From positions 3,716,501 through 3,780,500 of the forward strand of contig NZ_CP018632.1 of assembly GCF_002215215.1 (NCBI RefSeq): DNA of 64,000 nt, given 5' to 3'. Each line of letters starts with the position of its first letter. Positions within the stretch are counted from its first letter, which is position 1. The position numbers and the translations under genes are program-made. Below the pieces are notes generated by a model. That model had not been told where the DNA came from and did not search any database. It was given only the letters and a program-made list of their open reading frames with translations. Positions 1 to 64,000 of the stretch are shown piece by piece. Source of the DNA: Granulosicoccus antarcticus IMCC3135. Its GTDB lineage: Bacteria > Pseudomonadota > Gammaproteobacteria > Granulosicoccales > Granulosicoccaceae.

Positions 1-1101
1 GACATCGCCGTGCACAACCGATCCAGTGGCGCTGTCGCCGGTTTGTGGCGTGGATCCGGGAAAGTCAAACTCGGCCTCGTAGTCCAAGATGTCGCTGTCC
101 GCGGGTGGTGCGGGGACTGCCAGATTGACCGTCAGCTCCACCGCCTCATCGGCAGCAGCCTGCAATTCCAGCGTGCCGTTATCAAAGTCAAAACCCGAGG
201 TGATATTGCTGCCATTTTGCGTGAAGACAAAGGTGGCCGGATTAAGGGGTGATGAGCCAAACTGAACCTCGATCTGTGCCTGCAGTCCGGCTGGATCTCC
301 GATCAAAAGATCGCGCACCGAGAGTGAGAATCCGCCTTTACCGACCGCGTTAGAAGGGCAATAGATCGCCACCTCCTCAATCGCCAGTCCGACCCAATCT
401 GCCGATTGACCGTGCTCCAGAACGAAGGCGGGTGAAAACTCGGTTGAATAGTCGAAGAGCACGTTCTTGACCGTCAGGCCGAACTGAGACGAGCCGATCA
501 GGACATGCGGCGGTGCGAGCGAGACGCTGGTGACAGCCCCCATCGGGGCGTCTGGCACAAAAGGATCACCACCACCGGTCGCATCAATAAAGCGTGTAAC
601 CACCGGAAGGTCGGAGCCTGCGCGTTCGAAGCGAAGCGCCGCGGCGCCGGTGATCGCGGCAGGCGGGTTGCCGGGCTTGGGCGCCAGATGGCGCGGCGTA
701 GTGCCGCTCTCTGCGACAAAGTCAGCGCCGACCAGTTGCTCCAGTTCCAACTCGAACTCGCCCAACATGAGATCGAACTGCCAGGCTTGCGCACCGGGTT
801 CCTGATCGTCACTCACCGCCGAGCGGCGGAACGCCAGACGGAACGGCACGCCGCTAGTGATCATCGGGATCTTCAACTTGCCGAACGGCAGATCAAAGGA
901 CTCGACATCTTGTCCGGCAATGGCGACATCAAGGGACTGGATGCGCCCGGTATGGATAAAGGCGCCATCGCTGGTACGACTCTCCAGCTCTAACGCAACA
1001 AAACGTTCGACAAAGCGCGACATGGGTGCAGGCAAGGCTTGGTTGACGCTATCAATTGCGTCGAAAAGCGATACCAACGGGACTCCGGCCACTTTCGGCA
1101 T
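1..1101 (-). CDS. Large hypothetical protein, N-terminal part only (runs off the window)
   Basis: The minus strand is open without a stop for 367 codons from an ATG at 1101 to the left edge, so the C-terminus lies outside. An AGGAG about 8 bases upstream of the ATG supports this start. The N-terminus reads MPKVAGVPLVSLFDAID with no signal peptide. The rest is acidic, low in Lys and rich in Gly/Phe/Leu strands (for example SSQFGLTVKNVLFDYS), which suggests repeated beta-strand domains. I do not recognise a family. The competing plus-strand frames across 505-993 are shadows: this frame is the longest, has a ribosome site and reaches the edge intact. The gap to the divergent gene at 1319 would hold both promoters. 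Confidence 0.7.
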   Translation of the reverse strand, partial: MPKVAGVPLVSLFDAIDSVNQALPAPMSRFVERFVALELESRTSDGAFIHTGRIQSLDVAIAGQDVESFDLPFGKLKIPMITSGVPFRLAFRRSAVSDDQEPGAQAWQFDLMLGEFELELEQLVGADFVAESGTTPRHLAPKPGNPPAAITGAAALRFERAGSDLPVVTRFIDATGGGDPFVPDAPMGAVTSVSLAPPHVLIGSSQFGLTVKNVLFDYSTEFSPAFVLEHGQSADWVGLAIEEVAIYCPSNAVGKGGFSLSVRDLLIGDPAGLQAQIEVQFGSSPLNPATFVFTQNGSNITSGFDFDNGTLELQAAADEAVELTVNLAVPAPPADSDILDYEAEFDFPGSTPQTGDSATGSVVHGDV

Positions 1102-1318
1102 GGATCCACTCCTGATCGGGATTCGAAAATAAAGTTACGAATAAAAATCCAATCCTGAAAGTACACTCCACGCTGTTGAGCTGACAACTAGTCAATGGTC
1201 TATGAGCAGTGCGCATCAAGGCGTATGAAAATGACCAGCAGCCCTGATATGGCAACGATATCGCAACAGTTTGTGTATACACTGTCACGACACTATGAAC
1301 ACTTGAGGTAAATCAATC

Positions 1319-1750
1319 ATGTCATCCAACCAACACACAGGCCAGTGTTTTTGCGGCGCAGTTGAAGTCACTGTAAGCGGTGCACCGTTTGCCATGGGCT
1401 ACTGCCATTGTAAGGATTGTCGAGCGTGGAGCGCTGGTCCTGTCAATGCCTTTACGCTGTGGAAGCAGGATGAAGTCAAGGTTACAAAAGGCGCTGAGCA
1501 GTTGGCCAATTTTGCGTTAACCGACGCCAGTCAACGCAAGTATTGCAAGCAATGCGGCGGCCATGTGATGTCAGTACATCCGGGTGGAGATTTCACCGAT
1601 GTCTATGCCGCCATATTGCCAACCCTGGAATTTGAACCCGGCATTCATGTCAATTACGAGTCTGCTGTTTTGCGAATAAAGGATGGCTTGCCCAAAATGA
1701 AGGACTTTCCAGCCGAGATGGGTGGTTCTGGAGAGACTTTGCCAGAGTAG
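1319..1750 (+). CDS. GFA/CENP-V domain zinc protein
   Basis: A 143-residue protein of the GFA (glutathione-dependent formaldehyde-activating enzyme-like, Mss4-like fold) family. The zinc ligands are visible: CFCGAV near residue 10, CHCKDC near residue 30 and KYCKQCGG near residue 80. The length is typical of the single-domain family. Despite the family name, formaldehyde activation is unproven for most members and no substrate can be inferred. It stands alone upstream of a DUF3010 gene. A second, divergent GFA gene lies at 3093. The start follows a weak GAGG about 10 bases upstream. Confidence 0.88.
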   Translation: MSSNQHTGQCFCGAVEVTVSGAPFAMGYCHCKDCRAWSAGPVNAFTLWKQDEVKVTKGAEQLANFALTDASQRKYCKQCGGHVMSVHPGGDFTDVYAAILPTLEFEPGIHVNYESAVLRIKDGLPKMKDFPAEMGGSGETLPE

Positions 1751-1994
1751 ATAGCTTATCTGGATAGGGCTGTCCATGTGGCTTTCTCGTAATTTCAATG
1801 AGTTAGTGGGAGTGAGGACGCCAAAAATCCCATTGTGACTATCCAGAATCAAAATGGGCTTCAGGTGGTCTCGGACCTTGGTAGTGCTTTTAAGTCTGGT
1901 GTCAGGTGTTATCGCGTCTCGACCTTCTAGTTGAACAACGTTATCCTTGTCGGGTCTATGAAGATGTATTGAAGGCTCCAAACAAAAGGTGAGT

Positions 1995-2420
1995 ATGAGA
2001 ATTTGTGGTGTTGATTTAACGGGTAGCGAAGCGGTTATCTGTTTGCTTGTAAAGGGCAATGGTGATTTTAATTTGCCCGAATGTCGGGTACGGAAACTGG
2101 TGCTGAAAAAGGGGCATACGCGTGAAGACTTACGCCAGTTCCAGTTGGATTTTGCGGGCCTCATGAGCGAGTACAGCGTCGATAAAGTCGTGATAAGAGA
2201 GCGCATGCCCAAGGGCAAATTTGCTGGTGGTGCTATCAGTTTCAAACTAGAGGCTGCTCTGCAACTCATACCAGATCTGGACGTCACACTGATGCAACCA
2301 TCGCAGATCAATTCAGTTCTGGCAGAGAATCCTGCTGGGATCAAATTCTCTGAAACCGAACTAAAGATATTTCAGGAGGTTGCATTCAAAACAGCCTATG
2401 CGGCCTGTTTGACCATCTAA
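1995..2420 (+). CDS. DUF3010 family protein
   Basis: A 141-residue cytosolic protein matching DUF3010 in sequence pattern (MRICGVDL start, NLPECRVRKL, VVIRERMPKGKFAGGA and a C-terminal FQEVAFKTAYAA). The family is widespread in gammaproteobacteria with no established function. The early GVDLTGSEA followed by a conserved acidic and arginine motif recalls RNase H-like folds such as RuvC/YqgF, which is only an inference. I chose the ATG at 1995 because AAGGTGAG sits just upstream; a GTG at 1989 in the same frame is the alternative. Confidence 0.85.
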   Translation: MRICGVDLTGSEAVICLLVKGNGDFNLPECRVRKLVLKKGHTREDLRQFQLDFAGLMSEYSVDKVVIRERMPKGKFAGGAISFKLEAALQLIPDLDVTLMQPSQINSVLAENPAGIKFSETELKIFQEVAFKTAYAACLTI

Positions 2421-2492
2421 TCTGTTTCTACAGTCAGATGCTTTCGACATGCCTCTCTGGCATGCCAATTCCACGACTTGAAGGGTAAACCA

Positions 2493-2717
2493 ATGAACGA
2501 TGATCGACTGCATGACTTACTCATCGAAGTGCTTACCGGCATCGTAAATATCAGCGACAACCAGTCTGACTATGATGACTGGAAATTTCTTATCGATAAC
2601 GGATTGGTTGAACACAGTAAGCCTCGTGGTTCCGCAGGAAGCCGCATCAAGACCATTAATCTTAGTGGTCTGACTGACAGCGGCAAGCAACAACTTGAAA
2701 AGTTGCAGGCAACCTAG
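2493..2717 (+). CDS. Small hypothetical protein
   Basis: A 74-residue protein starting MNDDRLHDLLIEVLTG, highly charged with no membrane segment. The ATG at 2493 is preceded by GAAGGG at good spacing; an in-frame TTG at 2478 is less likely. A helix-turn-helix-like middle (DWKFLIDNGLVEHS) and a C-terminal LTDSGKQQLEKL resemble the wing of winged-helix proteins, but I assign no function. A hairpin follows directly. Confidence 0.6.
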   Translation: MNDDRLHDLLIEVLTGIVNISDNQSDYDDWKFLIDNGLVEHSKPRGSAGSRIKTINLSGLTDSGKQQLEKLQAT

Positions 2718-2734
2718 GTTGAATATTCGGCTGC

Positions 2735-2757
2735 CTACAGGTGCTTAAGGCCTGTAG
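2735..2757 (+). terminator. Hairpin, probable terminator
   Basis: CTACAGG and CCTGTAG form a 7-bp perfect stem around a 9-base loop, 18 bases after the stop of the small gene. The tract that follows (CTTCTG) is only weakly T-rich, so this is a likely rather than a certain intrinsic terminator. Confidence 0.4.
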
Positions 2758-2948
2758 CTTCTGAAAAGCAGCAGCTGATGGAGCTTCGCCGCATGTGTAT
2801 CGGGCGTGGATCTGAGAAGCTGGGGTAGCCTTGAAGAAATGGGGTCATGTGGTGTTCAGCATGACTCCGTCTATCTTGAGTTCCGAATCATGTTGGGCTG
2901 CCAGTTGAAGCTTAGTCCTGGCGGCGATCCTCGATAGAGTTACTTGAG

Positions 2949-3086
2949 ATGAGTCGCTGGCTACAAAGTGACTACACTTCTTTCACCACCGACGTTCTTG
3001 ACCCGCTGGAATCTGGTCAATACCCGTCGCTCGGAATGTTGAAAAAAGCAGGTTATCTGGCTCCAAGCTCACTCATGAAAAATTGA
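2949..3086 (+). other. Unassigned 45-codon open frame in the 2718-3092 gap
   Basis: The 375-bp gap before the second GFA gene holds a short frame (MSRWLQSDYTSF to SSLMKN) with no clear ribosome site. It may be a gene remnant or chance. The rest of the gap shows nothing I can name beyond the hairpin at 2735. Confidence 0.2.
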
Positions 3087-3092
3087 CGCACA

Positions 3093-3455
3093 ATGAACAA
3101 TCGATCAAGTAAGAAGTGCTCTGGTAGTTGCCACTGCGGCGCGGTTCAGTTTGAAATAACCAGTGATTTCGAGGAGCTTACGACTTGTGATTGTTCCATT
3201 TGTCGCCTCAAGAATGCGGTGATGGTCAAAGTACATGAAAGTGATTTCAAGCTTTTGACTGGTGAAGAGCAGCTTACCGAATATCAATTTCACACGATGA
3301 CTGCTCGCCATTTTTTCTGCAATGTTTGTGGCATTTATACATTCCACAACAAGCGCGTTGCCCCTGACAGCTACGGAGTCAATATCTTCTGTTTGAAGGA
3401 ATTTGATTATGAAGGCATCCCGGTTCGCCAGACGGTTGGGGCTGGGATGGAGTGA
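3093..3455 (+). CDS. GFA/CENP-V domain zinc protein
   Basis: A 120-residue GFA-family protein with the expected cysteine pattern: SCHCGAV near residue 12, CDCSIC near residue 33 and FFCNVCGIYTFH near residue 75. The FFCxxCGIxTFH form is the variant common in shorter bacterial members. It is not a close copy of the 1319 gene, so the two were probably acquired independently rather than by recent duplication. No substrate is known. Confidence 0.87.
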   Translation: MNNRSSKKCSGSCHCGAVQFEITSDFEELTTCDCSICRLKNAVMVKVHESDFKLLTGEEQLTEYQFHTMTARHFFCNVCGIYTFHNKRVAPDSYGVNIFCLKEFDYEGIPVRQTVGAGME

Positions 3456-3670
3456 AACTAAAGACAGGCAATTCTATCGATGTGCTCAGAGAACAGAATA
3501 TTTTTACAAGCTTGAAAAGAACGACGTTTCAAGGGTCGGCTAGTGAGATCTGCAGAGCTGGAGGGTCGTTAATATGCAAGTGTGATATGCCGCAATGATG
3601 CTATCAAGATACCACTCCATCTGGGCCCGCGACACTCGTCTCAATAAATTGCAGAAAGAGCGTGGTTTGA

Positions 3671-3880
3671 TCATCGATTCAATAATCCTGCGAGCATGGC
3701 AATAAGGGCAATCGCGTGAATCAGCATCAGCGCTCGATCATTCCAAAGTACGCCGACAACGAACGACCTTGCAACACCTGCAAGAAACAGACAGGCGTTC
3801 CGCGGCGTCCAGTCAAACCGAAGCAACCCACTTGATGATGAACGCTGTGCGCCCTGATCGAGCCGCTGGTATCGCCACAT
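3671..3880 (-). CDS. Small putative membrane protein coupled to the SDR gene
   Basis: A 69-residue frame whose ATG shares one base with the stop of the upstream SDR gene (TGATG), an arrangement typical of translational coupling. A basic N-terminus (MWRYQRLDQGAQ) is followed by two hydrophobic stretches (ACLFLAGVARSFVVGVLW and LMLIHAIALIAMLAGLL), compatible with two membrane helices. I recognise no family. It could be chance, but the coupling and hydrophobic composition favour a real gene. Confidence 0.4.
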   Translation of the reverse strand: MWRYQRLDQGAQRSSSSGLLRFDWTPRNACLFLAGVARSFVVGVLWNDRALMLIHAIALIAMLAGLLNR

Positions 3881-4581
3881 CAGACTGCACGTGTCAGGCC
3901 TCCGTCGATACGCAGGTTTTGCCCGGTCATGTAGGCACCGTCATCAGAGGCAAGCCAGGAGATCAAGGATGACACTTCTTCAGTACGCCCGTAGCGTTTC
4001 ATGGGTATCCGAGCACGTCGTTCTTCGGTTTCTGGCAGACTGTCAATGAAGCCTGGCAGGACATTGTTCATTCGCACACCCTCGGCTGCGTATTGATCGG
4101 CATAGAGCTTGGTGAAGCCTGCGAGACCGGCTCGGAAGATGCCTGATGTGGGGAAGAGTGGGTCAGGTTCGAATGCTGCGAATGTGGAGATATTAATGAT
4201 CGAGCCGCCCTGGCTCTGCATATAGGGTGTAACCAACCTCGACGCTCGGATAACATTGAGCAGGTAGACTTCAAGCCCTTCGTGCCAGTCTTCGTCGCTC
4301 ATCTGGAGCACAGTTCCGTTTGGACCGTGACCGGCAGAATTGACCAGTACATCAATCCGACCCCACCTTTCTATAGCGCCGTCGACTAGTCGTTTAAGCG
4401 ACTCTACGGAACGATTGGAACCGGTGACGCCAAAACCACCCAACGACTCGCCCAGAGCCTCGCCTTTGCCCGAAGATGAAAGAATGCCGACGCGAAACCC
4501 GTCCGCACTCAGGCGGCGGGCCGCTGCCGCCCCCAAACCTGATCCACCTGCTGTCACTAGAGCTACTTTTTCTACAGTCAT
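3880..4581 (-). CDS. SDR family oxidoreductase with atypical active site
   Basis: A 233-residue short-chain dehydrogenase/reductase of Rossmann fold. The cofactor motif is TAGGSGLG near residues 10-17 (Thr-Ala where most have Thr-Gly) and NSAG follows near residue 86. The C-terminal DGG of classical SDRs is present. The catalytic YxxxK is missing: the aligned segment reads SGIFRAGL, placing Ser and Arg where Tyr and Lys normally sit, although IINIST keeps a serine. It may be a non-catalytic or altered-mechanism member. It is divergent from a LysR regulator, its probable controller. Confidence 0.88.
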   Translation of the reverse strand: MTVEKVALVTAGGSGLGAAAARRLSADGFRVGILSSSGKGEALGESLGGFGVTGSNRSVESLKRLVDGAIERWGRIDVLVNSAGHGPNGTVLQMSDEDWHEGLEVYLLNVIRASRLVTPYMQSQGGSIINISTFAAFEPDPLFPTSGIFRAGLAGFTKLYADQYAAEGVRMNNVLPGFIDSLPETEERRARIPMKRYGRTEEVSSLISWLASDDGAYMTGQNLRIDGGLTRAV

Positions 4582-4585
4582 GATA

Positions 4586-4621
4586 ATTACTCAAAAATAA
4601 ATATTGTTGTTGTTGAGTGAT
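4586..4621. promoter_or_regulatory. Inverted repeat in the SDR/LysR divergent promoter
   Basis: ATTACTCAA (4586-4594) and TTGAGTGAT (4613-4621) are near-perfect inverted repeats in the short AT-rich space between the divergent SDR and LysR genes. LysR proteins typically bind such dyads between their own gene and the target, so this is the best operator candidate. The role is inferred from position. Confidence 0.45.
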
Positions 4622-4685
4622 AATTTACGATCTATTCTGATTGTTTACAATGAAGAAACTTTGCAAGCTGACAGGAGAAAAACTA

Positions 4686-5627
4686 TTGTCTGGTTCAGAT
4701 GATCTTCCACCAATGAATGCTTTGCGGGCTTTTGAAGCTGCCGGGCGGCACTTGAATTTTCGAGCGGCAGCAGATGAGTTGAATGTAACTCAGGGGGCTA
4801 TTGCACAACAGGTGAGGGGGCTTGAGGCAGCACTGGGCGTGCGTTTATTTGAGCGAGGCGCCAGAGGGGTCTCGTTCACCTCGATGGGGCACGGTTATCA
4901 TCAGGAGGTGAGTGAGGCGTTTGCCCGCCTGCGAGCAGCTACCCTGCTACTCAGGCCAGAAGAGGCGAGAGTCACTATCAGCGTCACGCCCACATTTGCC
5001 TCGCGCTGGTTGATTCCCAATTTATCGCAGTTTACCGCCTTGCATCCAGAGATCGATTTTCGGATTCTGTCGACCGAGCGGGTGCTCAGTTTTCATAGTG
5101 ACGGTATCGATCTGGCTGTACGCCAAGGCAGAGCACCGTTTGGCGCACAACTGGATGTGGATCTGTTGTTCCGACAATCGATCGTTGCCGTTGCTTCCCC
5201 CGAGCTGGTTGCCAGCACATCACTACCCATTACCAAGAGCAATCTCGATCAACTATCGTTACTACACGACACACATAATCTCTGGCCGGATTTTTTGAAA
5301 AAAATGGGTGTCAAATCCAACGCCAAAATACGTCGTAACCTTCACTTCAGTCAAACCAGCTTGAGCGTGGAAGCAGCTCTAGCCGGGCAGGGTGTCGCCC
5401 TGGTGAGCCAGTTTCTGATTGCGCGTGATCTCAAGTCTGGACAACTGGTTCAAGTGGTTGATGGCGTGTACACAGGTGTGGAAGATTTCTACCTTCTGGC
5501 ACGAAAAGCCGAGTCCCGACCACCAGCGGTAGATCTGGTTCGAAAATGGTTGATGTCGCTGGGAGATGCTTGTCTGGAGCTGTCTGGCAGTGCTCGAATG
5601 ACTGCCGTCGCCTCTAAGGGTCAGTGA
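4686..5627 (+). CDS. LysR family transcriptional regulator (GcvA-like)
   Basis: A 313-residue LysR regulator: N-terminal winged helix ([19 protein letters not shown], then [20 protein letters not shown]) and a C-terminal periplasmic-binding-like effector domain. The opening matches the GcvA/AmpR subgroup. AGGAG at 4673-4677 is placed for a TTG start at 4686; an in-frame ATG at 4650 lacks a site. It probably controls the divergent SDR gene. The last dozen or so codons run over sequence that, on the opposite strand, is a serine-dehydratase remnant, so the native C-terminus was likely replaced by that junction. Confidence 0.88.
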
Positions 5628-5765
5628 GGCTGCGGACACCTTGATGGCGCCAAGCGCGTTGCGTTCTATACACGGTATCTGAACGAGTCCACCGGCTGGA
5701 TCACAGGTCATGCCCAGGTGGTGTTTCAGTGCAATCTCTGAGGCGTTCTCAATCTGTTCGTTAGA
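5595..5765 (-). pseudogene. sdaA: L-serine ammonia-lyase (SdaA) fragment
   Basis: The minus strand encodes an internal piece of L-serine dehydratase: [20 protein letters not shown] followed by [20 protein letters not shown] and LRGDGSH. The two cysteines in these blocks belong to the iron-sulfur ligand region of one-chain SdaA. Only about 55 of roughly 450 residues remain, with no start or end. The fragment overlaps the 3' end of the LysR gene. Confidence 0.75.
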
Positions 5766-6014
5766 TGGCTAGCCAGTCATTCTCGGAATGCGGTTGTACC
5801 AGGTTATATGACCACGCTCCACCAGCAACTGTTGGTGAATCGAATGTGCTCTGCGTTTGATGCCTAATCCACCGGGCAATACGCCTTCCATTGATTGGAA
5901 GGAAAGACTTTGGCAGACAGTCCGAGATCTGCCGCACCGATGGCATCAGCGACACCTTTCACGGCGGCAGCAGCGATTGTCAAGCAGGCGCCGACGACTG
6001 TCGCCAAACGCAAA
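5766..6014. other. Gap between sdaA remnant and tdh terminator
   Basis: No complete gene. A minus-strand open stretch ends at 5864 and reads VVGACLTIAAAAVKGVADAI then AADLGLSAKVF, hydrophobic and Ala-rich, with no convincing start. It could be another remnant; I cannot assign it. Confidence 0.25.
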
Positions 6015-6037
6015 CTGCCGGCTATAGAGGCCGGCAG
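6015..6037 (-). terminator. Intrinsic terminator of the kbl-tdh unit
   Basis: CTGCCGGC and GCCGGCAG form an 8-bp GC-rich stem with a 7-base loop, about 35 bases past the tdh stop. On the minus strand the stem is followed by TTTGCGTTT. Confidence 0.6.
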
Positions 6038-6070
6038 TCGTACAATTTACTACTGGTGTTGAGTGTGGAA

Positions 6071-7120
6071 TCAGTCCCAGTCCATGACAACCTTACCAGC
6101 TTCACCCGAGAGCATGGCAGCGAAGCCTTTCTCGTAATCATCAATCGAAATGCGATGCGTGATCAGGCCTGTGAGATCAAGTCCCGATTGTACGAGTGCA
6201 ATCATCTTGTACCAGGTCTCAAACATCTCACGACCATAGATGCCCTTGACGTTGAGCATCTTGAAGATGATCTTGTTCCAGTCGACTGCAAATTCAGTGG
6301 GAGCGATGCCAAGCAGTGCGATCTTTCCACCATTGTTCATCTTGTCAATCATATCGCGCATTGCAGGCGCAGCTCCCGACATTTCAAGGCCAACGTCAAA
6401 GCCTTCGGTCATGCCGAGTTCAATCATGACCTCTGCAAGGTTCTGCTCTGCGGCATTGACGACGTGCTGAACACCCAGGCGCTTTGCCAGTTCGATGCGG
6501 TAAGGACTGATGTCGGTAATGACAGTTTTGCGTGCACCGACCTTCTGCGCCACCAAGGCACCCATGATGCCGATGGGACCTGCTCCGGTGACCAGCACGT
6601 CTTCGCCCACCAGATCAAAACTCAGAGCTGTGTGCACGGCATTGCCGAAAGGGTCGAAAATGGCGGCGATTTCATCAGAGATATCATCCGGAATGGGTAC
6701 CACGTTGCTTTCTGGAATACAGACGTATTCTGCGAATGAACCAGGCCGGTTTACACCGACGCCCTGTGTGTTGCGGCAAAGATGTCCACGACCTGCACGG
6801 CAGTTGCGACAGGCGCCACAGACGATATGACCTTCGCCTGAGACTCGCTGACCGACCTGGTATTTGAAAGCCGCTGCGCCGCAATCGACGATTTCGCCGC
6901 AGAATTCATGCCCCACCACCATGGGAACAGGCACAACCTTGGCCGACCATTCATCCCATTTCCAGATATGCACATCGGTGCCGCAGATCGCGGATTTCTT
7001 TACTTTGATCAGGACATCACGGGGGCCTACTTCCGGAATTGGTACCTGTTCCATCCAGATGCCTGCCTCCGGCTTGGATTTGACCAGTGCCTTCATCTGA
7101 TTACTGGATCTACTGCTCAT
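6071..7120 (-). CDS. tdh: L-threonine 3-dehydrogenase
   Basis: Zinc-dependent medium-chain dehydrogenase that oxidises L-threonine to 2-amino-3-ketobutyrate with NAD. Visible features are [17 protein letters not shown] (catalytic zinc Cys), [12 protein letters not shown], a four-cysteine structural zinc loop ([15 protein letters not shown]) and the Rossmann motif GAGPIGIMG. The length of 349 agrees with Tdh (about 341). Its ATG overlaps the kbl stop by four bases (ATGA), so the two are translationally coupled. The conserved core begins at MKALVK, eight residues in, which is an alternative start. Confidence 0.96.
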
Positions 7121-8307
7121 TCGATGATCTCCATTTGACGGCCTGTTTCGATGAATGCATCGATGGCACGATCAAGCTCTTCGCGGCTGTGTGCCGCAGA
7201 CATTTGTGTACGGATCCGATCCTGGCCACGGGGCACAACAGGAAAGCTGAAAGGGGCAACATAAACGCCTTTTTCATCCAGCAGTGCGGCCATCTCCTGT
7301 GCCAGTTTGGGATCACGCAGCATCACCGGTATGATCGGATGCTCACCTGGCAGCAGATCGAATCCGGCCTCTGACATGCGAGTACGAAAGTGCGTGGCGT
7401 TCTCCATCAGCCGGTCACGACGGGCGGTACTGCTTTCCAGCATATCGAGCACTTTGATGGACGTTTGCGCGATCACGGGAGCCAGCGTATTCGAGAAAAG
7501 ATACGGGCGTGAACGTTGACGCAACCAGTCAATGACTTCCTTTTTGCCACTGGTGTAGCCGCCTGATGCCCCACCGAGCGCTTTGCCCAGTGTGCCGGTG
7601 ACAATGTCGACCCGACCCATGACGTTGCAATGTTCGATACTGCCGCGTCCGGTCTTGCCCATAAAGCCCACTGCGTGACTTTCATCGACCATCACCATCG
7701 CACCGTATTGTTCTGCCAGATCACAGATTTCACCCAGCTTCGCGATATAGCCATCCATCGAGAATACGCCGTCTGTGGCAATCAGTTTGAACCGGCAGTC
7801 TTTGGCCGCTTGTAATTGCGTTTCCAGATCGCTCATGTCAGAGTTGGCATAGCGAAGGCGCTTGGCCTTGCACAAGCGCACGCCATCGATGATCGAGGCA
7901 TGGTTCAGTGCATCTGAAATGATCGCATCTTCAGGGCCCAGAATGGTTTCAAAGAGCCCGGTATTGGCATCGAAACAACTGGAATAGAGAATGGTGTCCT
8001 CGAAGCCCAGGAAAGATGACAGGCGCGATTCGAGCACCGTGTGCTCTTCCTGAGTACCGCAGATGAAGCGCACCGATGACATGCCATAGCCGTAACGAGC
8101 CAGTGCTTCGCGACCCGCCTCGATCAGCTCCGGATTATCGGAAAGCCCCAGGTAATTGTTGGCACACAGGTTGATAACCTGGCGTCCCGATTGCAGCGAT
8201 ACGGTCCCGGCTTGTTTACTGCTGATGATGCGCTCGGTCTTGTAAAGACCATCTTCCTTCAAGCCAGCCAGTTCGCCAGCAAGGTGTGCGATGAAATCAT
8301 GGGTCAT
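7117..8307 (-). CDS. kbl: 2-amino-3-ketobutyrate coenzyme A ligase
   Basis: PLP-dependent alpha-oxoamine synthase that cleaves 2-amino-3-ketobutyrate with CoA to glycine and acetyl-CoA, the second step of threonine catabolism. Length 396, as expected. It contains [17 protein letters not shown], the [16 protein letters not shown] segment and the PLP lysine motif [14 protein letters not shown]. The start at 8307 is set by GGAGAG just upstream and by homology; the frame extends 13 codons further without a good site. It forms an operon with tdh. Confidence 0.96.
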
Positions 8308-8603
8308 GGGTTCTCTCCGACAGATTGGGTAAGACCACTCAGCCACTCAACCAGAAAACGGGTACGACTGCGTTCAACACCGAGGATCCAGAGTGTGGAG
8401 GATTCACGCAAAATGATAGCGGGAATGCCTGCAAGCAGTGTACGCTTTGCCTGTTCCGGCGTCAGTTCGATCTGATCGAAGCTGACCTGATGAAGCAGGT
8501 TTTCTACCGCCCTGGTGATGTAGTAAGCGCCTATATTAACCTTGATGAGACAAAACGTAGCTGCCTTATGGCCCGACAAACAGTCGGGCCATGCCGTTGA
8601 CAT
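8304..8603 (-). CDS. Doubtful small ORF upstream of kbl
   Basis: A 99-codon frame ending in an ATGA overlap with kbl. It begins inside or just before a strong hairpin (8568-8592), has no convincing ribosome site and resembles no family I know (it ends [16 protein letters not shown]). The overlap argues for it and the hairpin against it. It may simply be the kbl leader region. Confidence 0.22.
8568..8592 (-). terminator. Strong hairpin after the sugar-isomerase gene
   Basis: ATGGCCCGAC and GTCGGGCCAT form a perfect 10-bp stem around AAACA, 21 bases after the stop of the gene ending at 8613. There is no U tract, so this is an attenuating or 3'-protective hairpin at the end of the tct-catabolic unit rather than a textbook terminator. 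Confidence 0.5.
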
Positions 8604-8612
8604 GAGGAACAA

Positions 8613-9431
8613 TCAGCACTGCCGGGCGCGATTGATGATCTCTTGCAACACTTCATCAGGATCGCGTTTCCACCAGTTCTCTGCGGAAAAGATTTCAACC
8701 TCGTTGAGCCCGTCGAAACCCTGCGCCTCCACCAGACTGCGGTAGTGTGGAATATCGATGACGCCATCGCCCATCATACCTCTGTCACTCAGCATGTCAG
8801 TCGTTGGAACCAGCCAGTCACACAGATGAAAGGCCAGCAGGCGCTCTTTGCCCGCCCGTGCTATCTGCGTCTGGATATCAGGGTCCCACCAGATGTGATA
8901 GACATCCAGCGCGACACCGATGCCTGTACCCAGCTGGTCGCAGATGTCCAGAGCCTGGGCTGTCGTATTGACGCAGGCCCGGTCTGCTGCATACATGGGA
9001 TGTAGTGGCTCGATGGCGATGGGCATGTTGACAGTTCGAGCATAATCAAGCGTCTTGCTCAGACCTTGCGTGACAATGTCGCGCGCAGAAACCAGGTCTT
9101 TGGAGTCAGGCCCCAGTCCACCGACCACCATGACCAGGCAGGCGGCACCGATGGCAACGGCTTCATCAACTGCGCGCTCGTTGTCTTCGATGACAGAAGG
9201 GGTCAGTGCCCCTTCCGCCGTATACCAGCCGCCCCGGCACAGACCGGATACCTGCAAACCAGAATCGCGGATCATGCGAGCTGCTGCATTGACACCTGCT
9301 TCATGCAATTTGTCACGCCACGGCGCAATGCCACCAATGCCGTGGCGCAGACAACCCTCCACTGCCTGTTCAAGGTTCCACTGCCGGCTGACGGTAGCCG
9401 TATTCAGCGATAATCTGTCAGGGGTGATCAT
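8613..9431 (-). CDS. Sugar phosphate isomerase/epimerase family protein (xylose-isomerase-like TIM barrel)
   Basis: A 272-residue AP-endonuclease-2/xylose-isomerase-like TIM barrel. Motifs include IAIEPLHPMYAADRACVN (metal-binding Glu), VALDVYHIWWDP (Asp and His) and LLAFHLCDWLVP, followed by GDGVIDIPHYRS and a late EVEIFS glutamate, giving the usual divalent-metal set. It probably isomerises or epimerises a keto-sugar or polyol intermediate made by the Gfo/Idh dehydrogenase upstream. Its ATG overlaps the DUF993 stop by four bases, showing coupled expression. The exact substrate is unknown. Confidence 0.88.
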   Translation of the reverse strand: MITPDRLSLNTATVSRQWNLEQAVEGCLRHGIGGIAPWRDKLHEAGVNAAARMIRDSGLQVSGLCRGGWYTAEGALTPSVIEDNERAVDEAVAIGAACLVMVVGGLGPDSKDLVSARDIVTQGLSKTLDYARTVNMPIAIEPLHPMYAADRACVNTTAQALDICDQLGTGIGVALDVYHIWWDPDIQTQIARAGKERLLAFHLCDWLVPTTDMLSDRGMMGDGVIDIPHYRSLVEAQGFDGLNEVEIFSAENWWKRDPDEVLQEIINRARQC

Positions 9432-10597
9432 GAGTTGATCTCCACGCCCCGAGCGGCGAACACGGCATGGGCGCGACGCGCGGTTGCTTCCGGGTCGGTA
9501 AACAGTTGCGCCTCATTGGCCAGACGCATCAGTTCAGCCAGATGTACGGTGGAGCGCGTACTTTCCTGTCCGCCAACCATGGTGAAATGGTCCTGGTGGC
9601 CGTTCAGATAGGCCATGAAGACCACACCAGTCTTGTAGAATCGGGTAGGGGCCTTGAAGATATGCCGTGACAGCGGCACTGTCGGTTCGAAGGCTGCCCG
9701 AAAGGCTGCGTTGTCGCCGGCACCCAGCGCCGATAGTGCCCGTGCAGCGGCACCGGCAATGGGGTCGAAGATACCCAGCAAGGCATGTGAAAAGCCTTGT
9801 TCATCCCCCTCTATCAGATCCGGATAGTTGAAGTCATCACCGGTATACATCTTGACGCCATCTGGCAGGTGGTTGCGCATATGGATTTCCTTCTCTGCCG
9901 ATAACAGAGAGATCTTGATGCCATCGATGTTGGCGGCGTTGTCTTGCAGTACCTCCAGGCAAGTGGACATGGCGATCATATGATCGTCAGAGCCCCAATA
10001 GCCTTGCAGAGCCGGGTCGAACATTTCTCCCAGCCAGTGCAAAATGGCTGGCTGTTTCAAGCCTGCGAGCACCCGGGAATAGACCCTGGCATAGTCCTCG
10101 GGGCCTGATGCCACCGCGGCCAGTGCACGCGATGCCATCAGGATCACGCGACTGCCCGTGGCTTCGATTGCCTCGCACTGAAACTCGTAGGCAGCAATGA
10201 CATCATCGATGGTGGTAGCCGGTGTGATCACGAGATGATCGGTGCCGGCACCGCTGGCAATCAGGTGCCCACCGGCTTTGGCAATCTCCATGCTGCGTTG
10301 TACCAGCTCCAGTGAAGTGTCCCAACTCAGACCCATGCCGCGCTGAGCGGTGTCCATGGCCTCGGCGACACCCAGGCCGATACTCCACAGGTATTCACGA
10401 TAAGCCAACGTCCGATCCCAGTCCACGGCGGTATCGATCCAGGGGTCGATATCCGCCAATGGGTCGCAGACAACATGGGCAGCTGCGTAGCCGATTCGAT
10501 TCCATTGACCGCTGGCAGCAACAGGCGCCGGGCCTGCTACCAGAGAGAGGGCCTGCAGACCACCCCCGGCAGTTGGAAGATTTATAGTGACAGACAT
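9428..10597 (-). CDS. DUF993 family protein (dihydrodipicolinate-synthase-like barrel)
   Basis: A 389-residue member of DUF993, distantly related to the DapA/aldolase TIM barrels. It contains AGTDHLVITPATTIDDVIAA, QPAILHWLGEMFDPALQGYW and a late PTRFYKTGVVFMAYLNGH, where the lysine of FYKTG is a candidate catalytic residue. DUF993 genes are commonly found beside Gfo/Idh/MocA dehydrogenases and xylose-isomerase-like proteins, as here, suggesting a retro-aldol or dehydratase step in a sugar-derivative pathway. This role is inferred from context. It lies three bases downstream of the dehydrogenase and overlaps the next gene. Confidence 0.87.
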   Translation of the reverse strand: MSVTINLPTAGGGLQALSLVAGPAPVAASGQWNRIGYAAAHVVCDPLADIDPWIDTAVDWDRTLAYREYLWSIGLGVAEAMDTAQRGMGLSWDTSLELVQRSMEIAKAGGHLIASGAGTDHLVITPATTIDDVIAAYEFQCEAIEATGSRVILMASRALAAVASGPEDYARVYSRVLAGLKQPAILHWLGEMFDPALQGYWGSDDHMIAMSTCLEVLQDNAANIDGIKISLLSAEKEIHMRNHLPDGVKMYTGDDFNYPDLIEGDEQGFSHALLGIFDPIAGAAARALSALGAGDNAAFRAAFEPTVPLSRHIFKAPTRFYKTGVVFMAYLNGHQDHFTMVGGQESTRSTVHLAELMRLANEAQLFTDPEATARRAHAVFAARGVEINS

Positions 10598-10600
10598 GTA

Positions 10601-11752
10601 TTAATCCTCCAGTGACGGGATATCGATCCAGCGACGCTCTTTCCAGCTCTGATGTCCCAGCTCTGCCAGCTGTACACCTTTGGCGCCTTCCATCAGCGTG
10701 TAGTTCCAGGGGCCATCTTCAACCACGTGACGCAGGAATTGCTCCCACTGCACCTTGAAGCCGTTGTCGAATTCATGGTTGTCTGGTACTTCTTCCCAGT
10801 CGTCGAAAAAATTCATGGTCTGTGGCTGATCAGGATTCCAGACTGGTTTGGGTGTATTGACGCGGTGCTGACTGCGGCAGCTGTGCAAACCGGCCACCGC
10901 TGATCCGAGGGTGCCATCGACCTGGAAGGTCACCAGATCATCGCGCCGTACCCGTACACACCAGCTGGAATTGATGTGGGCAATGATGCCGCCTTCCAGT
11001 TCGAACGTGGCGTAGGCAGCATCATCGGCGTCAGCCTTGTAGTGTTCGCCGTTTTCATCCCAGCGATCGGGAATGTGCACGGCTCCGATGCAGGAGACAG
11101 CCTTGACCGGTGCAAAGACGTTGTCCAGCACATAGCGCCAGTGGCACAGCATGTCAGAGATGATACCGCCGCCATCGGCAGCGCGATAATTCCAGCTGGG
11201 TCGTTGAGCCGGCATCCAGTCGCCTTCGAAGACCCAATAACCGAACTCGCCCCGCACCGAAAGAATCTTGCCAAAAAAACCACTGTCGCGCAGCCGCTTG
11301 AGCTTCATCAAGCCAGGCAGGTCGAGCTTGTCATGCACAATGCCGTTCTTGACGCCCTTGGACTTTGCGTAGTTGGCAATATCCAGAGCCTGATCCAGCT
11401 TTTCGGAAATGGGTTTCTCGCAATAGATATGTTTGCCGGCATCGATGGCCTGGCGCAGTAGTTCAGGACGCAACTGCGTGGAGGCTGCATCAAAGAAAAT
11501 GGTGTCATCGGGGTTGGCAAGGGCGGCTGCCAGGTCGGTGGTGTAACGCTCGATGCCGTGCTTTTTGGCCAGCTCGGCAATGCGGTTTTCATTGCGTCCG
11601 ACTATGATGGGGTCGGGCATCAGGCGGCTGCCATCGCGCAGCAGTAAGCCACCCTGGTCTCGAATGGCGAGTACCGATCGAATGAGGTGCTGGTTCATGC
11701 CCATGCGACCGGTTACTCCGTGCATGATGATACCGATGCGTTGCTGCGTCAT
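10601..11752 (-). CDS. Gfo/Idh/MocA family oxidoreductase
   Basis: A 383-residue NAD(P)-dependent dehydrogenase. The N-terminal Rossmann fold opens RIGIIMHGVTGRMGMNQHL, an unusual glycine motif resembling dihydrodipicolinate reductase. IYCEKPISEKLDQAL carries the EKP signature of the family, and the C-terminal domain has GGGIISDMLCHWRYVLD with the expected acid and histidine. GAGGA upstream fixes the start at 11752 rather than the longer frame. It is the first enzyme of the DUF993/isomerase trio and is expected to oxidise a sugar or polyol imported by the adjacent transporter. The substrate is unknown. Confidence 0.92.
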   Translation of the reverse strand: MTQQRIGIIMHGVTGRMGMNQHLIRSVLAIRDQGGLLLRDGSRLMPDPIIVGRNENRIAELAKKHGIERYTTDLAAALANPDDTIFFDAASTQLRPELLRQAIDAGKHIYCEKPISEKLDQALDIANYAKSKGVKNGIVHDKLDLPGLMKLKRLRDSGFFGKILSVRGEFGYWVFEGDWMPAQRPSWNYRAADGGGIISDMLCHWRYVLDNVFAPVKAVSCIGAVHIPDRWDENGEHYKADADDAAYATFELEGGIIAHINSSWCVRVRRDDLVTFQVDGTLGSAVAGLHSCRSQHRVNTPKPVWNPDQPQTMNFFDDWEEVPDNHEFDNGFKVQWEQFLRHVVEDGPWNYTLMEGAKGVQLAELGHQSWKERRWIDIPSLED

Positions 11753-11772
11753 AGTGTGATCCTCTAGTGGTA

Positions 11773-11790
11773 GTGCCAGTGCGCTGGCAC
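11773..11790. promoter_or_regulatory. Dyad-symmetric site upstream of the Gfo/Idh gene
   Basis: GTGCCAGTGCGCTGGCAC has perfect 7-base arms around TGCG, 20 bases before the dehydrogenase start, in the 127-bp gap after tetR. It could be an operator or an RNA hairpin separating the transporter and enzyme halves of the unit. It is unlike the site at 15786. Confidence 0.4.
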
Positions 11791-11879
11791 CGCTTGTGTC
11801 AATACGCGTCGTTGTCGGGGAGAACGCGTTTATTATTAATAGGGTCAAGCTTTGATTAATGTTCGAGTCATCGACGGTG

Positions 11880-12569
11880 CTACTCGCTGGTATCTGGTCG
11901 CAGGAAACGGATGATCATTTCCTCGGCATCGAGGCGTCGTTGATTCAGCCAACCGTCTTCGTCGACAGGTTTTTTGAAAACCACGCGCAAGGTATGTGCA
12001 TTGGATATCGGGAAATAGCAAAGCGAGGCAATCGTGATATAGAGATCGACCGGATCGATACCGCGGCGAAAGACACCTTCGATTTGTCCTCGCTCCAGGA
12101 TTTTCTTGAGCTCCTGTAGCAGCATGGACTGGATTTCACTGACATCATGAATTTTGCGGATGGTGGAGCCGCCTCGCAAATTTTCGGTGTTCAGCATGGA
12201 AATGAACCATGGCTTTGACTTGAAATGACTGAGGGTGAAGCTCACCAGTGTGCGGATCGCCTCTTCAGGTGTCATGTCCTCCAGGTGCAGCTCGCGCTCA
12301 CCGGCCCGAATCTGTATGTAGGCCTCTCGCAGAGCGGCGGCATACAGGTCATCCTTGTCGCCGTAGTAGTTGTAAATCATGGGCTTGGAGACACCCGCCT
12401 GAGTCGCAATGGTATCCACGCGGGCACCGGCAAATCCCTTCTCGGAGAACTCGACCAGCGCGGCATCGAGAATGAGTCGACGTGAGCGTTCGGCATCTCG
12501 CCTGGGAGCGGTAGCCTTGGTCTTGACAGCCTTGCGCAAGCTCGGATCTTTTTTTTCGGGCACGCTCAT
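11880..12569 (-). CDS. TetR family transcriptional regulator
   Basis: A 229-residue TetR/AcrR repressor. After a basic lead, the DNA-binding helices read SRRLILDAALVEFSEKGFAG, then ATQAGVSKPMIYNYYGDKDD, a standard TetR helix-turn-helix near residues 28-75. The C-terminal ligand domain is of the TetR_C type seen in catabolic regulators. Its ATG overlaps the tctA stop by four bases, so it is co-expressed with the transporter and probably autoregulated. The best target is the dyad at 15786 in the tctC promoter. Confidence 0.92.
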   Translation of the reverse strand: MSVPEKKDPSLRKAVKTKATAPRRDAERSRRLILDAALVEFSEKGFAGARVDTIATQAGVSKPMIYNYYGDKDDLYAAALREAYIQIRAGERELHLEDMTPEEAIRTLVSFTLSHFKSKPWFISMLNTENLRGGSTIRKIHDVSEIQSMLLQELKKILERGQIEGVFRRGIDPVDLYITIASLCYFPISNAHTLRVVFKKPVDEDGWLNQRRLDAEEMIIRFLRPDTSE

Positions 12570-14110
12570 GATTGTTCTTCTGTGACTGAAGGCTTCACCG
12601 GACCGGGCAGGCCGGGGATGATACGAAAGAGGGCGCGGCGCACAGCAGGAATGCTTAATACGATGCTCAGGAATATGATCGCGGCGAATGAGGCGGAAAT
12701 AGGTCGTGTGAAAAAGGGCGACAAGTCACCGTTGCTCAGTGTCAGACCACGGCGCAGACTCTTGTCGAGCAAAGTTCCCAGAATGATGCCCAGAACCAGC
12801 GGTGCCATGGGGTAGTCCATGCGTCGCAAGACGAACCCGATCAGACCGAAAAACAGCATGACCCAGATATCGAATACGCGTTGAGTCAGTGCGTAGGGGC
12901 CAATCACGCAGAGCGTGAAAACCACTGGCATCAAAAGCTCGCGAGGTACTTTCAGAATCTTTATGAACAGGCGCGTCAGTGACAGGCCGAAAACGGCGAT
13001 GGCCAGGGTGGCCAGAACCAGCATGGCTGCGATCGAGTAGATGAAATCAGGTTGTTCGATCATGATCATGGGGCCGGGCCGGATGCCATGAATGAAAAGG
13101 GCTGCTATCAAGACAGCTGCGGGGGCGGAGCCGGGTACCGCCAGCGTCAAGGCGGGGATCAGAGCACCGGGAACCACCGCACTATTGCCGGTTTCTGCAG
13201 CCGTCAGCCCTTCGGTAGAACCCTTGCCATACAGTTCGGGGTGTTTGCTCAACTTTTTGGCCACCGCGTAGGAAGACCAGGCACCGATGTCCTCGCCCAC
13301 GCCCGGGATGATGCCTACGATCGTGCCGATGATGCCCGAGCGTACGATAGTGAATTTGTATCGCCACAGGTCCAGCATTCGAGGCAGGGCACTTGTTGCG
13401 CTCTTTTTGGTATCCAGCAGCTCGCCTTTAGGGCGCCACATGACCGTCAGCACTTCTGCAAAGCCGAAAGCTCCGACCATGGCAGGAATCAGGGCAACTC
13501 CGCCGTTGAGATCGCGTAGACCCAGATTGAAACGGACATGGGCATGGATGCCTTCACTGCCAATCATGGCGACCATCAAACCCAGCAGGCCAGCTATATA
13601 GCCTTTGAGTGGCGAGCCACCACCGGTTAGCTGCCCGGAGATGACAATGCCGAACAGAGCGAGCCAGAAAAATTCGAATGAACCAAAATTCAAGGCCACT
13701 TCTGCCAGTGGTGGCGCTAACAGGACCAGCATAACGATGCCGACCAGGGTGCCCAGTGCCGAGCCTGCGGTGGCCAGAGCCATGGCATTGGCAGCCTCGC
13801 CCCGTTGAGCCAGTGGAAAGCCATCCAGGGCGGTTGCCGCGCTGGCAGGGGTGCCTGGAATATTGAGCAATATGGCGCTGCGGGAGCCCCCGTAGATGGC
13901 ACCAACGTACATGCAGATAAGTACCAGTATTGCAGTATCTTTATCCAGAGTGTAGGTCAGGGTCGTGAGCAGGGCCACCCCCATGGTCGCAGTCAGCCCA
14001 GGTAGACTGCCGACGAATATTCCCAGTAAGGTTGCCCAGGCAACATGCAGCAGGGACATGGGTGTGCACAGGCTGATCAGGGCCTCCGCCAGGGATTGCA
14101 AAGCATGCAT
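12566..14110 (-). CDS. tctA: Tripartite tricarboxylate transporter permease TctA
   Basis: The large membrane subunit of a TTT carrier, 514 residues with about a dozen hydrophobic segments. The family signature GSLPGLTATMGVALL lies near residue 40 and a second glycine-proline motif (GIIPGVGEDIGAWSSY) mid-protein. With TctB it carries out secondary uptake of a carboxylate or related solute delivered by TctC. The start overlaps the tctB stop by one base (TGATG). The substrate is not predictable; the linked enzymes suggest a sugar acid or polyol derivative. Confidence 0.95.
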   Translation of the reverse strand: MHALQSLAEALISLCTPMSLLHVAWATLLGIFVGSLPGLTATMGVALLTTLTYTLDKDTAILVLICMYVGAIYGGSRSAILLNIPGTPASAATALDGFPLAQRGEAANAMALATAGSALGTLVGIVMLVLLAPPLAEVALNFGSFEFFWLALFGIVISGQLTGGGSPLKGYIAGLLGLMVAMIGSEGIHAHVRFNLGLRDLNGGVALIPAMVGAFGFAEVLTVMWRPKGELLDTKKSATSALPRMLDLWRYKFTIVRSGIIGTIVGIIPGVGEDIGAWSSYAVAKKLSKHPELYGKGSTEGLTAAETGNSAVVPGALIPALTLAVPGSAPAAVLIAALFIHGIRPGPMIMIEQPDFIYSIAAMLVLATLAIAVFGLSLTRLFIKILKVPRELLMPVVFTLCVIGPYALTQRVFDIWVMLFFGLIGFVLRRMDYPMAPLVLGIILGTLLDKSLRRGLTLSNGDLSPFFTRPISASFAAIIFLSIVLSIPAVRRALFRIIPGLPGPVKPSVTEEQS

Positions 14111-14637
14111 CAGGGCAACCTCACCAGAAAGCCGTACTGAAAGAGTGTGGAAATGCCGACGGCAAAGACCACGGCAAATAGCGCGATTAGCAAGAGTGGT
14201 TTGATTCGGGCGCGCACTGGAACAGACTTTTCAGGCCAGCTGAACACAGCGCTGAACATGAAAATGAATATGCCTGTGGCCACGGCGAATGGCATCTTGC
14301 CGAGCAAGCCACCAGCATAGGCAAGACACAGGACGATGGTGAGTGCAAGATTTTTGAAGGAGCCGGGCTGTGTTTTTTCAGAATCTTCAGAGACCGCGGA
14401 ATCTTCAGGTAGTGATGTGTCTGTGGTGGATGCTGTCGAGACCAATAGCAAGACAGAACAGATGATCATCGCGAGCCCCAGGCCCATGGGAACCAGTCCG
14501 GGAATGCTGGCAGGGTGGATCTGCCGAATCTCCAGTCGATCCATGGTGTAGCCACCAGCGAGCATGGCGATGCCCAGCATGAGCAATACCATTCCGGTTA
14601 GTCGGTCTGCGGTGCGGGAGTCTACAAGCATGATCAA
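14110..14637 (-). CDS. tctB: Tripartite tricarboxylate transporter small permease TctB
   Basis: A 175-residue protein with four predicted membrane helices and a long acidic loop after helix two, the TctB plan. A TTG at 14637 sits seven bases from GAGG; the ATG at 14631 (MLVDSRTAD) is the alternative. It lies between tctC and tctA in the usual C-B-A order. Confidence 0.9.
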   Translation of the reverse strand: MIMLVDSRTADRLTGMVLLMLGIAMLAGGYTMDRLEIRQIHPASIPGLVPMGLGLAMIICSVLLLVSTASTTDTSLPEDSAVSEDSEKTQPGSFKNLALTIVLCLAYAGGLLGKMPFAVATGIFIFMFSAVFSWPEKSVPVRARIKPLLLIALFAVVFAVGISTLFQYGFLVRLP

Positions 14638-14743
14638 GTACGTGCCTCATTGATGAAAAACAGGCTGGAAAACAGGCGAGGAGGACGCCGGCTGTACAGG
14701 CAAATGCGGCTGCCTGCACAGCTGACGCTGCTTCTGTCGTGAA

Positions 14744-15760
14744 TTACTCGGCCGGGCAGTCTATGCCGATGGTTGATGGATCAACGACGGCTTCGCCGCG
14801 AGTCACACGGGCACAGGCCTCTGCGATGACAACCGGCATGGCAACTTCCATCGCCTGTTCGCCAAAGCTGGGCGCGAATACGGCACCGCGCTCTGATGCG
14901 TAGCTCATCATTTCTTCGGAGTTCATGATGTTGTCCTGCCAGACCTGGGCAACCGTGTCGTAGACCTCTTGAGGAGCTCCCTTGGGGATGAAGACGCCAA
15001 AGTAATCAGCGGCGATCGGCATGTCGGGAAGCCAGTTTGTCACTGGTGGAATCGGGTCGATTCCCTCTACAACAAGGGGCTTGTCCGAGAGAACGGCCAG
15101 GGCTCGAAGTTTGCCGGCACGAATCATTTCTGTCTGTTCGGTTGCCAACTGGGTGGTGACTGCAACCTCGCCACTGGCAGCAGCCATGACCGCCGGGTTG
15201 CCTCCGTCATAGGTAACCATACGAGCCCCTACATCGCCTTCGACCTGTTCTTTGATGGCGGCCAGAGCCATGCCACCAGAGGAGTTGACGCCCGCTGTTC
15301 CCACTGTCACGTCGGAGCCTTTCATGGCTTCGAGTAGCTCGCCAAAATCCTTGTAGGGCGCATCAGCGTTGACACTGACAACCGGCACATTGGCGACATG
15401 CAGGTAGATTTCATAATCGTTGATGGAGGTATTTTCAACCAGCCCTGTGATGGCATAGGTGGCATTATTGGCAATGGCATTGGCTGTCCATGTATAGCCG
15501 TCGCGCGGTGCGTCCAGTGCGGCCTGAGTGCCCTGTGAACCTGAGGCTCCGGGCTGGTTGACTATGACGATCTTGGTGCCCAGGCCTTGTTCCAGCAAGG
15601 GTGCCACCACACGAGTGACCTGATCAGTCGAGCCGCCTGCAGACCAGGGAACTATGATGTTGATGGGGCGATCCGGCTTCCATTCAGCCAGTGCCGGTGT
15701 TGTTGAAGCCAGCAATGTCATGGTGGTGACCGAGGCTGCGATTAGGTGTTTCACGTACAT
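14744..15760 (-). CDS. tctC: Tripartite tricarboxylate transporter substrate-binding protein TctC (Bug family)
   Basis: A 338-residue periplasmic Bug-type receptor. It has a Sec signal peptide cut after TPALA near residue 25, then PDRPINIIVPWSAGGSTDQV, the first ligand loop of the family, and IVNQPGASGSQGTQAA, the second. Two cysteines near the C-terminus (EACARV and GIDCPAE) could form a disulfide. GGAAGGAGAAGGAG provides a very strong ribosome site. It is first in the operon, consistent with receptor excess over permeases. Confidence 0.95.
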   Translation of the reverse strand: MYVKHLIAASVTTMTLLASTTPALAEWKPDRPINIIVPWSAGGSTDQVTRVVAPLLEQGLGTKIVIVNQPGASGSQGTQAALDAPRDGYTWTANAIANNATYAITGLVENTSINDYEIYLHVANVPVVSVNADAPYKDFGELLEAMKGSDVTVGTAGVNSSGGMALAAIKEQVEGDVGARMVTYDGGNPAVMAAASGEVAVTTQLATEQTEMIRAGKLRALAVLSDKPLVVEGIDPIPPVTNWLPDMPIAADYFGVFIPKGAPQEVYDTVAQVWQDNIMNSEEMMSYASERGAVFAPSFGEQAMEVAMPVVIAEACARVTRGEAVVDPSTIGIDCPAE

Positions 15761-15785
15761 CTCCTTCTCCTTCCTGTGGTTTATG

Positions 15786-15830
15786 TTACCAACTGGTAGG
15801 TAATATAAGGAGGCGTTTCAAAGCTGTCAA
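15786..15830 (-). promoter_or_regulatory. Sigma-70 promoter of the tct operon with overlapping TetR-type operator
   Basis: On the minus strand TTGACA (15830-15825), a 17-base spacer and TATATT (15807-15802) form an almost perfect sigma-70 promoter. The dyad TTACCAACTGGTAGGTAA (15786-15802 on the plus strand, TTACC/GGTAA arms with an inner TACCAACTGGTA) starts at the -10 box and covers the initiation region, as expected of a TetR repressor. tctC begins 26 bases downstream. Confidence 0.78.
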
Positions 15831-15921
15831 GAATTTAGTGAGTGCCCGGTGCCCCATTTCAGCATGCCGGGCTCCGTCACCTTGACAGCAGATCAAGGTA
15901 TCAGGCAAGTGCTGTCCGTCA

Positions 15922-16569
15922 TCAGCTTCCTGTTTGTACGCGGCACAATAGCGTGTTGTCCTGAACAAGGTCGTCGCTCCAGGTCAGCTTCGCACTATCA
16001 TCCCACTGGATGCGGTCGTAGCCATCCTTTGGGCTGACATCACGTTCGGAATGTTCAACAGCATTTGGCCAGGCGCTATCGTCAAACTCAGGGGCTGTCC
16101 AGTCAGAGGGCACATCCGTTACGATGGAGGCGCAGGCGCCTTGTCCTTCCACAGGATTGCTTTCGTCAGCGCATGATGTATCAACGGGTGCACGGTGAAC
16201 CACCAGGCACTTCATATCTTCATTGCTTACCGCAACAATTTCTCCAGACTCGGCATCCTTGATCTGGAAGATCATGCCACCATCCCCCATCTGTTGTCTG
16301 CGCGATCCGATGTACTCAAGTCCGGTGTCATTTTCCTTGAAGTCCTTGGCTTGTATTGCGATTACCGCCGGTAGCTCTGCCGTAAACGTTGCAGTTTCCG
16401 CGTTGAAAGATCTTTCTGTCGTGATGGATACGCTGTCCTCGATGACCTGTTCGCCATTGGCGTACATTTCGAACCAGTTATCGACCCAGACCTCTGCGGT
16501 GAGCTCGCGTGAATCGGCAAGAACCATATTGGAGGAGAATATCAACAGGAGTGGTAGGAATATCTTCAT
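15922..16569 (-). CDS. Secreted protein of unknown function, third gene of the YHYH unit
   Basis: A 215-residue exported protein. The start at 16569 gives a signal peptide (MKIFLPLLLIFSSNMVLA). The mature part starts SRELTAEVWVDNWFEMYANG and later has DDSAWPNAV and a WDDSAKLTWSDDL stretch, resembling carbohydrate-binding jelly-roll modules, plus four cysteines likely to pair in the periplasm. It follows the PEBP gene by 56 bases. I assign no reaction. Confidence 0.75.
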   Translation of the reverse strand: MKIFLPLLLIFSSNMVLADSRELTAEVWVDNWFEMYANGEQVIEDSVSITTERSFNAETATFTAELPAVIAIQAKDFKENDTGLEYIGSRRQQMGDGGMIFQIKDAESGEIVAVSNEDMKCLVVHRAPVDTSCADESNPVEGQGACASIVTDVPSDWTAPEFDDSAWPNAVEHSERDVSPKDGYDRIQWDDSAKLTWSDDLVQDNTLLCRVQTGS

Positions 16570-16625
16570 GTTAGTGCCTCGTGCAGGGAGTAGTGGTTGG
16601 GTGTTTGCCAGGGTAAGTGGCCGCG

Positions 16626-17195
16626 TCAATTCAGAAAGCTCAATGTCGAAGTTGCCAGGACTTTGCCTTCGATGGCATTCATCACGGCAGACCAGTCAGC
16701 ATCAGGGGAGTCTTTGCTACCCAGCGCAACAGGGGCTGCATTCAGTGCATAGAGCGTAATCGTGTAGGAATGTGTGGCGGTGCCCGGGGAGCAAGGAGGT
16801 GTAAAGCCCACTCCTCGGTTGTCCTTATCGGCACCTTCATCACCTGTTGATTCCGGATTGCCTGATGGCAGGGAATGCACATCAGCAGGAATGTTCCATA
16901 GTGACCAGTAGTGGCTCGGAGCATCCCGACCTTCCACGCTACCTTTCGGGTAGTGTTGCATCATTACGACGAAGCTCTGTGTACCTTCGGGTGCGGTAGT
17001 CCAGTCAAGTGCGGGGGACAGGCCTTGACCGCCATCACGATGGCATTTGCTACTGAGAGACAAACGCCCCTGGTCCTGGAAATCGGGACTGGACAAGGTG
17101 AGCGATTCGTCTGCCAGCGAGAGCGAAATAGTGCCGTTGAACAGGCAAGCGCATAGTAGGGTTTGTTTCCATATCGATTGCATGGGGTTACTCAC
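16626..17195 (-). CDS. Exported YbhB/YbcL (PEBP) family protein
   Basis: A 189-residue phosphatidylethanolamine-binding-protein-like (Raf-kinase-inhibitor-like) protein with a signal peptide ending near SLSLADES. The conserved core is present: SPALDWTTAPEGTQSFVVMM, DAPSHYWSLWNIPADVHSLP and FTPPCSPGTATHSY, forming the anion-binding pocket. Bacterial members have unclear ligands. A GTG start overlaps the YHYH gene's stop by four bases; an ATG four codons in is the alternative. Confidence 0.9.
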   Translation of the reverse strand: MSNPMQSIWKQTLLCACLFNGTISLSLADESLTLSSPDFQDQGRLSLSSKCHRDGGQGLSPALDWTTAPEGTQSFVVMMQHYPKGSVEGRDAPSHYWSLWNIPADVHSLPSGNPESTGDEGADKDNRGVGFTPPCSPGTATHSYTITLYALNAAPVALGSKDSPDADWSAVMNAIEGKVLATSTLSFLN

Positions 17196-18193
17196 CGGCA
17201 GTACTCTCCGGATTTCACGACGCCGTTATTGGTAACGGTCTTGGTTTCCATGTCGTAGCAATTGGGCGTTTCGGTCGGTGTATACCGAATGTAATAGGCT
17301 ACGCCCTTGTAGGAGTAATCCAGACTGCGGGTGCCCGAGTCGTTCTGGGCAAATACCATGTCGTCCACACCGCCGGCGGGTGGGCGACCGGGCTCCATGG
17401 GGCTGCTTCCTGCTGCTGGCCTCAGAGGCGCAATACGTGGCAAGCTGTCGAAGTCAGCAACTTCTCCCATCAGGCATTGAATGATATAGGGTGCCTCTTT
17501 TGAGGTGTGGTAGCGGTAACCATAGGTTTCGTCAGTCAGCCCATTACAGACATCCAATTCTTCACCCGAAATAGGCGTGCCATCGGGATTGTTATCTCCG
17601 AAGAGTGGAAAGCCGTCAAATGCCCAACCGAGGATTGCATCGTCGCCAGCATTTTTCATTGCATCAATCATGCAGGTGGGGGTCACGTGATAATGGTAAT
17701 CATCACCGCGTCCAGAATGCCCGCCACACCCGTCTAACTGCTCGGTCAACAGGGTGTCGTGTTGCGTCTGGTGGTGATAAAGATCATCCTCACTCATCTC
17801 ACCGCCTCCCGTATAGTCGAAAATAGGGACACCGTTGACGGCGACAGCCAATGCAGAATCACGAGTCTTGGGCTCAGTGCCAGGCGTAGCGGTTAGTGGG
17901 ATCGGGGCAGAATAATCGGCTGCAGGGATAGGTACCTGCTCGTTCGAGCCGACAATGCCTGTCATCAACTCATGGTCGGGGTAGCTTGAAGAACTCAGGA
18001 ACGCTTGTCCGTTCTCGCAAGTGACGCTCACCGTGTCTGAGAAGCCGGCATCCTCCACGGAGGCCTTTACCAGAGCACAATGATCAGCAGTCTCATGTGG
18101 CGTTTCACCGGTTTCATGTGCTTGCGAATATCCAGCGTGTAACATTAATCCGAGGCCTGTAAGAAGAGCAGCTGCGGTATGTGCGGGGTTCAT
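17192..18193 (-). CDS. YHYH domain secreted protein
   Basis: A 333-residue exported protein with a signal peptide ending near GYSQAHE. The YHYH signature occurs as DDYHYHVTPTCM near residue 170, flanked by HSGRGDD and GWAFDGFPLFGDNN, typical of the YHYH family of unknown function. The histidines suggest metal binding. It heads a three-gene unit with the PEBP-like gene and the unknown at 15922; YHYH and PEBP proteins are often neighbours, suggesting a shared extracytoplasmic task. Confidence 0.9.
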   Translation of the reverse strand: MNPAHTAAALLTGLGLMLHAGYSQAHETGETPHETADHCALVKASVEDAGFSDTVSVTCENGQAFLSSSSYPDHELMTGIVGSNEQVPIPAADYSAPIPLTATPGTEPKTRDSALAVAVNGVPIFDYTGGGEMSEDDLYHHQTQHDTLLTEQLDGCGGHSGRGDDYHYHVTPTCMIDAMKNAGDDAILGWAFDGFPLFGDNNPDGTPISGEELDVCNGLTDETYGYRYHTSKEAPYIIQCLMGEVADFDSLPRIAPLRPAAGSSPMEPGRPPAGGVDDMVFAQNDSGTRSLDYSYKGVAYYIRYTPTETPNCYDMETKTVTNNGVVKSGEYCR

Positions 18194-18568
18194 TGAGTGA
18201 GTTCCTGTAGAAATACAATGACGGTTGCCACTCGGGTGAGTGACGGTTCGAAAGCAAAAATCATCGGTGGAAGATTTGTATGCAAAAGCTACGTACTACA
18301 TCATTCGTGCTGACGGGGAGATGCTAACAAAGCAGACGGGGAGAGGTGTACCAAGGTGTATCAATCATCTTTCAGTCACTTAGCTGCCGTGGTGATGTCG
18401 AAATTCAGCTCATTACCTGGAGCGAAAATGGTCACAAGTGATGGAAGTGTCTGCTTCCAAATACGCAACTGATTTTTGCATGGATATTTTTCAATTCTCT
18501 CAATGAAAATGGCAAGAAGTGCAGAATCCCAGCTTTACTGGATTGGCTTGAATAGAGAAAAATATCGT

Positions 18569-19013
18569 ATGAACAGTATTTTGAAAGCAGGAACGAGTTT
18601 GATCGTGTTTTTATCGATTGGTTGCGCGTATGCAGATGGTGCCTACTCTGTAGATACCAGTAGCGAAGCCAATACCGGGAGTAAGGTTGTCTTTTGGTAG
18701 TCGAGGATACGTCGCACTACTTGGTGTCGAAAACGCTGATGTTTTTGGACTTGCGTTGGGTGTGGAGGCTGAATTTACTGTTCCGGTGAAATCATTGCCA
18801 TTACGCTTGTCAGCCAGTTATTTTTACGCACCTGATATTCTTGCGTTTGGCGATGCTGACCGAATATTTGATTGGGACGTTAACGTCGGATTGCAGATTC
18901 GCGATTCCATGATGGTTTATACAGGCGTGCGTTATCTGCAAATGGATACTCGTCCCGGAAAGCGTGAGGTTGATGACCGACTTCATGTTGGTGTGCGCTG
19001 GAATCTCGACTAG
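18569..19013 (+). pseudogene. YfaZ family outer-membrane protein, frameshifted
   Basis: A signal peptide (MNSILKAGTSLIVFLSIG to YADG) runs into a stop at 18700, while the frame from 18687 holds the C-terminal beta-barrel part: FGLALGVEAEF, YFYAPDILAFGDADRIFDW and LHVGVRWNLD, matching YfaZ. Removing one T from the TTTT run near 18691 restores a continuous reading (GSKVVFGSRGYVALLG). Even repaired it is about 147 residues, shorter than the usual 180 or so, so an internal deletion is also likely. Confidence 0.75.
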
Positions 19014-19477
19014 AAATTCGGAAGGTCCGAAACGCCATCGCACTTACATAGCCAGAACGAACTGAAGAGAGCACTGGACTGCAGTTTCTTCTACCGATGA
19101 ATTTGAAGAACTCACCCAGGTCTTTTCCTTGCCACCGTCGCCACCAACCCAGATGGGACGGCGGCGATTCAGATCACTGAATTCAACGTGGAGATGGCAG
19201 TGAATCCAGAAAAGCTGAAAAGCGATCGAACTGATCTGAGGTTTTTCATGAGGAAAGCATACCTGGAAAACGAAACAACTTTGCAGGCTGACAATCTCCA
19301 CGAATAGGCTACCTATGTAGACACATTCGGCTTTTTGTCACCGAAATACATCGACACGAACCTGCTTAGGCTCAAAAACAATTTTGAGACTCCAATATTG
19401 CCTTGGGGAAAGTGAGCGGCGCCGCTACAATTTCATTGGGTACCCAAATTGAGTACCCGCCAGGATGATCTAGCAGA
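19014..19477. other. Gap without an assignable gene
   Basis: A plus-strand open stretch (about 19104-19307) reads like coding sequence (LFLATVATNPDGTAAIQ, EFNVEMAVNPEKLKSD, RFFMRKAYLENETTLQ) but begins after a stop and has no start, so it is probably the tail of a lost gene. I cannot name the family. Nothing else is seen. Confidence 0.3.
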
Positions 19478-19654
19478 TCAAGATTTAGGGCCAGCGAAGT
19501 ACCATATGATCACGCCAATGACAGGAAGGATCAGAACGACAAGTACCCACACAATTTTCATGATAGCGCTAGCTGAACTACCCAGTATCTTGATGATTGC
19601 GTAAATGTCAAGGATGAAGACTATAAGGCCCAGAAGGCCGCTACCCATTTCCAT
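19478..19654 (-). CDS. PLD-nuclease N-terminal (PLDNc) domain small membrane protein
   Basis: A 58-residue protein: MEMGSGLLGLIVFILDIYAI, a short polar turn (KILGSSASAIMK) and IVWVLVVLILPVIGVIIWYF, ending GPKS. This is the two-helix pattern of the PLDNc family, found alone or fused to phospholipase D-like nucleases. AAAGAG lies upstream. Its role as a stand-alone protein is unknown; it is often stress-induced. Confidence 0.8.
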   Translation of the reverse strand: MEMGSGLLGLIVFILDIYAIIKILGSSASAIMKIVWVLVVLILPVIGVIIWYFAGPKS

Positions 19655-20086
19655 GTTTATTCTCTTTTGTTACGGACCGATATTGCCCTGATGTGAGTAT
19701 GATGGACAATCGGGAGCCGAATGCAGCAGCTGAAGTTCTTACTCATACAGGGCATTCTTCTGCTTCGCCTGCCTTGTCTTAACTAGCACCGGCTTAAGGC
19801 AGTCAACAACGCCATGGTGTAAATATTTGGGCAGATAGGGCTTCAGATTGTAGAGCGCGAGCAGGCCGGAGATAGCCGTATTGCTTATGGCAAGCAGCAG
19901 CTACCATCCTTCAGCCATCTTTTACACAATAGGACTCATCGAGCTGGACACGAAGCTCAGGCTTATGGATCAGATTTTCCCCACAGGCGTTATACTGAAA
20001 GCGACGCAACCGCTAGATTCGAAGCCGAGGTCGTTTGCAGTTTCAATTCGACATTAGTAATTGATAACCAGGGTCATCAGTCTTCC
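19655..20086. other. Gap between PLDNc gene and class II aldolase
   Basis: No full gene. A minus-strand open stretch ending near 19736 reads ALYNLKPYLPKYLHHGVVDC and KTRQAKQKNALYE, possibly the tail of a lost gene, unassigned. The right end must carry the aldolase promoter. Confidence 0.25.
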
Positions 20087-20872
20087 ATGCAACAACATGC
20101 CACCAGTGAAATATCTTCAAGTCTTGACAGTGTATCGAGCGTTCAAACTGATCGTGAACAGCTGAGCTATGCTTTTCGGCTGGCAGAGGCGTTCGGTTTT
20201 CATGAAGGTATCTGCAATCACTTTTCAGTCAAACTCGACGGTGATTCTGAGCGCTACCTGATCAATCCGTATGGCACCCATTGGTCAGAAATGACGCCGC
20301 AAGCCTTACTCATGATAGATGGGGACGGTACTGTGCTTGAAGGCGAGGGTATGGTAGAAGATTCGGCGAAATTCATTCACATCAGCGGACACAGGGCCAA
20401 TCCGAGGCACAAGGCGTTGTTGCACACCCATATGCCCTATGCAACCGCGTTGACAATGATCGAAGGCGGTCGACTTGAATTTGCACACCAGACGGTTGCC
20501 CGATATTTCGGACGAATTGATTATTACGACAAGTTTGGTGGATTAGCCGTCAGTGCAGAAGAGGGCGCGCGTCTGGCCGAGACTGCGACACAAAAACAGA
20601 ATATTGATGTCACGTTCCTGGCGAACCATGGGATCGTTGTCGGAGGCTCAACCGTCGCTGCAGCATTCGACGATCTCTATTACCTGGAACGTGCTTGCCG
20701 ACAACAGCTCTTTGCCATGCAATCCGGCAAGCCCTTGAAGCTCATTCCAGAAGACGTTATCAAATTGACAGCAGAACAGATAGAGCGAGATCGTGAAATG
20801 TTCAGTATTGAACATTTCACAGCACTCTCGCGGGTGTTGGAAAACTCACCCCTTCATCGTTTTACGTTCTGA
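20087..20872 (+). CDS. Class II aldolase/adducin family protein
   Basis: A 261-residue protein of the AraD/FucA-like class II aldolase fold. Zinc ligands are visible in LLHTHMPYATAL and FLANHGIVVGG, with an early GICNHFSVKL that normally binds the phosphate or carboxylate end. Stand-alone members are usually annotated as aldolase/epimerase without known substrate; some act on phosphorylated keto-sugars. There is no obvious operon partner, as the next gene starts 116 bases later. Confidence 0.92.
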   Translation: MQQHATSEISSSLDSVSSVQTDREQLSYAFRLAEAFGFHEGICNHFSVKLDGDSERYLINPYGTHWSEMTPQALLMIDGDGTVLEGEGMVEDSAKFIHISGHRANPRHKALLHTHMPYATALTMIEGGRLEFAHQTVARYFGRIDYYDKFGGLAVSAEEGARLAETATQKQNIDVTFLANHGIVVGGSTVAAAFDDLYYLERACRQQLFAMQSGKPLKLIPEDVIKLTAEQIERDREMFSIEHFTALSRVLENSPLHRFTF

Positions 20873-20987
20873 TTTAACAGGTTTCCCAGAGACGCAGTGA
20901 TCGAAAGTTGTAGTCGCTGCGGTGGGTAATTCACAGTGGCGACGACTGTAAGGCTGTTAATGCCTTCTGACGACAAAGGACAATATT

Positions 20988-21473
20988 GTGAATACACATG
21001 ACAACCTCATCATTCGACCTGTGGAAGCGAAAGACCGTGACGCTTGGGACATTCTCTATCAGGGTTATGCAGAGCACTACAAAGTGACTCAAACCGCTGA
21101 GATGCGTGACTGCGTGTGGTCGTGGTTGCACGAACCGACGGCAGAGTCTGAAGGGTTGGTCGCCGAGGGGCGGGACAGCAAGATCATCGGCCTGGCACAT
21201 TTTCGCCCATTTGCACGCCCGTTGTCTGCAACCACCGGAGGATTTCTGGATGATCTGTTTGTTTTGCCCGAGGCACGAGGATTGGGGGCTGCAGACGCTT
21301 TGATTGAGGGTGTGAAGAGTGTTGCTCTGGAACGGGGCTGGTCAGTGGTGCGCTGGATTACCGCTGAAGATAATTATCGCGGCCGCAGTGTCTATGATCG
21401 CGTGGCCGGCAAGACCAACTGGGTCACCTATGACATCAAGCTTCAAAGCATAGAGTCTGTGGTTTGGCCATGA
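20988..21473 (+). CDS. GNAT family N-acetyltransferase
   Basis: A 161-residue acyl-CoA-dependent acetyltransferase beginning with GTG. Features are IIRPVEAKDRDAWDILYQGY at the N-terminus, FLDDLFVLPEARGLGAADAL with the acetyl-CoA-binding RGLGAA loop, and a late WITAEDNYRGRSVYDRVAGK typical of the family. The acceptor is unknown. Its stop overlaps the ATG of the YrhK gene by four bases. Confidence 0.93.
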   Translation: MNTHDNLIIRPVEAKDRDAWDILYQGYAEHYKVTQTAEMRDCVWSWLHEPTAESEGLVAEGRDSKIIGLAHFRPFARPLSATTGGFLDDLFVLPEARGLGAADALIEGVKSVALERGWSVVRWITAEDNYRGRSVYDRVAGKTNWVTYDIKLQSIESVVWP

Positions 21474-21796
21474 AATTATTTGACCCCGGCAATCATCAGC
21501 GAAGCGCACGGCACCGACGAATCTATGCCTACACCGAACTGGCCTATACAGCCGTAGACTTCGTCGCAGCATTATTGTTTCTGGTTGGCAGCATTCTGTT
21601 CTTCAGCTCAGATACCACCTACGCAGGAACCTGGTTGTTCGTCGTCGGTTCGGTACTGTTCGGCATGCGGCCCACTATCAAGCTGGTGCGAGAGGTTGCC
21701 TATTTACGTATCGGTGATCTGGAAGATGTTGCTGATCCTCCTACAGTACCCGATACGTTTACCGAAAGATCCAACAAGGGTGGCGGCCGATCATGA
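21470..21796 (+). CDS. YrhK domain membrane protein
   Basis: A 108-residue protein with two hydrophobic helices: YTAVDFVAALLFLVGSILFF and GTWLFVVGSVLFGMRPTIKL. The second carries the GTWLF...G...RPTIKL pattern of YrhK. The function is unknown. The ATG at 21470 overlaps the GNAT stop, and the following phosphoesterase fragment overlaps its own stop, so the three form one transcription unit. Confidence 0.87.
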   Translation: MKLFDPGNHQRSARHRRIYAYTELAYTAVDFVAALLFLVGSILFFSSDTTYAGTWLFVVGSVLFGMRPTIKLVREVAYLRIGDLEDVADPPTVPDTFTERSNKGGGRS

Positions 21797-21984
21797 CCCG
21801 GGTTGGTATCATTTCAGACACTCACGGCTTGTTACGATCCGAGGCGCTCGAGGCTCTTCAGGGCAGTGATTATATTGTCCATGGAGGTGATATCGGCAAG
21901 GGTGAGATCGTGGAGACGCTGTCGCAGATTGCGCCAGTGACTGCTATTCACGGCAATATTGACAAGGGTGAGATACGCGCGTAG
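21793..21984 (+). pseudogene. YfcE-type metallophosphoesterase, N-terminal fragment
   Basis: A 63-residue frame reading MTRVGIISDTHGLLRSEALE, then YIVHGGDIGKGEI and IHGNID. These are the first three metal-binding blocks of the YfcE/MJ0936 phosphodiesterases (SDTHG, HGGD, GNxD). Full proteins are about 160-180 residues and also need the later histidine motifs, which are absent here. It begins with an ATGA overlap after YrhK and is truncated by a stop at 21984. Confidence 0.85.
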
Positions 21985-22009
21985 CCACTGTTTCGTCAGG
22001 TGACATAAA

Positions 22010-22037
22010 AAGGGTCATCCACGTATGGACGACCCTT
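22010..22037 (-). terminator. Intrinsic terminator on the minus strand
   Basis: AAGGGTC/GACCCTT and TCCA/TGGA form an interrupted 11-bp stem with loop CGTA. On the minus strand the stem runs straight into TTTTTATG, a proper U tract. It ends the short unit whose promoter is at 22197-22224. Confidence 0.7.
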
Positions 22038-22086
22038 CGAGTTCATGGGATGACTGCCGGTTAGGCATCTACCCAATCAAGAACCT

Positions 22087-22161
22087 CTACTTCTCCGGGC
22101 TGCCATTGAAGTCTCTGTACTTGACTGTCTCGACTGTCATACCAGTTATTACTCTAGACAT
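22087..22161 (-). CDS. Candidate 24-residue small protein
   Basis: The ATG at 22161 is preceded by GGAGGTGA at ideal spacing, one of the strongest ribosome sites in the window. The frame encodes MSRVITGMTVETVKYRDF and six more residues. A longer open frame in the next phase (WYDSRDSQVQRLQWQPGEVE, then VLDWVDA) ends at 22061 just before the terminator but has no start. A one-base change near 22149 would join the start to it, so the current 24-residue form may be a frameshifted version. No family is recognised. Confidence 0.45.
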   Translation of the reverse strand: MSRVITGMTVETVKYRDFNGSPEK

Positions 22162-22196
22162 GATCACCTCCGGTTTCCGCTAATGGGACTTAAAAC

Positions 22197-22224
22197 ATAC
22201 TACGAAATGCACTGTTTTTGTCAA
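22197..22224 (-). promoter_or_regulatory. Sigma-70 promoter of the small transcription unit
   Basis: TTGACA (22224-22219), a 16-base spacer and TAGTAT (22202-22197) on the minus strand lie 36 bases before the candidate small ORF. With the terminator at 22010 this defines a transcript of about 180 bases. Confidence 0.5.
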
Positions 22225-22325
22225 ATTAGTTAACCTTACCGGTAGGTGGGGAGTGCACATGACGATTGGCAACAAGTGAGTCTGTGGGGTGCCTGGCAGG
22301 CGCGGCGCGACATAGTCGACATTTG

Positions 22326-22716
22326 CTACTCCTTTGTCCACCAGTCATCGGTTCCCCAGTGGGGTGGGATCTCAATGATTGAACCTTTGCTGGTAACAAC
22401 CTCGTATGGAAGATCATCTGCCATCATGGAGCTGTCATAGAGAAAATCGTGTTCAATCAGGCGGTTCACGATAGCGGGCGTCAGGCTATAAACTGGCGCT
22501 CGATACCCACATGGCCTGCGACCAGTCATTCTCACATGTGTATCAAGGGCTCTGCCGAAAAGCTCGGCTTCCTTTTCATCTGAGTGCTCCATGGGGTCTT
22601 CATGAGCCCATGAGTGGTGGCCAATCTCATGTCCGCCTTCAAGAATTGCATCAACGGTTTTCGGGTAACGTTCCATCACCCAGCCAGGTATGAAAAATGT
22701 CTGAACAATCTCTAGG
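22326..22716 (-). pseudogene. Polysaccharide deacetylase (PuuE-like) fragment
   Basis: The minus strand encodes the middle of a NodB-fold deacetylase: TFFIPGWVMERYP, EGGHEIGHHSWAHEDP (HxxxHH-like metal site), TGRRPCGYRAPVYSLTP and FLYDSSMMADDLPYEV. The first catalytic Asp block and the C-terminus are lost. At about 22716 the sequence switches to a permease gene on the other strand. The closest subgroup is the allantoinase-like or purine-associated deacetylases, an inference from motif spacing. Confidence 0.85.
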
Positions 22717-23051
22717 CGACGAGCTGCGCGCTGGCCGGATTGGGCGGTGCTTATATCGTTTTGTCTCAGGTTTTCGTGTTCACCGAGAACATGAGTGCTG
22801 GCAAAGGTTTTGTGGCTTTGGCTGCTCTGATTCTGGGAAGGTGGAATCCGATTGGGGCATTGGTCGCTGTCGTGTTTTTTGGATTCTGTGATGCCTTTCA
22901 ATTGCGTTTGCAATTCTCCAGTCCCGATGTTCCGTACCAGTTCTTTGCAATGTTGCCGTATTTTGCCTCAATCCTGGCGCTCATTGTGTTTGCGGGAAAA
23001 GTGAAGCCTCCAGCCGCTCTAGGGCTAGATTTTATTCGAGGTGGCAAGTGA
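22716..23051 (+). pseudogene. ABC transporter permease (BPD_transp_2 type) C-terminal fragment
   Basis: The open frame lacks a start and begins abruptly at the junction with the deacetylase fragment. It reads ALAGLGGAYIVLSQVFVFTE, NMSAGKGFVALAALILGRWN and FFAMLPYFASILALIVFAGK, the last three or so helices of a sugar/nucleoside ABC permease of the YufQ type. About 200 N-terminal residues are missing. The gene once belonged to an ABC cassette likely linked to the agmatinase-family gene that follows. Confidence 0.85.
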
Positions 23052-23156
23052 TCGGCCGCTCAATGGTTGCCTTTTTGGCGGGTCCTGATAGTAAATTTAT
23101 CACCGATCAATGCTTCGGCGTTAACGGTGCAGTGTCATGCAATAGTGGAGAATGAA

Positions 23157-24131
23157 TTGAGCGATACCTTCTTTCAGCCTGTTTCCGGGTTTGACCTTCC
23201 GCGCTTTGCAGGCGTGGCAACTTTCATGCGTCTGCCGTATGTGGCGCTGGATGATCCAAAAGTCAGTGATGTACAGGTTGGCCTGATCGGCGTTCCCTGG
23301 GACAGTGGTACAACCAATCGACCTGGTCCACGCCATGGACCACGTCAATTGCGGGACATGTCGACGATGATGCGTGCTCAGAACGGAGCCACCGGTGTGC
23401 GTCCCTTTGAGCTGATCAATTGCGCTGACCTTGGGGATGTTGCCCCCAATCCTGCCGACCTTATGCAAACCATGTCGCGGGTGACATCCTTCTATGAGGA
23501 GGTGAAAGCCAAGGGCATTCGTCCGCTAACCGCTGGTGGAGATCATCTTACCTCGTTGCCAGTGCTGCGCGCCTTGGCCAAGGATGCACCCGTTTCGATG
23601 ATTCACTTCGACAGTCATACCGATCTTTTCGACAGCTATTTTGGCGGTACCAAGTATACCCATGGCACCCCATTCCGACGTGCTGTCGAAGAAAACCTGC
23701 TTGACCCCAAAAAAGTAGTGCAAATAGGCATTCGCGGAACAACCTATGATAATGAAGATCGTGATTTTGCCGATGCTGTCGGTATTCGTGTTATTCCGAT
23801 AGAGGAGTTTCATGCGCGTGGCGTTGACAGCGTCATGGAAGAGGCGTGCGAAATTGTAGGAGAAACGGATACCTATATTTCTTACGATATTGATTTCGTT
23901 GATCCTACCTTTGCACCAGGCACTGGCACCCCTGAAATTGGCGGTCCTAATTCTTATCAGGCTATTCAGGTTGTGAGGGCATTGGAAAAAGTGAACATCA
24001 TAGGTGCGGACCTTGTTGAGGTTTCACCACCGTTTGATCAAAGTGGGAATACCGCATTCCTGGGCGCATCAATCATGTTCGAGTTGTTGTGTGTGATGGC
24101 CAGTGGTCCGAACGCACATTCATCAGATTGA
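23157..24131 (+). CDS. Agmatinase/ureohydrolase family protein
   Basis: A 324-residue manganese ureohydrolase that hydrolyses a guanidino compound to urea and an amine. Ligands are seen in GGDHLTSL, IHFDSHTDLFDSYFG (Ser for the common Ala in the DAHxD motif), and YDIDFVDPTFAPGTGTPEIG. Substrate residues differ from strict agmatinases, so guanidinobutyrate or guanidinopropionate are also possible. A TTG at 23157 follows GGAG by six bases; longer starts lack a site. It appears intact despite the broken permease upstream. Confidence 0.9.
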   Translation: MSDTFFQPVSGFDLPRFAGVATFMRLPYVALDDPKVSDVQVGLIGVPWDSGTTNRPGPRHGPRQLRDMSTMMRAQNGATGVRPFELINCADLGDVAPNPADLMQTMSRVTSFYEEVKAKGIRPLTAGGDHLTSLPVLRALAKDAPVSMIHFDSHTDLFDSYFGGTKYTHGTPFRRAVEENLLDPKKVVQIGIRGTTYDNEDRDFADAVGIRVIPIEEFHARGVDSVMEEACEIVGETDTYISYDIDFVDPTFAPGTGTPEIGGPNSYQAIQVVRALEKVNIIGADLVEVSPPFDQSGNTAFLGASIMFELLCVMASGPNAHSSD

Positions 24132-24156
24132 TATTTCTGCTCTTCTTGCAGGTGGT

Positions 24157-24188
24157 ACACGTATCGGTGGTCCGGTGCCGATACGTGT
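24157..24188. terminator. Hairpin between convergent genes
   Basis: ACACGTATCGG and CCGATACGTGT form a perfect 11-bp stem with a 10-base loop between the agmatinase-family gene and the convergent DUF421 gene. Neither side has a good U tract, so it may work as a shared 3' end with limited efficiency. Confidence 0.45.
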
Positions 24189-24262
24189 GAAAGCACCTGA
24201 TACAACTCAGGGCACAGCCCCACCTTGCGGCAGGGAACATAGGTGACAGATCAGTCTGTAGC

Positions 24263-24847
24263 TCATTTGGCAGACGCAGAGCTGACATGCTCGGCGTTTG
24301 CCACGCCCTCCAGAAGTCTTGCGTCAAGCGGCTTGCCATTACTACCATGCAATACTGAAATATCACCGGTCGATTCGAGTACGACGGCGTATACCTCTGA
24401 TAAATCGATGACATTGGCTTCACGCAGCTTGCCTCGAATGTCGTCCCGAGTGACACGTGTACGCTGCAGTGCATCGTCGAGCATGTGTTCGCCGACCATC
24501 AGAACGATCGGTTGGTTGTCTATCAGAGCAGAGGCATTTGCATATACCCGAGCATAAGACACGACACGCTGGCTAAGCAATAGTGCCGCTACTCCGATAG
24601 CGCCATCGAGCAAAGAGGCTGAGTCTGAGATCAGTGTGGTGGCAACGATGCTACCGACAGCGACAGTGACCGCAAAATCGAAACTCGACATCTTTGACAG
24701 GCTGCGTAATCCGTTCAAACGAATCAGCAGAACGACTGCAGCAAGAATACCGGCTGCGCTGAGGGTGATGTGCCAAAAGTCGCTCCAGGTTGTCGTAAGC
24801 CAGTCCATGATTTTTTCTGATTCAATTGCTGATAGTGGGCTTGTCAT
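24263..24847 (-). CDS. DUF421 (YetF-like) membrane protein
   Basis: A 194-residue protein with three N-terminal membrane helices (ITLSAAGILAAVVLLIRL and the next two) followed by the conserved cytosolic DUF421 domain: SSFDFAVTVAVGSIVATTLI, RVYANASALIDNQPIVLM and TRDDIRGKLREANVIDLSEV. Members are related to YetF/YrbG-type proteins of spore-formers, but function in Gram-negatives is unknown. A second start at MDWLTTTW is possible. Confidence 0.92.
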   Translation of the reverse strand: MTSPLSAIESEKIMDWLTTTWSDFWHITLSAAGILAAVVLLIRLNGLRSLSKMSSFDFAVTVAVGSIVATTLISDSASLLDGAIGVAALLLSQRVVSYARVYANASALIDNQPIVLMVGEHMLDDALQRTRVTRDDIRGKLREANVIDLSEVYAVVLESTGDISVLHGSNGKPLDARLLEGVANAEHVSSASAK

Positions 24848-25060
24848 GCTACTGACTTTGCAAAGGGAGAAGCATCGAGTCGGTTGCAGAGGTCATGATG
24901 TATGTAGTATGACGCTGGACAGGACAGCGACACTTCGAGCTGTAATTGTTACTGGCTTTCGCAAGATGTGTATGGCAGTTTTGCCATGGCTTTTTGCAAC
25001 GCTCCGGCCACGCTAGTGGACTTGGTACACTGAGTACTTGATCACATCCATGGAGAACAC

Positions 25061-25960
25061 ATGAATCGTAACGATGCCCTCGCAGGGGCTCTGGTAGCGG
25101 ATGCCGCTGCCATGGGCTTGCATTGGCTGTATGACCAGGAACAGATCAGTACGGTAGCGGCAAGCGGTGATTTGCTGTTTCGTCAGCCGGACTCTGCTGT
25201 CTATCAGGGCAAGAAAGGTTACTTTGCTCACGCTGCAAGACGTGCGGGCCAGTTATCACATTATGGTGAGTCCGCGCGAATCGTCGGGCAGCTGGCTTCA
25301 GAGGATGCGTACCAGGCAGACACGCACCGGCAGCGCTTTCTGGAAGCCTTTGGACCCTGTGGTCACTATGTGGGCTACGCAGATCGGCCGACCAAGACAC
25401 TGGTGGCCCGCATGATCAATGAGGGCGCAGAGATCAGTGAGCCATCCGGGATGGATGACAACCAGATGCCAGCCGTGTGCGTGGTAGCCGGTATCTTCTC
25501 AGCCGCTCAATCGGCAGACACTGTCAGGACAGCTGCACAGGTGATTTCCACGAATGAGGAAGTGGTTGCGTCGGCGGCTGCCGTTTACCAGTGTCTGGAG
25601 CAGGTGTTGCAGGGCAAGTCACTCGCTGATGCCTTGAGCGCCTCGGCAGAGGCGATGACGGATACAGTCGGTGCTTTGATGCGAGATGCATTGGCGATAG
25701 AGGGCTACCAGCCACTGGAGACGGCCAGCCGTTTTGGTCTTGCCTGTTATGTCGAGCATTCAATGCCCGTTGTCTGGCATCTGCTCAAGCATGCCACCGA
25801 TTTTGAATCTGCGGTGCGTGACAATATACGTTGCGGTGGTGATAGCTGTGGACGCTCAATGGCGTTGGGTGCTATTGCCGGTTTGGTGTTCGGAGTGCCT
25901 GATAGTCTTGTTGCCCGTATGGCTGATGCACGCGTGCCGATAACGGAGCGTTTTGTCTGA
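25061..25960 (+). CDS. ADP-ribosylglycohydrolase family protein
   Basis: A 299-residue all-helical ARH-fold protein that would remove ADP-ribose or a related N-glycosyl group. It opens DALAGALVADAAAMGLHWLY, the family's N-terminal motif, and later has IRCGGDSCGRSMALGAIAGL, where ARH proteins normally have GGDTDT-like metal ligands; here one Asp and Ser-Cys replace part of that site. Catalytic competence is therefore uncertain. The stop lies within the start region of the MFS gene, so they are coupled. Confidence 0.88.
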   Translation: MNRNDALAGALVADAAAMGLHWLYDQEQISTVAASGDLLFRQPDSAVYQGKKGYFAHAARRAGQLSHYGESARIVGQLASEDAYQADTHRQRFLEAFGPCGHYVGYADRPTKTLVARMINEGAEISEPSGMDDNQMPAVCVVAGIFSAAQSADTVRTAAQVISTNEEVVASAAAVYQCLEQVLQGKSLADALSASAEAMTDTVGALMRDALAIEGYQPLETASRFGLACYVEHSMPVVWHLLKHATDFESAVRDNIRCGGDSCGRSMALGAIAGLVFGVPDSLVARMADARVPITERFV

Positions 25961-27260
25961 TTTCAAACAGCCTGTCATGGACCAACCTCAGAATCAGACC
26001 TCCGCAACACCTGGCACTATTGACAGGCTGGAAGAATGTGTACCCCGGCGGGTGCATCGAGCCTGGACAGTGGCACTGGGGGCGGCCATTGCCATTTTCT
26101 GTGGCCTGGGTCTGGGGCGCTTAGCTTTTGGCATGCTGCTACCGTCCATGTCAGCCTCGCTGGGTCTGGATTATGGGCAGGGTGGTCTGTTGGGTTTCGC
26201 CAATCTGCTGGGCTATCTGATTGCCGTCTTGTTGATACCGTTCATTCTGCCGTTGTTGAAGACACGTGCCACCACGGTCGCCAGTCTGTTGCTGGTGTCT
26301 CTGTCGATGCTGGCAATCGCACTGACCAAGAGCTTTCTTATCCTGTGCCTGCTTTTTTGTTTCATGGGCATAGGTACTGGTGGGGTTGTGTTGCCGACGA
26401 TGAGTGTGATGTCACAGTGGTTCTATCCATCGCATCGAGGACTGGCGGCAGGAATTGCCATGGCAGGTCCTGGCTTCGCTGTCATTCTGGTTGGCTTCGT
26501 TACCCCGCAATTGCAACCCTTTTCCGGGTTGGAGTCCTGGCAAGGTGGGTGGCTGCTGTTTGCCGTAATTACCGTCTTTGTAGCTCTCCTGGTTCACGCT
26601 CTGATTCGCAACCACCCGCAAGACACCGGGCATCGTCCTTATGGTCGAAAGCCCATTGTCAGCTCTACGACTCCTCAAGCCGTATTGTCACGATCAGCCA
26701 AGATTCGTTTGCTCGCTCATATGGGCCTGATTTTCGCCATCTATGGTGCGACCTATATGCTCTATGTCACCTTCATCGTCACGAGTATGGTGGACAGTTA
26801 TGAATTGAGTGCCGCAACTGCCGGTGGTATCTGGGCCTGGTTCGGGTTGTTCAGTATCTTTTCCGGTGTATTGTTCGGCTCCATCTCCGATCGTCTCGGC
26901 CGGCGAGCCGGCATGGTGGTGTCCTTTGCGGTGCTGGCATCGGCCTATCTCCTGGTGGGGATGGGTGGCTCGATGCCTGGGCTCTATGCCTCGATTTTCC
27001 TGTTTGGGGTTGCAGCCTGGAGCGTGCCAGTCATCATGGCGGCATCTGCCGGGGACATTTTCGGCTCTGCCCATGCAGCCAATGCACTGGTTGCGCTTAC
27101 CCTGACTTTTTCGACCGGGCAAGCCATGGGGCCGGTTCTGGGCGGCTTTCTTGCTCAGACGAGCGGAGACTTCAGTTCGGGCTATATGAGCTCCGGTGCT
27201 CTGGCGCTTCTGGCCATCGCTTTGGTAGCGTTGCTGAAATTGCCGACAGCTGCTGAATGA
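25953..27260 (+). CDS. MFS transporter (YbfB/YjiJ-like)
   Basis: A 435-residue major facilitator with twelve predicted helices, a charged N-terminus, GLGLGRLAFGMLLPSMSASL in helix 1 and the SDRLGRRAG loop between helices 8 and 9. The GxGRxAFGxLLPxM pattern is that of the YbfB/YjiJ group, whose substrates are largely unknown. The TTG start at 25953 overlaps the preceding gene; an ATG at 25977 is the alternative. The pairing with an ARH hydrolase hints at transport of a nucleoside- or ribosyl-type compound, as inference only. Confidence 0.9.
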   Translation: MSDFKQPVMDQPQNQTSATPGTIDRLEECVPRRVHRAWTVALGAAIAIFCGLGLGRLAFGMLLPSMSASLGLDYGQGGLLGFANLLGYLIAVLLIPFILPLLKTRATTVASLLLVSLSMLAIALTKSFLILCLLFCFMGIGTGGVVLPTMSVMSQWFYPSHRGLAAGIAMAGPGFAVILVGFVTPQLQPFSGLESWQGGWLLFAVITVFVALLVHALIRNHPQDTGHRPYGRKPIVSSTTPQAVLSRSAKIRLLAHMGLIFAIYGATYMLYVTFIVTSMVDSYELSAATAGGIWAWFGLFSIFSGVLFGSISDRLGRRAGMVVSFAVLASAYLLVGMGGSMPGLYASIFLFGVAAWSVPVIMAASAGDIFGSAHAANALVALTLTFSTGQAMGPVLGGFLAQTSGDFSSGYMSSGALALLAIALVALLKLPTAAE

Positions 27261-27459
27261 TGATACTCACACGGTTCGACATAACAATAAGTGCGTAATG
27301 GTTCCTATCTCCTGCTCTATTGAGCGTTATAGTGCTATTTGCATTATGGTATTACCCCTTACATCATTGTCCGTAAACCAATACCATCTACCGTGTGTAT
27401 TTACATCGGTGGCAAAACAGTGCGTGCTCGTGAGTTTGAATCGGGAAACAGGGGGGGAT

Positions 27460-28242
27460 ATGACTCAGTCGCGTCTATGCCCTGATGGGTTTTTTCGGGT
27501 ATTTGTCCTGCTGGCATTGGTGTTTGTATTCGGCACTGCTTTCACGCATCAGGCCAGCGCAGCTGACCCGAACTCAGAACCACTGAAAATAGCCGTGACC
27601 AGCTTGCCGCCGGTCACCGCACCTGCGGGTGATGGCTATCTGGACAAAATTCTAAAAGAGCTGTTTGCACGATCCGGCATTGACTGCGAGCTGATACCGA
27701 CCCCTCCCCGTCGTGGTTTGACTGATGCCGATGCCGGAATTCTGGATGCTGCTGTTATCCCTTTTAGAAGTCTGAAATTTCCAAGGAAGGGGCCAGACTT
27801 TTCCAATCTACGGGTCTTGCCAGAGCCGCTCCTGACGACGGAGCTGTCTGGGATGTACACGCGCAGCAACATGGTAGTGACTTCGGTGGAAGACTTCTTT
27901 GACTATCGTCTCGCCTTTATGCGCGGTTGGAGACAGGCAGAGGAACTTTTCAAGGAACATGAGCGTACGCAGAAGGTGTCCGACCCACGCTTGCTGATGG
28001 AAATGCTGGCAAGCGATCGAGTGGACATCGTGTTTTTCTCTACAGTTCCGGGGAAGTACATTGCCCGGCAAATCGGTCTGCAGAACCTGAAGGTGTCAGA
28101 GTTTTATATCAAGCGGCATCTGTATCTGCACCTCCACAAGCGTCATGCAAGCCTGTTGCCGCTTCTCGTCAAGCAACTGGTTGCGATGAAAGAGGACGGC
28201 ACGATGAAGTCAATATTGGCTGGCTATAACGTGTCCCGCTGA
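27460..28242 (+). CDS. Periplasmic solute-binding protein (SBP_bac_3-like)
   Basis: A 260-residue exported protein. The start at 27460 follows a G-rich ribosome site and gives a signal peptide cut after HQASA. The mature part has the fold pattern of family-3 amino-acid binding proteins (LKIAVTSLPPVTAPAGDGYL, FMRGWRQAEELFKEH, LLMEMLASDRVDIVFFSTV). No ABC permease or ATPase is nearby. The next gene is a membrane hybrid kinase 26 bases away, so it likely supplies the sensor ligand. Confidence 0.85.
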   Translation: MTQSRLCPDGFFRVFVLLALVFVFGTAFTHQASAADPNSEPLKIAVTSLPPVTAPAGDGYLDKILKELFARSGIDCELIPTPPRRGLTDADAGILDAAVIPFRSLKFPRKGPDFSNLRVLPEPLLTTELSGMYTRSNMVVTSVEDFFDYRLAFMRGWRQAEELFKEHERTQKVSDPRLLMEMLASDRVDIVFFSTVPGKYIARQIGLQNLKVSEFYIKRHLYLHLHKRHASLLPLLVKQLVAMKEDGTMKSILAGYNVSR

Positions 28243-28268
28243 TAGGCCGCTCGGAGATTCAAGCTGAC

Positions 28269-30494
28269 GTGAGTATTCAAAAAACCCTGAACAAGAGCCT
28301 GTTGCTGCCGATATTTTCGCTGGTACTGGTCGCCGTCGTGATGGTTGGTACGATCACCTATCACGCAGGCAACAATGCTCTTGAGCAACGAATACAGAGT
28401 CTTGCCGACAGCAGTGCTGTATTGATCGAAGAGCTGCTCTGGCAGCTTGACCACGAAACTCTTCAGGTTCTGCTCGACGAATACGTTTCTTTGGGGGTCG
28501 TCAGCGCCGTACACATTGACGCAGGGCCATACTTGAAGATCGAGGCGGGCCATGTCGATCCGGAGGAGTCAGTCTATGTGCATTCTCGTGATCTGATACA
28601 TGAAGAGTCAAATTCAGTTCGACAAACCGGTGTGCTGACGCTGCAGGTGAGTCGTGAAAATATCTGGACCAAGGTCCGAAGCGGCATGTTTCAAACACTG
28701 TTTATTGCATCGTTGGCAGTCATGGCAACGACGTTTATCATCCAGCACCTGCTGACCACACGTTTGATTACACCCGTTCTGGAGATTGCGAATGGTCTGG
28801 ACAAGTGGAATGGCAACTGGAGCGAGTTCAAAATAGAGCTGCAACGAGGGAAAAGGTACAAAAAGCATGAGGAGGACGAACTTGATCGTCTTGTTCACGC
28901 CATCCATGGCATGCGTGACCATATTCTGAACGCCGACAACATTATCGAATCGAAAGAGGATCGTCTACTCGGTGCTGCACAGATAGCCGGTATTGGTTAT
29001 GCATCCTTTGATTTTGAATCGGGCAAAATCATTGAATGTGACGAAAATTTCGCAAGTATATTCGGCCAGAGCGTCGAGGATATGCTGCAGCTGTCAATTC
29101 GTGATGACATTCTTCGCACGCGGCTGCATGCCGAGGATTTTGATCAGGGGGTGCAGATACGCAAGCAGCTTTTGATGGGCAATGCAACCGAAGGCTTGTT
29201 CAGAATTGCCAGCGACTCAGGTGAGTACCGACACATCAGACAGTTATACGATGTCGCTCCAGGCAGGGAAGGTGATTCTTTTGTGGTGCGTACCGTTGCC
29301 CAGGATGTAACGGAACTCAACCGTCTGCAGAGCACGCTGGTGCATGCACAGAAGGTGAAGGCTATTGGTAATCTGACGGGTGGAGTGGCCCATGATTTCA
29401 ATAACATACTGGCGGTGATCTCTGGCAATCTGGAACTGCTCGCTGAAACTATCACAGATGAATCTGCTCGACGATATGTCGATACTTCCCAGCATGCCGT
29501 ACGGCTTGGTGCCGAACTGACCCACCAGTTGCTGGCATTTGCCCGCAAGCAGCCTCTGCGTCCGGAAGTGCTGGATCTATCCCGGTTGGTGCGTGAGTCG
29601 CTCTCGCTTTTACGAACTTCGGTGGGTGAGAGTGTGGATCTGGAAGTTGTCACCGACGGGGGGCTGTGGCGCACCGAGGTAGACAAGGCGCAGCTGGAGG
29701 CAGCGCTCCTTAACCTGGTGATCAATGCGCGTGATGCCATGCCGGATGGAGGAAAGCTCACCATAGATGTCAGTAATACAAGGCTGGATAGAGGCTACGC
29801 TGAATTACATGACGAAGTTAAGGCGGGGCAATACGTCTGTATCGCCATCACCGATTCCGGCTGCGGTATGAGCGCGGCTACGATCAATCAGGCGCTGGAA
29901 CCATTTTTTACGACCAAGGATGTGGGCGAGGGTACCGGGTTGGGACTACCGATGGCATTCGGTTTTGTCAAACAGTCTGGCGGACACCTGAAGATCTATT
30001 CGGAACTTGATCGTGGAACAACCGTGAAGCTCTATTTACCGCGCGTCAATGCCCAGCAGGAAGTTGAGCGGCCGGAGTTTACGGGCCTCTCTGCCGCTCA
30101 GTTCAATGGTCTTCATGTATTTCTGGTGGAAGACAGCGAAGATCTTCGAAAGACCTTCACGATACAACTGGAACAGATGGGTTCTGTCGTACACAGCGCG
30201 GCTGACGGTAATTCAGTTTTCAAGATGATCGAAAATATTCCACGTATCGATCTGATTTTGTGTGATGTCATTCTTCCCTATGGCATGAAGGGGCCGCAAG
30301 TGGTGAAAGGCTTGCAGGCTATCTACCCGAATGCCGCGATCATCTATATGTCGGGGTATACGGAAAACGCCATCATTCACCAGGGTAGACTGGATGAGGG
30401 CGTCATCATGTTGCAGAAGCCTTTCTCGCGTAAAGAGCTGATCACAGCATTCGCCAGTGCGTCAGAGGCTGTTGGCCAGGTGGCTGACTCCTAG
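28269..30494 (+). CDS. Hybrid sensor histidine kinase with C-terminal receiver
   Basis: A 741-residue membrane kinase starting at GTG. The order is: membrane helix 1 (about residues 9-29), a periplasmic loop of about 110 residues, helix 2 (near 140-160), a HAMP-like stretch, a PAS-like domain (about 240-345), a phosphoacceptor helix with GNLTGGVAHDFNNILAVISG (His near 374), an ATPase domain with GTGLGLPMAFGFVKQSGGH, and a receiver with VEDSEDLRK, Asp near 666 in LILCDVILPYG and LQKPFSRKE. Output goes to an unlinked partner. It is coupled in space to the solute-binding protein upstream. Confidence 0.95.
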   Translation: MSIQKTLNKSLLLPIFSLVLVAVVMVGTITYHAGNNALEQRIQSLADSSAVLIEELLWQLDHETLQVLLDEYVSLGVVSAVHIDAGPYLKIEAGHVDPEESVYVHSRDLIHEESNSVRQTGVLTLQVSRENIWTKVRSGMFQTLFIASLAVMATTFIIQHLLTTRLITPVLEIANGLDKWNGNWSEFKIELQRGKRYKKHEEDELDRLVHAIHGMRDHILNADNIIESKEDRLLGAAQIAGIGYASFDFESGKIIECDENFASIFGQSVEDMLQLSIRDDILRTRLHAEDFDQGVQIRKQLLMGNATEGLFRIASDSGEYRHIRQLYDVAPGREGDSFVVRTVAQDVTELNRLQSTLVHAQKVKAIGNLTGGVAHDFNNILAVISGNLELLAETITDESARRYVDTSQHAVRLGAELTHQLLAFARKQPLRPEVLDLSRLVRESLSLLRTSVGESVDLEVVTDGGLWRTEVDKAQLEAALLNLVINARDAMPDGGKLTIDVSNTRLDRGYAELHDEVKAGQYVCIAITDSGCGMSAATINQALEPFFTTKDVGEGTGLGLPMAFGFVKQSGGHLKIYSELDRGTTVKLYLPRVNAQQEVERPEFTGLSAAQFNGLHVFLVEDSEDLRKTFTIQLEQMGSVVHSAADGNSVFKMIENIPRIDLILCDVILPYGMKGPQVVKGLQAIYPNAAIIYMSGYTENAIIHQGRLDEGVIMLQKPFSRKELITAFASASEAVGQVADS

Positions 30495-30505
30495 CGCCGC
30501 ACAGA

Positions 30506-32860
30506 TCAGGCAACCCTGGCCAACTGCAGATTGGCATTCTGTTCCTCGCTCTGGAATCGTGATATCAGTTGTTGAAGATGCGCAGCCATGTCTGAGAGCT
30601 CGTGAGCAGCCGCTTCCACATCATTCGATGCGTCCTGATTACCCTGAGCTTGAGTGGCCACATCCTTGATCAGCAGTGATATGGCCTCACTACCATTAGC
30701 GGAGCGCGATACCGATTGATTGATCTCCTGAGTCACGCCGGCCTGCTCATTGACCGATACCGATATGGCTGACTGAATGTCACTGATACGCTGGATGATG
30801 TGAAATATCGATTGTATGGCTGTGACAGCCGATTCCGTATCGGTGCGAATATCACTGATACGCGTCTCAATCTGCTCGGTTGCATTGGCTGTCTCCTTGG
30901 CCAATTCCTTGACTTCACCTGCTACAACGGCAAACCCCTTGCCTGCATCACCTGCCCGGGCAGCCTCTATTGTGGCGTTCAGTGCCAGCAAATTGGTTTG
31001 CTCAGCAATTGATGTAATTACCTTGATCACCGAGCTTATGCTTACGCTACTCTCTGCCAGCTTGCGTACTGTTGTATCAGTGGTTTGCACAAGACCAACG
31101 GCCTCTATCACGACAGATTCCGCCTCCACTGTATTACGGGCGATTGCCTTGATAGAGGCGCTGAGCTCTTCGGTTGCATTTGCAGCGCGGCTGATGCCGG
31201 CATCAACACTATCGGACACTTCCGAAGCTTTGAGACTGTTGTCTGCACTCGCTTTTGAAAGTCCACTCATATCCCCCGATAATGCGCTGAGTCGTTTGGA
31301 TGCATTACTCAGTTGATGTGCATTTTTATTGATTCCCTGCATACTTAAACGCATCTCAGAGAACAAAGCATCAAGAGAACGAGCCATCTGTCCGGCAAGA
31401 TCCTCACCCTTTGTGTCTATTGGGTGATTAAGGTCTCCATTTGCCGCAGCGCTAACCGCGGCAAGCAATCGGTCAACTCTTTCCTGCAGCTGCAATGCCT
31501 CTGAGCGTTGCCTGGCCGACTCAGCCTGTGCCTTTTCATGGAGTTCAATTTGTTCTGTATGCTTGAGTTGTTCCTCTTCAACTTGCTCGCGTTCTTTCAG
31601 TCGTAGATGCTTGGCTTGAAGCTGCTGCTCTTCTTGCAGCTGCTGTGCTTGTATAGCGTTTCGCTGAAAAACTTCAACTGTTCTTGCAAGATCCGTCAAT
31701 TCGTCATTACCGCTGATAGAGACGGATACATCGTATTGCCCGCTGGCAAGCGATTTCAGGGCAGTAATGGTCTGCAGCAATCGCTTTAACAGGCTACGGG
31801 AGATCAACAGCCAGAAAACCAACACGGTAACAAGTACGCTCAAGATAGACACAGCAATCAGCTGGATTTCGCTTGCATTGATCAGGCTGTTGACTTTGCT
31901 TCCTTCGTTTGACACTTGCTCTCTATTTTTCAACGCGTAGTTTATCAAGCGCGTTACGACCGTTGATTGGAATTCATTCATCTTTTGTTCTGATTGCAGA
32001 ATTGTTTGTTCTTCAACTAACCCCCGCACACGAGAATAGAACACACCACTACTATCATTGCCCAGGGCAAACAAGTCTTCAATTTTTCTGGTGACTTCAA
32101 CCATTTCCTGACTGTTGTCTGTTTTGGTCAGACCTATTTCAATCAACTCCTGCGATAACTCGTATTGTTCTTTCAATTCTTCCAGGGCAGCCAAATCATT
32201 CACTTGCGAGACTTGAGCGAGAATGCCAGCCGCAGCATTTATTTCGGATCGAAGTTCAAGCAAAGCTGCCAGCTTTGCGATTCCATCACGCGTAAGCTCA
32301 GGAAGCAGGTCCTCAGCATTGTTCCTGAGCGCATCCGCTTCATGCGTCTGTTTACCGGAAGCAGAAAGCAACTGTGAATTAAGTTGACGTTGAATGATAC
32401 GTATCTGGCGCATCAGATCATTGCTATTGTCCAAGGCGCTGATCTTTTCACCGACGGCTGTATCCAGTTGTTGGAGTTGATCCTGAACCCAGGTAATGGA
32501 TTGCTTGCTTCTGTCGATTTGCTGGGCTGTGTAGTGCTGCAGCGTTCGCTTTGCAAGTTGCTCTACAATCCTGCTGCTTATATCATTCAGGTGTTCGTAT
32601 CTGCTTTTTCTATCCTGTTGCGTGTGAGCAGAGGATAGGGCCTGAATTGCCATATTGAGTTCAACGGCCAGTTGCGTCATGGTCATGGAATCTGACATGA
32701 GGGGAACACTGACTTCGGTAATTTCACGAAGTGAGGAGGACAACGTTTTGTATGAATTCACGGCTATGCCGCTGGCAAGTAACGTCGTGCCTACGACCAC
32801 CCCGAATGCGATAAGTAATTTGGATTTTATGCCCAGGTTCAAATTTTTCATAAACCACAT
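30506..32860 (-). CDS. Methyl-accepting chemotaxis protein
   Basis: A 784-residue chemoreceptor. Membrane helix 1 is at about residues 13-33, followed by a long helical periplasmic sensor (about 35-335), helix 2 (about 338-358), a HAMP domain, a Gln/Glu-rich coiled coil and the signalling domain. The hairpin tip [20 protein letters not shown] then [20 protein letters not shown] is intact and should contact CheA/CheW. It converges on the hybrid kinase with 11 bases between stops. The ligand is unknown. Confidence 0.96.
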
Positions 32861-33214
32861 GACAGCTTCGTTTCGTCGCGGCTCCAGATCATAATTGCGA
32901 ACCTATTGCCTGCCAGAATGACAATGGGTGCTGCAAAGAAATACGATAGTGTGTGGAGCATTCTTGATCTCATCAAATACGCCACGAGAAGCGTTCTGTT
33001 GGGGGTAATCAACCCTACTAACGGCGTTGAAGTCTGGTACTGAATGCCACGACGATGGCGGGGTTGTTACATTTTCAAGCTGCTTGGCACTCAAAGGCTT
33101 CCTAATTTACTAACACCAACTCACTGAAGCTACTTACGCAAAGGCCGCTAAGGATCGGAATAGGGGAGGTCTGTAATTCCCTTCATTTCGATCATCACGC
33201 CATGGTATTTGTCG

Positions 33215-34430
33215 ATGAAATTACCCCGTTCTATTCATATAGCTTCTCATCAGCGCCATTAGCGTGCTCGCCTGTCAGGTCTCGTTTGCACAAGACATCG
33301 GCGTTGCATGGATGGGACAATCGGGCATGGCAAACGCCGTGCTGGTAGGGGTTCAGGATCGGCTCAAGGAGATCGCTCCTTCCATCAGGCTGGATATTCA
33401 CGGAGAACTGGGCTCGCTCGAAGAGATGGATGCCGTTGTCAATAAATTCGCCAGTGAGAAGAAGGCTGGACAGATCATTTTGCGCTCAAGTGGCTCGGTC
33501 TATCTGAAAGACTATCCGCCGAGCATTCCCTCTTTCATTGGCGGCAATAACCATCCCGTCAAGCTGGGAACGATTAAAAGCATGCAGAGCCCTGAGGGCC
33601 TGGTAACCGGCGTTACCTATTACGTTCCTATCGTCGATACCATAGAAAGCTTCATGTTGCTCCACCCCTATATGGATTCCATACTGCTGCTCAGTAGCCT
33701 TGAAGAAACGGGTCGATGAGTTACTCGCCACCGTCGATTCGGTAGCTCAAGGGAAGCTATTGTGCCCTGTGACTGTCAAGGGGGATGATGCCATCGGGTT
33801 GATAGGGCAAAGGCTGGAGAAGGTCTTCAAACAATTCGCAGAGAGCATGTCCAGTATCAGCCGCAGTGCCTCCACCTTGAGTAGCGTGTCAACGTCACTG
33901 TCCAACGCCAGTGAAAGCATTGCCACCAATGCACAGCACAATTCATCGCAATCGATTCAGGTATCCCAGTCTTCCGAGGACATCAGTTCAGGTGTTCGCA
34001 ACGTTGCTGTAGCGATTCAGGAGATGAGCGAGACTGCCAACGATATTGCGGCAAATACACGTAACGCTACAAAAGTAGCACAAGAAGCGGCTGATGTTGC
34101 TCAGAGTACCAACAGGTCGCGGCCATTCAAAGCGATAGTGGTGGTGTTGCCGAATCAATTGCAAAAATACGCGCAACGGTAGATCGTATCTATACGATAC
34201 AGTCCAATGTTGCCAAGGCGGTCGGTGAACAGGCAAGTGCGACCTCTGAAATCTCGCAGATCATATCCAACACGGCAGAAGGCAGTGAGACAATCTCCAG
34301 GAGTATGTCGGAGGTTGCCAGCGCGACCAAAGAGACTCTGACAGGGGTTAATCAGTTACGCCAGACCTCCACACAAATGGCAGCTGTTTCTCAGGATCTG
34401 GAGAAGCTGGTAAGCCAGTTCGATCTGTAG
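33215..34430 (+). pseudogene. Broken chemoreceptor with ABC-substrate-binding sensor domain
   Basis: Three frames together make one decayed gene. A signal peptide is split by a frameshift near 33243. Then 33264-33719 encodes the start of an ABC_sub_bind (TrpX-like) domain (DIGVAWMGQSGMANAVLVGV). From 33700 the frame changes to a methyl-accepting chemotaxis part (KKRVDELLATVDSVAQGKLL, IQEMSETANDIAANTRNATK). Near 34120 a deletion removes the whole signalling tip and shifts frame again into VAAIQSDSGGVAESI, ending EKLVSQFDL at 34430. Most of the sensor, the membrane helix and the CheA contact are gone. Confidence 0.85.
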
Positions 34431-34439
34431 CACAAAGAG

Positions 34440-35846
34440 CTATTGTCCCCCAGCCAGTTTCAAGGTCTGTTGTAACGGCGGGGACTGCTGCGGTGCAAGG
34501 GTGATCCACGACCCAATGGCCATCCCATCTTCTACCTGAGCCAGGTCGGCATCGGGTTTGATCAGATTTGCAGCAGGGCGTGCATTCAATGAAACAGTGG
34601 CATCTGCGAAGACCTTGACCGGGCCAACACCGTCTGCGTTGAAATCGTCGCGTATCCGGTGTGCCAATTGTAGTATCAAGTCGGGCTGCCCGACCATCTC
34701 TCTGAACTGCAATTCGTTGAGGTATTCCCCGGGGGTGACGATGTGCGTGGTGCCATCACTGCGCACAACACGATATTGCAGAGCCCCGGATTTTTCTCGC
34801 AACATGACTCGCCAGGAAAAACGCATGCCTTGCTCATTCCACAAGACGGTACCGGGGTAATACCAGTGCCTGAGTGGCATCAGAAACTGAAACAGGCAGA
34901 AGGCCAGAATGGATAGCGTGGGCAGCGTTGAAAGGCGATAGGGTGAGGCGCCCCTGACAACCAGAGCCGTGCCGGGCACCGATGCCGCTCGACGGTGCCA
35001 GCTACTCAGATAGTTGATCCAGCGTCGTGGCCAGTCTGGATCAAAGAACAAGGAGGCTGCCAGTACCATGATCAAAGGAAACAGGCCAATATTGAAAAAC
35101 AGATGGGTAAAGAGGTGGAAAACCAGTACCACCAAAAAGGCGTAAACCCGCGTTTTACGCATCAGCAAGAAGGCCACGATACTGGTGTCAAATACAAAGG
35201 CGAACCATGAAAAGGCAAAGTGCACCCAGGGAAGCTCGAGCAAGGGGCCCAGCACAGGCATGCCGCCCAGCGGTGGTAGCCAGATATTAAGAGGCTGGGC
35301 ATGCAGTAGCCAGTCAGTTTCAAACTTGGCAAGCCCTGCGTAGAAGTACAGCAGAGCAACCTGAAAGCGTAGCCACCACAGTTGCCAGGCTGGCAGGTGT
35401 TTGCTGCGCAACGCAGGTTTGCGCCAGGCATCGAACGACCATGCCTTGTGCGGCGACAGAAAACACAGGATCAGGGCCAGCAGGCAGACAAAGTAGTAGT
35501 GATTGAGGTAGTAGGTGACATCCATCAATTCTGCATAGGCGAACAGGCAGAAGAAGACAATAATGGCCACACGATAGAATGCACCAATGGCGATCAGGGC
35601 AGCACTCAGAGCGATGCCGCTGTAGAGCAAGTACAGGCCCGTCTCGTTGGGCACCTGTACCCAGGCAAAGCCCCAGAACTTGAAATGAAAGTCTGGTTGG
35701 ACATACAGAGTCTCCACCCAGCCATTGCTCATGAAACGTAAGGTGCCGCCGAACATCATGGCGCCAAAGAGCATGCGAAACACTGCCAGTGCCGCTATAT
35801 CCACTGGCTGGGCAAGTTGCCCCAGAGCTTTTTTGAGGGTGTTCAA
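34440..35846 (-). CDS. HTTM domain membrane protein (vitamin-K-dependent carboxylase-like)
   Basis: A 468-residue protein with about eight hydrophobic helices in the N-terminal two thirds and a soluble C-terminal part. YLNHYYFVCLLALILCFLSP and WQLWWLRFQVALLYFYAGLA are the hallmark HTTM blocks shared with gamma-carboxylases. Bacterial relatives have no proven carboxylase role. It is the last gene of the delta-60/imelysin unit, 64 bases after imelysin, a recurrent association in iron-responsive clusters. Confidence 0.88.
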   Translation of the reverse strand: MNTLKKALGQLAQPVDIAALAVFRMLFGAMMFGGTLRFMSNGWVETLYVQPDFHFKFWGFAWVQVPNETGLYLLYSGIALSAALIAIGAFYRVAIIVFFCLFAYAELMDVTYYLNHYYFVCLLALILCFLSPHKAWSFDAWRKPALRSKHLPAWQLWWLRFQVALLYFYAGLAKFETDWLLHAQPLNIWLPPLGGMPVLGPLLELPWVHFAFSWFAFVFDTSIVAFLLMRKTRVYAFLVVLVFHLFTHLFFNIGLFPLIMVLAASLFFDPDWPRRWINYLSSWHRRAASVPGTALVVRGASPYRLSTLPTLSILAFCLFQFLMPLRHWYYPGTVLWNEQGMRFSWRVMLREKSGALQYRVVRSDGTTHIVTPGEYLNELQFREMVGQPDLILQLAHRIRDDFNADGVGPVKVFADATVSLNARPAANLIKPDADLAQVEDGMAIGSWITLAPQQSPPLQQTLKLAGGQ

Positions 35847-35910
35847 GAAATTATCTGCGCCGGGCTGAATGAGTCTGTCTATCTATCTGATCTTCGAGGT
35901 GATGGTGTGT

Positions 35911-37161
35911 CTAGTCGTTGTCACCAGCGGCACTGTTGGGTGCTGCCAGTGACAAGGAGGCGGCTATAGGGCCACGAAAGGTATCCATGGCAATCTTGAG
36001 GTAGCCATGCAATGCACAGGCGGCCGGAGCTTCAGGACCGGGGTTGGCGGTGCCATTGATGCAGGCGTCGGCATCGGTGATGGCTTCGACGGCCAGATCG
36101 AACTGAGGTTGCATTGTGTCCAGATGCTCTAGCACGGCATCAAGTTCGGCGGTGATCTCGTCAGCCAGATCGTCGCGGTCGATACCGCGCAGCAGATCAT
36201 TCAAGCCACGACCGTTGTCGACGCCATTAAAGACATCGTAGAACACCTGCACATTGGCCTGGATGTTGTCACCGGATGAGCCGGACAAACGTGACTCGAG
36301 GCGTTCGGGGCAACTGATGGTGTCGCAGGCTGGCAAGTCGCTAGCACCAATGCCGGTTGGATTGGCAATCTTGACATCCTTGGTGGCCTTGTCAACATAG
36401 AACAGGGCAACGGAAAGTGCATTCAGGGCGTTTTGTGGCAGCGAATAGAATTCGCTGGTAAGTCCGGCGGTATTCCATTCACCCAGAAAGTTTCCACCAT
36501 CGGGTTCCCAGCGCTGCAGCAGATCGTCGGCTACGTTGTGCACGCGCAGTGCTGCGCTGGCGGCATAGTTGGCACGCTGGGCCGCGGTGGCCGGTGTGCC
36601 CAGAGAGCAGGGGTCGCTCTGTTCGTTGAAGAGCAGGAATTCGAGTGCGCCAAGCCCTGTCGCATTGGCGGCAGAGCCTTCGCTCACACTGAGATCATTG
36701 CTGGCTAACTCCTCAATGGTGCAGGTGTTGAGCAGCGGAAATGAATAGATATCACTACGCAGATCGGCACCACCGCGTGTACCGTCAAGGCCTGTTGACA
36801 GACCTGCAGGGCCCAATTGCAAGGGCTCCAGGTATTGCCAGCTATGCATGGCTTCGCGCCAGGCCAATTGAGCAGCGTTTTTCAGCGTTGCATCTGTGGG
36901 CGATCCGGCATGTTCGGTAACGGCAAGATCCAGTGTCTGTGCCTTGGCCGAGAAGTCACGTAGAGCGGGCATGAAAATGTCATCACCGATGTCAGTCAGG
37001 ATCAGGCGCCGAACATCGTCGCCAACCAAGTCCTCAACCGGTGTGTTGTTATTGCTGTCACTACCGCTGCACGCACTTAGCAGAATGCTGGAGATGACAA
37101 GCGTGGCAATTGTTGTGAATTGATGGCGCTTTTTTACAAGAACAGCGGATGAGGCAGGCAT
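35911..37161 (-). CDS. Imelysin family lipoprotein
   Basis: A 416-residue lipoprotein with lipobox LLSACSGS near residue 28. The start at 37161 is chosen because it gives a compact lipoprotein signal; a TTG at 37194 is possible. Imelysin-fold features are REAMHSWQYLEPLQLGP (where the family has a GxHxxE-related region) and GLGALEFLLFNE, the conserved GLxAxExLLF helix. The family (peptidase M75, IrpA/EfeO-like) is tied to iron uptake. The canonical HxxE is altered to HSWQYLE. Confidence 0.9.
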   Translation of the reverse strand: MPASSAVLVKKRHQFTTIATLVISSILLSACSGSDSNNNTPVEDLVGDDVRRLILTDIGDDIFMPALRDFSAKAQTLDLAVTEHAGSPTDATLKNAAQLAWREAMHSWQYLEPLQLGPAGLSTGLDGTRGGADLRSDIYSFPLLNTCTIEELASNDLSVSEGSAANATGLGALEFLLFNEQSDPCSLGTPATAAQRANYAASAALRVHNVADDLLQRWEPDGGNFLGEWNTAGLTSEFYSLPQNALNALSVALFYVDKATKDVKIANPTGIGASDLPACDTISCPERLESRLSGSSGDNIQANVQVFYDVFNGVDNGRGLNDLLRGIDRDDLADEITAELDAVLEHLDTMQPQFDLAVEAITDADACINGTANPGPEAPAACALHGYLKIAMDTFRGPIAASLSLAAPNSAAGDND

Positions 37162-37263
37162 TGAATTCTCTGGAGAAAGATCGAATTGATTCAAGGTGGG
37201 GTCTTGCGAGTGGCGTATTGTTCAGATGAGCAATACGCCCCTTTCTATAGCCGCTCGAAAGCG

Positions 37264-38784
37264 TTATTGACTGACGTTGAGTACAACCAGTCGAGCACCG
37301 TTATCGTCGCCATTGGTGGTCACGGCGACATGAGAGCCGTCGGCAGATGCTGCGATGCCATAAAACTGCGACTCGATGGTGTCGTGGCCCAGTTCAATGA
37401 TGCCGTCCTCGTCCACTTGTGTGTCCAGTTGTCCTTCGCTGGTAACAACATAGATAGCCGCTGTTCCACCATAACGACCCACTTGTACCGTGCGATCGTC
37501 TCCCAGAATGGCCATATGTCGACCACGGTCTTCGTTGGTTTCACGGTCCTGACCTTCACTTTGAAAAGCCTGGTTGCCGTTGTTTCCCCATGATGTGTCA
37601 AGTGCAGTTCCCGCAACCCGGAAGGAGACCACATCCTGTTCTATAGACGTCTGGAAGCCAAGTGTGGATGGTGTTTCTTCAGCTGTTGCGCGACCATAAC
37701 CGGTGGTCACGTAGCTGCCGTCGCTTTGACGTGCCGCTGAATACGCTTCAGCAAATCCACCGTCGACGCGGAAAGGGTTGAAAACAGCAACGCCAGGTTG
37801 TGGCTCAAAGCCCAGCTCGGTGCCAGTGCTCTCAGGTACGATGAAGTTACCGAAATTACTGTCAAGTGTGCCGTCTGCATTCAGTTTGAACAGAATCACG
37901 TGATTGGCATAACCCTCGCCCAGATTGGTGTAGCCGATGCTCATGATAGAGCCGTCAGATTCAACCAGTCCGCGTCGTCCGTTATCGTTGAAGTCGCTGG
38001 TGCTGTGATAGGCGAATGCGTTGCCTGCGTTGAAAGCGGTATCCGGAGTGCCATCAGTTGCATTGAGTCGAACAACATAGCGGTCACGATCGATACGCCC
38101 TGAGTCCTGGGTGGCCGCACCATAACCGAACAGTACGACACGTTCGCCGCCACCCGAGTTGTCAAGCTTCATGTCGAACGCTGTATCTTCGGGAGCATCT
38201 TCACCACCGTAGGCTGCATTGTCAGTATTTGACCAACCGTAGATAACTTCCACCTTGCCTTCTGTATCGCCCCAGGCGGGTGATACTGCTTGTGCACCGA
38301 CGTTATCAAAGCGCAGTAGATAGACTGACTGGCCGCCATCTTCATCAACGGCATTGACTGATACCAGAACGTCACCATTGGCTAGTTCAACAATGCCCAG
38401 TGATTGCTCTTCGCGGCCAACCGCGACATCGACTTCCACGATACCGGCATCACCAAATGTGGTGTCCAGCGAGCCGTCGACATTAAAGCGGGCGACAACC
38501 GTCTTGAGTAGCGCATCATCGCTGCCAGAGTAGCCAGAGGCGTAGATCTTGCCATCGGCTGCGAAGCTCAGGCCACGAAGGTCGTTGGCGCGATCGGTTG
38601 AGATATCAGCGAGTGTTTGCAGCCCACCCGTGTCCGCGGTTGGCTCATCAGGTACTGCGGGGACTGAAGGTTCGGTGGTGTCATCCTCAGGCAGTACATC
38701 ATTATCGTCATCATCGGAGCTACAAGCCGCTAACTGCATGCCGCTTAGCAACATAACCAGAAGAGTTAATCGCTGAATTTTCAT
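37264..38784 (-). CDS. Delta-60 repeat lipoprotein
   Basis: A 506-residue lipoprotein with lipobox QLAACSSD followed by an acidic linker, then repeats of the delta-60 type: FNVDGSLDTTFGDAGIVEVD, NATDGTPDTAFNAG, NADGTLDSNFGNF and a degenerate TALDTSWGNNG. The repeats probably form a beta-propeller on the periplasmic or outer-surface side. It heads the unit with imelysin and HTTM, and a Fur-box-like dyad lies 103 bases upstream, so iron regulation is likely. Confidence 0.85.
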   Translation of the reverse strand: MKIQRLTLLVMLLSGMQLAACSSDDDDNDVLPEDDTTEPSVPAVPDEPTADTGGLQTLADISTDRANDLRGLSFAADGKIYASGYSGSDDALLKTVVARFNVDGSLDTTFGDAGIVEVDVAVGREEQSLGIVELANGDVLVSVNAVDEDGGQSVYLLRFDNVGAQAVSPAWGDTEGKVEVIYGWSNTDNAAYGGEDAPEDTAFDMKLDNSGGGERVVLFGYGAATQDSGRIDRDRYVVRLNATDGTPDTAFNAGNAFAYHSTSDFNDNGRRGLVESDGSIMSIGYTNLGEGYANHVILFKLNADGTLDSNFGNFIVPESTGTELGFEPQPGVAVFNPFRVDGGFAEAYSAARQSDGSYVTTGYGRATAEETPSTLGFQTSIEQDVVSFRVAGTALDTSWGNNGNQAFQSEGQDRETNEDRGRHMAILGDDRTVQVGRYGGTAAIYVVTSEGQLDTQVDEDGIIELGHDTIESQFYGIAASADGSHVAVTTNGDDNGARLVVLNVSQ

Positions 38785-38886
38785 GTCTTTGAATTTCCTT
38801 GATTCGTGGAGGGGTGTAAGTCCTGGGGCCGTTCGACGTGCATTTCGGCATCAAGTACGATGACGGAGTGTATACGAATACGAAAC

Positions 38887-38909
38887 GTAATGATATTCGT
38901 TCTCATTAC
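38887..38909. promoter_or_regulatory. Fur-box-like dyad
   Basis: GTAATGA and TCATTAC are perfect 7-base arms; the inner TGATATTCGTTCTCA (38891-38905) matches the 7-1-7 Fur consensus at 11 of 14 arm positions by my count. It sits upstream of the delta-60/imelysin/HTTM unit, whose families are iron-related. Confidence 0.55.
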
Positions 38910-38942
38910 TATTTGCGATTTGACTCGAAGTTTGTCGTGGCT

Positions 38943-39317
38943 TCAGCGACTCAGACTCATTCGCCGACCTCGTCGATCTTGAGTGCCAGCGATGCGTAGA
39001 CTTTTTCCAGATCTGGATGATTCATTGAGTCGCTCCTGCCCGGAATGTAACCGAGCGGTATCCGTCGATGATGTTCTCTGAAGTTGCTCTGTACCAGCGT
39101 CCAGCGATATGCATGTCTGGACGCGCCAGGTAGGCTGAGGCGCCTGAGGCTGCAAACTTTTCGGAGACCCCATATCGGGCTTGATGCCCCACAGGCGTGC
39201 ACCGGACCAGGCGCCGGTACGGCCAAAGGCGGTGATGACTTCGTCAGTAATCAGCAAAATGCCGTAACGATCGCATATCTTGGGTGGGGTTGTTTGACTG
39301 TCTTCTGGTGATGTCAT
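38943..39317 (-). pseudogene. Class III aminotransferase remnant
   Basis: On the minus strand KICDRYGILLITDEVITAFG then RTGAWSGARLWGIKPDM is the PLP-ring Asp region of class III (omega) aminotransferases. After it the frame shifts and the lysine-bearing block is scrambled. A tiny frame at 38957-39025 (MNHPDLEKVYASLALK) has a good GGAG and may be a remnant of the next gene. The surrounding 38785-39503 gap holds nothing else I can identify except the Fur-like site. Confidence 0.8.
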
Positions 39318-39503
39318 GGGATGCCAGAAGTGGCGTGCATTGTTTTCTTAGAGGAAGTTTGGACCTTTCATGCGTGTGCTCCTTGAGACAGCTCTATATG
39401 ACAAGTACTACCCGAGATCCGGCAATGGATTTGATTACATCAGGCATGGCTTGGCAAATAAAGATTAACAAGGCAAATAAATATTGAAAAATCTCTATCG
39501 CTG

Positions 39504-39941
39504 CTAATTGTCCCTATTTGGATCAAGCATGGCCAACAGGTCGAGTAGCTGTTCGTAATTCTTCTTGCCCAATGTCTCCTTGAATCCTTCCACGATCAGC
39601 GCTGCTTGTTCAGTGTTGTCGTCAATGATCTTCTGTCCAGTTCCGGTGATGCTGATTATCTGACGTCGTCTGTCAGTCTCATCCCTGCAAACACTGATCA
39701 GACCTTTCTTGTTCATGGTTTGCGCTATTCGGGTCAGGCTTGGGAACAGCAGGCAGGCACGATCCGCCAGGGTCGAGGTGTCTTGAGATCCATATTCAGC
39801 CAGAACCCGAAGCACCCGCCACTGCTGTTCGGTTATCCCTGTCTCTGCCAGCATTTCACGAATTGGTGGCATGACACCCTCTCGCGCACGGATCAGCGCA
39901 ATGGGTAGGGATCTGGAGGGCGAGGGTAGCTTGTTCTTCAT
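39504..39941 (-). CDS. hpaR: Homoprotocatechuate operon regulator HpaR (MarR family)
   Basis: A 145-residue MarR-type winged-helix repressor. The conserved MKNKLPSPSRSLPIALIRAR opening marks HpaR and fixes the start at 39941, not the longer frame. The DNA-recognition region reads QDTSTLADRACLLFPSLTRI, with the wing DETDRRRQIISIT. It is divergent from hpaF and should repress hpaFEDGHI until 4-hydroxyphenylacetate, homoprotocatechuate or a relative binds. Confidence 0.92.
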   Translation of the reverse strand: MKNKLPSPSRSLPIALIRAREGVMPPIREMLAETGITEQQWRVLRVLAEYGSQDTSTLADRACLLFPSLTRIAQTMNKKGLISVCRDETDRRRQIISITGTGQKIIDDNTEQAALIVEGFKETLGKKNYEQLLDLLAMLDPNRDN

Positions 39942-40003
39942 TGGGTCCGTTCGATTGCTTGCTGGCTCGATTTTATAGGTAAAAAAAACTGGAGGGTTGT
40001 CGA

Positions 40004-40047
40004 TTGACAAATTCAAAATAAATACTTAACATAACAATTATTAACAT
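40004..40047 (+). promoter_or_regulatory. hpaF promoter with candidate HpaR site
   Basis: TTGACA (40004-40009), a 17-base spacer and TAACAT (40027-40032) make a good sigma-70 promoter. TTAACAT occurs at 40026-40032 and again at 40041-40047, covering the -10 box and start point, as a MarR-type repressor would require. The operator assignment is inferred. Confidence 0.6.
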
Positions 40048-40061
40048 ATTAAACAAATCTC

Positions 40062-40445
40062 ATGCCTCATTTTCAAATTGATTACTCGGGCAACCTGGAA
40101 GCCGTTGTGGATATCGGTGGCTTGTGCGAACACATCAGAGCCCAGGCGGCCAAGATAGACACGTTTCCGCTTGCGGGTATACGAGTACGGGCCATTCGTG
40201 TAGATCATTACGCAATTGCCGACGGTAATGACAAGCATGGGTTTGTTGATATTTCCATACGCATGCGGGGTGGGCGAGTTGCCAGCGTCAAGCAGGATGC
40301 AGCACAGAGAGTGTTCGAAGCAGCACGTGTTTATCTGGAAAGTGCGATGCAAACGCAATCCATTGCCTTGTCTCTGGAGCTGCGTGATATCGACCCTGAT
40401 CTTTCTCCCAAAATCGGCACCATCAGAGAACACTTGGAGACATAA
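40062..40445 (+). CDS. hpaF: 5-carboxymethyl-2-hydroxymuconate delta-isomerase
   Basis: A 127-residue tautomerase-like enzyme that isomerises 5-carboxymethyl-2-hydroxymuconate in the homoprotocatechuate meta-cleavage route. Pro-1 follows Met (MPHFQIDYSGNLEA), the catalytic base of this superfamily. The segments IRVRAIRVDHYAIADG and LSLELRDIDPDLSPKIGTI match HpaF. It is the first gene of the hpa operon, with hpaE starting three bases after it. Confidence 0.92.
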   Translation: MPHFQIDYSGNLEAVVDIGGLCEHIRAQAAKIDTFPLAGIRVRAIRVDHYAIADGNDKHGFVDISIRMRGGRVASVKQDAAQRVFEAARVYLESAMQTQSIALSLELRDIDPDLSPKIGTIREHLET

Positions 40446-40448
40446 TTC

Positions 40449-41957
40449 ATGAACGTACTTGAACAGAATGTCGAGAAACTGACCGGCTATCTGGCTCGCT
40501 ACAAAGCCAGCGGAATCCTGAATCGAATCGATGGAGTCGATCGTCAGGGCTCGGCTGGCGTTTTTCAATTGAAATCACCGGTGGACAAAAGCATCATCTG
40601 TGATGTGGCCCGAGGTGCGGAAGCTGATATAGACGATGCGGCAACAGCTGCTGCCACCGCTTTTCCCGCTTGGCGTGACATGCCGGCTACCGAACGACGC
40701 AGAATCCTGTTGAATGTGGCAGATGCCATTGAGGCGCGTGCCGAGGAAATTGCTTTATGTGAGTGCTGGGACACTGGCCAGACCATACGTTTCATGTCCA
40801 AAGCGGCTCTGCGTGGCGCTGAGAATTTTCGCTATTTCGCTGATCAGATCGTGCAGGCCAGAGACGGCAAGCACCTGAAGTCACCCACACTCATGAATGT
40901 CACTACACGCGTGCCGTTGGGCCCCGTGGGTGTTATCACGCCGTGGAACACCCCTTTCATGCTCTCGACATGGAAGATAGCCCCGGCACTGGCCTCCGGT
41001 TGCACCGTGGTGCACAAACCAGCAGAAGATTCTCCTCTGACGGCGCGGCTTCTGGTGGAGATCGCTGAAGAGGCAGGATTGCCCAAGGGGGTTCTCAATA
41101 CCGTGAACGGATATGGTCATGACGCGGGTAAGCGTTTGACCGAACACCCGGCCATCAAGGCCATTGCCTTCGTCGGTGAGAGTCGTACCGGTTCAATGAT
41201 TACCAAACAGGGCGCCGATACGCTGAAGCGAATGCATCTGGAGCTGGGTGGGAAAAATCCGGTCATCGTGTTTGCCGATGCTGATCTGGAGCGTGCTCTG
41301 GATGCCGTGATTTTCATGATTTATTCGGTCAATGGCGAACGATGCACCTCTTCGTCCCGACTACTGGTGCAGGACACAATTCGTGAGGAGTTTGAAGCGA
41401 AGTTGATCGAACGGGTCAATAACATCAAGGTGGGTCATCCGCTGGATCCGGCTACTGAAATAGGTCCGCTGGTATCAGAAGAGCATTACAACAAGGTTGT
41501 CTCCTACTTCGATATTGCTCGGCAGGGTGGTGCAACGGTGGCCGCTGGTGGCGAGACGGTCGGCGAGCAGGGCTATTTCATTCGCCCCACGCTGTTTACC
41601 GGAGCCAACAACCAGATGCGTATTGCCCAGGAGGAGATTTTTGGTCCGGTGCTGACATCGATTCCATTCTCCACCGAGGAAGAAGCGCTGAGCATAGCCA
41701 ACGATACGCAGTACGGCCTGACCGGTTACGTCTGGACCAACGATTTGACGCGTGCCCTGCGATTCACCGACAAGCTGGAAGCGGGGATGATCTGGGTGAA
41801 TTCAGAGAACGTTCGCCATCTGCACACGCCCTTTGGTGGCGTCAAGGCCAGTGGTATCGGTCGTGATGGTGGCGACTGGAGTTTCGAGTTCTATATGGAG
41901 CAGAAACATATCGGGTTTGCCATCGGTCAGCATTCGATGATGCGTCTCGGCGCTTGA
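40449..41957 (+). CDS. hpaE: 5-carboxymethyl-2-hydroxymuconate semialdehyde dehydrogenase
   Basis: A 502-residue NAD-dependent aldehyde dehydrogenase that oxidises the ring-cleavage semialdehyde to 5-carboxymethyl-2-hydroxymuconate. The catalytic glutamate is in MHLELGGKNPV and the catalytic cysteine in NGERCTSSSRLLV. The NAD-binding VGESRTGSM segment and the C-terminal FGGVKASGIGRDGGDWSFEF are characteristic of HpaE. It sits between hpaF and hpaD. Confidence 0.95.
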   Translation: MNVLEQNVEKLTGYLARYKASGILNRIDGVDRQGSAGVFQLKSPVDKSIICDVARGAEADIDDAATAAATAFPAWRDMPATERRRILLNVADAIEARAEEIALCECWDTGQTIRFMSKAALRGAENFRYFADQIVQARDGKHLKSPTLMNVTTRVPLGPVGVITPWNTPFMLSTWKIAPALASGCTVVHKPAEDSPLTARLLVEIAEEAGLPKGVLNTVNGYGHDAGKRLTEHPAIKAIAFVGESRTGSMITKQGADTLKRMHLELGGKNPVIVFADADLERALDAVIFMIYSVNGERCTSSSRLLVQDTIREEFEAKLIERVNNIKVGHPLDPATEIGPLVSEEHYNKVVSYFDIARQGGATVAAGGETVGEQGYFIRPTLFTGANNQMRIAQEEIFGPVLTSIPFSTEEEALSIANDTQYGLTGYVWTNDLTRALRFTDKLEAGMIWVNSENVRHLHTPFGGVKASGIGRDGGDWSFEFYMEQKHIGFAIGQHSMMRLGA

Positions 41958-41991
41958 TTCCACACTAATCAACTGTAGAAGGAATAAGGTC

Positions 41992-42846
41992 ATGGGAGAA
42001 ATAGTACTTGCCGCCAAGGTAACTCACGTACCCACATTGCTGATGTCTGAGCAAGAGGGGCGTATCAAGGGAACACGACAACCGGCGATTGACGGGCATC
42101 GTGAAATTGCGCGGCGTGCCAAAGCGCTGGGAGTGGATACTGTCGTGATCTGCGACACCCACTGGATGATTAACGCCGGTTTTCATATCAATGCCTATAA
42201 GCATTTCAAGGGGCTGTTCACCTCCAATGAGTTTCCGCAATTCATTCAGGATCTGGACTATGACTATCAAGGCAATCCTGAGCTGGGCGATGCGATAGCC
42301 AGCATTGCCACCGACAAGGGCGCCTATACCCTGGTGCACCATCTGGAGAGCCTGGAGTTGGAGTATGGCAGCCTGGTTCCAATGCGCTTCATGAGTCGTG
42401 AGCATGACATGAAGGTCGTCTCGGTAGCCGCCTGGGCGAGTACTCATGCTCATGATGAAAGCCGCCTGATGGGAGAAGCTATTCGTGAGGCGGTCGAAGC
42501 CTCGGACAGCAAAGTGCTGTTGTTGGCTAGTGGTTCACTGTCACACAAGATGTGGGCTAACAAGGAGTACGCCGACAACAACGGCACCTTCACCATCAGT
42601 TCCGAATTCAATCGTCAGATGGATCTGCGTGTACTGGAGATGTGGAAGAACGGCGAACACGACACCTTCCTCAAGATGCTGGGTGATTACGCACAGTTGT
42701 GTTATGGCGAAGGCGGTATGCACGACACAGCCATGCTCTACGGTGCTCTGGGTTGGGATAGCTATACGGCCAACTGTGAAGTGATTACCGAGTACTTCCC
42801 TTCCTCTGGCACCGGGCAGACTAACGTCATTTTTCCGGTTCAGTAA
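41992..42846 (+). CDS. hpaD: 3,4-dihydroxyphenylacetate 2,3-dioxygenase
   Basis: A 284-residue extradiol ring-cleavage dioxygenase of the LigB superfamily that opens homoprotocatechuate. Metal and catalytic histidines are visible in AAKVTHVPTLLMSEQEG, VVICDTHWMINAGFHINA and ASGSLSHKMW, with a C-terminal YGEGGMHDTAMLYGALGWD. Iron(II) or manganese(II) is expected. The ribosome site GAAGGAATAAGGTC precedes the ATG. Confidence 0.95.
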   Translation: MGEIVLAAKVTHVPTLLMSEQEGRIKGTRQPAIDGHREIARRAKALGVDTVVICDTHWMINAGFHINAYKHFKGLFTSNEFPQFIQDLDYDYQGNPELGDAIASIATDKGAYTLVHHLESLELEYGSLVPMRFMSREHDMKVVSVAAWASTHAHDESRLMGEAIREAVEASDSKVLLLASGSLSHKMWANKEYADNNGTFTISSEFNRQMDLRVLEMWKNGEHDTFLKMLGDYAQLCYGEGGMHDTAMLYGALGWDSYTANCEVITEYFPSSGTGQTNVIFPVQ

Positions 42847-42915
42847 TACACTCGCAGTCATGCAACTGAAGTACTTTTACTTTGGTGGAATCGAAAACAA
42901 CGACGGAGAATGACA

Positions 42916-43770
42916 GTGCGCTATGCAACCTATTCTGTAAACGGTGACACCTTCTATGGTGCTGTTACCGACACAGGGATGATCGATCTGAGTGCCTTGT
43001 TCCCCCGGTGGCCGACGCTGCTCAGTGTCATACAGGCAGGCGCTCTGGATCAACTGGAGGCTGCGGCCAGCTCAGCCAGCGTCACCCATCATGACTATCA
43101 ATTCGAAATGGTGCTGCCCGATACGCCGCGCATCCTGTGTGTCGGTGTTAATTTCCCTGACCGCAATGCAGAATACAAGGATGGCAGTACGCAGCCGAAA
43201 CACATGTCTCTGTTCCCGCGGTTTGCGTCCGGATTTACAGGCCATGAACAGAATCTGATACGTCCGCCGGAAAACCACACACTGGATTACGAAGGTGAGG
43301 TAGCCATTGTCATCGGTAAGCAGGGGCGGCGTATTTCACAAGTCGACGCCTACGATCATATTGCAGCCTTGACACTGTGCAACGAAGGTACGATTCGTGA
43401 CTGGGTGCGCCATGCCAAGTTCAACGTCACCCAAGGCAAGAACTGGGATCGTTCCGGTGCCATCGGCCCCTGGTTGGTGCCGTTCAAGAATGCCAGTCAG
43501 CTGGATGATGCCCGCATTATTACAAGAGTCAATGGCCAGGTTCGTCAGGATGACGTCTTGTCGCGAATGATGTTTCCGATCAGGGAGGAGATTGCCTATA
43601 TATCTACATTCATGACTCTAAAGCCGGGCGATATCATCGTCACGGGTACCCCGACAGGTGCTGGCGCACGCTTCGATCCACCGCGGTACCTGGTTCCCGG
43701 TGATGTAATCGAAGTTGAAGTAGGGGGCATTGGCACATTGCGCAATGGCGTCGAGGATGAGCAGCCATGA
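42916..43770 (+). CDS. hpaG: Fumarylacetoacetate-hydrolase family enzyme, HpaG-type isomerase/decarboxylase
   Basis: A 284-residue FAH-fold protein expected to decarboxylate 5-oxopent-3-ene-1,2,5-tricarboxylate and isomerise the product. Metal-binding acids are in LDYEGEVAIVIGKQGR, and GTIRDWVRHAKFNVTQGKNW is diagnostic; GDIIVTGTPTGAGARFDPPR lies at the C-terminus. A GTG at 42916 has GGAG seven bases upstream, whereas the in-frame ATG at 42910 is only one base from it, so GTG is preferred. Most organisms carry a fused or paired HpaG1/G2; here a single-domain form is present. Confidence 0.88.
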   Translation: MRYATYSVNGDTFYGAVTDTGMIDLSALFPRWPTLLSVIQAGALDQLEAAASSASVTHHDYQFEMVLPDTPRILCVGVNFPDRNAEYKDGSTQPKHMSLFPRFASGFTGHEQNLIRPPENHTLDYEGEVAIVIGKQGRRISQVDAYDHIAALTLCNEGTIRDWVRHAKFNVTQGKNWDRSGAIGPWLVPFKNASQLDDARIITRVNGQVRQDDVLSRMMFPIREEIAYISTFMTLKPGDIIVTGTPTGAGARFDPPRYLVPGDVIEVEVGGIGTLRNGVEDEQP

Positions 43771-44567
43771 CGCCCGACGAGCATGTTCGTGCAGCCCAAG
43801 ATCTACTCAAGGCCGAACAAACGGGCGCACAGATCGGACTGTTGACATTACGCCATCCCGAGATGGGGATGGATGATGCCTATGAGATTCAGAAAGCTAT
43901 CAGTACGGCCAAGCTGGCACAAGGTCGAAAGGTGATTGGCTGGAAAATCGGCTTGACCTCGAAGGCCATGCAATACGCGCTGAATATTGATACGCCCGAC
44001 AGCGGCATTCTGTTTGACGACATGTTGTTCAATACCGGCGATACGGTAGAGAAGGGCCGCTTCATTCAACCGCGGATAGAGGCAGAAATCGCCTTCGTCA
44101 TGAAGTCGGCACTAGGAGGCTCGGATGTGACCCGCGCCGATGTGATCGCGGCAACCGACTATGTTTCGCCGGCTATCGAAATTCTCGATACACGTATACA
44201 ACGCACCGATACTGACACTGGGCGTGCGCGCACGGTGTTCGACACCATCAGTGACAATGCCGCCAATGCCGGTATCGTCATGGGGCGAGAGAAACATGAG
44301 GTGGAAACCGTCGATCTTCGTTGGGTGGGGGTCATGGCTTTTCGCAATGGTGATATCGAGGAGACCGGCCTGGGTGCTGGTGTTCTGAACGATCCGATCG
44401 AGAGCGTGGTCTGGTTGTCACGCCGCATGGCCCAGTACGGACAGAGTATCGAACCGGGTCAGGTCATTTTGTCAGGTAGTTTCATCCGCCCTGTGGAGTG
44501 TCCCGAGAATACTCAGATCCATGCAGACTTTGGAGCCTTTGGTTTCGTGGATGTTCAGTTCGACTGA
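43767..44567 (+). CDS. hpaH: 2-oxo-hept-4-ene-1,7-dioate hydratase
   Basis: A 266-residue hydratase of the HpaH/MhpD family that adds water to 2-oxohept-4-ene-1,7-dioate (magnesium-dependent in the family). Motifs are VIGWKIGLTSKAMQYALNID, PRIEAEIAFVMKSAL (metal Glu pair) and DAFxxxS-like DFGAFGFVDVQFD at the end. The ATG overlaps the hpaG stop by four bases. Confidence 0.94.
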   Translation: MTPDEHVRAAQDLLKAEQTGAQIGLLTLRHPEMGMDDAYEIQKAISTAKLAQGRKVIGWKIGLTSKAMQYALNIDTPDSGILFDDMLFNTGDTVEKGRFIQPRIEAEIAFVMKSALGGSDVTRADVIAATDYVSPAIEILDTRIQRTDTDTGRARTVFDTISDNAANAGIVMGREKHEVETVDLRWVGVMAFRNGDIEETGLGAGVLNDPIESVVWLSRRMAQYGQSIEPGQVILSGSFIRPVECPENTQIHADFGAFGFVDVQFD

Positions 44568-44617
44568 GCCGTTCGATATCTTCCTGTTAAAAATTCATTC
44601 TGAAAATAGAGGGATCA

Positions 44618-45400
44618 ATGCCCGCACCACACAATTCGTTCAAGGCAGCGCTGCAAGAGGGAAATTTGCAAATTGGTTGTTGGCTGGGTCTGGCAGAACC
44701 GTATGTGGCAGAAATCAGTGCAAGTGCCGGTTTCGACTGGTTGTTGATCGACGCTGAACACGCACCCAATGATCTGCGCTCAATCATTCGCCACCTGCAG
44801 ATTATTGCCGCGTCTGATAGCCAGGCTGTTGTTCGTCCTCCCATTGGAGAGACCTGGATCATCAAACAATTGCTGGATGCCGGCGCCCAGACTCTGCTTA
44901 TCCCTATGGTTGACACGGCAGAACAGGCGCAGAAACTGGTCGATGCCGTCACGTACCCGCCTCATGGCGTTCGCGGCGTAGGTTCTGCTCTGGCGCGTGC
45001 ATCCAATTTCGCCGCCATTCCGGATTATCTGCAGAGCGCCGGTGATGAAATTTGCTTGCTAGTACAAGTAGAAAGCTGCAAGGGCCTGGCCGCTCTGGAT
45101 GAAATTCTTGCGGTTGAGGGCATCGATGGCGTCTTCATCGGCCCCTCTGATCTGGCCGCTGATATGGGGTTCATCGGGCAGGCTGGAGCCAGCGAGGTGA
45201 AGAAAGCCGTGCTGAGCGCCATAGGTCGTATTGTGACGGCCGGTAAAGCGGCGGGCATTCTTACATTGGATCGCGACCTGCAGTCCAGTTGCCGAGACTT
45301 GGGCGCCACATTCATTGCCACCGAGATCGACGTTACGCTCTTTGCCAGATCCATCCGGCAGGCGGCGCAGTCAGCCTCTACTCACTTGCGTCCAGCGTAA
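44618..45400 (+). CDS. hpaI: 4-hydroxy-2-oxoheptanedioate aldolase
   Basis: A 260-residue class II pyruvate aldolase that splits 4-hydroxy-2-oxoheptanedioate into pyruvate and succinate semialdehyde, the last ring-fragment step. The metal site is in FDWLLIDAEHAPND and VQVESCKGLAALDEI, and IGPSDLAADMGFIGQ is the conserved loop. It ends the hpa operon; 400 bases without a complete gene follow. hpaB/C (4-hydroxyphenylacetate 3-hydroxylase) and hpaX are not in this window. Confidence 0.95.
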   Translation: MPAPHNSFKAALQEGNLQIGCWLGLAEPYVAEISASAGFDWLLIDAEHAPNDLRSIIRHLQIIAASDSQAVVRPPIGETWIIKQLLDAGAQTLLIPMVDTAEQAQKLVDAVTYPPHGVRGVGSALARASNFAAIPDYLQSAGDEICLLVQVESCKGLAALDEILAVEGIDGVFIGPSDLAADMGFIGQAGASEVKKAVLSAIGRIVTAGKAAGILTLDRDLQSSCRDLGATFIATEIDVTLFARSIRQAAQSASTHLRPA

Positions 45401-45506
45401 TCGCACCGAGAGAATGCCGACCTGCTGCTGAATACGCTTGATTCGGTTCTGGAGGATTGTGGGCCTGCGCTCAGCTGATCAAGTACGCGGATGCAGGCCT
45501 TGGCGC

Positions 45507-45674
45507 TCAGTTGAATTCTGCTCTTGAGGACGTTGCGTTCGACACTGATTTCACCAGCTTCCTGAACCATTGATGTCGGCTTGAGTCGGTATGTCGAGCA
45601 TGCCAGGTCTGCACGATCTTGAATACACCCAATTCCACTTGATGATATTTCAGCGGCGCGGGATTTTATTGCCG
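45507..45674 (-). pseudogene. Possible LysR regulator C-terminal remnant
   Basis: A minus-strand open stretch reads KYHQVELGVFKIVQTWHARH then TDSSRHQWFRKLV, like the last helix of LysR-type effector domains, and has no start. The rest of the 45401-45798 gap shows no gene. Confidence 0.35.
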
Positions 45675-45798
45675 AGGACTACATTTGACAATGCTATATT
45701 CGGCTATGTTGAGGAATAGGATTGATACGTAGATGATAATGGTCTGGGTGGTCGTTCCTCAGTGCTATCCGGATCTTTTTTGAACAGAAAAATCAATT

Positions 45799-47052
45799 AT
45801 GCCTTCGTGCAAAAGACGTACATCTCTACTATTTGCAGCCACTGTCAGTCTGGCAACGCTGATCGGATGTGCAACGCAAAAGGGTAACCTTGCCCCCGCA
45901 GAGAGTCTTGAGCCTGCTGGCTGGCTTGATGTTGATACCTCACTGCTCGGTGATCACTACTCCGATTATGTAGCTGATGTCCGGCAGCGACTCGAATCAC
46001 ATCGCTTGCTGCATGACCCGTCTCAGGCCGAGCTGGAGATAGAGCGTGCCGCTCCTCGTGAATACCCTGCGGCGGATCACTGTGGCGCAAAGGTAGCTGG
46101 CATTGCCATTCTGGTGCACGGTTTGTCGGATACCGCATTCGCGATGCGCGATCTTGCGCAGTCACTGAGTAAGCAGTGCTACATCGCTCGCACGGCATTG
46201 CTGCCAGGCCATGGCACGCGTGCTGGTGATCTGTTGGCAGTGACCCATGAAGACTGGACCAATACCGTGCGTTACCTGACCGAGCAGGCGGCTCGCGAGC
46301 ACGATCGGGTCGTTCTGGTTGGCTACTCGCTCGGGGCAATAGCGACAATGACGGTCGCTCTGGATGAGAACAGTCCGGTTGATGCACTGCTGGCCATATC
46401 GCCTGCCTATAACATTTCGACGATGTCCTCTGCGCGCTTTGCGCCGTGGTTGTATTGGGTATACCCGTGGATCGACAAGGGCAACTCGGATGACTCGCAA
46501 CGCTATGAGTCCATGCCGACACGGGCCGTGGCCGAGTTGGTCGGTGGGTTGAAAGTAATGAACGCGTTGATTGAACAACGCAAGGGCTATGATCAGCCCT
46601 GGATGTTGATTCAGAGCCGGGACGACAGCAGTACCGTGCCTGTCGACAATCAGGCGTTTGTGCTGGAGTACGCCAGCGATCCGCGCTCACGCGTTATCAA
46701 CTTCTATTCGGATCAAAGCCCGGAGGCACCGCAACCTGATGTGCAATGGATTCCGGGGACCAACCTTGAATACCGCGTTACGGGGCTGACTCATCTGGCT
46801 GTGCATATAGCCCCTGACAATCCACATTACGGAGCCGACGGCGATTATCGAGGCTGTGGTGCTACTGATGGACGCGATCTTGGCGATGCGAAGCGGTGCA
46901 GCGATGCTGAAAAGGTCTGGTACGCCGACTGGAGCAAGTTGCCAGAAGTCGGTGCTGAACCACCGACAGCCATTTCCACATTCAACCCGGAATATGCGCA
47001 AATGGAAACGGCTATCAGTGCGTTTTTGAGCGAGCTCGATAACGGTCTTTGA
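45799..47052 (+). CDS. Alpha/beta hydrolase lipoprotein
   Basis: A 417-residue exported protein with lipobox LATLIGCATQ. The hydrolase core has IAILVHGLSDTAFAMRDLAQ (oxyanion loop), LLPGHGTRAGDL and the nucleophile elbow VLVGYSLGAIATM; a late THLAVHIAP supplies the catalytic His. The lid and C-terminal cysteines (CGATDG, RCSDAEK) are unusual. It resembles carboxylesterase/monoacylglycerol-lipase types anchored in the periplasm; the substrate is unknown. Confidence 0.87.
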   Translation: MPSCKRRTSLLFAATVSLATLIGCATQKGNLAPAESLEPAGWLDVDTSLLGDHYSDYVADVRQRLESHRLLHDPSQAELEIERAAPREYPAADHCGAKVAGIAILVHGLSDTAFAMRDLAQSLSKQCYIARTALLPGHGTRAGDLLAVTHEDWTNTVRYLTEQAAREHDRVVLVGYSLGAIATMTVALDENSPVDALLAISPAYNISTMSSARFAPWLYWVYPWIDKGNSDDSQRYESMPTRAVAELVGGLKVMNALIEQRKGYDQPWMLIQSRDDSSTVPVDNQAFVLEYASDPRSRVINFYSDQSPEAPQPDVQWIPGTNLEYRVTGLTHLAVHIAPDNPHYGADGDYRGCGATDGRDLGDAKRCSDAEKVWYADWSKLPEVGAEPPTAISTFNPEYAQMETAISAFLSELDNGL

Positions 47053-47136
47053 GTTTTACTTAGAGATACCTCGACACCTTCCTGAAACAGTACCCGACGC
47101 GATGCTGTACGCTTTGCATTTTTTCCGGCAAGACTG

Positions 47137-47970
47137 ATGAATCGATTTGATCTGGGAAATCACACAAAACTGATTTCAACTGCTTCTGCTGAATCTCAGC
47201 GCTGGTTCAATGTTGGGCTGAATTGGTGTTATGGGTTTAATCATGAGGAAGGTGTGAAATGCTTTCTCAAAGCAATGGCAGCTATGGGATGTGAAGCACG
47301 GCGTGCCGGCTGCTCGTGCTGACACCTTCGAAGCGTTGTCTGTGATTGAACGCTCTATCGCGATGAAAGAGGCGGCCGGTGAACAGCAGCATCCGGCCAT
47401 TCTGCATTTGCATATCTATGCCAGGGTGTTGCGCATGCCGCATTGAAGAACTTGTCTATCGCAGAGGCAGAACGGGTTAAGTTTCATGCGGCTGTGAAGC
47501 GTATTCCAGAGGACAGGAAATTTTTCAATAACACCGCGCAGTCTATTCTTGCGGTGGCAGAAGAGATGCTGGACGGTGAGTTGGAGTATCACAAAGGCAA
47601 CCATGAGATTGCTTTTAAGCATTTGCGTGAAAGCGTTTATCGGGATGATAACCTTGGGTACACCGAGCCATGGGCGTGGATGCACCCACCGCGTCATGCT
47701 CTGGCAGCTTTGTTGGCCGAGCAAGGGCAACACGAGGAGGCGGAAGAGGTCTATCGTACGGACCTGGGGGTGAACGGCAAGCTACAACGCTGTGCACAAC
47801 ATCCGGACAATGTATGGGCTCTGCACGGATTGGTGGAATGTCTGCGTGCCAGAGGCGACACTGAAGAGTTGCCATTTTTTGAGGCAAAACTTGTGTATGC
47901 ACTGACAAAAACGGATGTTCCCGTCACCTCATCCTGCCTGTGCAGAGCTGCAGTTTGCTGTAATTCCTGA
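47137..47970 (+). pseudogene. Tetratricopeptide repeat protein, degraded
   Basis: Three frames form one decayed gene. 47137-47280 gives MNRFDLGNHTKLISTASAES and RWFNVGLNWCYGFNHEEGVK, the conserved start of a family of about 550 residues. About 47310-47440 gives ADTFEALSVIERSIAMKEAA in another frame. 47443-47970 gives the tail: GYTEPWAWMHPPRHALAALL, YRTDLGVNGKLQRCAQHPDN and DVPVTSSCLCRAAV. Large internal parts are missing. Confidence 0.8.
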
Positions 47971-47985
47971 AGGAGAACGTATTCC

Positions 47986-48735
47986 ATGATCGCCAGTTTA
48001 GCCATGTACCAACGTCCACAACTTGTTGAAGCGCATAGTCGCCTGTGGGGATTGATCCGCAAGAATTTGCATGATGCAGGCTTGGACGCTCCAGCGCAAT
48101 TGTCGCAGGATACCGACGAAAATATTGTGTGGGAGCATCCTGAGCTCGTGCTTAGCCAGACCTGCGGCATGCCTTATCGAACGTGGTTGCATGAGAATGT
48201 GGAGCTGGTCGGTACGCCGGACTATGGCCTGATGGATTGCCCGCCCGGGTTCTACCGTAGCGCCCTGGTTGTCAGACATGACGACCCACGCCATGAGTTA
48301 CCCGAGTTTCGTAGCTCCACATTTGCCTACAACCAGAGCTTTTCTCAATCCGGTTATGCGGCGCCATTCTGGCATCTTGAACCGCACGGATTCTGGTTCG
48401 AGAATCGCTTGCACACAGAGCAGCACCTGGAGAGCGCCCGAGCGGTGGCTCAGGGGCAAGCAGATATCGCATCGCTGGATGCGGTGTCCTGGCGGCTTAT
48501 GTCAAAGTACGAGCCTTTCGCCGCCAACTTGCGTGTTCTGGAGTGGACGGCACCGACGCCAGGGTTGCCGCTGATTACGGCAAAAGGCAATGATCCTGTG
48601 GTTATTTTCACAGCCGTTGAACGGGCATTCGCTCAGTTGCAAGACGAAGACAAAGATCTGCTGGGAATCCTCGGACTGGTATCCATTCCCAAAGAGGACT
48701 ACCTGGCGTTGCAGAATCCGACACCGGGTTCGTGA
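47986..48735 (+). CDS. PhnD-like periplasmic substrate-binding domain protein
   Basis: A 249-residue protein of the phosphate/phosphonate-binding PhnD-like fold without an obvious signal peptide. Recognisable are MIASLAMYQRPQLVEAHSRL, LVLSQTCGMPYRTWLHENV, LVGTPDYGLMDCPPGFYRSA and FAYNQSFSQSGYAAPFWHLE. AEGQADIAALD-type switching is seen as GQADIASLDAVSWRL. No permease or ATPase is linked, so it may be a sensor or orphan binding domain. GGAG precedes the ATG by about ten bases. Confidence 0.85.
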   Translation: MIASLAMYQRPQLVEAHSRLWGLIRKNLHDAGLDAPAQLSQDTDENIVWEHPELVLSQTCGMPYRTWLHENVELVGTPDYGLMDCPPGFYRSALVVRHDDPRHELPEFRSSTFAYNQSFSQSGYAAPFWHLEPHGFWFENRLHTEQHLESARAVAQGQADIASLDAVSWRLMSKYEPFAANLRVLEWTAPTPGLPLITAKGNDPVVIFTAVERAFAQLQDEDKDLLGILGLVSIPKEDYLALQNPTPGS

Positions 48736-48781
48736 TTCGGGACTTTGTATCCAGCTGATCCTGGTCACTTCTCGTCATTCT

Positions 48782-49252
48782 TTAAGACTTGTTCGAACTT
48801 GCGGCCATGTGGTCCGTCATCATCTGCATCATGGATTGCATCATCTGCATGCGCTTTTCCATTATCTTGTGGTGATTGCCCATGTCACCATGCATCGGGT
48901 CCTTGTCCTGCATGTCGGGCTTGTCTTTCATGTCACCCTTGTCCATCATGTCGCCAGAGCCCATTTCACCCATCATGGTCATGCTGTTCTGCATGACCTT
49001 CTTATGCTCCGCCATCATGGCGCTTCGCTCCTCCGGTGTCCTGGCCTCCATCATCTTGTCGTGCATTGCCTGCATGACCGTCATCTGCTCGTCCATGCGA
49101 GCCAACTGCGCGTCGGAACCGTCCATTGACATCTTTTTCGTGGATGCGGCATCTGGACGTTGGGTGTCGTGCCCGACGGGCATCTGTGCACATCCGGTAA
49201 GGCCGAAAGTAGTCAGGGCGGTTGCAATTGCAACAGTACGAAGTAAATACAT
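48782..49252 (-). CDS. Methionine-rich lipoprotein of the copper island
   Basis: A 156-residue lipoprotein (lipobox FGLTGCAQ) whose C-terminal half is extremely rich in Met and Asp/Lys/His: MMGEMGSGDMMDKGDMKDKP, DPMHGDMGNHHKIMEKRMQM. Such clusters bind Cu(I) and Ag(I) in periplasmic copper-resistance proteins. It lies downstream of copA on the same strand, 140 bases away, and probably buffers copper in the periplasm. The family is not named. Confidence 0.75.
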   Translation of the reverse strand: MYLLRTVAIATALTTFGLTGCAQMPVGHDTQRPDAASTKKMSMDGSDAQLARMDEQMTVMQAMHDKMMEARTPEERSAMMAEHKKVMQNSMTMMGEMGSGDMMDKGDMKDKPDMQDKDPMHGDMGNHHKIMEKRMQMMQSMMQMMTDHMAASSNKS

Positions 49253-49392
49253 GGGGAATGCTCCAGTAGTTGACAGGAAGAGTGAGCTTGTCTGTGCGGT
49301 AAAGCATCCAGCCGCTCATTGAACAAGTTATCAGAGAGCTGGTTATTTCGGATTGATCGACATCAGTTTCCGGCGTGTTTCATCTCGGAATT

Positions 49393-51795
49393 TCAGAACT
49401 TCAGCCGCCGCAGCCGTAGGGCGTTCAGAACCACCGTTAACGATGATGCGCTCATCGCGAAGGCTGCAAACATTGGGCCGATCAGAATGCCGAGGAACGG
49501 GTAAAGAACACCGGCTGCGATCGGTACGCCCACGGCGTTGTAGATCAATGCGAAGAACAGATTTTGACGAATATTGCGCATGGTCGCATGGGACAGCTTG
49601 CGAGCTCGTACGATGCCATCAAGATCGCCCTTGACCAGCGTGAACCCGGCGCTTTCGATTGCCACATCGGCGCCTGTGCCCATCGCGATGCCGACGTCGG
49701 CCTGTGCCAGGGCAGGGGCGTCGTTGACCCCATCGCCTGCCATGGCGACTTTCTTGCCCTGTTCCTGCAACTCCCGGATGATGCGGGCCTTGTCTTCGGG
49801 CAGCACGTCGGCGCGAATCTCATCGATGCCCAGACGTTTGGCCACCGACCTGGCGGTGCGCTCATTGTCACCGGTGGCCATGATGATGCGAAACCCCAAT
49901 TCGTGCAGCGCTTTCAGGGCGGCGGGTGTTGTCTCCTTGATCGTGTCTGCTACGCTGACAAGGCCAGCGATAGCACCGTCCAGCACAATGAACATCACCG
50001 TCTCGCCCTCATCGCGCCGCGCATTGGCGGTGTCGACCAACGCGTCGTTGTCCAATCCCATGTCACGGATCAGTGCAGCATTGCCCAAGGCAACGGCTTT
50101 GCCATCCACGCGGCCCTTGACGCCCTTGCCGGTCACCGCCTCGAACTCCTCGGCCTTGGCCAACTCGACACCGCGCTCTTCGGCGCCGCGCACAATGGCT
50201 TCGGCCAGCGGGTGTTCTGAGCCGCGTTCCAGAGAGGCCGCCAGCCGCAGTACTTCGACCTCGTCATGCCCGACTTCTGGCAAAACCGCGACTAGCCTGG
50301 GCTTGCCTTCAGTCAGCGTGCCGGTCTTGTCCACGATCAGCGTATCGATCTTCTCGAATCGTTCCAGCGCTTCGGCGTTTTTTATCAGCACGCCCATCTG
50401 CGCCCCCGTGCCCGTTGCCGTCATGATCGATATGGGTGTGGCCAGACCCAGCGCACAGGGACAGGCAATGATCATTACCGCTACCGCCGAGACCAGCCCA
50501 TAGGCCATGGCCGGCGCGGGGCCCCAGATTGACCAGACGATAAACGATACGACGGCAACGGCTATGACTGCTGGCACAAACAGGCCCGCCACCTGATCAG
50601 CGTATTTCTGGATCGGCGCACGACTTCGTTGTGCGTTGGCGACCATCTGTACGATCTGGGAAAGCATGGTATCAGCCCCAATGCGGGTGGCCTCGATCAC
50701 CAGACTGCCGGTGCCATTGATCGTGGCTCCCGTGACAGGCTCGCCCGCGATTTTTTCCACCGGCATAGGTTCGCCTGAAATCATTGATTCATCCACTGAC
50801 GACCGGCCTTCGAGAACCACACCATCAACGGGCACCTTGTCGCCGGGGCGCACACGCACGTGATCGCCCAGCTGCACCTGTTCAAGCTCGATCTCTTCTT
50901 CGGTGCCGTCGGGGCGGATCACCAGCGCGGTCTTGGCGGCCATATTCAGCAGTGCCCGGATGGCCTTGCCAGTGCCCTCGCGGGCACGTAGCTCCATCAG
51001 CTGGCCCAACAGCACTAATGTCACGATCACAGCCGCGGCCTCGAAATACACACCCACCTGGCCGTTCGCGTCTCGAAAGCCTGCGGGAAATATCTGCGGT
51101 GCGACGACGGCAACGATACTGAACAGAAAGGCTGCGCCAACCCCCATCGAGATCAGGCTGAACATGTTCAGGTTCATCGTGCGGAACGACTGATAGCCGC
51201 GCACGAAGAATGGCCAACCCGACCACAGAATCACAGGGGTTGCCAGTACGAATTCCAGCCAGAGCGATGTGCGTTCGCCCAACAAGTCAATGAAGTAGGT
51301 GAAGCCCACCATCGGCCCCATGGCCAGAATCAGCAAGGGAACGGTCAGAGCCGCTCCGAGCCAGAACCGATGGGTAAAATCGACCAGTTCGGGGTTTGGG
51401 CCTTCCTCCTCCAGGCTGACGGTTTCTGGCTCCAGACCCATGCCGCAGATCGGACACGAACCGGGCCCGGGATGGTGTACTTGTGAGTGCATCGGGCAGG
51501 TATAGATCGTGCCGTTGTAGTTCTCTGGCACCGTATCGTATTCGCCTTCCTTCACACCCACGCTAGTTGCATCATGCGCAGGGGAATGACCGGAGTGGTC
51601 GTGTTGCCGGTGTTCCGCCACTTCGCCCTCAGGTACCAGGAACATGCCGCATTTTGGGCAGGATCCTTCTTCGGTACTGCGCACCTCGGGGTGCATGGAA
51701 CATGTGTAGATCGTACCGGAATACCCATCCGGCACAGTATCGAGGGATGGCTCCTCGGGGGCGGTTTTGTCGAAGTGGCCTTTGGTGACGTTCAT
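49393..51795 (-). CDS. copA: Copper-translocating P-type ATPase
   Basis: An 800-residue P1B ATPase exporting Cu(I). In place of N-terminal MxCxxC domains it has two heavy-metal-binding YHS-like motifs: [23 protein letters not shown] near residues 24-50 and [23 protein letters not shown] near 87-113. Then come six or more membrane helices, the SGEPMPVEK actuator loop, [13 protein letters not shown] (CPC), DKTGTLTEG and [20 protein letters not shown]. The start at 51795 has AAGGA upstream. A CueR-type promoter lies 86 bases before the start. Confidence 0.95.
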
Positions 51796-51852
51796 CTTAT
51801 TGTCCTTTTTTGTTGCCGACCGTGCATGGAGTGCCAATTGGTAACTGAGTTA

Positions 51853-52212
51853 TCTACCAATAATTGCGGACTCCGGTTGCATCATGGATGTTCCAGTAAC
51901 TGGAACGTCAAGGCCTTAATCAGATATTTCGAGATAATATGTAAAAATGACGATGCCAATACCGGTAATCTCGACCGACACGCTACTGTGCGCATGATCA
52001 AGGCGTGAACTGTATGATCGGGAAGCAGGGTGGGGGTTCAGACTGGAGTGTCTGACTTGCACTGATGTCTGTCTTCATCATTGATCTCCAGGAAATTGCA
52101 CTACGCAAGGTAGCGTTCTCGCAGGGCTAGTCAGCATCATTGTGTGATCCCGGCATTTGTTCCGCAGTTTGTTTGCTCTGAAGACATACTTCATAAATCC
52201 GCTAATCATAAC
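51853..52212. repeat. Collapsed duplicate of the 59508-60945 region
   Basis: Three consecutive blocks match the later region in the same order with the intervening genes deleted: 51853-51949 with 59508-59604 (CueR-type promoter), 51949-51993 with 59993-60037 (start of ccdA) and 52001-52212 with 60731-60945 (start of the small membrane gene and the tail of the next). Identity is high by eye, about 85-90 percent. It is a scar of a tandem duplication between copA and cusA. Confidence 0.85.
51881..51911 (-). promoter_or_regulatory. MerR/CueR-type promoter of copA
   Basis: On the minus strand TTGACG (51911-51906), a 19-base spacer and CATGAT (51886-51881). The spacer holds the dyad TTCCAG-TAA-CTGGAA (51891-51905). 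The overlong spacer with a central dyad is the signature of promoters untwisted by MerR-family activators such as CueR. It lies upstream of copA. No cueR gene is in the window. Confidence 0.8.
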
Positions 52213-52218
52213 TGCACT

Positions 52219-52248
52219 CAGGATTGTCTAGTGCACTAGACAATCCTG
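52219..52248. repeat. Perfect 30-bp palindrome downstream of cusA
   Basis: CAGGATTGTCTAGTG is followed immediately by its exact reverse complement with no spacer. It lies 40 bases after the cusA stop, at the end of the duplication scar. There is no U tract after it on the minus strand, so it could be a cruciform, an RNA hairpin or an operator for a dimeric regulator. Confidence 0.8.
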
Positions 52249-52287
52249 CGATCAAGCCGAGTACTCTTTAATTCGAGTGTAGGGATT

Positions 52288-55200
52288 TCATGGTGTCTCC
52301 GTTGGTTGTGGTTTGGTTAGAAGCGGTAAGCCGAGGGTGTTTCCAGGCGGCGCTGAATCCAGTACAACATCGATGTGTGTGAGAGGAAGACGTTTGATCT
52401 CACGGCGTTTCCATAGAAAATAGACCGCAGGGATCACCAACAACGCCAACACGGTCGCGCTGAGCATGCCGCCGACCATGGGGGCGGCAATGCGCTGCAT
52501 GACCTCAGAACCCGTACCGGTGCCGATCATGATCGGAACGAGGCCAGCGACAATGGTGGCGACCGTCATGATCACGGGACGTACCCGCCGGCCTGCTCCC
52601 TTCAGCACGGCGGACTTGAGCTCGTCTACCGTCGGGCGACGCGCCTGGGCCTGTGTTTCCGACACCAGCCGAACATAGGCCTGATTGAGATAGACCAGCA
52701 TGATGATCCCGATCTCCACGGCAACGCCTGCCAGGGCAATGAAGCCGACGCCCACGGCAATCGAGAAGTTGTATCCCAGGGCCATCATGAGCCAGACTCC
52801 CCCCAGCGCGGCAACGGGCAGGGTGGCCAGAATGATCAATACTTCCGTAAAGCTTCTGAAGTTCAGATAGAGCAACAGCACAATGATCACCAGCGTCAAC
52901 GGGATCACATAGCTCAGACGCTCCTGTGCCCTGAGCATGTACTCATACTGCCCGGACCACTGCACCGAATAGCCACCTGGCAGCTTCAGGTTGTCTGCCA
53001 CGGCGGCTTGAGCCGTTTTGACATAGGAGCCCAGATCCACGCCTGCAATATCCACCAGCGTCCAGCCATTGAGCCGGGCATTCTCACTTTTGATGCCCGG
53101 GGGACCCTCCTCGATACGCACACTCGCCACATTGGCCAGTGAAATCCGGTGACCGCCCGGAGTTACCAGCGGCAGCATCTCGAGTTGTTCCGGAGAATCA
53201 CGAAAACTCTGCGGATAGCGCATGTTGACCGGGTATCGTTCCAGTCCCTCAACCGTCTGGGTCACCTGCATGCCCCCTACCGCGGTTGCAATTATCTGCT
53301 GTACATCGGCAATGTTCAAGCCGTAGCGGGCGGATTTCTCACGGTCAATGTCAATCTTGATGTAGCGTCCGCCGGCGACCCGCTCACTGTAGACCGACGC
53401 GGTGCCTGGCACTTTTTCCAGAATCGTTTCCAGATCCCGACCGATGGATTCGATCACCTTCAGATCCGGCCCCGCGATCTTGATGCCCACGGGTGTCTTG
53501 ATACCGGTCGCCAGCATATCGATACGGGTCTTGATCGGCATAACCCAGGCGTTTGTCAGACCGGGTATCTGGACCAGCGAGTCGAGCTCGGCCCGCAGAC
53601 TCTCAGACGTGACTCCAGGTCGCCATTGTGATTTGGGATGGAACTGCACCACCGTTTCAATCATCGTCAAAGGTGCTGGATCGGTCGCACTCTCGGCCCG
53701 GCCCATCTTGCCGAACACCGTCTTGACCTCAGGCACGGTGCTGATCAGCTTATCGGTTTGCTGCAGGATCTCACGGGCCTTGCCAATTGAGATGCCCGGA
53801 TAGGTGGTCGGCATGTACATCAGATCGCCTTCATCCAGCGGTGGGATGAACTCGCTGCCGATATTGCGTGCCGGCAACAGGCCGATGCTGGTTATGGCCA
53901 ACGCCACGATCAGCACGATAACTGGTATCCGCAAAACGGTACGCAGCACCGGCAAGTAGAGCGCCATCAGAAGCCGGTTGATCGGGTTGGCCGATTCGTG
54001 CCGCACCTTGCCTCGGACGAAATAGCCCATCAGTATCGGTACCAGTGTGATCGCCAGCAAGGCTGAGGCGGCCATCGCATAGGTTTTGGTGAACGCCAGC
54101 GGGGAGAACATGCGTCCCTCTTGCGCTTCAAGCGTAAACACCGGCAAGAAGCTCATGGTGATGATCATCAAAGAGAAAAACAGGGCAGGGCCCACCTCAC
54201 TGGCCGCGCGGGCAACGACCTGCCAGCGGTTGTCATCCGTCAGCGGTGTCTCCTCCATGTGCTTGTGCATGTTCTCGATCATCACGATGGCTCCATCGAC
54301 CATCGCACCGATCGCGATCGCTATACCGCCCAATGACATGATGTTCGCGTTGATGCCTTGCTGATGCATGATGATGTAGGCGATGAGAATACCAACGGGC
54401 AGGGAGAATACGGCCACCAGGGCCGAGCGCACGTGGAACAGGAACACCGCACACACCAGTGCGACCACGAAGAACTCCTCGATAAGCTTCATATAGAGGT
54501 TCTCCACGGCTGAATCGATCAGCTCCGATCGGTCATAGACGGTCACGAGCTCCACGCCATCGGGCAGACCGGCTTTCAACACCTCCAGGCGCGACTTGAC
54601 CCCATCGATGACGCTGCGGGCATTTTCACCAAAGCGCATGACGATTACCCCACCGACAACTTCTCCTTCGCCATTGAGTTCGGCAATACCACGACGAATC
54701 TTCGGCCCGATATTGATCGTGGCGACATCGCGCAGCAGCAAGGGAATACCATTGGCATCCTGACCCAGCGGCACGGTTTCAAGCGCGTCTCGCCCATCCA
54801 GATACCCGGATGCCCGCACCATGTATTCGGCCTCGGCCATTTCGATCACCGAGGCACCAACCTCCTGATTCGCACGCTGTATCGCCGTCTGTACATGGCT
54901 CAACGGCATATTGTAGGCACGCAGTTTGTCAGGGTCGACGGTGACCTGGTATTGCTTCACCATGCCACCGATTGTCGCCACTTCCGAGACACCAGAAACA
55001 CTTTGCAGCTCGTACTTCAGAAACCAGTCCTGCAGGCTGCGCAGCTCGCTGAGATCATGTTGTCCGGTGCGATCGACCAGTGCGTACATATAGGCCCAAC
55101 CGACACCGGTCGCATCGGGTCCCAGCTGAGGGCGAGCGGTGTCGGGCAGGTTGGGCGTCACCTGACTCAGATATTCAAGCACCCGCGAACGTGCCCAATA

Positions 55201-55509
55201 CAGATCAGTATCATCATCGAAAATGACATACACAAACGAATCACCGAAGAACGAGTAGCCCCGCACATTCACCGCCCCGGGAACCGACAGCATTGCAGTG
55301 GTCAGGGGGTAGGTCACCTGATCTTCGACCACTTGCGGAGCCTGTCCCGGAAAGCTGGTCTTGATGATGACCTGAACGTCAGACAGGTCGGGCAGGGCAT
55401 CAATCGGTGTCTGTTTTACCGACCACAAGCCCCAGGCTACTAGCATCAGGGTCATCAGTAGAACAAAAATCCGATTGCGAATCGAGTAATTGATGATTGA
55501 TTCAATCAT
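52288..55509 (-). CDS. cusA: Copper/silver efflux RND pump CusA
   Basis: A 1073-residue heavy-metal-type RND permease with twelve predicted helices and two large periplasmic loops. The opening MIESIINYSIRNRIFVLLM and IDALPDLSDVQVIIKTSFPG are typical of CusA. The GGIAIAIGAMVDGAIVMIEN helix carries the Asp of the proton relay, and a methionine-bearing periplasmic cleft is expected. It exports Cu(I)/Ag(I) through CusC using the adaptor CusB. Its start overlaps the cusB stop by four bases. Confidence 0.95.
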   Translation of the reverse strand: MIESIINYSIRNRIFVLLMTLMLVAWGLWSVKQTPIDALPDLSDVQVIIKTSFPGQAPQVVEDQVTYPLTTAMLSVPGAVNVRGYSFFGDSFVYVIFDDDTDLYWARSRVLEYLSQVTPNLPDTARPQLGPDATGVGWAYMYALVDRTGQHDLSELRSLQDWFLKYELQSVSGVSEVATIGGMVKQYQVTVDPDKLRAYNMPLSHVQTAIQRANQEVGASVIEMAEAEYMVRASGYLDGRDALETVPLGQDANGIPLLLRDVATINIGPKIRRGIAELNGEGEVVGGVIVMRFGENARSVIDGVKSRLEVLKAGLPDGVELVTVYDRSELIDSAVENLYMKLIEEFFVVALVCAVFLFHVRSALVAVFSLPVGILIAYIIMHQQGINANIMSLGGIAIAIGAMVDGAIVMIENMHKHMEETPLTDDNRWQVVARAASEVGPALFFSLMIITMSFLPVFTLEAQEGRMFSPLAFTKTYAMAASALLAITLVPILMGYFVRGKVRHESANPINRLLMALYLPVLRTVLRIPVIVLIVALAITSIGLLPARNIGSEFIPPLDEGDLMYMPTTYPGISIGKAREILQQTDKLISTVPEVKTVFGKMGRAESATDPAPLTMIETVVQFHPKSQWRPGVTSESLRAELDSLVQIPGLTNAWVMPIKTRIDMLATGIKTPVGIKIAGPDLKVIESIGRDLETILEKVPGTASVYSERVAGGRYIKIDIDREKSARYGLNIADVQQIIATAVGGMQVTQTVEGLERYPVNMRYPQSFRDSPEQLEMLPLVTPGGHRISLANVASVRIEEGPPGIKSENARLNGWTLVDIAGVDLGSYVKTAQAAVADNLKLPGGYSVQWSGQYEYMLRAQERLSYVIPLTLVIIVLLLYLNFRSFTEVLIILATLPVAALGGVWLMMALGYNFSIAVGVGFIALAGVAVEIGIIMLVYLNQAYVRLVSETQAQARRPTVDELKSAVLKGAGRRVRPVIMTVATIVAGLVPIMIGTGTGSEVMQRIAAPMVGGMLSATVLALLVIPAVYFLWKRREIKRLPLTHIDVVLDSAPPGNTLGLPLLTKPQPTETP

Positions 55510-57053
55510 TGGAAGGCCTCGCCCGTGTCAGCGGCTTCGATGGCGTTGATCTGGTAGTCGCCGGCGTCGGTCTCGAACACGCGAAAGCGTATGGAGTCGC
55601 CATCCTTCAGCGGCTCTATATCCACCGCGTCGTCGAGTGAAAACTTCATCGACATGGCTGGCCATTCCCATTCGGGAATGGGTTCATGCGAGATTGATGC
55701 GATACCTTCTTTTTCATTGATCGCCTCAAGCACGCCGATCGCCCAGACCGCCTCGGAGGTTTTTTCCGGCCCAGACCGGTTGCCCGACAGCGACTCGTCA
55801 AGCTCGCTCATGCGCATGAAGTCGGAAGCGATGCTCGATTCCGAATCGATCAGAAATTGGGCGGAGATAACCACCTCGTCACCCTCTTCAAGTCCTTCCA
55901 GAATCTGTACCTGCCCACGCGAGCGTCGGCCTATGGTCACGGCCACGGACTTGAAGTGACCTTCGCCGGTAGCCAGTACCACCCGTTCCATGGTTCCGGT
56001 CCGAATGAGCGCCTCACGCGCAACGAGCAGAGCCGGTTCAGGGGCATCGGCGGCGATGCTCAGACGTGTGAACATATTCGGCAGCAAGGCACCATCCGGG
56101 TTCTCGAGTACGATGCGCAGCTTGGCGGTGCGCGTGACGCTGTTCAGCACAGGGTAGATATAATCAACCTGACCTTGCCAGCGTCGACCAGGAACAGCAT
56201 CGGTCTGAATCTCTACCGCCGCCCCCACACGAAGCTTGGCCAGCTGGCTTTCGAAAACCTCGCCTTCAATCCAGACAGGATCCATCGAGGCGATGCGCAG
56301 CAACCTTTGTCCAGGGGTCACGTAGGCGCCCTGACCGACCGACAATGAATCAACAACTCCTGCCTGCGGTGCGTAGACGCGGATCTGCTGGATAACCGTG
56401 CGGTTCTGGCGAATGCGATCGATCGTGCCGCTGCTGACACCCAGATTCGCAAGCTTGTCTTGCGAGGCATCGATCAGCACGGTATCGCCGGAATCCAGAG
56501 CAATCAGATATTCCTCCTGTGCCGAGATCAGCTCCGGAGAATAGATGTCGTACAGCCGGCCAAACTTTTCAATCGGATCGCCGTCACTTCTGACGTGCAG
56601 GCGGCGCAACCACCCGGCAACCCGCGCATGAACCTCCTGGAGCTGGCGCTCATCGAACCCGACATAACCGACCGTCTCGATGGCATCGGCCAGAATGGCA
56701 TGCTCGACTTTGGCGGTGCGCACGCCCAGATTATTGATCACCGCAGGAGATATCTCTACCGTACCGGCCGGTAGCGCTTCACCAGACTGCTTGAAGACAG
56801 GTACCAGATCCATCCCCATCGGCGATTTGCCGGGCTGATCTCGCCGATAGTTTGGATCCATGGGAGCGACCCAGTACAGTGGCTCGTTACTATCAGACTC
56901 TTCACCCGAGGCCTCGGTAGCCGAGGCCGGGCTGGACAGCTTGGTCAGAATTTGCGATGAGAATTCAGGCCCCCAGGACATACCCAGGCCAATGCTCAGC
57001 CCGGCAACAATGACCAGGGCAACGAGGCCGAAAATCCGGAACAGACCTTTCAT
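55506..57053 (-). CDS. cusB: CusB periplasmic adaptor with C-terminal CusF domain
   Basis: A 515-residue membrane-fusion protein with an N-terminal anchor (LFRIFGLVALVIVAGLSIGL). A metal-binding segment follows (YWVAPMDPNYRRDQPGKSPM), then the adaptor barrel and hairpin domains (VEISPAVINNLGVRTAKVEH, RIRQNRTVIQQIRVYAPQAG, PGQRLLRIASMDPVWIEGEV). The last 90 or so residues are a CusF-like copper chaperone domain with HEPIPEWEWPAMSMKFSLDD, having the Trp and Met residues that coordinate Cu(I). Usually CusF is separate; here it is fused. It overlaps cusA and cusC genes by four bases. Confidence 0.94.
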   Translation of the reverse strand: MKGLFRIFGLVALVIVAGLSIGLGMSWGPEFSSQILTKLSSPASATEASGEESDSNEPLYWVAPMDPNYRRDQPGKSPMGMDLVPVFKQSGEALPAGTVEISPAVINNLGVRTAKVEHAILADAIETVGYVGFDERQLQEVHARVAGWLRRLHVRSDGDPIEKFGRLYDIYSPELISAQEEYLIALDSGDTVLIDASQDKLANLGVSSGTIDRIRQNRTVIQQIRVYAPQAGVVDSLSVGQGAYVTPGQRLLRIASMDPVWIEGEVFESQLAKLRVGAAVEIQTDAVPGRRWQGQVDYIYPVLNSVTRTAKLRIVLENPDGALLPNMFTRLSIAADAPEPALLVAREALIRTGTMERVVLATGEGHFKSVAVTIGRRSRGQVQILEGLEEGDEVVISAQFLIDSESSIASDFMRMSELDESLSGNRSGPEKTSEAVWAIGVLEAINEKEGIASISHEPIPEWEWPAMSMKFSLDDAVDIEPLKDGDSIRFRVFETDAGDYQINAIEAADTGEAFQ

Positions 57054-58402
57054 GAACGCTCTCCAGAAGCAGGTGTAGCGCTTGAGACATACTCGATCGC
57101 TGACTTTGTTTTCATGAGTTCGGCATCGAGTGCCAGGGTCTCAAGCTCGGCATTCAGCCTATCGATCAGTACCAATTGCACTTCAACAAAGCCCGCCTCG
57201 CCACTGGCAAAGGCGCGGCGCGTGGCCTCGGCTTGCTGATGGTACTCAGGCAGGAGCTCATCGCGTAACAGGGTTTGCCTGGCTTCCAGACGGATCGCCT
57301 GTGCCTGCAGCTGGCGATAATCGCGAGACAGTCGATCACGTATGAGTTCGGCCTTTTTGTCTGCCTGATCCACCTTGGCGGTGGCGGCTGACCGGCGTGC
57401 TGTATTGGCACCACCGCGCAACGAGGCAAGATCCATGGTGAAACCCAAGGAGAGAAAATCAGCGCGCTCAACATCGTTCGAGGGATCCTCACGATAACCG
57501 TAGCTCACACTGAGCCCCCGGCTGCCTTTGCCCAGCTCGGTGGCCAGGCGCTGTTCCGCCTCAGCAGCCTTACGTTCAGCGTCAGCCAGCACGAAGGAGG
57601 GATGGGTCGAGGGGTCGAATGTTACCGATGAGCTCATCGGGTCTGAGTTGTATTGCGTGAAGTCAAGTCGCTCAATCTCAGCCGCGCTCAGCCATTCGCC
57701 GAACAGTTCACGGCTGTTGTCGACGAGCATCGAAAATCGCTCGATACGTTCATCGACTCGGGTCAATGCCGCCCGGGCGCTAAGCACCTCCCGTTGGCGT
57801 GCCTGACGAAGGCCGGCCCCGTAGTTGGCGCGCGTGATATCCAATGCCTGCTCGAACACGGTACGATTCGATTGCAAGGCTGCCACGGAGGCCTGTGCCA
57901 TCCATCCTTCTGACCAGGCGGTCTGCAACTGCTGGCGCAACAGGGCCCTGCGCAGTTCGCTCTGGATTACGGCGGCTTGGGCAAGATGCTGCTGAGCGGT
58001 CGATTGCCAGTGGCGCGAATCGCCTGGCGGAAACATCTGGCTCAGGCTTATCTGCAGTTGCGTCATGGGCTCCTGATCGATCGCGAAGGTATCCAGGGGA
58101 AAGTTCGCGGCCGACAATTTAAGCGTAGGCGGTGGCAGCGCGGCCGATACCCGTGCCGTGTCACGCAGCATCGATTCACGATCCATGCTTTGACCAATTT
58201 CCAGATCTCTCTCGACGACGAGCTTGATCACATTGTCGAGCGACAGGGTATCAGCGTGCACAGCAGGCAGGGGTAAGCATACGGCTACGATCAGTGTTCG
58301 AGCCAGATGGCGATACAACAAAGGAACAAGAAATGCGTTTTTCGTAAGCACAGGCAGTAATAATCTCAATGAATGGAGGATGAAAGGCGAGCGACTGATC
58401 AA
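57050..58402 (-). CDS. cusC: CusC-type outer-membrane efflux protein (TolC family)
   Basis: A 450-residue outer-membrane channel of the RND system. After a signal peptide ending near PLPAVHADT, the mature protein is alpha-helical with the TolC repeats (LDNVIKLVVERDLEIGQSMD, RAALTRVDERIERFSMLVDN, ASGEAGFVEVQLVLIDRLNA). The start is uncertain: TTG at 58402 has AAGGGA upstream, while a GTG at 58351 gives a shorter leader. It is the first gene of the cusCBA operon. Confidence 0.9.
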   Translation of the reverse strand: MISRSPFILHSLRLLLPVLTKNAFLVPLLYRHLARTLIVAVCLPLPAVHADTLSLDNVIKLVVERDLEIGQSMDRESMLRDTARVSAALPPPTLKLSAANFPLDTFAIDQEPMTQLQISLSQMFPPGDSRHWQSTAQQHLAQAAVIQSELRRALLRQQLQTAWSEGWMAQASVAALQSNRTVFEQALDITRANYGAGLRQARQREVLSARAALTRVDERIERFSMLVDNSRELFGEWLSAAEIERLDFTQYNSDPMSSSVTFDPSTHPSFVLADAERKAAEAEQRLATELGKGSRGLSVSYGYREDPSNDVERADFLSLGFTMDLASLRGGANTARRSAATAKVDQADKKAELIRDRLSRDYRQLQAQAIRLEARQTLLRDELLPEYHQQAEATRRAFASGEAGFVEVQLVLIDRLNAELETLALDAELMKTKSAIEYVSSATPASGERS

Positions 58403-58429
58403 TGTTGTGATCCCTTGCTGTGTGAGATC

Positions 58430-58564
58430 TCATGCATTTCTGATAACGAATGCCAGGCGGTCAGGCGTTGCCATCAATAAAGCAGTCGCACCGGATCCCA
58501 CGAGAAATCCACGACGTGACATAAGCGCTCGTTGAGGTAGAGAGCTAAAGGGCTGACAGGACAT
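58430..58564 (-). pseudogene. Multicopper oxidase remnant (Tat signal only)
   Basis: A 44-codon frame MSCQPFSSLPQRALMSRRGF then LVGSGATALLMATPD reproduces the first 35 or so residues of the multicopper oxidase at 61661-63115 (RALMSRREFLVGSGATALL) and then diverges into a stop. The flanking DNA 58480-58660 also matches 63040-63225. It is the 5' stump of a duplicated oxidase gene cut off before cusC. Confidence 0.88.
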
Positions 58565-58708
58565 ATCGATCTGGTCAGGGTCAAATCAGGGGAAGACCAT
58601 CCGCGCACAGGTAGTCGATCAGCGATCCACGAGAAGCGGAGTCGGCAGATCAACAATCAAGCGAAGGGAGGAGGTGCGAGGTGCGCGAGTTACGCGACAG
58701 CAAGCACG

Positions 58709-59134
58709 TCAGACGATAGGAGGGCGGAACAACAAGGTAACCACGGGGGAGACGAATCCCTTGTTATCAACGACTGAGGCGATGTTGGCACCGCTCGACA
58801 AATCTCGGAACAAGGGGCTCTCCAACACCGCCACCTGAGGCGCAGGGCAACTTGAGACACAAGGCAGTGAGCAATCCTGAGAGTCACTACAGTCGACTTC
58901 AAGACAACAATCACCGGATTCTGAGCCATGTTTCTCAAAACCGACCGTGAGAAGATCCGAACCCACGCTGCTGACTTGCGCAGCCGGCAGGGAGAACTGA
59001 CTCACCGGTGATTGCAGTAACAGGGAGCTGGCAACGATCCAGAAGCCCAACAATGCCACACACAGGCGCACGGCATTCGTCCGGAGACCCGAAGGTTCCG
59101 GCGAGCGGTACGACTGAGGAGGGTTCATTGTCAT
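58709..59134 (-). CDS. Cysteine-rich exported protein, copy 1
   Basis: A 141-residue protein with one hydrophobic N-terminal segment (RLCVALLGFWIVASSLLLQS) that can be a signal or anchor. The middle holds a cysteine cluster: SGDCCLEVDCSDSQDCSLPC and VSSCPAPQVAVLE, seven cysteines in about 25 residues, likely metal-binding or disulfide-rich. The C-terminus ends LLFRPPIV. It is about 75 percent identical by eye to the gene at 63258. It lies upstream of the truncated oxidase and cusC, so it may be co-transcribed with the cus operon. I do not recognise a family. Confidence 0.75.
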   Translation of the reverse strand: MTMNPPQSYRSPEPSGLRTNAVRLCVALLGFWIVASSLLLQSPVSQFSLPAAQVSSVGSDLLTVGFEKHGSESGDCCLEVDCSDSQDCSLPCVSSCPAPQVAVLESPLFRDLSSGANIASVVDNKGFVSPVVTLLFRPPIV

Positions 59135-59208
59135 GCGTTGAATTTTAATCGTTTTAGTGAGCTGTCACACTCACGCTGTTTGTTGCCGGGTGGGTCAGTA
59201 GTCACGCT

Positions 59209-59259
59209 TGGTCATATGACCTGCCATGTACTGGCAAAGTTCCCGACAGCTTGATTATA
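59209..59259 (-). promoter_or_regulatory. Conserved upstream region of Cys-rich gene copy 1
   Basis: TATAAT (59259-59254 on the minus strand), the block AAAGTTCCCGA (59236-59246 on the plus strand) and the dyad GGTCATATGACC (about 59213-59224) are all kept in the second copy upstream of 63683 (TATGAT, AAAGTTCCCGA, GGTTATGTGACC), more strongly than neighbouring non-coding sequence. They mark a shared promoter; the regulator is unknown. Confidence 0.5.
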
Positions 59260-59390
59260 CGCTCTCTCCAACCGATTGAGATTAGATTGAACATGAGTTG
59301 TAGTATTTTGATGCAAATGAATCAGCTATCCGGTTCGACTGTAATAATGTTATCTCAGTCGTGTTCGTTAAAAACAAGGCCGACACGTTG

Positions 59391-59516
59391 TTACTTATTC
59401 GGCTGTCGGGTCATGCGCAGATAGGGCTTGAGTTCGTTCCAACCGGCTGGAAAAATTTTTTCAGCTTCTTCGTTGGATAATGCTGGCGATACGATGACGT
59501 CGTCGTTGTCTACCAG
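59391..59516 (-). pseudogene. Peroxiredoxin C-terminal fragment
   Basis: A minus-strand 41-codon tail reads DDVIVSPALSNEEAEKIFPA then GWNELKPYLRMTRQPNK, matching the C-terminal end of 1-Cys peroxiredoxins (PSxSxEEAKKxFP..PYLRxTPQP). It has no start and abuts the CueR-type promoter repeat, so it was fused there by the same rearrangement. Confidence 0.6.
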
Positions 59517-59536
59517 TCATTGCAGACTCCGGTTGT

Positions 59537-59567
59537 ATCATGGGTATTCCAGTGGCTGGAACGTCAA
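59537..59567 (-). promoter_or_regulatory. Second MerR/CueR-type promoter copy
   Basis: TTGACG (59567-59562), a 19-base spacer holding TTCCAG-TGG-CTGGAA and CATGAT (59542-59537). It is the paralogue of the copA promoter at 51881. Here it faces only the peroxiredoxin fragment and, 400 bases on, the Cys-rich gene, so it may now drive the latter and cusCBA. Confidence 0.75.
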
Positions 59568-59631
59568 GGCTTGATCAGATATTTCGAGATAATTTGTAAA
59601 AATGAATATTGAGCCTTCCCTCATTCAGAGA

Positions 59632-60024
59632 TCAATGGCACTTGGTCGGGTAGTTGTGCGTAGAAAGAGCCGTAATCAGAAACGGCACGCCCAGTCCGGC
59701 TGAATAGATCGATAACAACCAGATAATGGCCCCACCGACCAGACTGAGCTCATTGCGCCAGCTCAACAGCACACGCCCCAGTACACCAACTCCGGCACCG
59801 AGTACGACGAAGCTGTCGAAAAGCCCAGCACAAAAACACAGGCTCAGACCCCCCGCACGCAGCCGGGCCCTGAATTCGGCCTGCTGTTCGGGTGCCTGAT
59901 CCGTCTGGCCAGCGATAAACGAGACGTAGCCTGGAACCAGCGGCAGCACGCAGGGGGAAAGAAAGGAGATGGCACCCGCCAGAAAGGCGGCGACGATGCC
60001 AATACCAGCAATCTCGGTCGACAC
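59632..60024 (-). pseudogene. ccdA: CcdA cytochrome c biogenesis protein, internally deleted
   Basis: The 130-codon frame begins GTG and reads GIGIVAAFLAGAISFLSPCV then LPLVPGYVSFIAGQ, the first half of CcdA with its SPC cysteine. After LVGGAIIW it jumps in frame to LLSIYSAGLGVPFLITALST, the last conserved block, losing about 70 residues that include the second redox cysteine (TPCIGP region). The C-terminal helix is also lost. It is unlikely to transfer electrons. Confidence 0.88.
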
Positions 60025-60025
60025 G

Positions 60026-60544
60026 CTACTTTGCGCGTGGCTGTCGAAATGGACGCAGCGCCCAGGCGAATGCCAGCCCTGGAATCACGATCCACTGCAA
60101 CAAGGGAGACAGCCCGGCATCAATCACCGGCACGATGGGCATCAGCTCCGAATAGGCCCACGCCTCACGCACGACAATATTAAGCCACTCGCTGAACACG
60201 GTATAGCCGACGCCAATCACCATCGTGAACCCAACCACACGATAGACGGCAGAACGCGTCAGTGGCCATCCTGCGCCAAACATCAGCAACGACAACATCA
60301 GGGCGCTCATGGCGATCAGGACATCACCGCCGGTGCAATGGACGGCGGCAAACACGATCTCCCCTGTAGTACCGGTATTCCAGAGGGTGTACAGCGGCAT
60401 GTGCGCAAACTCCCAGACCAGATTACCTCCTGCGATGACTGAAAAATAGCGTCGTAACGTCGACACGAATGACGCACCCATTGGCACGGTATCGATGGGA
60501 GTACGGTGCGAGGAGAGGGTCGCAATATCCTGTGGTTGATTCAC
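60026..60544 (-). CDS. Copper-island integral membrane protein, unknown
   Basis: A 172-residue protein with about five hydrophobic segments (VFAAVHCTGGDVLIAMSALM, LSLLMFGAGWPLTR, YRVVGFTMVIGVGYTVFSEW, LLQWIVIPGLAFAWAL). His and Cys in AAVHCTGGD and the acidic EWLNIVVREAW could bind metal. A GTG at 60544 overlaps the upstream stop (GTGA), which selects this start over the longer frame. Related proteins occur beside multicopper oxidases and CcdA; no function is known. Confidence 0.72.
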   Translation of the reverse strand: MNQPQDIATLSSHRTPIDTVPMGASFVSTLRRYFSVIAGGNLVWEFAHMPLYTLWNTGTTGEIVFAAVHCTGGDVLIAMSALMLSLLMFGAGWPLTRSAVYRVVGFTMVIGVGYTVFSEWLNIVVREAWAYSELMPIVPVIDAGLSPLLQWIVIPGLAFAWALRPFRQPRAK

Positions 60545-60813
60545 GTCTGATTTGTCCCCTTTTTGCTGCAACAGATGCCAACTGTACACATCAGCGCGCA
60601 GGGCGCCAGCGACAGAATGATTGGCGCGGCTCCCATGGCTGTCAGCCAGTCCCAGTTCAACGCCATGCCTGTACCCACGACAACCATGCCCGCGACCAGT
60701 AACAGACTTCGCCCCCGTAGTCTCTCCTTAAGGCGTGAACTGTATGATCGGAAAGCAGGGTGGGGCTGTTCAGACTGAAGTGTCTGAGTTGCACTGATGT
60801 CTGTCTTCATCAT
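60541..60813 (-). CDS. Small membrane protein with C-terminal cysteine cluster
   Basis: A 90-residue protein. GGAG sits five bases before the ATG at 60813. After a polar head come two hydrophobic helices, the second ending LSLAPCALMCTVGICCSKKG with four cysteines near the membrane face, a plausible copper site. A truncated copy of its first 15 or so codons remains in the scar at 52040-52090. It is translationally coupled to the next gene. Confidence 0.68.
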   Translation of the reverse strand: MMKTDISATQTLQSEQPHPAFRSYSSRLKERLRGRSLLLVAGMVVVGTGMALNWDWLTAMGAAPIILSLAPCALMCTVGICCSKKGTNQT

Positions 60814-60858
60814 TGATCTCCAAAAAATTGTACTACGCAAGGCAGCGTTCCCACAGGG

Positions 60859-61041
60859 CTAGTCAGCATCATTGCGGGATCCCGACGTTTTGTTCCGCGT
60901 TTTATTTCCCATGAAGACATACTTCACCAGAGCCGTAATCGCCAGGACCAGCAGAACAATCACCAGGAGCCAGATCAGCCCCATGGCCCACATCATTCCG
61001 CCACTCATCATTTCACCGTTCATCATTCCATCATTCATCAT
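60859..61041 (-). CDS. Met-rich single-pass small membrane protein
   Basis: A 60-residue protein opening MMNDGMMNGEMMSGGMMWAM, followed by one membrane helix (LIWLLVIVLLVLAITALVKY) and a basic tail. The periplasm-facing methionine run is typical of Cu(I)-binding small proteins of copper clusters. AGGA precedes the ATG at 61041 by about nine bases. Its C-terminal coding sequence is also duplicated, frameshifted, at about 52130-52212. Confidence 0.72.
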   Translation of the reverse strand: MMNDGMMNGEMMSGGMMWAMGLIWLLVIVLLVLAITALVKYVFMGNKTRNKTSGSRNDAD

Positions 61042-61158
61042 CAGATATATTCCTGTTATTGGCATTACATGCCATGAGGTTCAAGGTCCCGTCGCAACGC
61101 GACGGAGATTGCATCAAGCTATTCAAGATCGTCACCCACTGTCGCTTGCTGATCATGC

Positions 61159-61605
61159 TTATTGGGTAGAAAAGAGCGTCGAATTGCCATCATCAATGGC
61201 GAATATCTTCCATGGCTCACTCTTGTTGCCGCCCATACCCGGTGAGCCCAGAGGCATGCCAGGCAAGGTAATACCATCGATGTCGGGCCGCTCGGAGAGC
61301 AATTTGTCAATTACGGTGACAGGCACATGACCGCTGACAAAGTATCCGTCGATCAGCGCCAGATGGCAGCCTTGGTACTCGTCGGATAGACCGCGATCGC
61401 GACTTATCGCGGACAGCTCATGCGTGGGTTTGACTGTGACCTCATAATCGTTGGCCCGCAGATAGTCTGCGTAATTTTCACAGCAGCCGCACTGAGGGTT
61501 TTTGTAGATGAGCGCTTCGGTTGCGTGTACCGCGCCGGTCGCCAACGACACGATCATGGTGAGTGGCAGGCTGATAGCTGCAGCGGTTCTTGTGTAGAGT
61601 CTCAT
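61159..61605 (-). CDS. DUF411 domain exported copper protein
   Basis: A 148-residue protein with signal peptide (ending near GAVHA) and the DUF411 core: ALIYKNPQCGCCENYADYLR with the CGCC thioredoxin-like motif, then GCHLALIDGYFVSGHVPVTV and ITLPGMPLGSPGMGG. The family is found in copper and silver resistance loci and is thought to bind metal in the periplasm. It follows the multicopper oxidase on the same strand by 55 bases. Confidence 0.9.
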   Translation of the reverse strand: MRLYTRTAAAISLPLTMIVSLATGAVHATEALIYKNPQCGCCENYADYLRANDYEVTVKPTHELSAISRDRGLSDEYQGCHLALIDGYFVSGHVPVTVIDKLLSERPDIDGITLPGMPLGSPGMGGNKSEPWKIFAIDDGNSTLFSTQ

Positions 61606-61660
61606 GATGTTTCCTGTGGTTTGTGCTTGAGAGATACGAGGTGCCAGACAAAAGATTTCA

Positions 61661-63115
61661 TTAGGTGCTGACTCGAATGATTCCCATCATGCCGGCGGCC
61701 TGATGTTCGAGAATGTGGCAATGGAACATCCAGTCTCCCGGGTTGTCTGCCACCAGTGTGATTTCAACCTGTTCCTCGGGAGCCATGAGCACGGTGTCCT
61801 GCCATTCCTGATGTGGCGTTGGCTTGCCGTTGCGGCTCACCACTCGGAATGAGTGCCCGTGCAGATGGATGGGGTGATGCCAGGCGGTATCGTTGATCAA
61901 TTCGATCAGATAGCTTTGATCACGCTCCAGTGTCAGCAGAGGATCCATTACATGGCCGGATGCCGCGACGCCATTGATGAACCACATTTTTCCTTCACGC
62001 ATCATGGCCATCATGTTATTGCCGTCACCCATCATCATCTGCCCCATCATTCCGCCGTTAAAACGAATCTGATGCCGCGTAATGCCTGCCATGAGGGGTT
62101 CTGGAAGGGTATTGGCTGGTAGTGCAATCGGCGAATCCAGTGCGTTTGATCGAAGCGATTCCGGTCCATAAACCACGTCGATCAGCTCGTACTCCAGCCC
62201 TGAGTAGAAAGTGTCAGTGATGGTGAACCGGGTGTCGGGATCCCCCGTCAGGTCGAGCACCAGATCAACCCGCATTGCAGGGCCGAGCACGACAGTGCGG
62301 TTGGCTGGCTCATGTGGTGTGACAGGTTGACCATCCAGCGCAATGATCTGCGGTTGATGGTCTTGAAAGTTCAAGGCGAAAATCCGCGCGTTGGCTGCAT
62401 TGATCAGGCGCAGTCGGATCCGCTCGCCTTGTCTGACGCGAAAGTTGCCGGGAGCCAGTCCATTTATCGTGACGGTATTGCCGATGCGTCCGTTGTGACT
62501 CATGTCATGTCGATTGGCAAAGTCATCACTGATACGCGCATCGCTCTTGAGCCGCCAGTCGTCGAGTATCCAGGTGACGTCACGATCGACAGTGATCGGC
62601 TCCCTTTCCTCAATGATCAGTGGGCCATAGAGGCCGCGTCCCACCTGCTCGGCGCTGCGTTGATGCGGGTGATACCAATAGGTCCCGGCATCGGGCACAT
62701 CAAACTCGTAGACGAAGTGCTTGTTTGATCCGATAGGAGTCTGTGTGAGATGTGGTACTCCGTCCATGGCATGCGGCACACGCAATCCATGCCAGTGCAC
62801 AGTCGTCTCTTCGTCCAGTGCATTTTCCACGGCGATTCGCACACGATCACCCTGAATGAGGCGAATCTGGGGGCCCGGCACGCTCTGATTGTAGGCCCAC
62901 ACGGGAGTCATCGGGTATTTTCCGGGGGCCAGCTGTGTGCTCGCCTTTCCGGGACGTAGAGAAAAGTGTCGCATCGGCTGCGGTTCAGCAACTGCTGCCT
63001 GAGTCACGAAACCAGGCAGTGTCGTCAATAGGGCCGTTGCGCCGGATCCGACAAGAAATTCGCGACGTGACATGAGCGCCCGCGGGCGCTTTGCTCTGAA
63101 GTGTTGATAGGACAT
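61661..63115 (-). CDS. Multicopper oxidase (Tat-exported)
   Basis: A 484-residue periplasmic multicopper oxidase that detoxifies Cu(I) by oxidation. A twin-arginine signal (MSRREFLVGSGATALL) is present. All four copper motifs are intact: HWHGLRVPH, YHPHQRSAEQVGRGLYG, HPIHLHGHSFRV and HCHILEHQAAGMMG with the axial Met. A Met-rich stretch (GGMMGQMMMGDGNNMMAMMR) recalls the cuprous-oxidase loop of CueO. It is likely co-transcribed with the Cys-rich gene upstream and DUF411 downstream. Confidence 0.95.
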   Translation of the reverse strand: MSYQHFRAKRPRALMSRREFLVGSGATALLTTLPGFVTQAAVAEPQPMRHFSLRPGKASTQLAPGKYPMTPVWAYNQSVPGPQIRLIQGDRVRIAVENALDEETTVHWHGLRVPHAMDGVPHLTQTPIGSNKHFVYEFDVPDAGTYWYHPHQRSAEQVGRGLYGPLIIEEREPITVDRDVTWILDDWRLKSDARISDDFANRHDMSHNGRIGNTVTINGLAPGNFRVRQGERIRLRLINAANARIFALNFQDHQPQIIALDGQPVTPHEPANRTVVLGPAMRVDLVLDLTGDPDTRFTITDTFYSGLEYELIDVVYGPESLRSNALDSPIALPANTLPEPLMAGITRHQIRFNGGMMGQMMMGDGNNMMAMMREGKMWFINGVAASGHVMDPLLTLERDQSYLIELINDTAWHHPIHLHGHSFRVVSRNGKPTPHQEWQDTVLMAPEEQVEITLVADNPGDWMFHCHILEHQAAGMMGIIRVST

Positions 63116-63257
63116 ATCGATCTGGTCATGGTCGAAATACGGGGGAGACCATCCACGCGCCAGTTGTCAATCATGCGATCCACAAGACGTGGAACCGGCT
63201 GATCAGCAATCAAGCGGAGGGACTATGCGATGCGCGAGCCGCGCAACAACAAGGACG

Positions 63258-63683
63258 TCAGACGATAGGGGGGCGGAACAGCGGGGTAGCCAAGGGCGGA
63301 ACAAAGCCGTTGTTATCAACATCAGAGGTAATGTTGGCGCCGCTCGATAGATCACGATAAAAAAGACTTTCAAGCACGGCAACCTGAGGCGCAGGACAAC
63401 TTGAGGTGCATGACAGTGAGCACGCCTCAGAGTCATTACAACCGACTTCAGGACAACAGTCACTGGATTTCTGATCGTGAACCTCGGCACCGACCGCCAG
63501 GAGCGGTGAATCGACATTGCTGATGTCTGCAACTGGTAAAGAGAACGGACTCACCGGTGATTGCAACAACAGAGAACTGGCAACGATCCAGAAGCCCAAC
63601 AATGCCACACACAGGCGTACGGCATTCGTCCGGATACCCGAAGGTTCCGGCGAGCGGTACGACTGAGGAGGGTTCATTGTCAT
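63258..63683 (-). CDS. Cysteine-rich exported protein, copy 2
   Basis: A 141-residue paralogue of the 58709 gene with the same hydrophobic N-terminal segment and a cysteine cluster SSDCCPEVGCNDSEACSLSC then TSSCPAPQVAVLE. All seven cysteines and the CPAPQVAVLES block are conserved between copies, while the spacers differ, which suggests selection for metal or disulfide chemistry. It directly precedes the intact multicopper oxidase. The family is unknown. Confidence 0.75.
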   Translation of the reverse strand: MTMNPPQSYRSPEPSGIRTNAVRLCVALLGFWIVASSLLLQSPVSPFSLPVADISNVDSPLLAVGAEVHDQKSSDCCPEVGCNDSEACSLSCTSSCPAPQVAVLESLFYRDLSSGANITSDVDNNGFVPPLATPLFRPPIV

Positions 63684-63751
63684 GCGTTGAATCTGTAAGT
63701 TTCCAGTAAGCCGCCACGCATCACCAAGTCTTTTGACGAGGCGTGTCAGTA

Positions 63752-63809
63752 GTCATGTCGGTTATGTGACCAGCTGAATATCGGTAAAGTTCCCGATTAT
63801 TTGATCATA
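63752..63809 (-). promoter_or_regulatory. Conserved upstream region of Cys-rich gene copy 2
   Basis: TATGAT (63809-63804, minus strand), AAAGTTCCCGA (63786-63796) and the weaker dyad GGTTATGTGACC repeat the elements seen at 59209-59259. The remaining 63684-63905 sequence shows nothing else. Confidence 0.5.
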
Positions 63810-63905
63810 CGCTTTTTTCCAATAGATCAAGTCAGCGAAGACTGAATATGCAGTATTCACAAAAAGGATAGTGTCACCGAACCTGTCAACGCCCCCGATA
63901 GAGAT

Positions 63906-64000
63906 CTACGCCAACGCCTGTCCCAGCCGAGCACGGGTCAGTGGTTTGCTCAGATATAGTCGTCGAAGCCGGCCGCCTTTAATCGCTTACGTGAAATTAA
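63906..64000 (-). pseudogene. Receiver-domain C-terminal fragment, frameshifted
   Basis: At the right edge the minus strand reads RKRLKAAGFDDY in one frame and YLSKPLTRARLGQALA in another, the end of a CheY-like receiver as in hybrid kinases (SKP holds the conserved lysine). An extra AT after GACTAT causes the shift. The bulk of the gene lies beyond the window. Confidence 0.65.

Follow-up and report, generated by a model that had tools for sequence, protein, structure and literature searches.

Remnants of a duplicated copper-resistance cluster between copA and cusA in Granulosicoccus antarcticus

In Granulosicoccus antarcticus IMCC3135, the copper genes copA and cusA follow each other on the minus strand, yet non-coding DNA separates the listed start of copA (51837) from the stop codon of cusA (52288). 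What is this DNA, and how did it come to lie there? Positions are those of the window, the whole 64,000-nucleotide stretch G000:C1:3716501–3780500 that was analysed; all genes placed below are on the minus strand, and upstream and downstream follow that strand. An earlier note on this DNA had described the gap as a tandem duplicate of a nearby region, collapsed through the removal of its genes. Our analysis leads us to a related reading, which we hold with good confidence: a copper-resistance cluster was very probably present in two tandem copies, of which one (copy A) occupies 59505–63813 and the other (copy B), decayed by internal deletions, has left its 3' half as a fossil at 51849–52193, the 3' halves having been refreshed.

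Gene ends between copA and cusA

Re-alignment recovered three blocks in the order of their counterparts in copy A, as the earlier note had claimed. They lie on the same strand as these counterparts, with identities of 87.5–90.2% that are far above chance. Block 1 (51849–51950), the putative CueR-type promoter region before copA, matches 59505–59605 at 89.1% (90 of 101 aligned bases identical). Block 2 (51949–51996), which consists of the last codons of p187 and the first codons of ccdA, matches 59992–60039 at 87.5% (42/48), while block 3 (52000–52193), comprising the 3' end of p68, an intergenic gap and the first ~39 codons of p99 in a broken frame, matches 60730–60926 at 90.2% (175/194). The local alignment scores of blocks 1, 2 and 3 (142, 66 and 281) stand against best random scores of 25, 25 and 28 in 300 random 2-kb stretches of window positions 1–44000, which rules out chance similarity. 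Good identity ends at 52193 and 60926; the outer limits given at first (52212 and 60945) overshoot by 19 bp.

The DNA gone from the eroded copy amounts to 386 bp (59606–59991) and 690 bp (60040–60729), and the total of 1,076 bp agrees with the 'about 1.1 kb' originally reported. The in-place gene ends allow the deletions to be mapped nearly to the base: blocks 1 and 2 have two bases in common at their junction (51949–51950), and three bases (51997–51999) lie between the aligned blocks 2 and 3. In a tblastn search p99 of copy B appears as two separate pieces, residues 1–30 and 25–39. Most likely, nothing in 51949–52193 is coding today.

A dispersed repeat or regulatory element set in both gaps, instead of an eroded cluster, might also produce matching blocks. 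Block 1, a putative promoter, could move alone, and a palindrome lies beside block 3. However, when 51849–52212 was used as a query against the whole 7.78-Mb single-contig genome (E up to 0.001), the only matches were its own site and the three copy A blocks; blocks 2 and 3 consist of the ends of genes, arranged as in the operon, further gene stubs lie on both sides of cusCBA, and no Rfam family was found at the gathering threshold in 44000–64000. We regard such an element as scarcely credible here. A repeat family or mobile element was rejected on the same two genome sites and lack of an Rfam match, and on the lack of a plasmid match to 51800–52320 at E 1e-5. An assembly artefact was rejected on the difference of about 10% between the copies and on the single contig of the genome.

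The fossil at 51849–52193 and a DUF411 stub at 52276–52291 fill most of the gap, so the proposal that remnants account for the non-coding DNA between copA and cusA stands. The remainder (52194–52275), which the fossil does not cover, holds a perfect, self-matching palindrome at 52219–52248, between cusA and block 3, whose 24-bp core is unique in the genome at up to 3 mismatches. RNA folding of 52190–52290 yields a strong hairpin (z −4.4); the palindrome was rejected as a terminator on account of the missing T run and the absence of a scan call.

Two copies and the cluster forms of relatives

Gene remnants are found at the other end of cusCBA as well. A match absent from the earlier note, 58462–59263 to 63013–63813 at 77%, comprises a copL-like gene, its upstream region and 34 codons of a multicopper oxidase (MCO). 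Because this copL/MCO remnant lies upstream and a DUF411 start lies directly after cusA, cusCBA is flanked on both sides by stubs of the same cluster. In copy B the copL-like gene (copL-B, 58709–59134) has an intact reading frame with 77% amino acid identity to that of copy A; against NF033807 (CopL family regulatory protein) it scores 17.9 bits, below the curated cut-off of 40, and is called 'copL-like' only. It is followed by the 34-codon 5' stub of the MCO (58463–58564; tblastn, 68% identity, E 4e-6) and by the genes present in copy B only: cusC (57050–58402; PF02321), cusB with a C-terminal CusF domain (55506–57053; PF16576, PF11604) and cusA (52288–55509; TIGR00914, 1261 bits). The DUF411 stub consists of an ATG, which overlaps the cusA stop as ATGA, and ~4 codons. 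In its alignment with the start of DUF411 in relative G012 all 15 paired bases are identical, with a single gap of 1 base, a score that 31 of 5000 shuffles reach without the ATG; for a stretch of this length (~16 bp) the match to copy A's own DUF411 is not above chance (1138/5000 shuffles as good), the figure for relative G024 being 353/5000. Downstream of the three blocks and the retained promoter lies copA, a P-type ATPase gene (49393–51837; TIGR01511, 586 bits) that is listed from a TTG, with an ATG 14 codons further in.

Copy A contains copL-A (63258–63683; 82% amino acid identity to G012), an MCO (61661–63115; TIGR01480, 217.6 bits, under the curated cut-off of 479), a DUF411 protein (61159–61605; PF04214), intact genes for the small membrane proteins p68 (60859–61065) and p99 (60541–60840), the membrane protein p187 (60026–60589; copy A only), ccdA (59632–60024) and its own block 1 (59505–59605). 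The copL-like gene is thus retained in both copies; MCO, DUF411, p68, p99 and p187 are retained in copy A and are stubs in copy B; cusCBA and copA belong to copy B only, copy A being without both; and ccdA is broken in copy A and a stub in copy B. The gene sets of the two copies are largely complementary, each behind its own copL-like gene. The early view of an eroded second copy is borne out, the blocks being gene ends, and the proposed unit of promoter, ccdA and membrane protein is indeed contained in what was duplicated. The real unit is much larger, including also copL, MCO and DUF411, with cusCBA within the eroded copy. The statement that the copper island arose by duplication is too strong, as copA and cusCBA are unduplicated inside the window.

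Nor is the other copy intact. Aligned to its G012 homolog, ccdA of copy A is internally deleted and truncated, with 130 codons against 262 in the G012 open frame: ~70 middle codons including the GWTPC segment are deleted, the frame is shifted locally and the C-terminal end is missing, while SPCVLP is kept. We take these two conserved cysteine motifs to be expected in a full CcdA/DsbD domain (PF02683); copy A ccdA covers positions 5–85 of 219 in that family, and the full membrane domain is absent. A search of the genome at E 0.001 gave no further match to G012 ccdA. Copies A and B both lack four dsb-type genes of G012 (dsbE, tlpA, dsbD-N and dsbG, labels assigned by inspection of the sequences), and G012 dsbG has one weak genome match only (25%) at the same threshold. 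For p187 and p99, searches of Pfam and NCBIfam gave no family at E 0.01. At 33 of 37 p187 loci the fetched stretch includes at least one further gene of the copper cluster; p187 is an unnamed copper-linked membrane protein family.

The uncollapsed form for which the earlier note had suggested comparing relatives is present in an uncultured Granulosicoccus (G012:C31) as a single cluster, copL-MCO-cusCBA-DUF411-dsbE-tlpA-dsbD-dsbG-p68-p99-p187-ccdA. Genes and order are as in the window, and DUF411 directly follows cusA, starting 14 nt past its stop, whereas the ATG of the copy B stub overlaps that stop. The relative also differs in having one cluster only, with a full ccdA and the dsb-type genes, and without an adjoining copA in the 38 kb fetched. 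On this model, copy B would have carried cusCBA between MCO and DUF411, as in G012, and internal deletions would have removed those of its genes that are present in copy A, leaving as ends the 34 MCO codons, the DUF411 start, p68 3'/p99 5' and p187 3'/ccdA 5'.

The nearest relatives that carry the cluster are Granulosicoccus assemblies. The search covered 57 genomes, many of which are drafts, and gave no relative with two full copies. DNA of the blocks was matched in 4 of the 57, our own included; at the same threshold, G014 matches block 3 and a piece of the promoter, G024 a piece of block 2 only and G012 a piece of the promoter only. The p187 gene occurs in 5/57 genomes and copL-like genes in 4/27 genus genomes, our own included in both counts. 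At E 1e-200, cusA was found in 8 of 39 genomes (24 genus genomes included), within the genus only in G000 and G012; at E 1e-100, one of four genomes had it, adding G024. In G014 the cluster lies on a 6.8-kb contig (C25) that starts inside tlpA and extends to ccdA. In G024:C35 the run copL-MCO-DUF411-dsbE-tlpA-p99-p187-ccdA is uninterrupted by cus genes. There, cusCBA lies past ccdA at a distance of about 17 kb, and a second copL is accompanied by pieces of p68, p99 and MCO.

Decay is seen in two of these relatives. The MCO behind cusCBA in G024 (C35:47749–48291; L084 15749–16291) is collapsed in frame, residues 1–142 being joined to 446–484, and G019 (C4:56565–57852; L058 10565–11852) has a decayed cluster made up of copL and fragments of MCO, p68, p187 and ccdA. 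Erosion to gene ends therefore recurs in the genus, where, to judge from such remnants, spare copper genes are repeatedly cut to their ends. The genome of the window has a second copA at G000:C1:4075044–4077485 (L059 7044–9485), with 95% protein and 92% DNA identity to the first and a relative of p187 close by; the exact CueR-type motif described below is absent from the 20 kb fetched around it.

Two ends of different age

The earlier note had proposed to date the blocks by their divergence. The blocks can be dated in this way, but the two ends of the duplicate differ in age, and one duplication is insufficient. Over blocks 1–3, copies A and B differ at 36 of 343 bases (10.5%); over the copL-side non-coding parts and the MCO stub they differ at 82 of 367 (22.3%; Fisher p 2e-5 against the blocks). 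Within block 3, a ~90-bp deletion is common to A and B and is not found in G012 or G014, and quartet sites group A with B 10 times, against 1 and 1 for the other pairings. The copL side gives another order. With G024 as outgroup, 32 sites group A with G012, 10 group A with B and 10 group B with G012; with G019 as outgroup the numbers are 32, 14 and 12. Synonymous distances between the copL genes (141 codons) are 0.65 for A–B, 0.37 for A–G012 and 0.50 for B–G012. The copL–MCO gap is 94.2% identical between A and G012 and 81.4% between A and B, while the copL upstream region alone (78.6% for A–G012, 78.2% for A–B) does not favour A with G012. Judged from these sites, the 3' halves of A and B are young sisters that split after G012 branched off, and the 5' halves split before A and G012 did. 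Two ages in one apparent duplicate caution against inferring the age of a cluster from a single flank.

The simplest history would be that the whole cluster was duplicated in tandem once, after the G012 split, and that reciprocal deletion followed; all remnants keep the same order and strand, and the 3' blocks clearly postdate that split. It would require that copL-B only looks old through fast evolution. Identities to the outgroup sequence G024_1 are, however, about equal (A 68.1, B 67.9, G012 68.6%), and copL-B is for this reason not taken to be fast-evolving; nor is B lower than A in identity to G019 (A 63.1, B 64.8, G012 64.9%), and the 32 sites common to A and G012 outnumber those for A and B. 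We consider this history improbable. The copL order and the block order conflict, and a single duplication is therefore insufficient; as far as the sequences allow us to infer, an added event is needed for the 3' halves, which would have been refreshed by gene conversion or by a second, smaller duplication.

How cusCBA came to lie in one copy bears on a further alternative. Outside the genus, 13 of 34 loci (L019, L021–L028, L030, L031, L034 and L045) have DUF411 close behind MCO in the same direction, and so does G024; same-strand MCO-cusCBA-DUF411 occurs at none of the 34, which are a subset of the 37 p187 loci, and is seen only in G012. The cus genes therefore probably joined the cluster separately, going by gene order. 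The MCO-DUF411 spacer of copy A resembles that of G024 (0/1000 shuffles as good) and also the DUF411 leader of G012 (5/1000); minus its last 22 nt it resembles neither above chance (433/1000 and 980/1000). A cusC remnant was sought in this spacer and rejected, the one 9-base match being equalled in 167/1000 shuffles (45/1000 for a shorter stretch). Copy A may never have held cusCBA, and if so, 'complementary loss' would cover MCO, DUF411, p68, p99 and p187 only.

The gene orders and the G024-like spacer of copy A speak for an alternative in which copy B came in horizontally as a cus cluster of G012 type and recombined with a cus-less cluster A already in place; crossover or conversion would then have produced the young 3' blocks, and the redundant genes would have decayed. 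The placement of copL-B outside the grouping of copL-A with G012 (100% ultrafast bootstrap) also favours such an acquisition. On the other hand, the synonymous distances between B and G012 for cusA (0.46) and cusB (0.40) fall within the range between copy A and G012 (p187 0.31, copL 0.37, MCO 0.50, DUF411 0.50, p99 0.73), as expected without transfer; the pairs p187 A–G014 and cusC B–G012 are left out of these distances. A non-systematic look at the borders recognised no mobile element. Acquisition is a possibility to be kept in mind, albeit a doubtful one, and we retain a decayed tandem copy with refreshed 3' halves as the preferred reading.

Promoters and comparison with known systems

The exact motif CTTGACNTTCCAGNNACTGGAA, a −35 box and dyad like those of the MerR/CueR family, lies at 51891–51912 on the minus strand, 54 bp from the listed (TTG) start of copA. 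It occurs twice in the window, the other site being 59547–59568 in copy A, and never in 100 shuffles; the same motif is found just upstream of copA in G012:C9 and G014:C56. A 19-bp spacer separates the −35 box from CATGAT as −10, both read by eye; 19 bp is described as the usual spacer for the family (PMC3431237). The −35 box, dyad, spacing by eye and position upstream of copA are those of a CueR-type promoter. Like the E. coli CueR-type copA promoter (site TTGACCTTCCCCTTGCTGGAAGGTTTA, PMC9004249), the motif lies upstream of copA and combines a TTGAC −35 with a dyad behind it whose halves are of TTCC and GGAA type. The half-sites in Granulosicoccus are TTCCAG/CTGGAA. The motif bears out the promoter that the earlier note had placed in the module: block 1 of copy B is most likely the copA promoter, of CueR type, and would have persisted in that role. 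A consensus promoter scan gave 0 sites in each of two regions, where about 1 was expected.

Block 1 of copy A now stands 413 nt upstream of copL-B, in sense orientation, and may drive copL-B-cusCBA. The stretch from its motif to copL-B gave no minus-strand site that looks like a terminator; a consensus scan returned 3 terminator-like sites in 58400–59700 (1.2 expected) and 0 in 51800–52320. Between the two copies lies a 41-codon C-terminal remnant (59394–59516, minus strand), 47% identical to part of a 220-codon open frame at G000:C1:4848913 and presumably peroxiredoxin-like, a name given from its residue pattern. It adjoins the copy A promoter and is followed by copL-B, and no matching stretch is found upstream of copL-A. 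One could go further and see duplication-degeneration-complementation with promoter capture at the scale of an operon, with genes split between tandem copies and the copA promoter at the end of copy A now serving copL-B-cusCBA, so that one copper unit would have become two under separate control; we think this unlikely. If the leftover promoter does drive the cus genes, copy decay would have yielded new regulation.

In tandem duplication-random loss, non-coding remnants are left where genes were lost. TDRL is the name used for this process in animal mitochondrial genomes (PMC7194472), where, as here, tandem copies arise and one copy of each redundant gene is lost. The copper locus shares with it adjacent copies in the same order and strand, lost genes that are kept in the other copy with remnants in place (MCO, DUF411, p68, p99 and p187), and an uncollapsed form in a relative. 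It departs from a single event in which both ends have diverged equally, the ends differing in age by the divergences given above; furthermore, it is a bacterial copper cluster, and copL is kept in both copies.

No paper on this Granulosicoccus copper locus was found among the open-licence papers listed, judged from titles and the beginnings of abstracts. As an example of duplication and subsequent decay the locus is clear but ordinary. It also shows legibly how a bacterial resistance cluster is rebuilt, through copying, conversion, deletion of redundant parts and retention of promoters. Tandem duplication followed by deletion of redundant genes is a known process, and what is new is this instance. 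Among bacteria, duplication of the magnetosome mamAB operon followed by differential loss of paralogues has been described (PMC6819731), likewise an operon duplication with loss of different paralogues. In the strain reported there, a distance of 172 kb lies between the copies, their order is reversed, and many genes are still duplicated, whereas the copper clusters described here are adjacent and direct, and one of them consists mostly of stubs around cusCBA.
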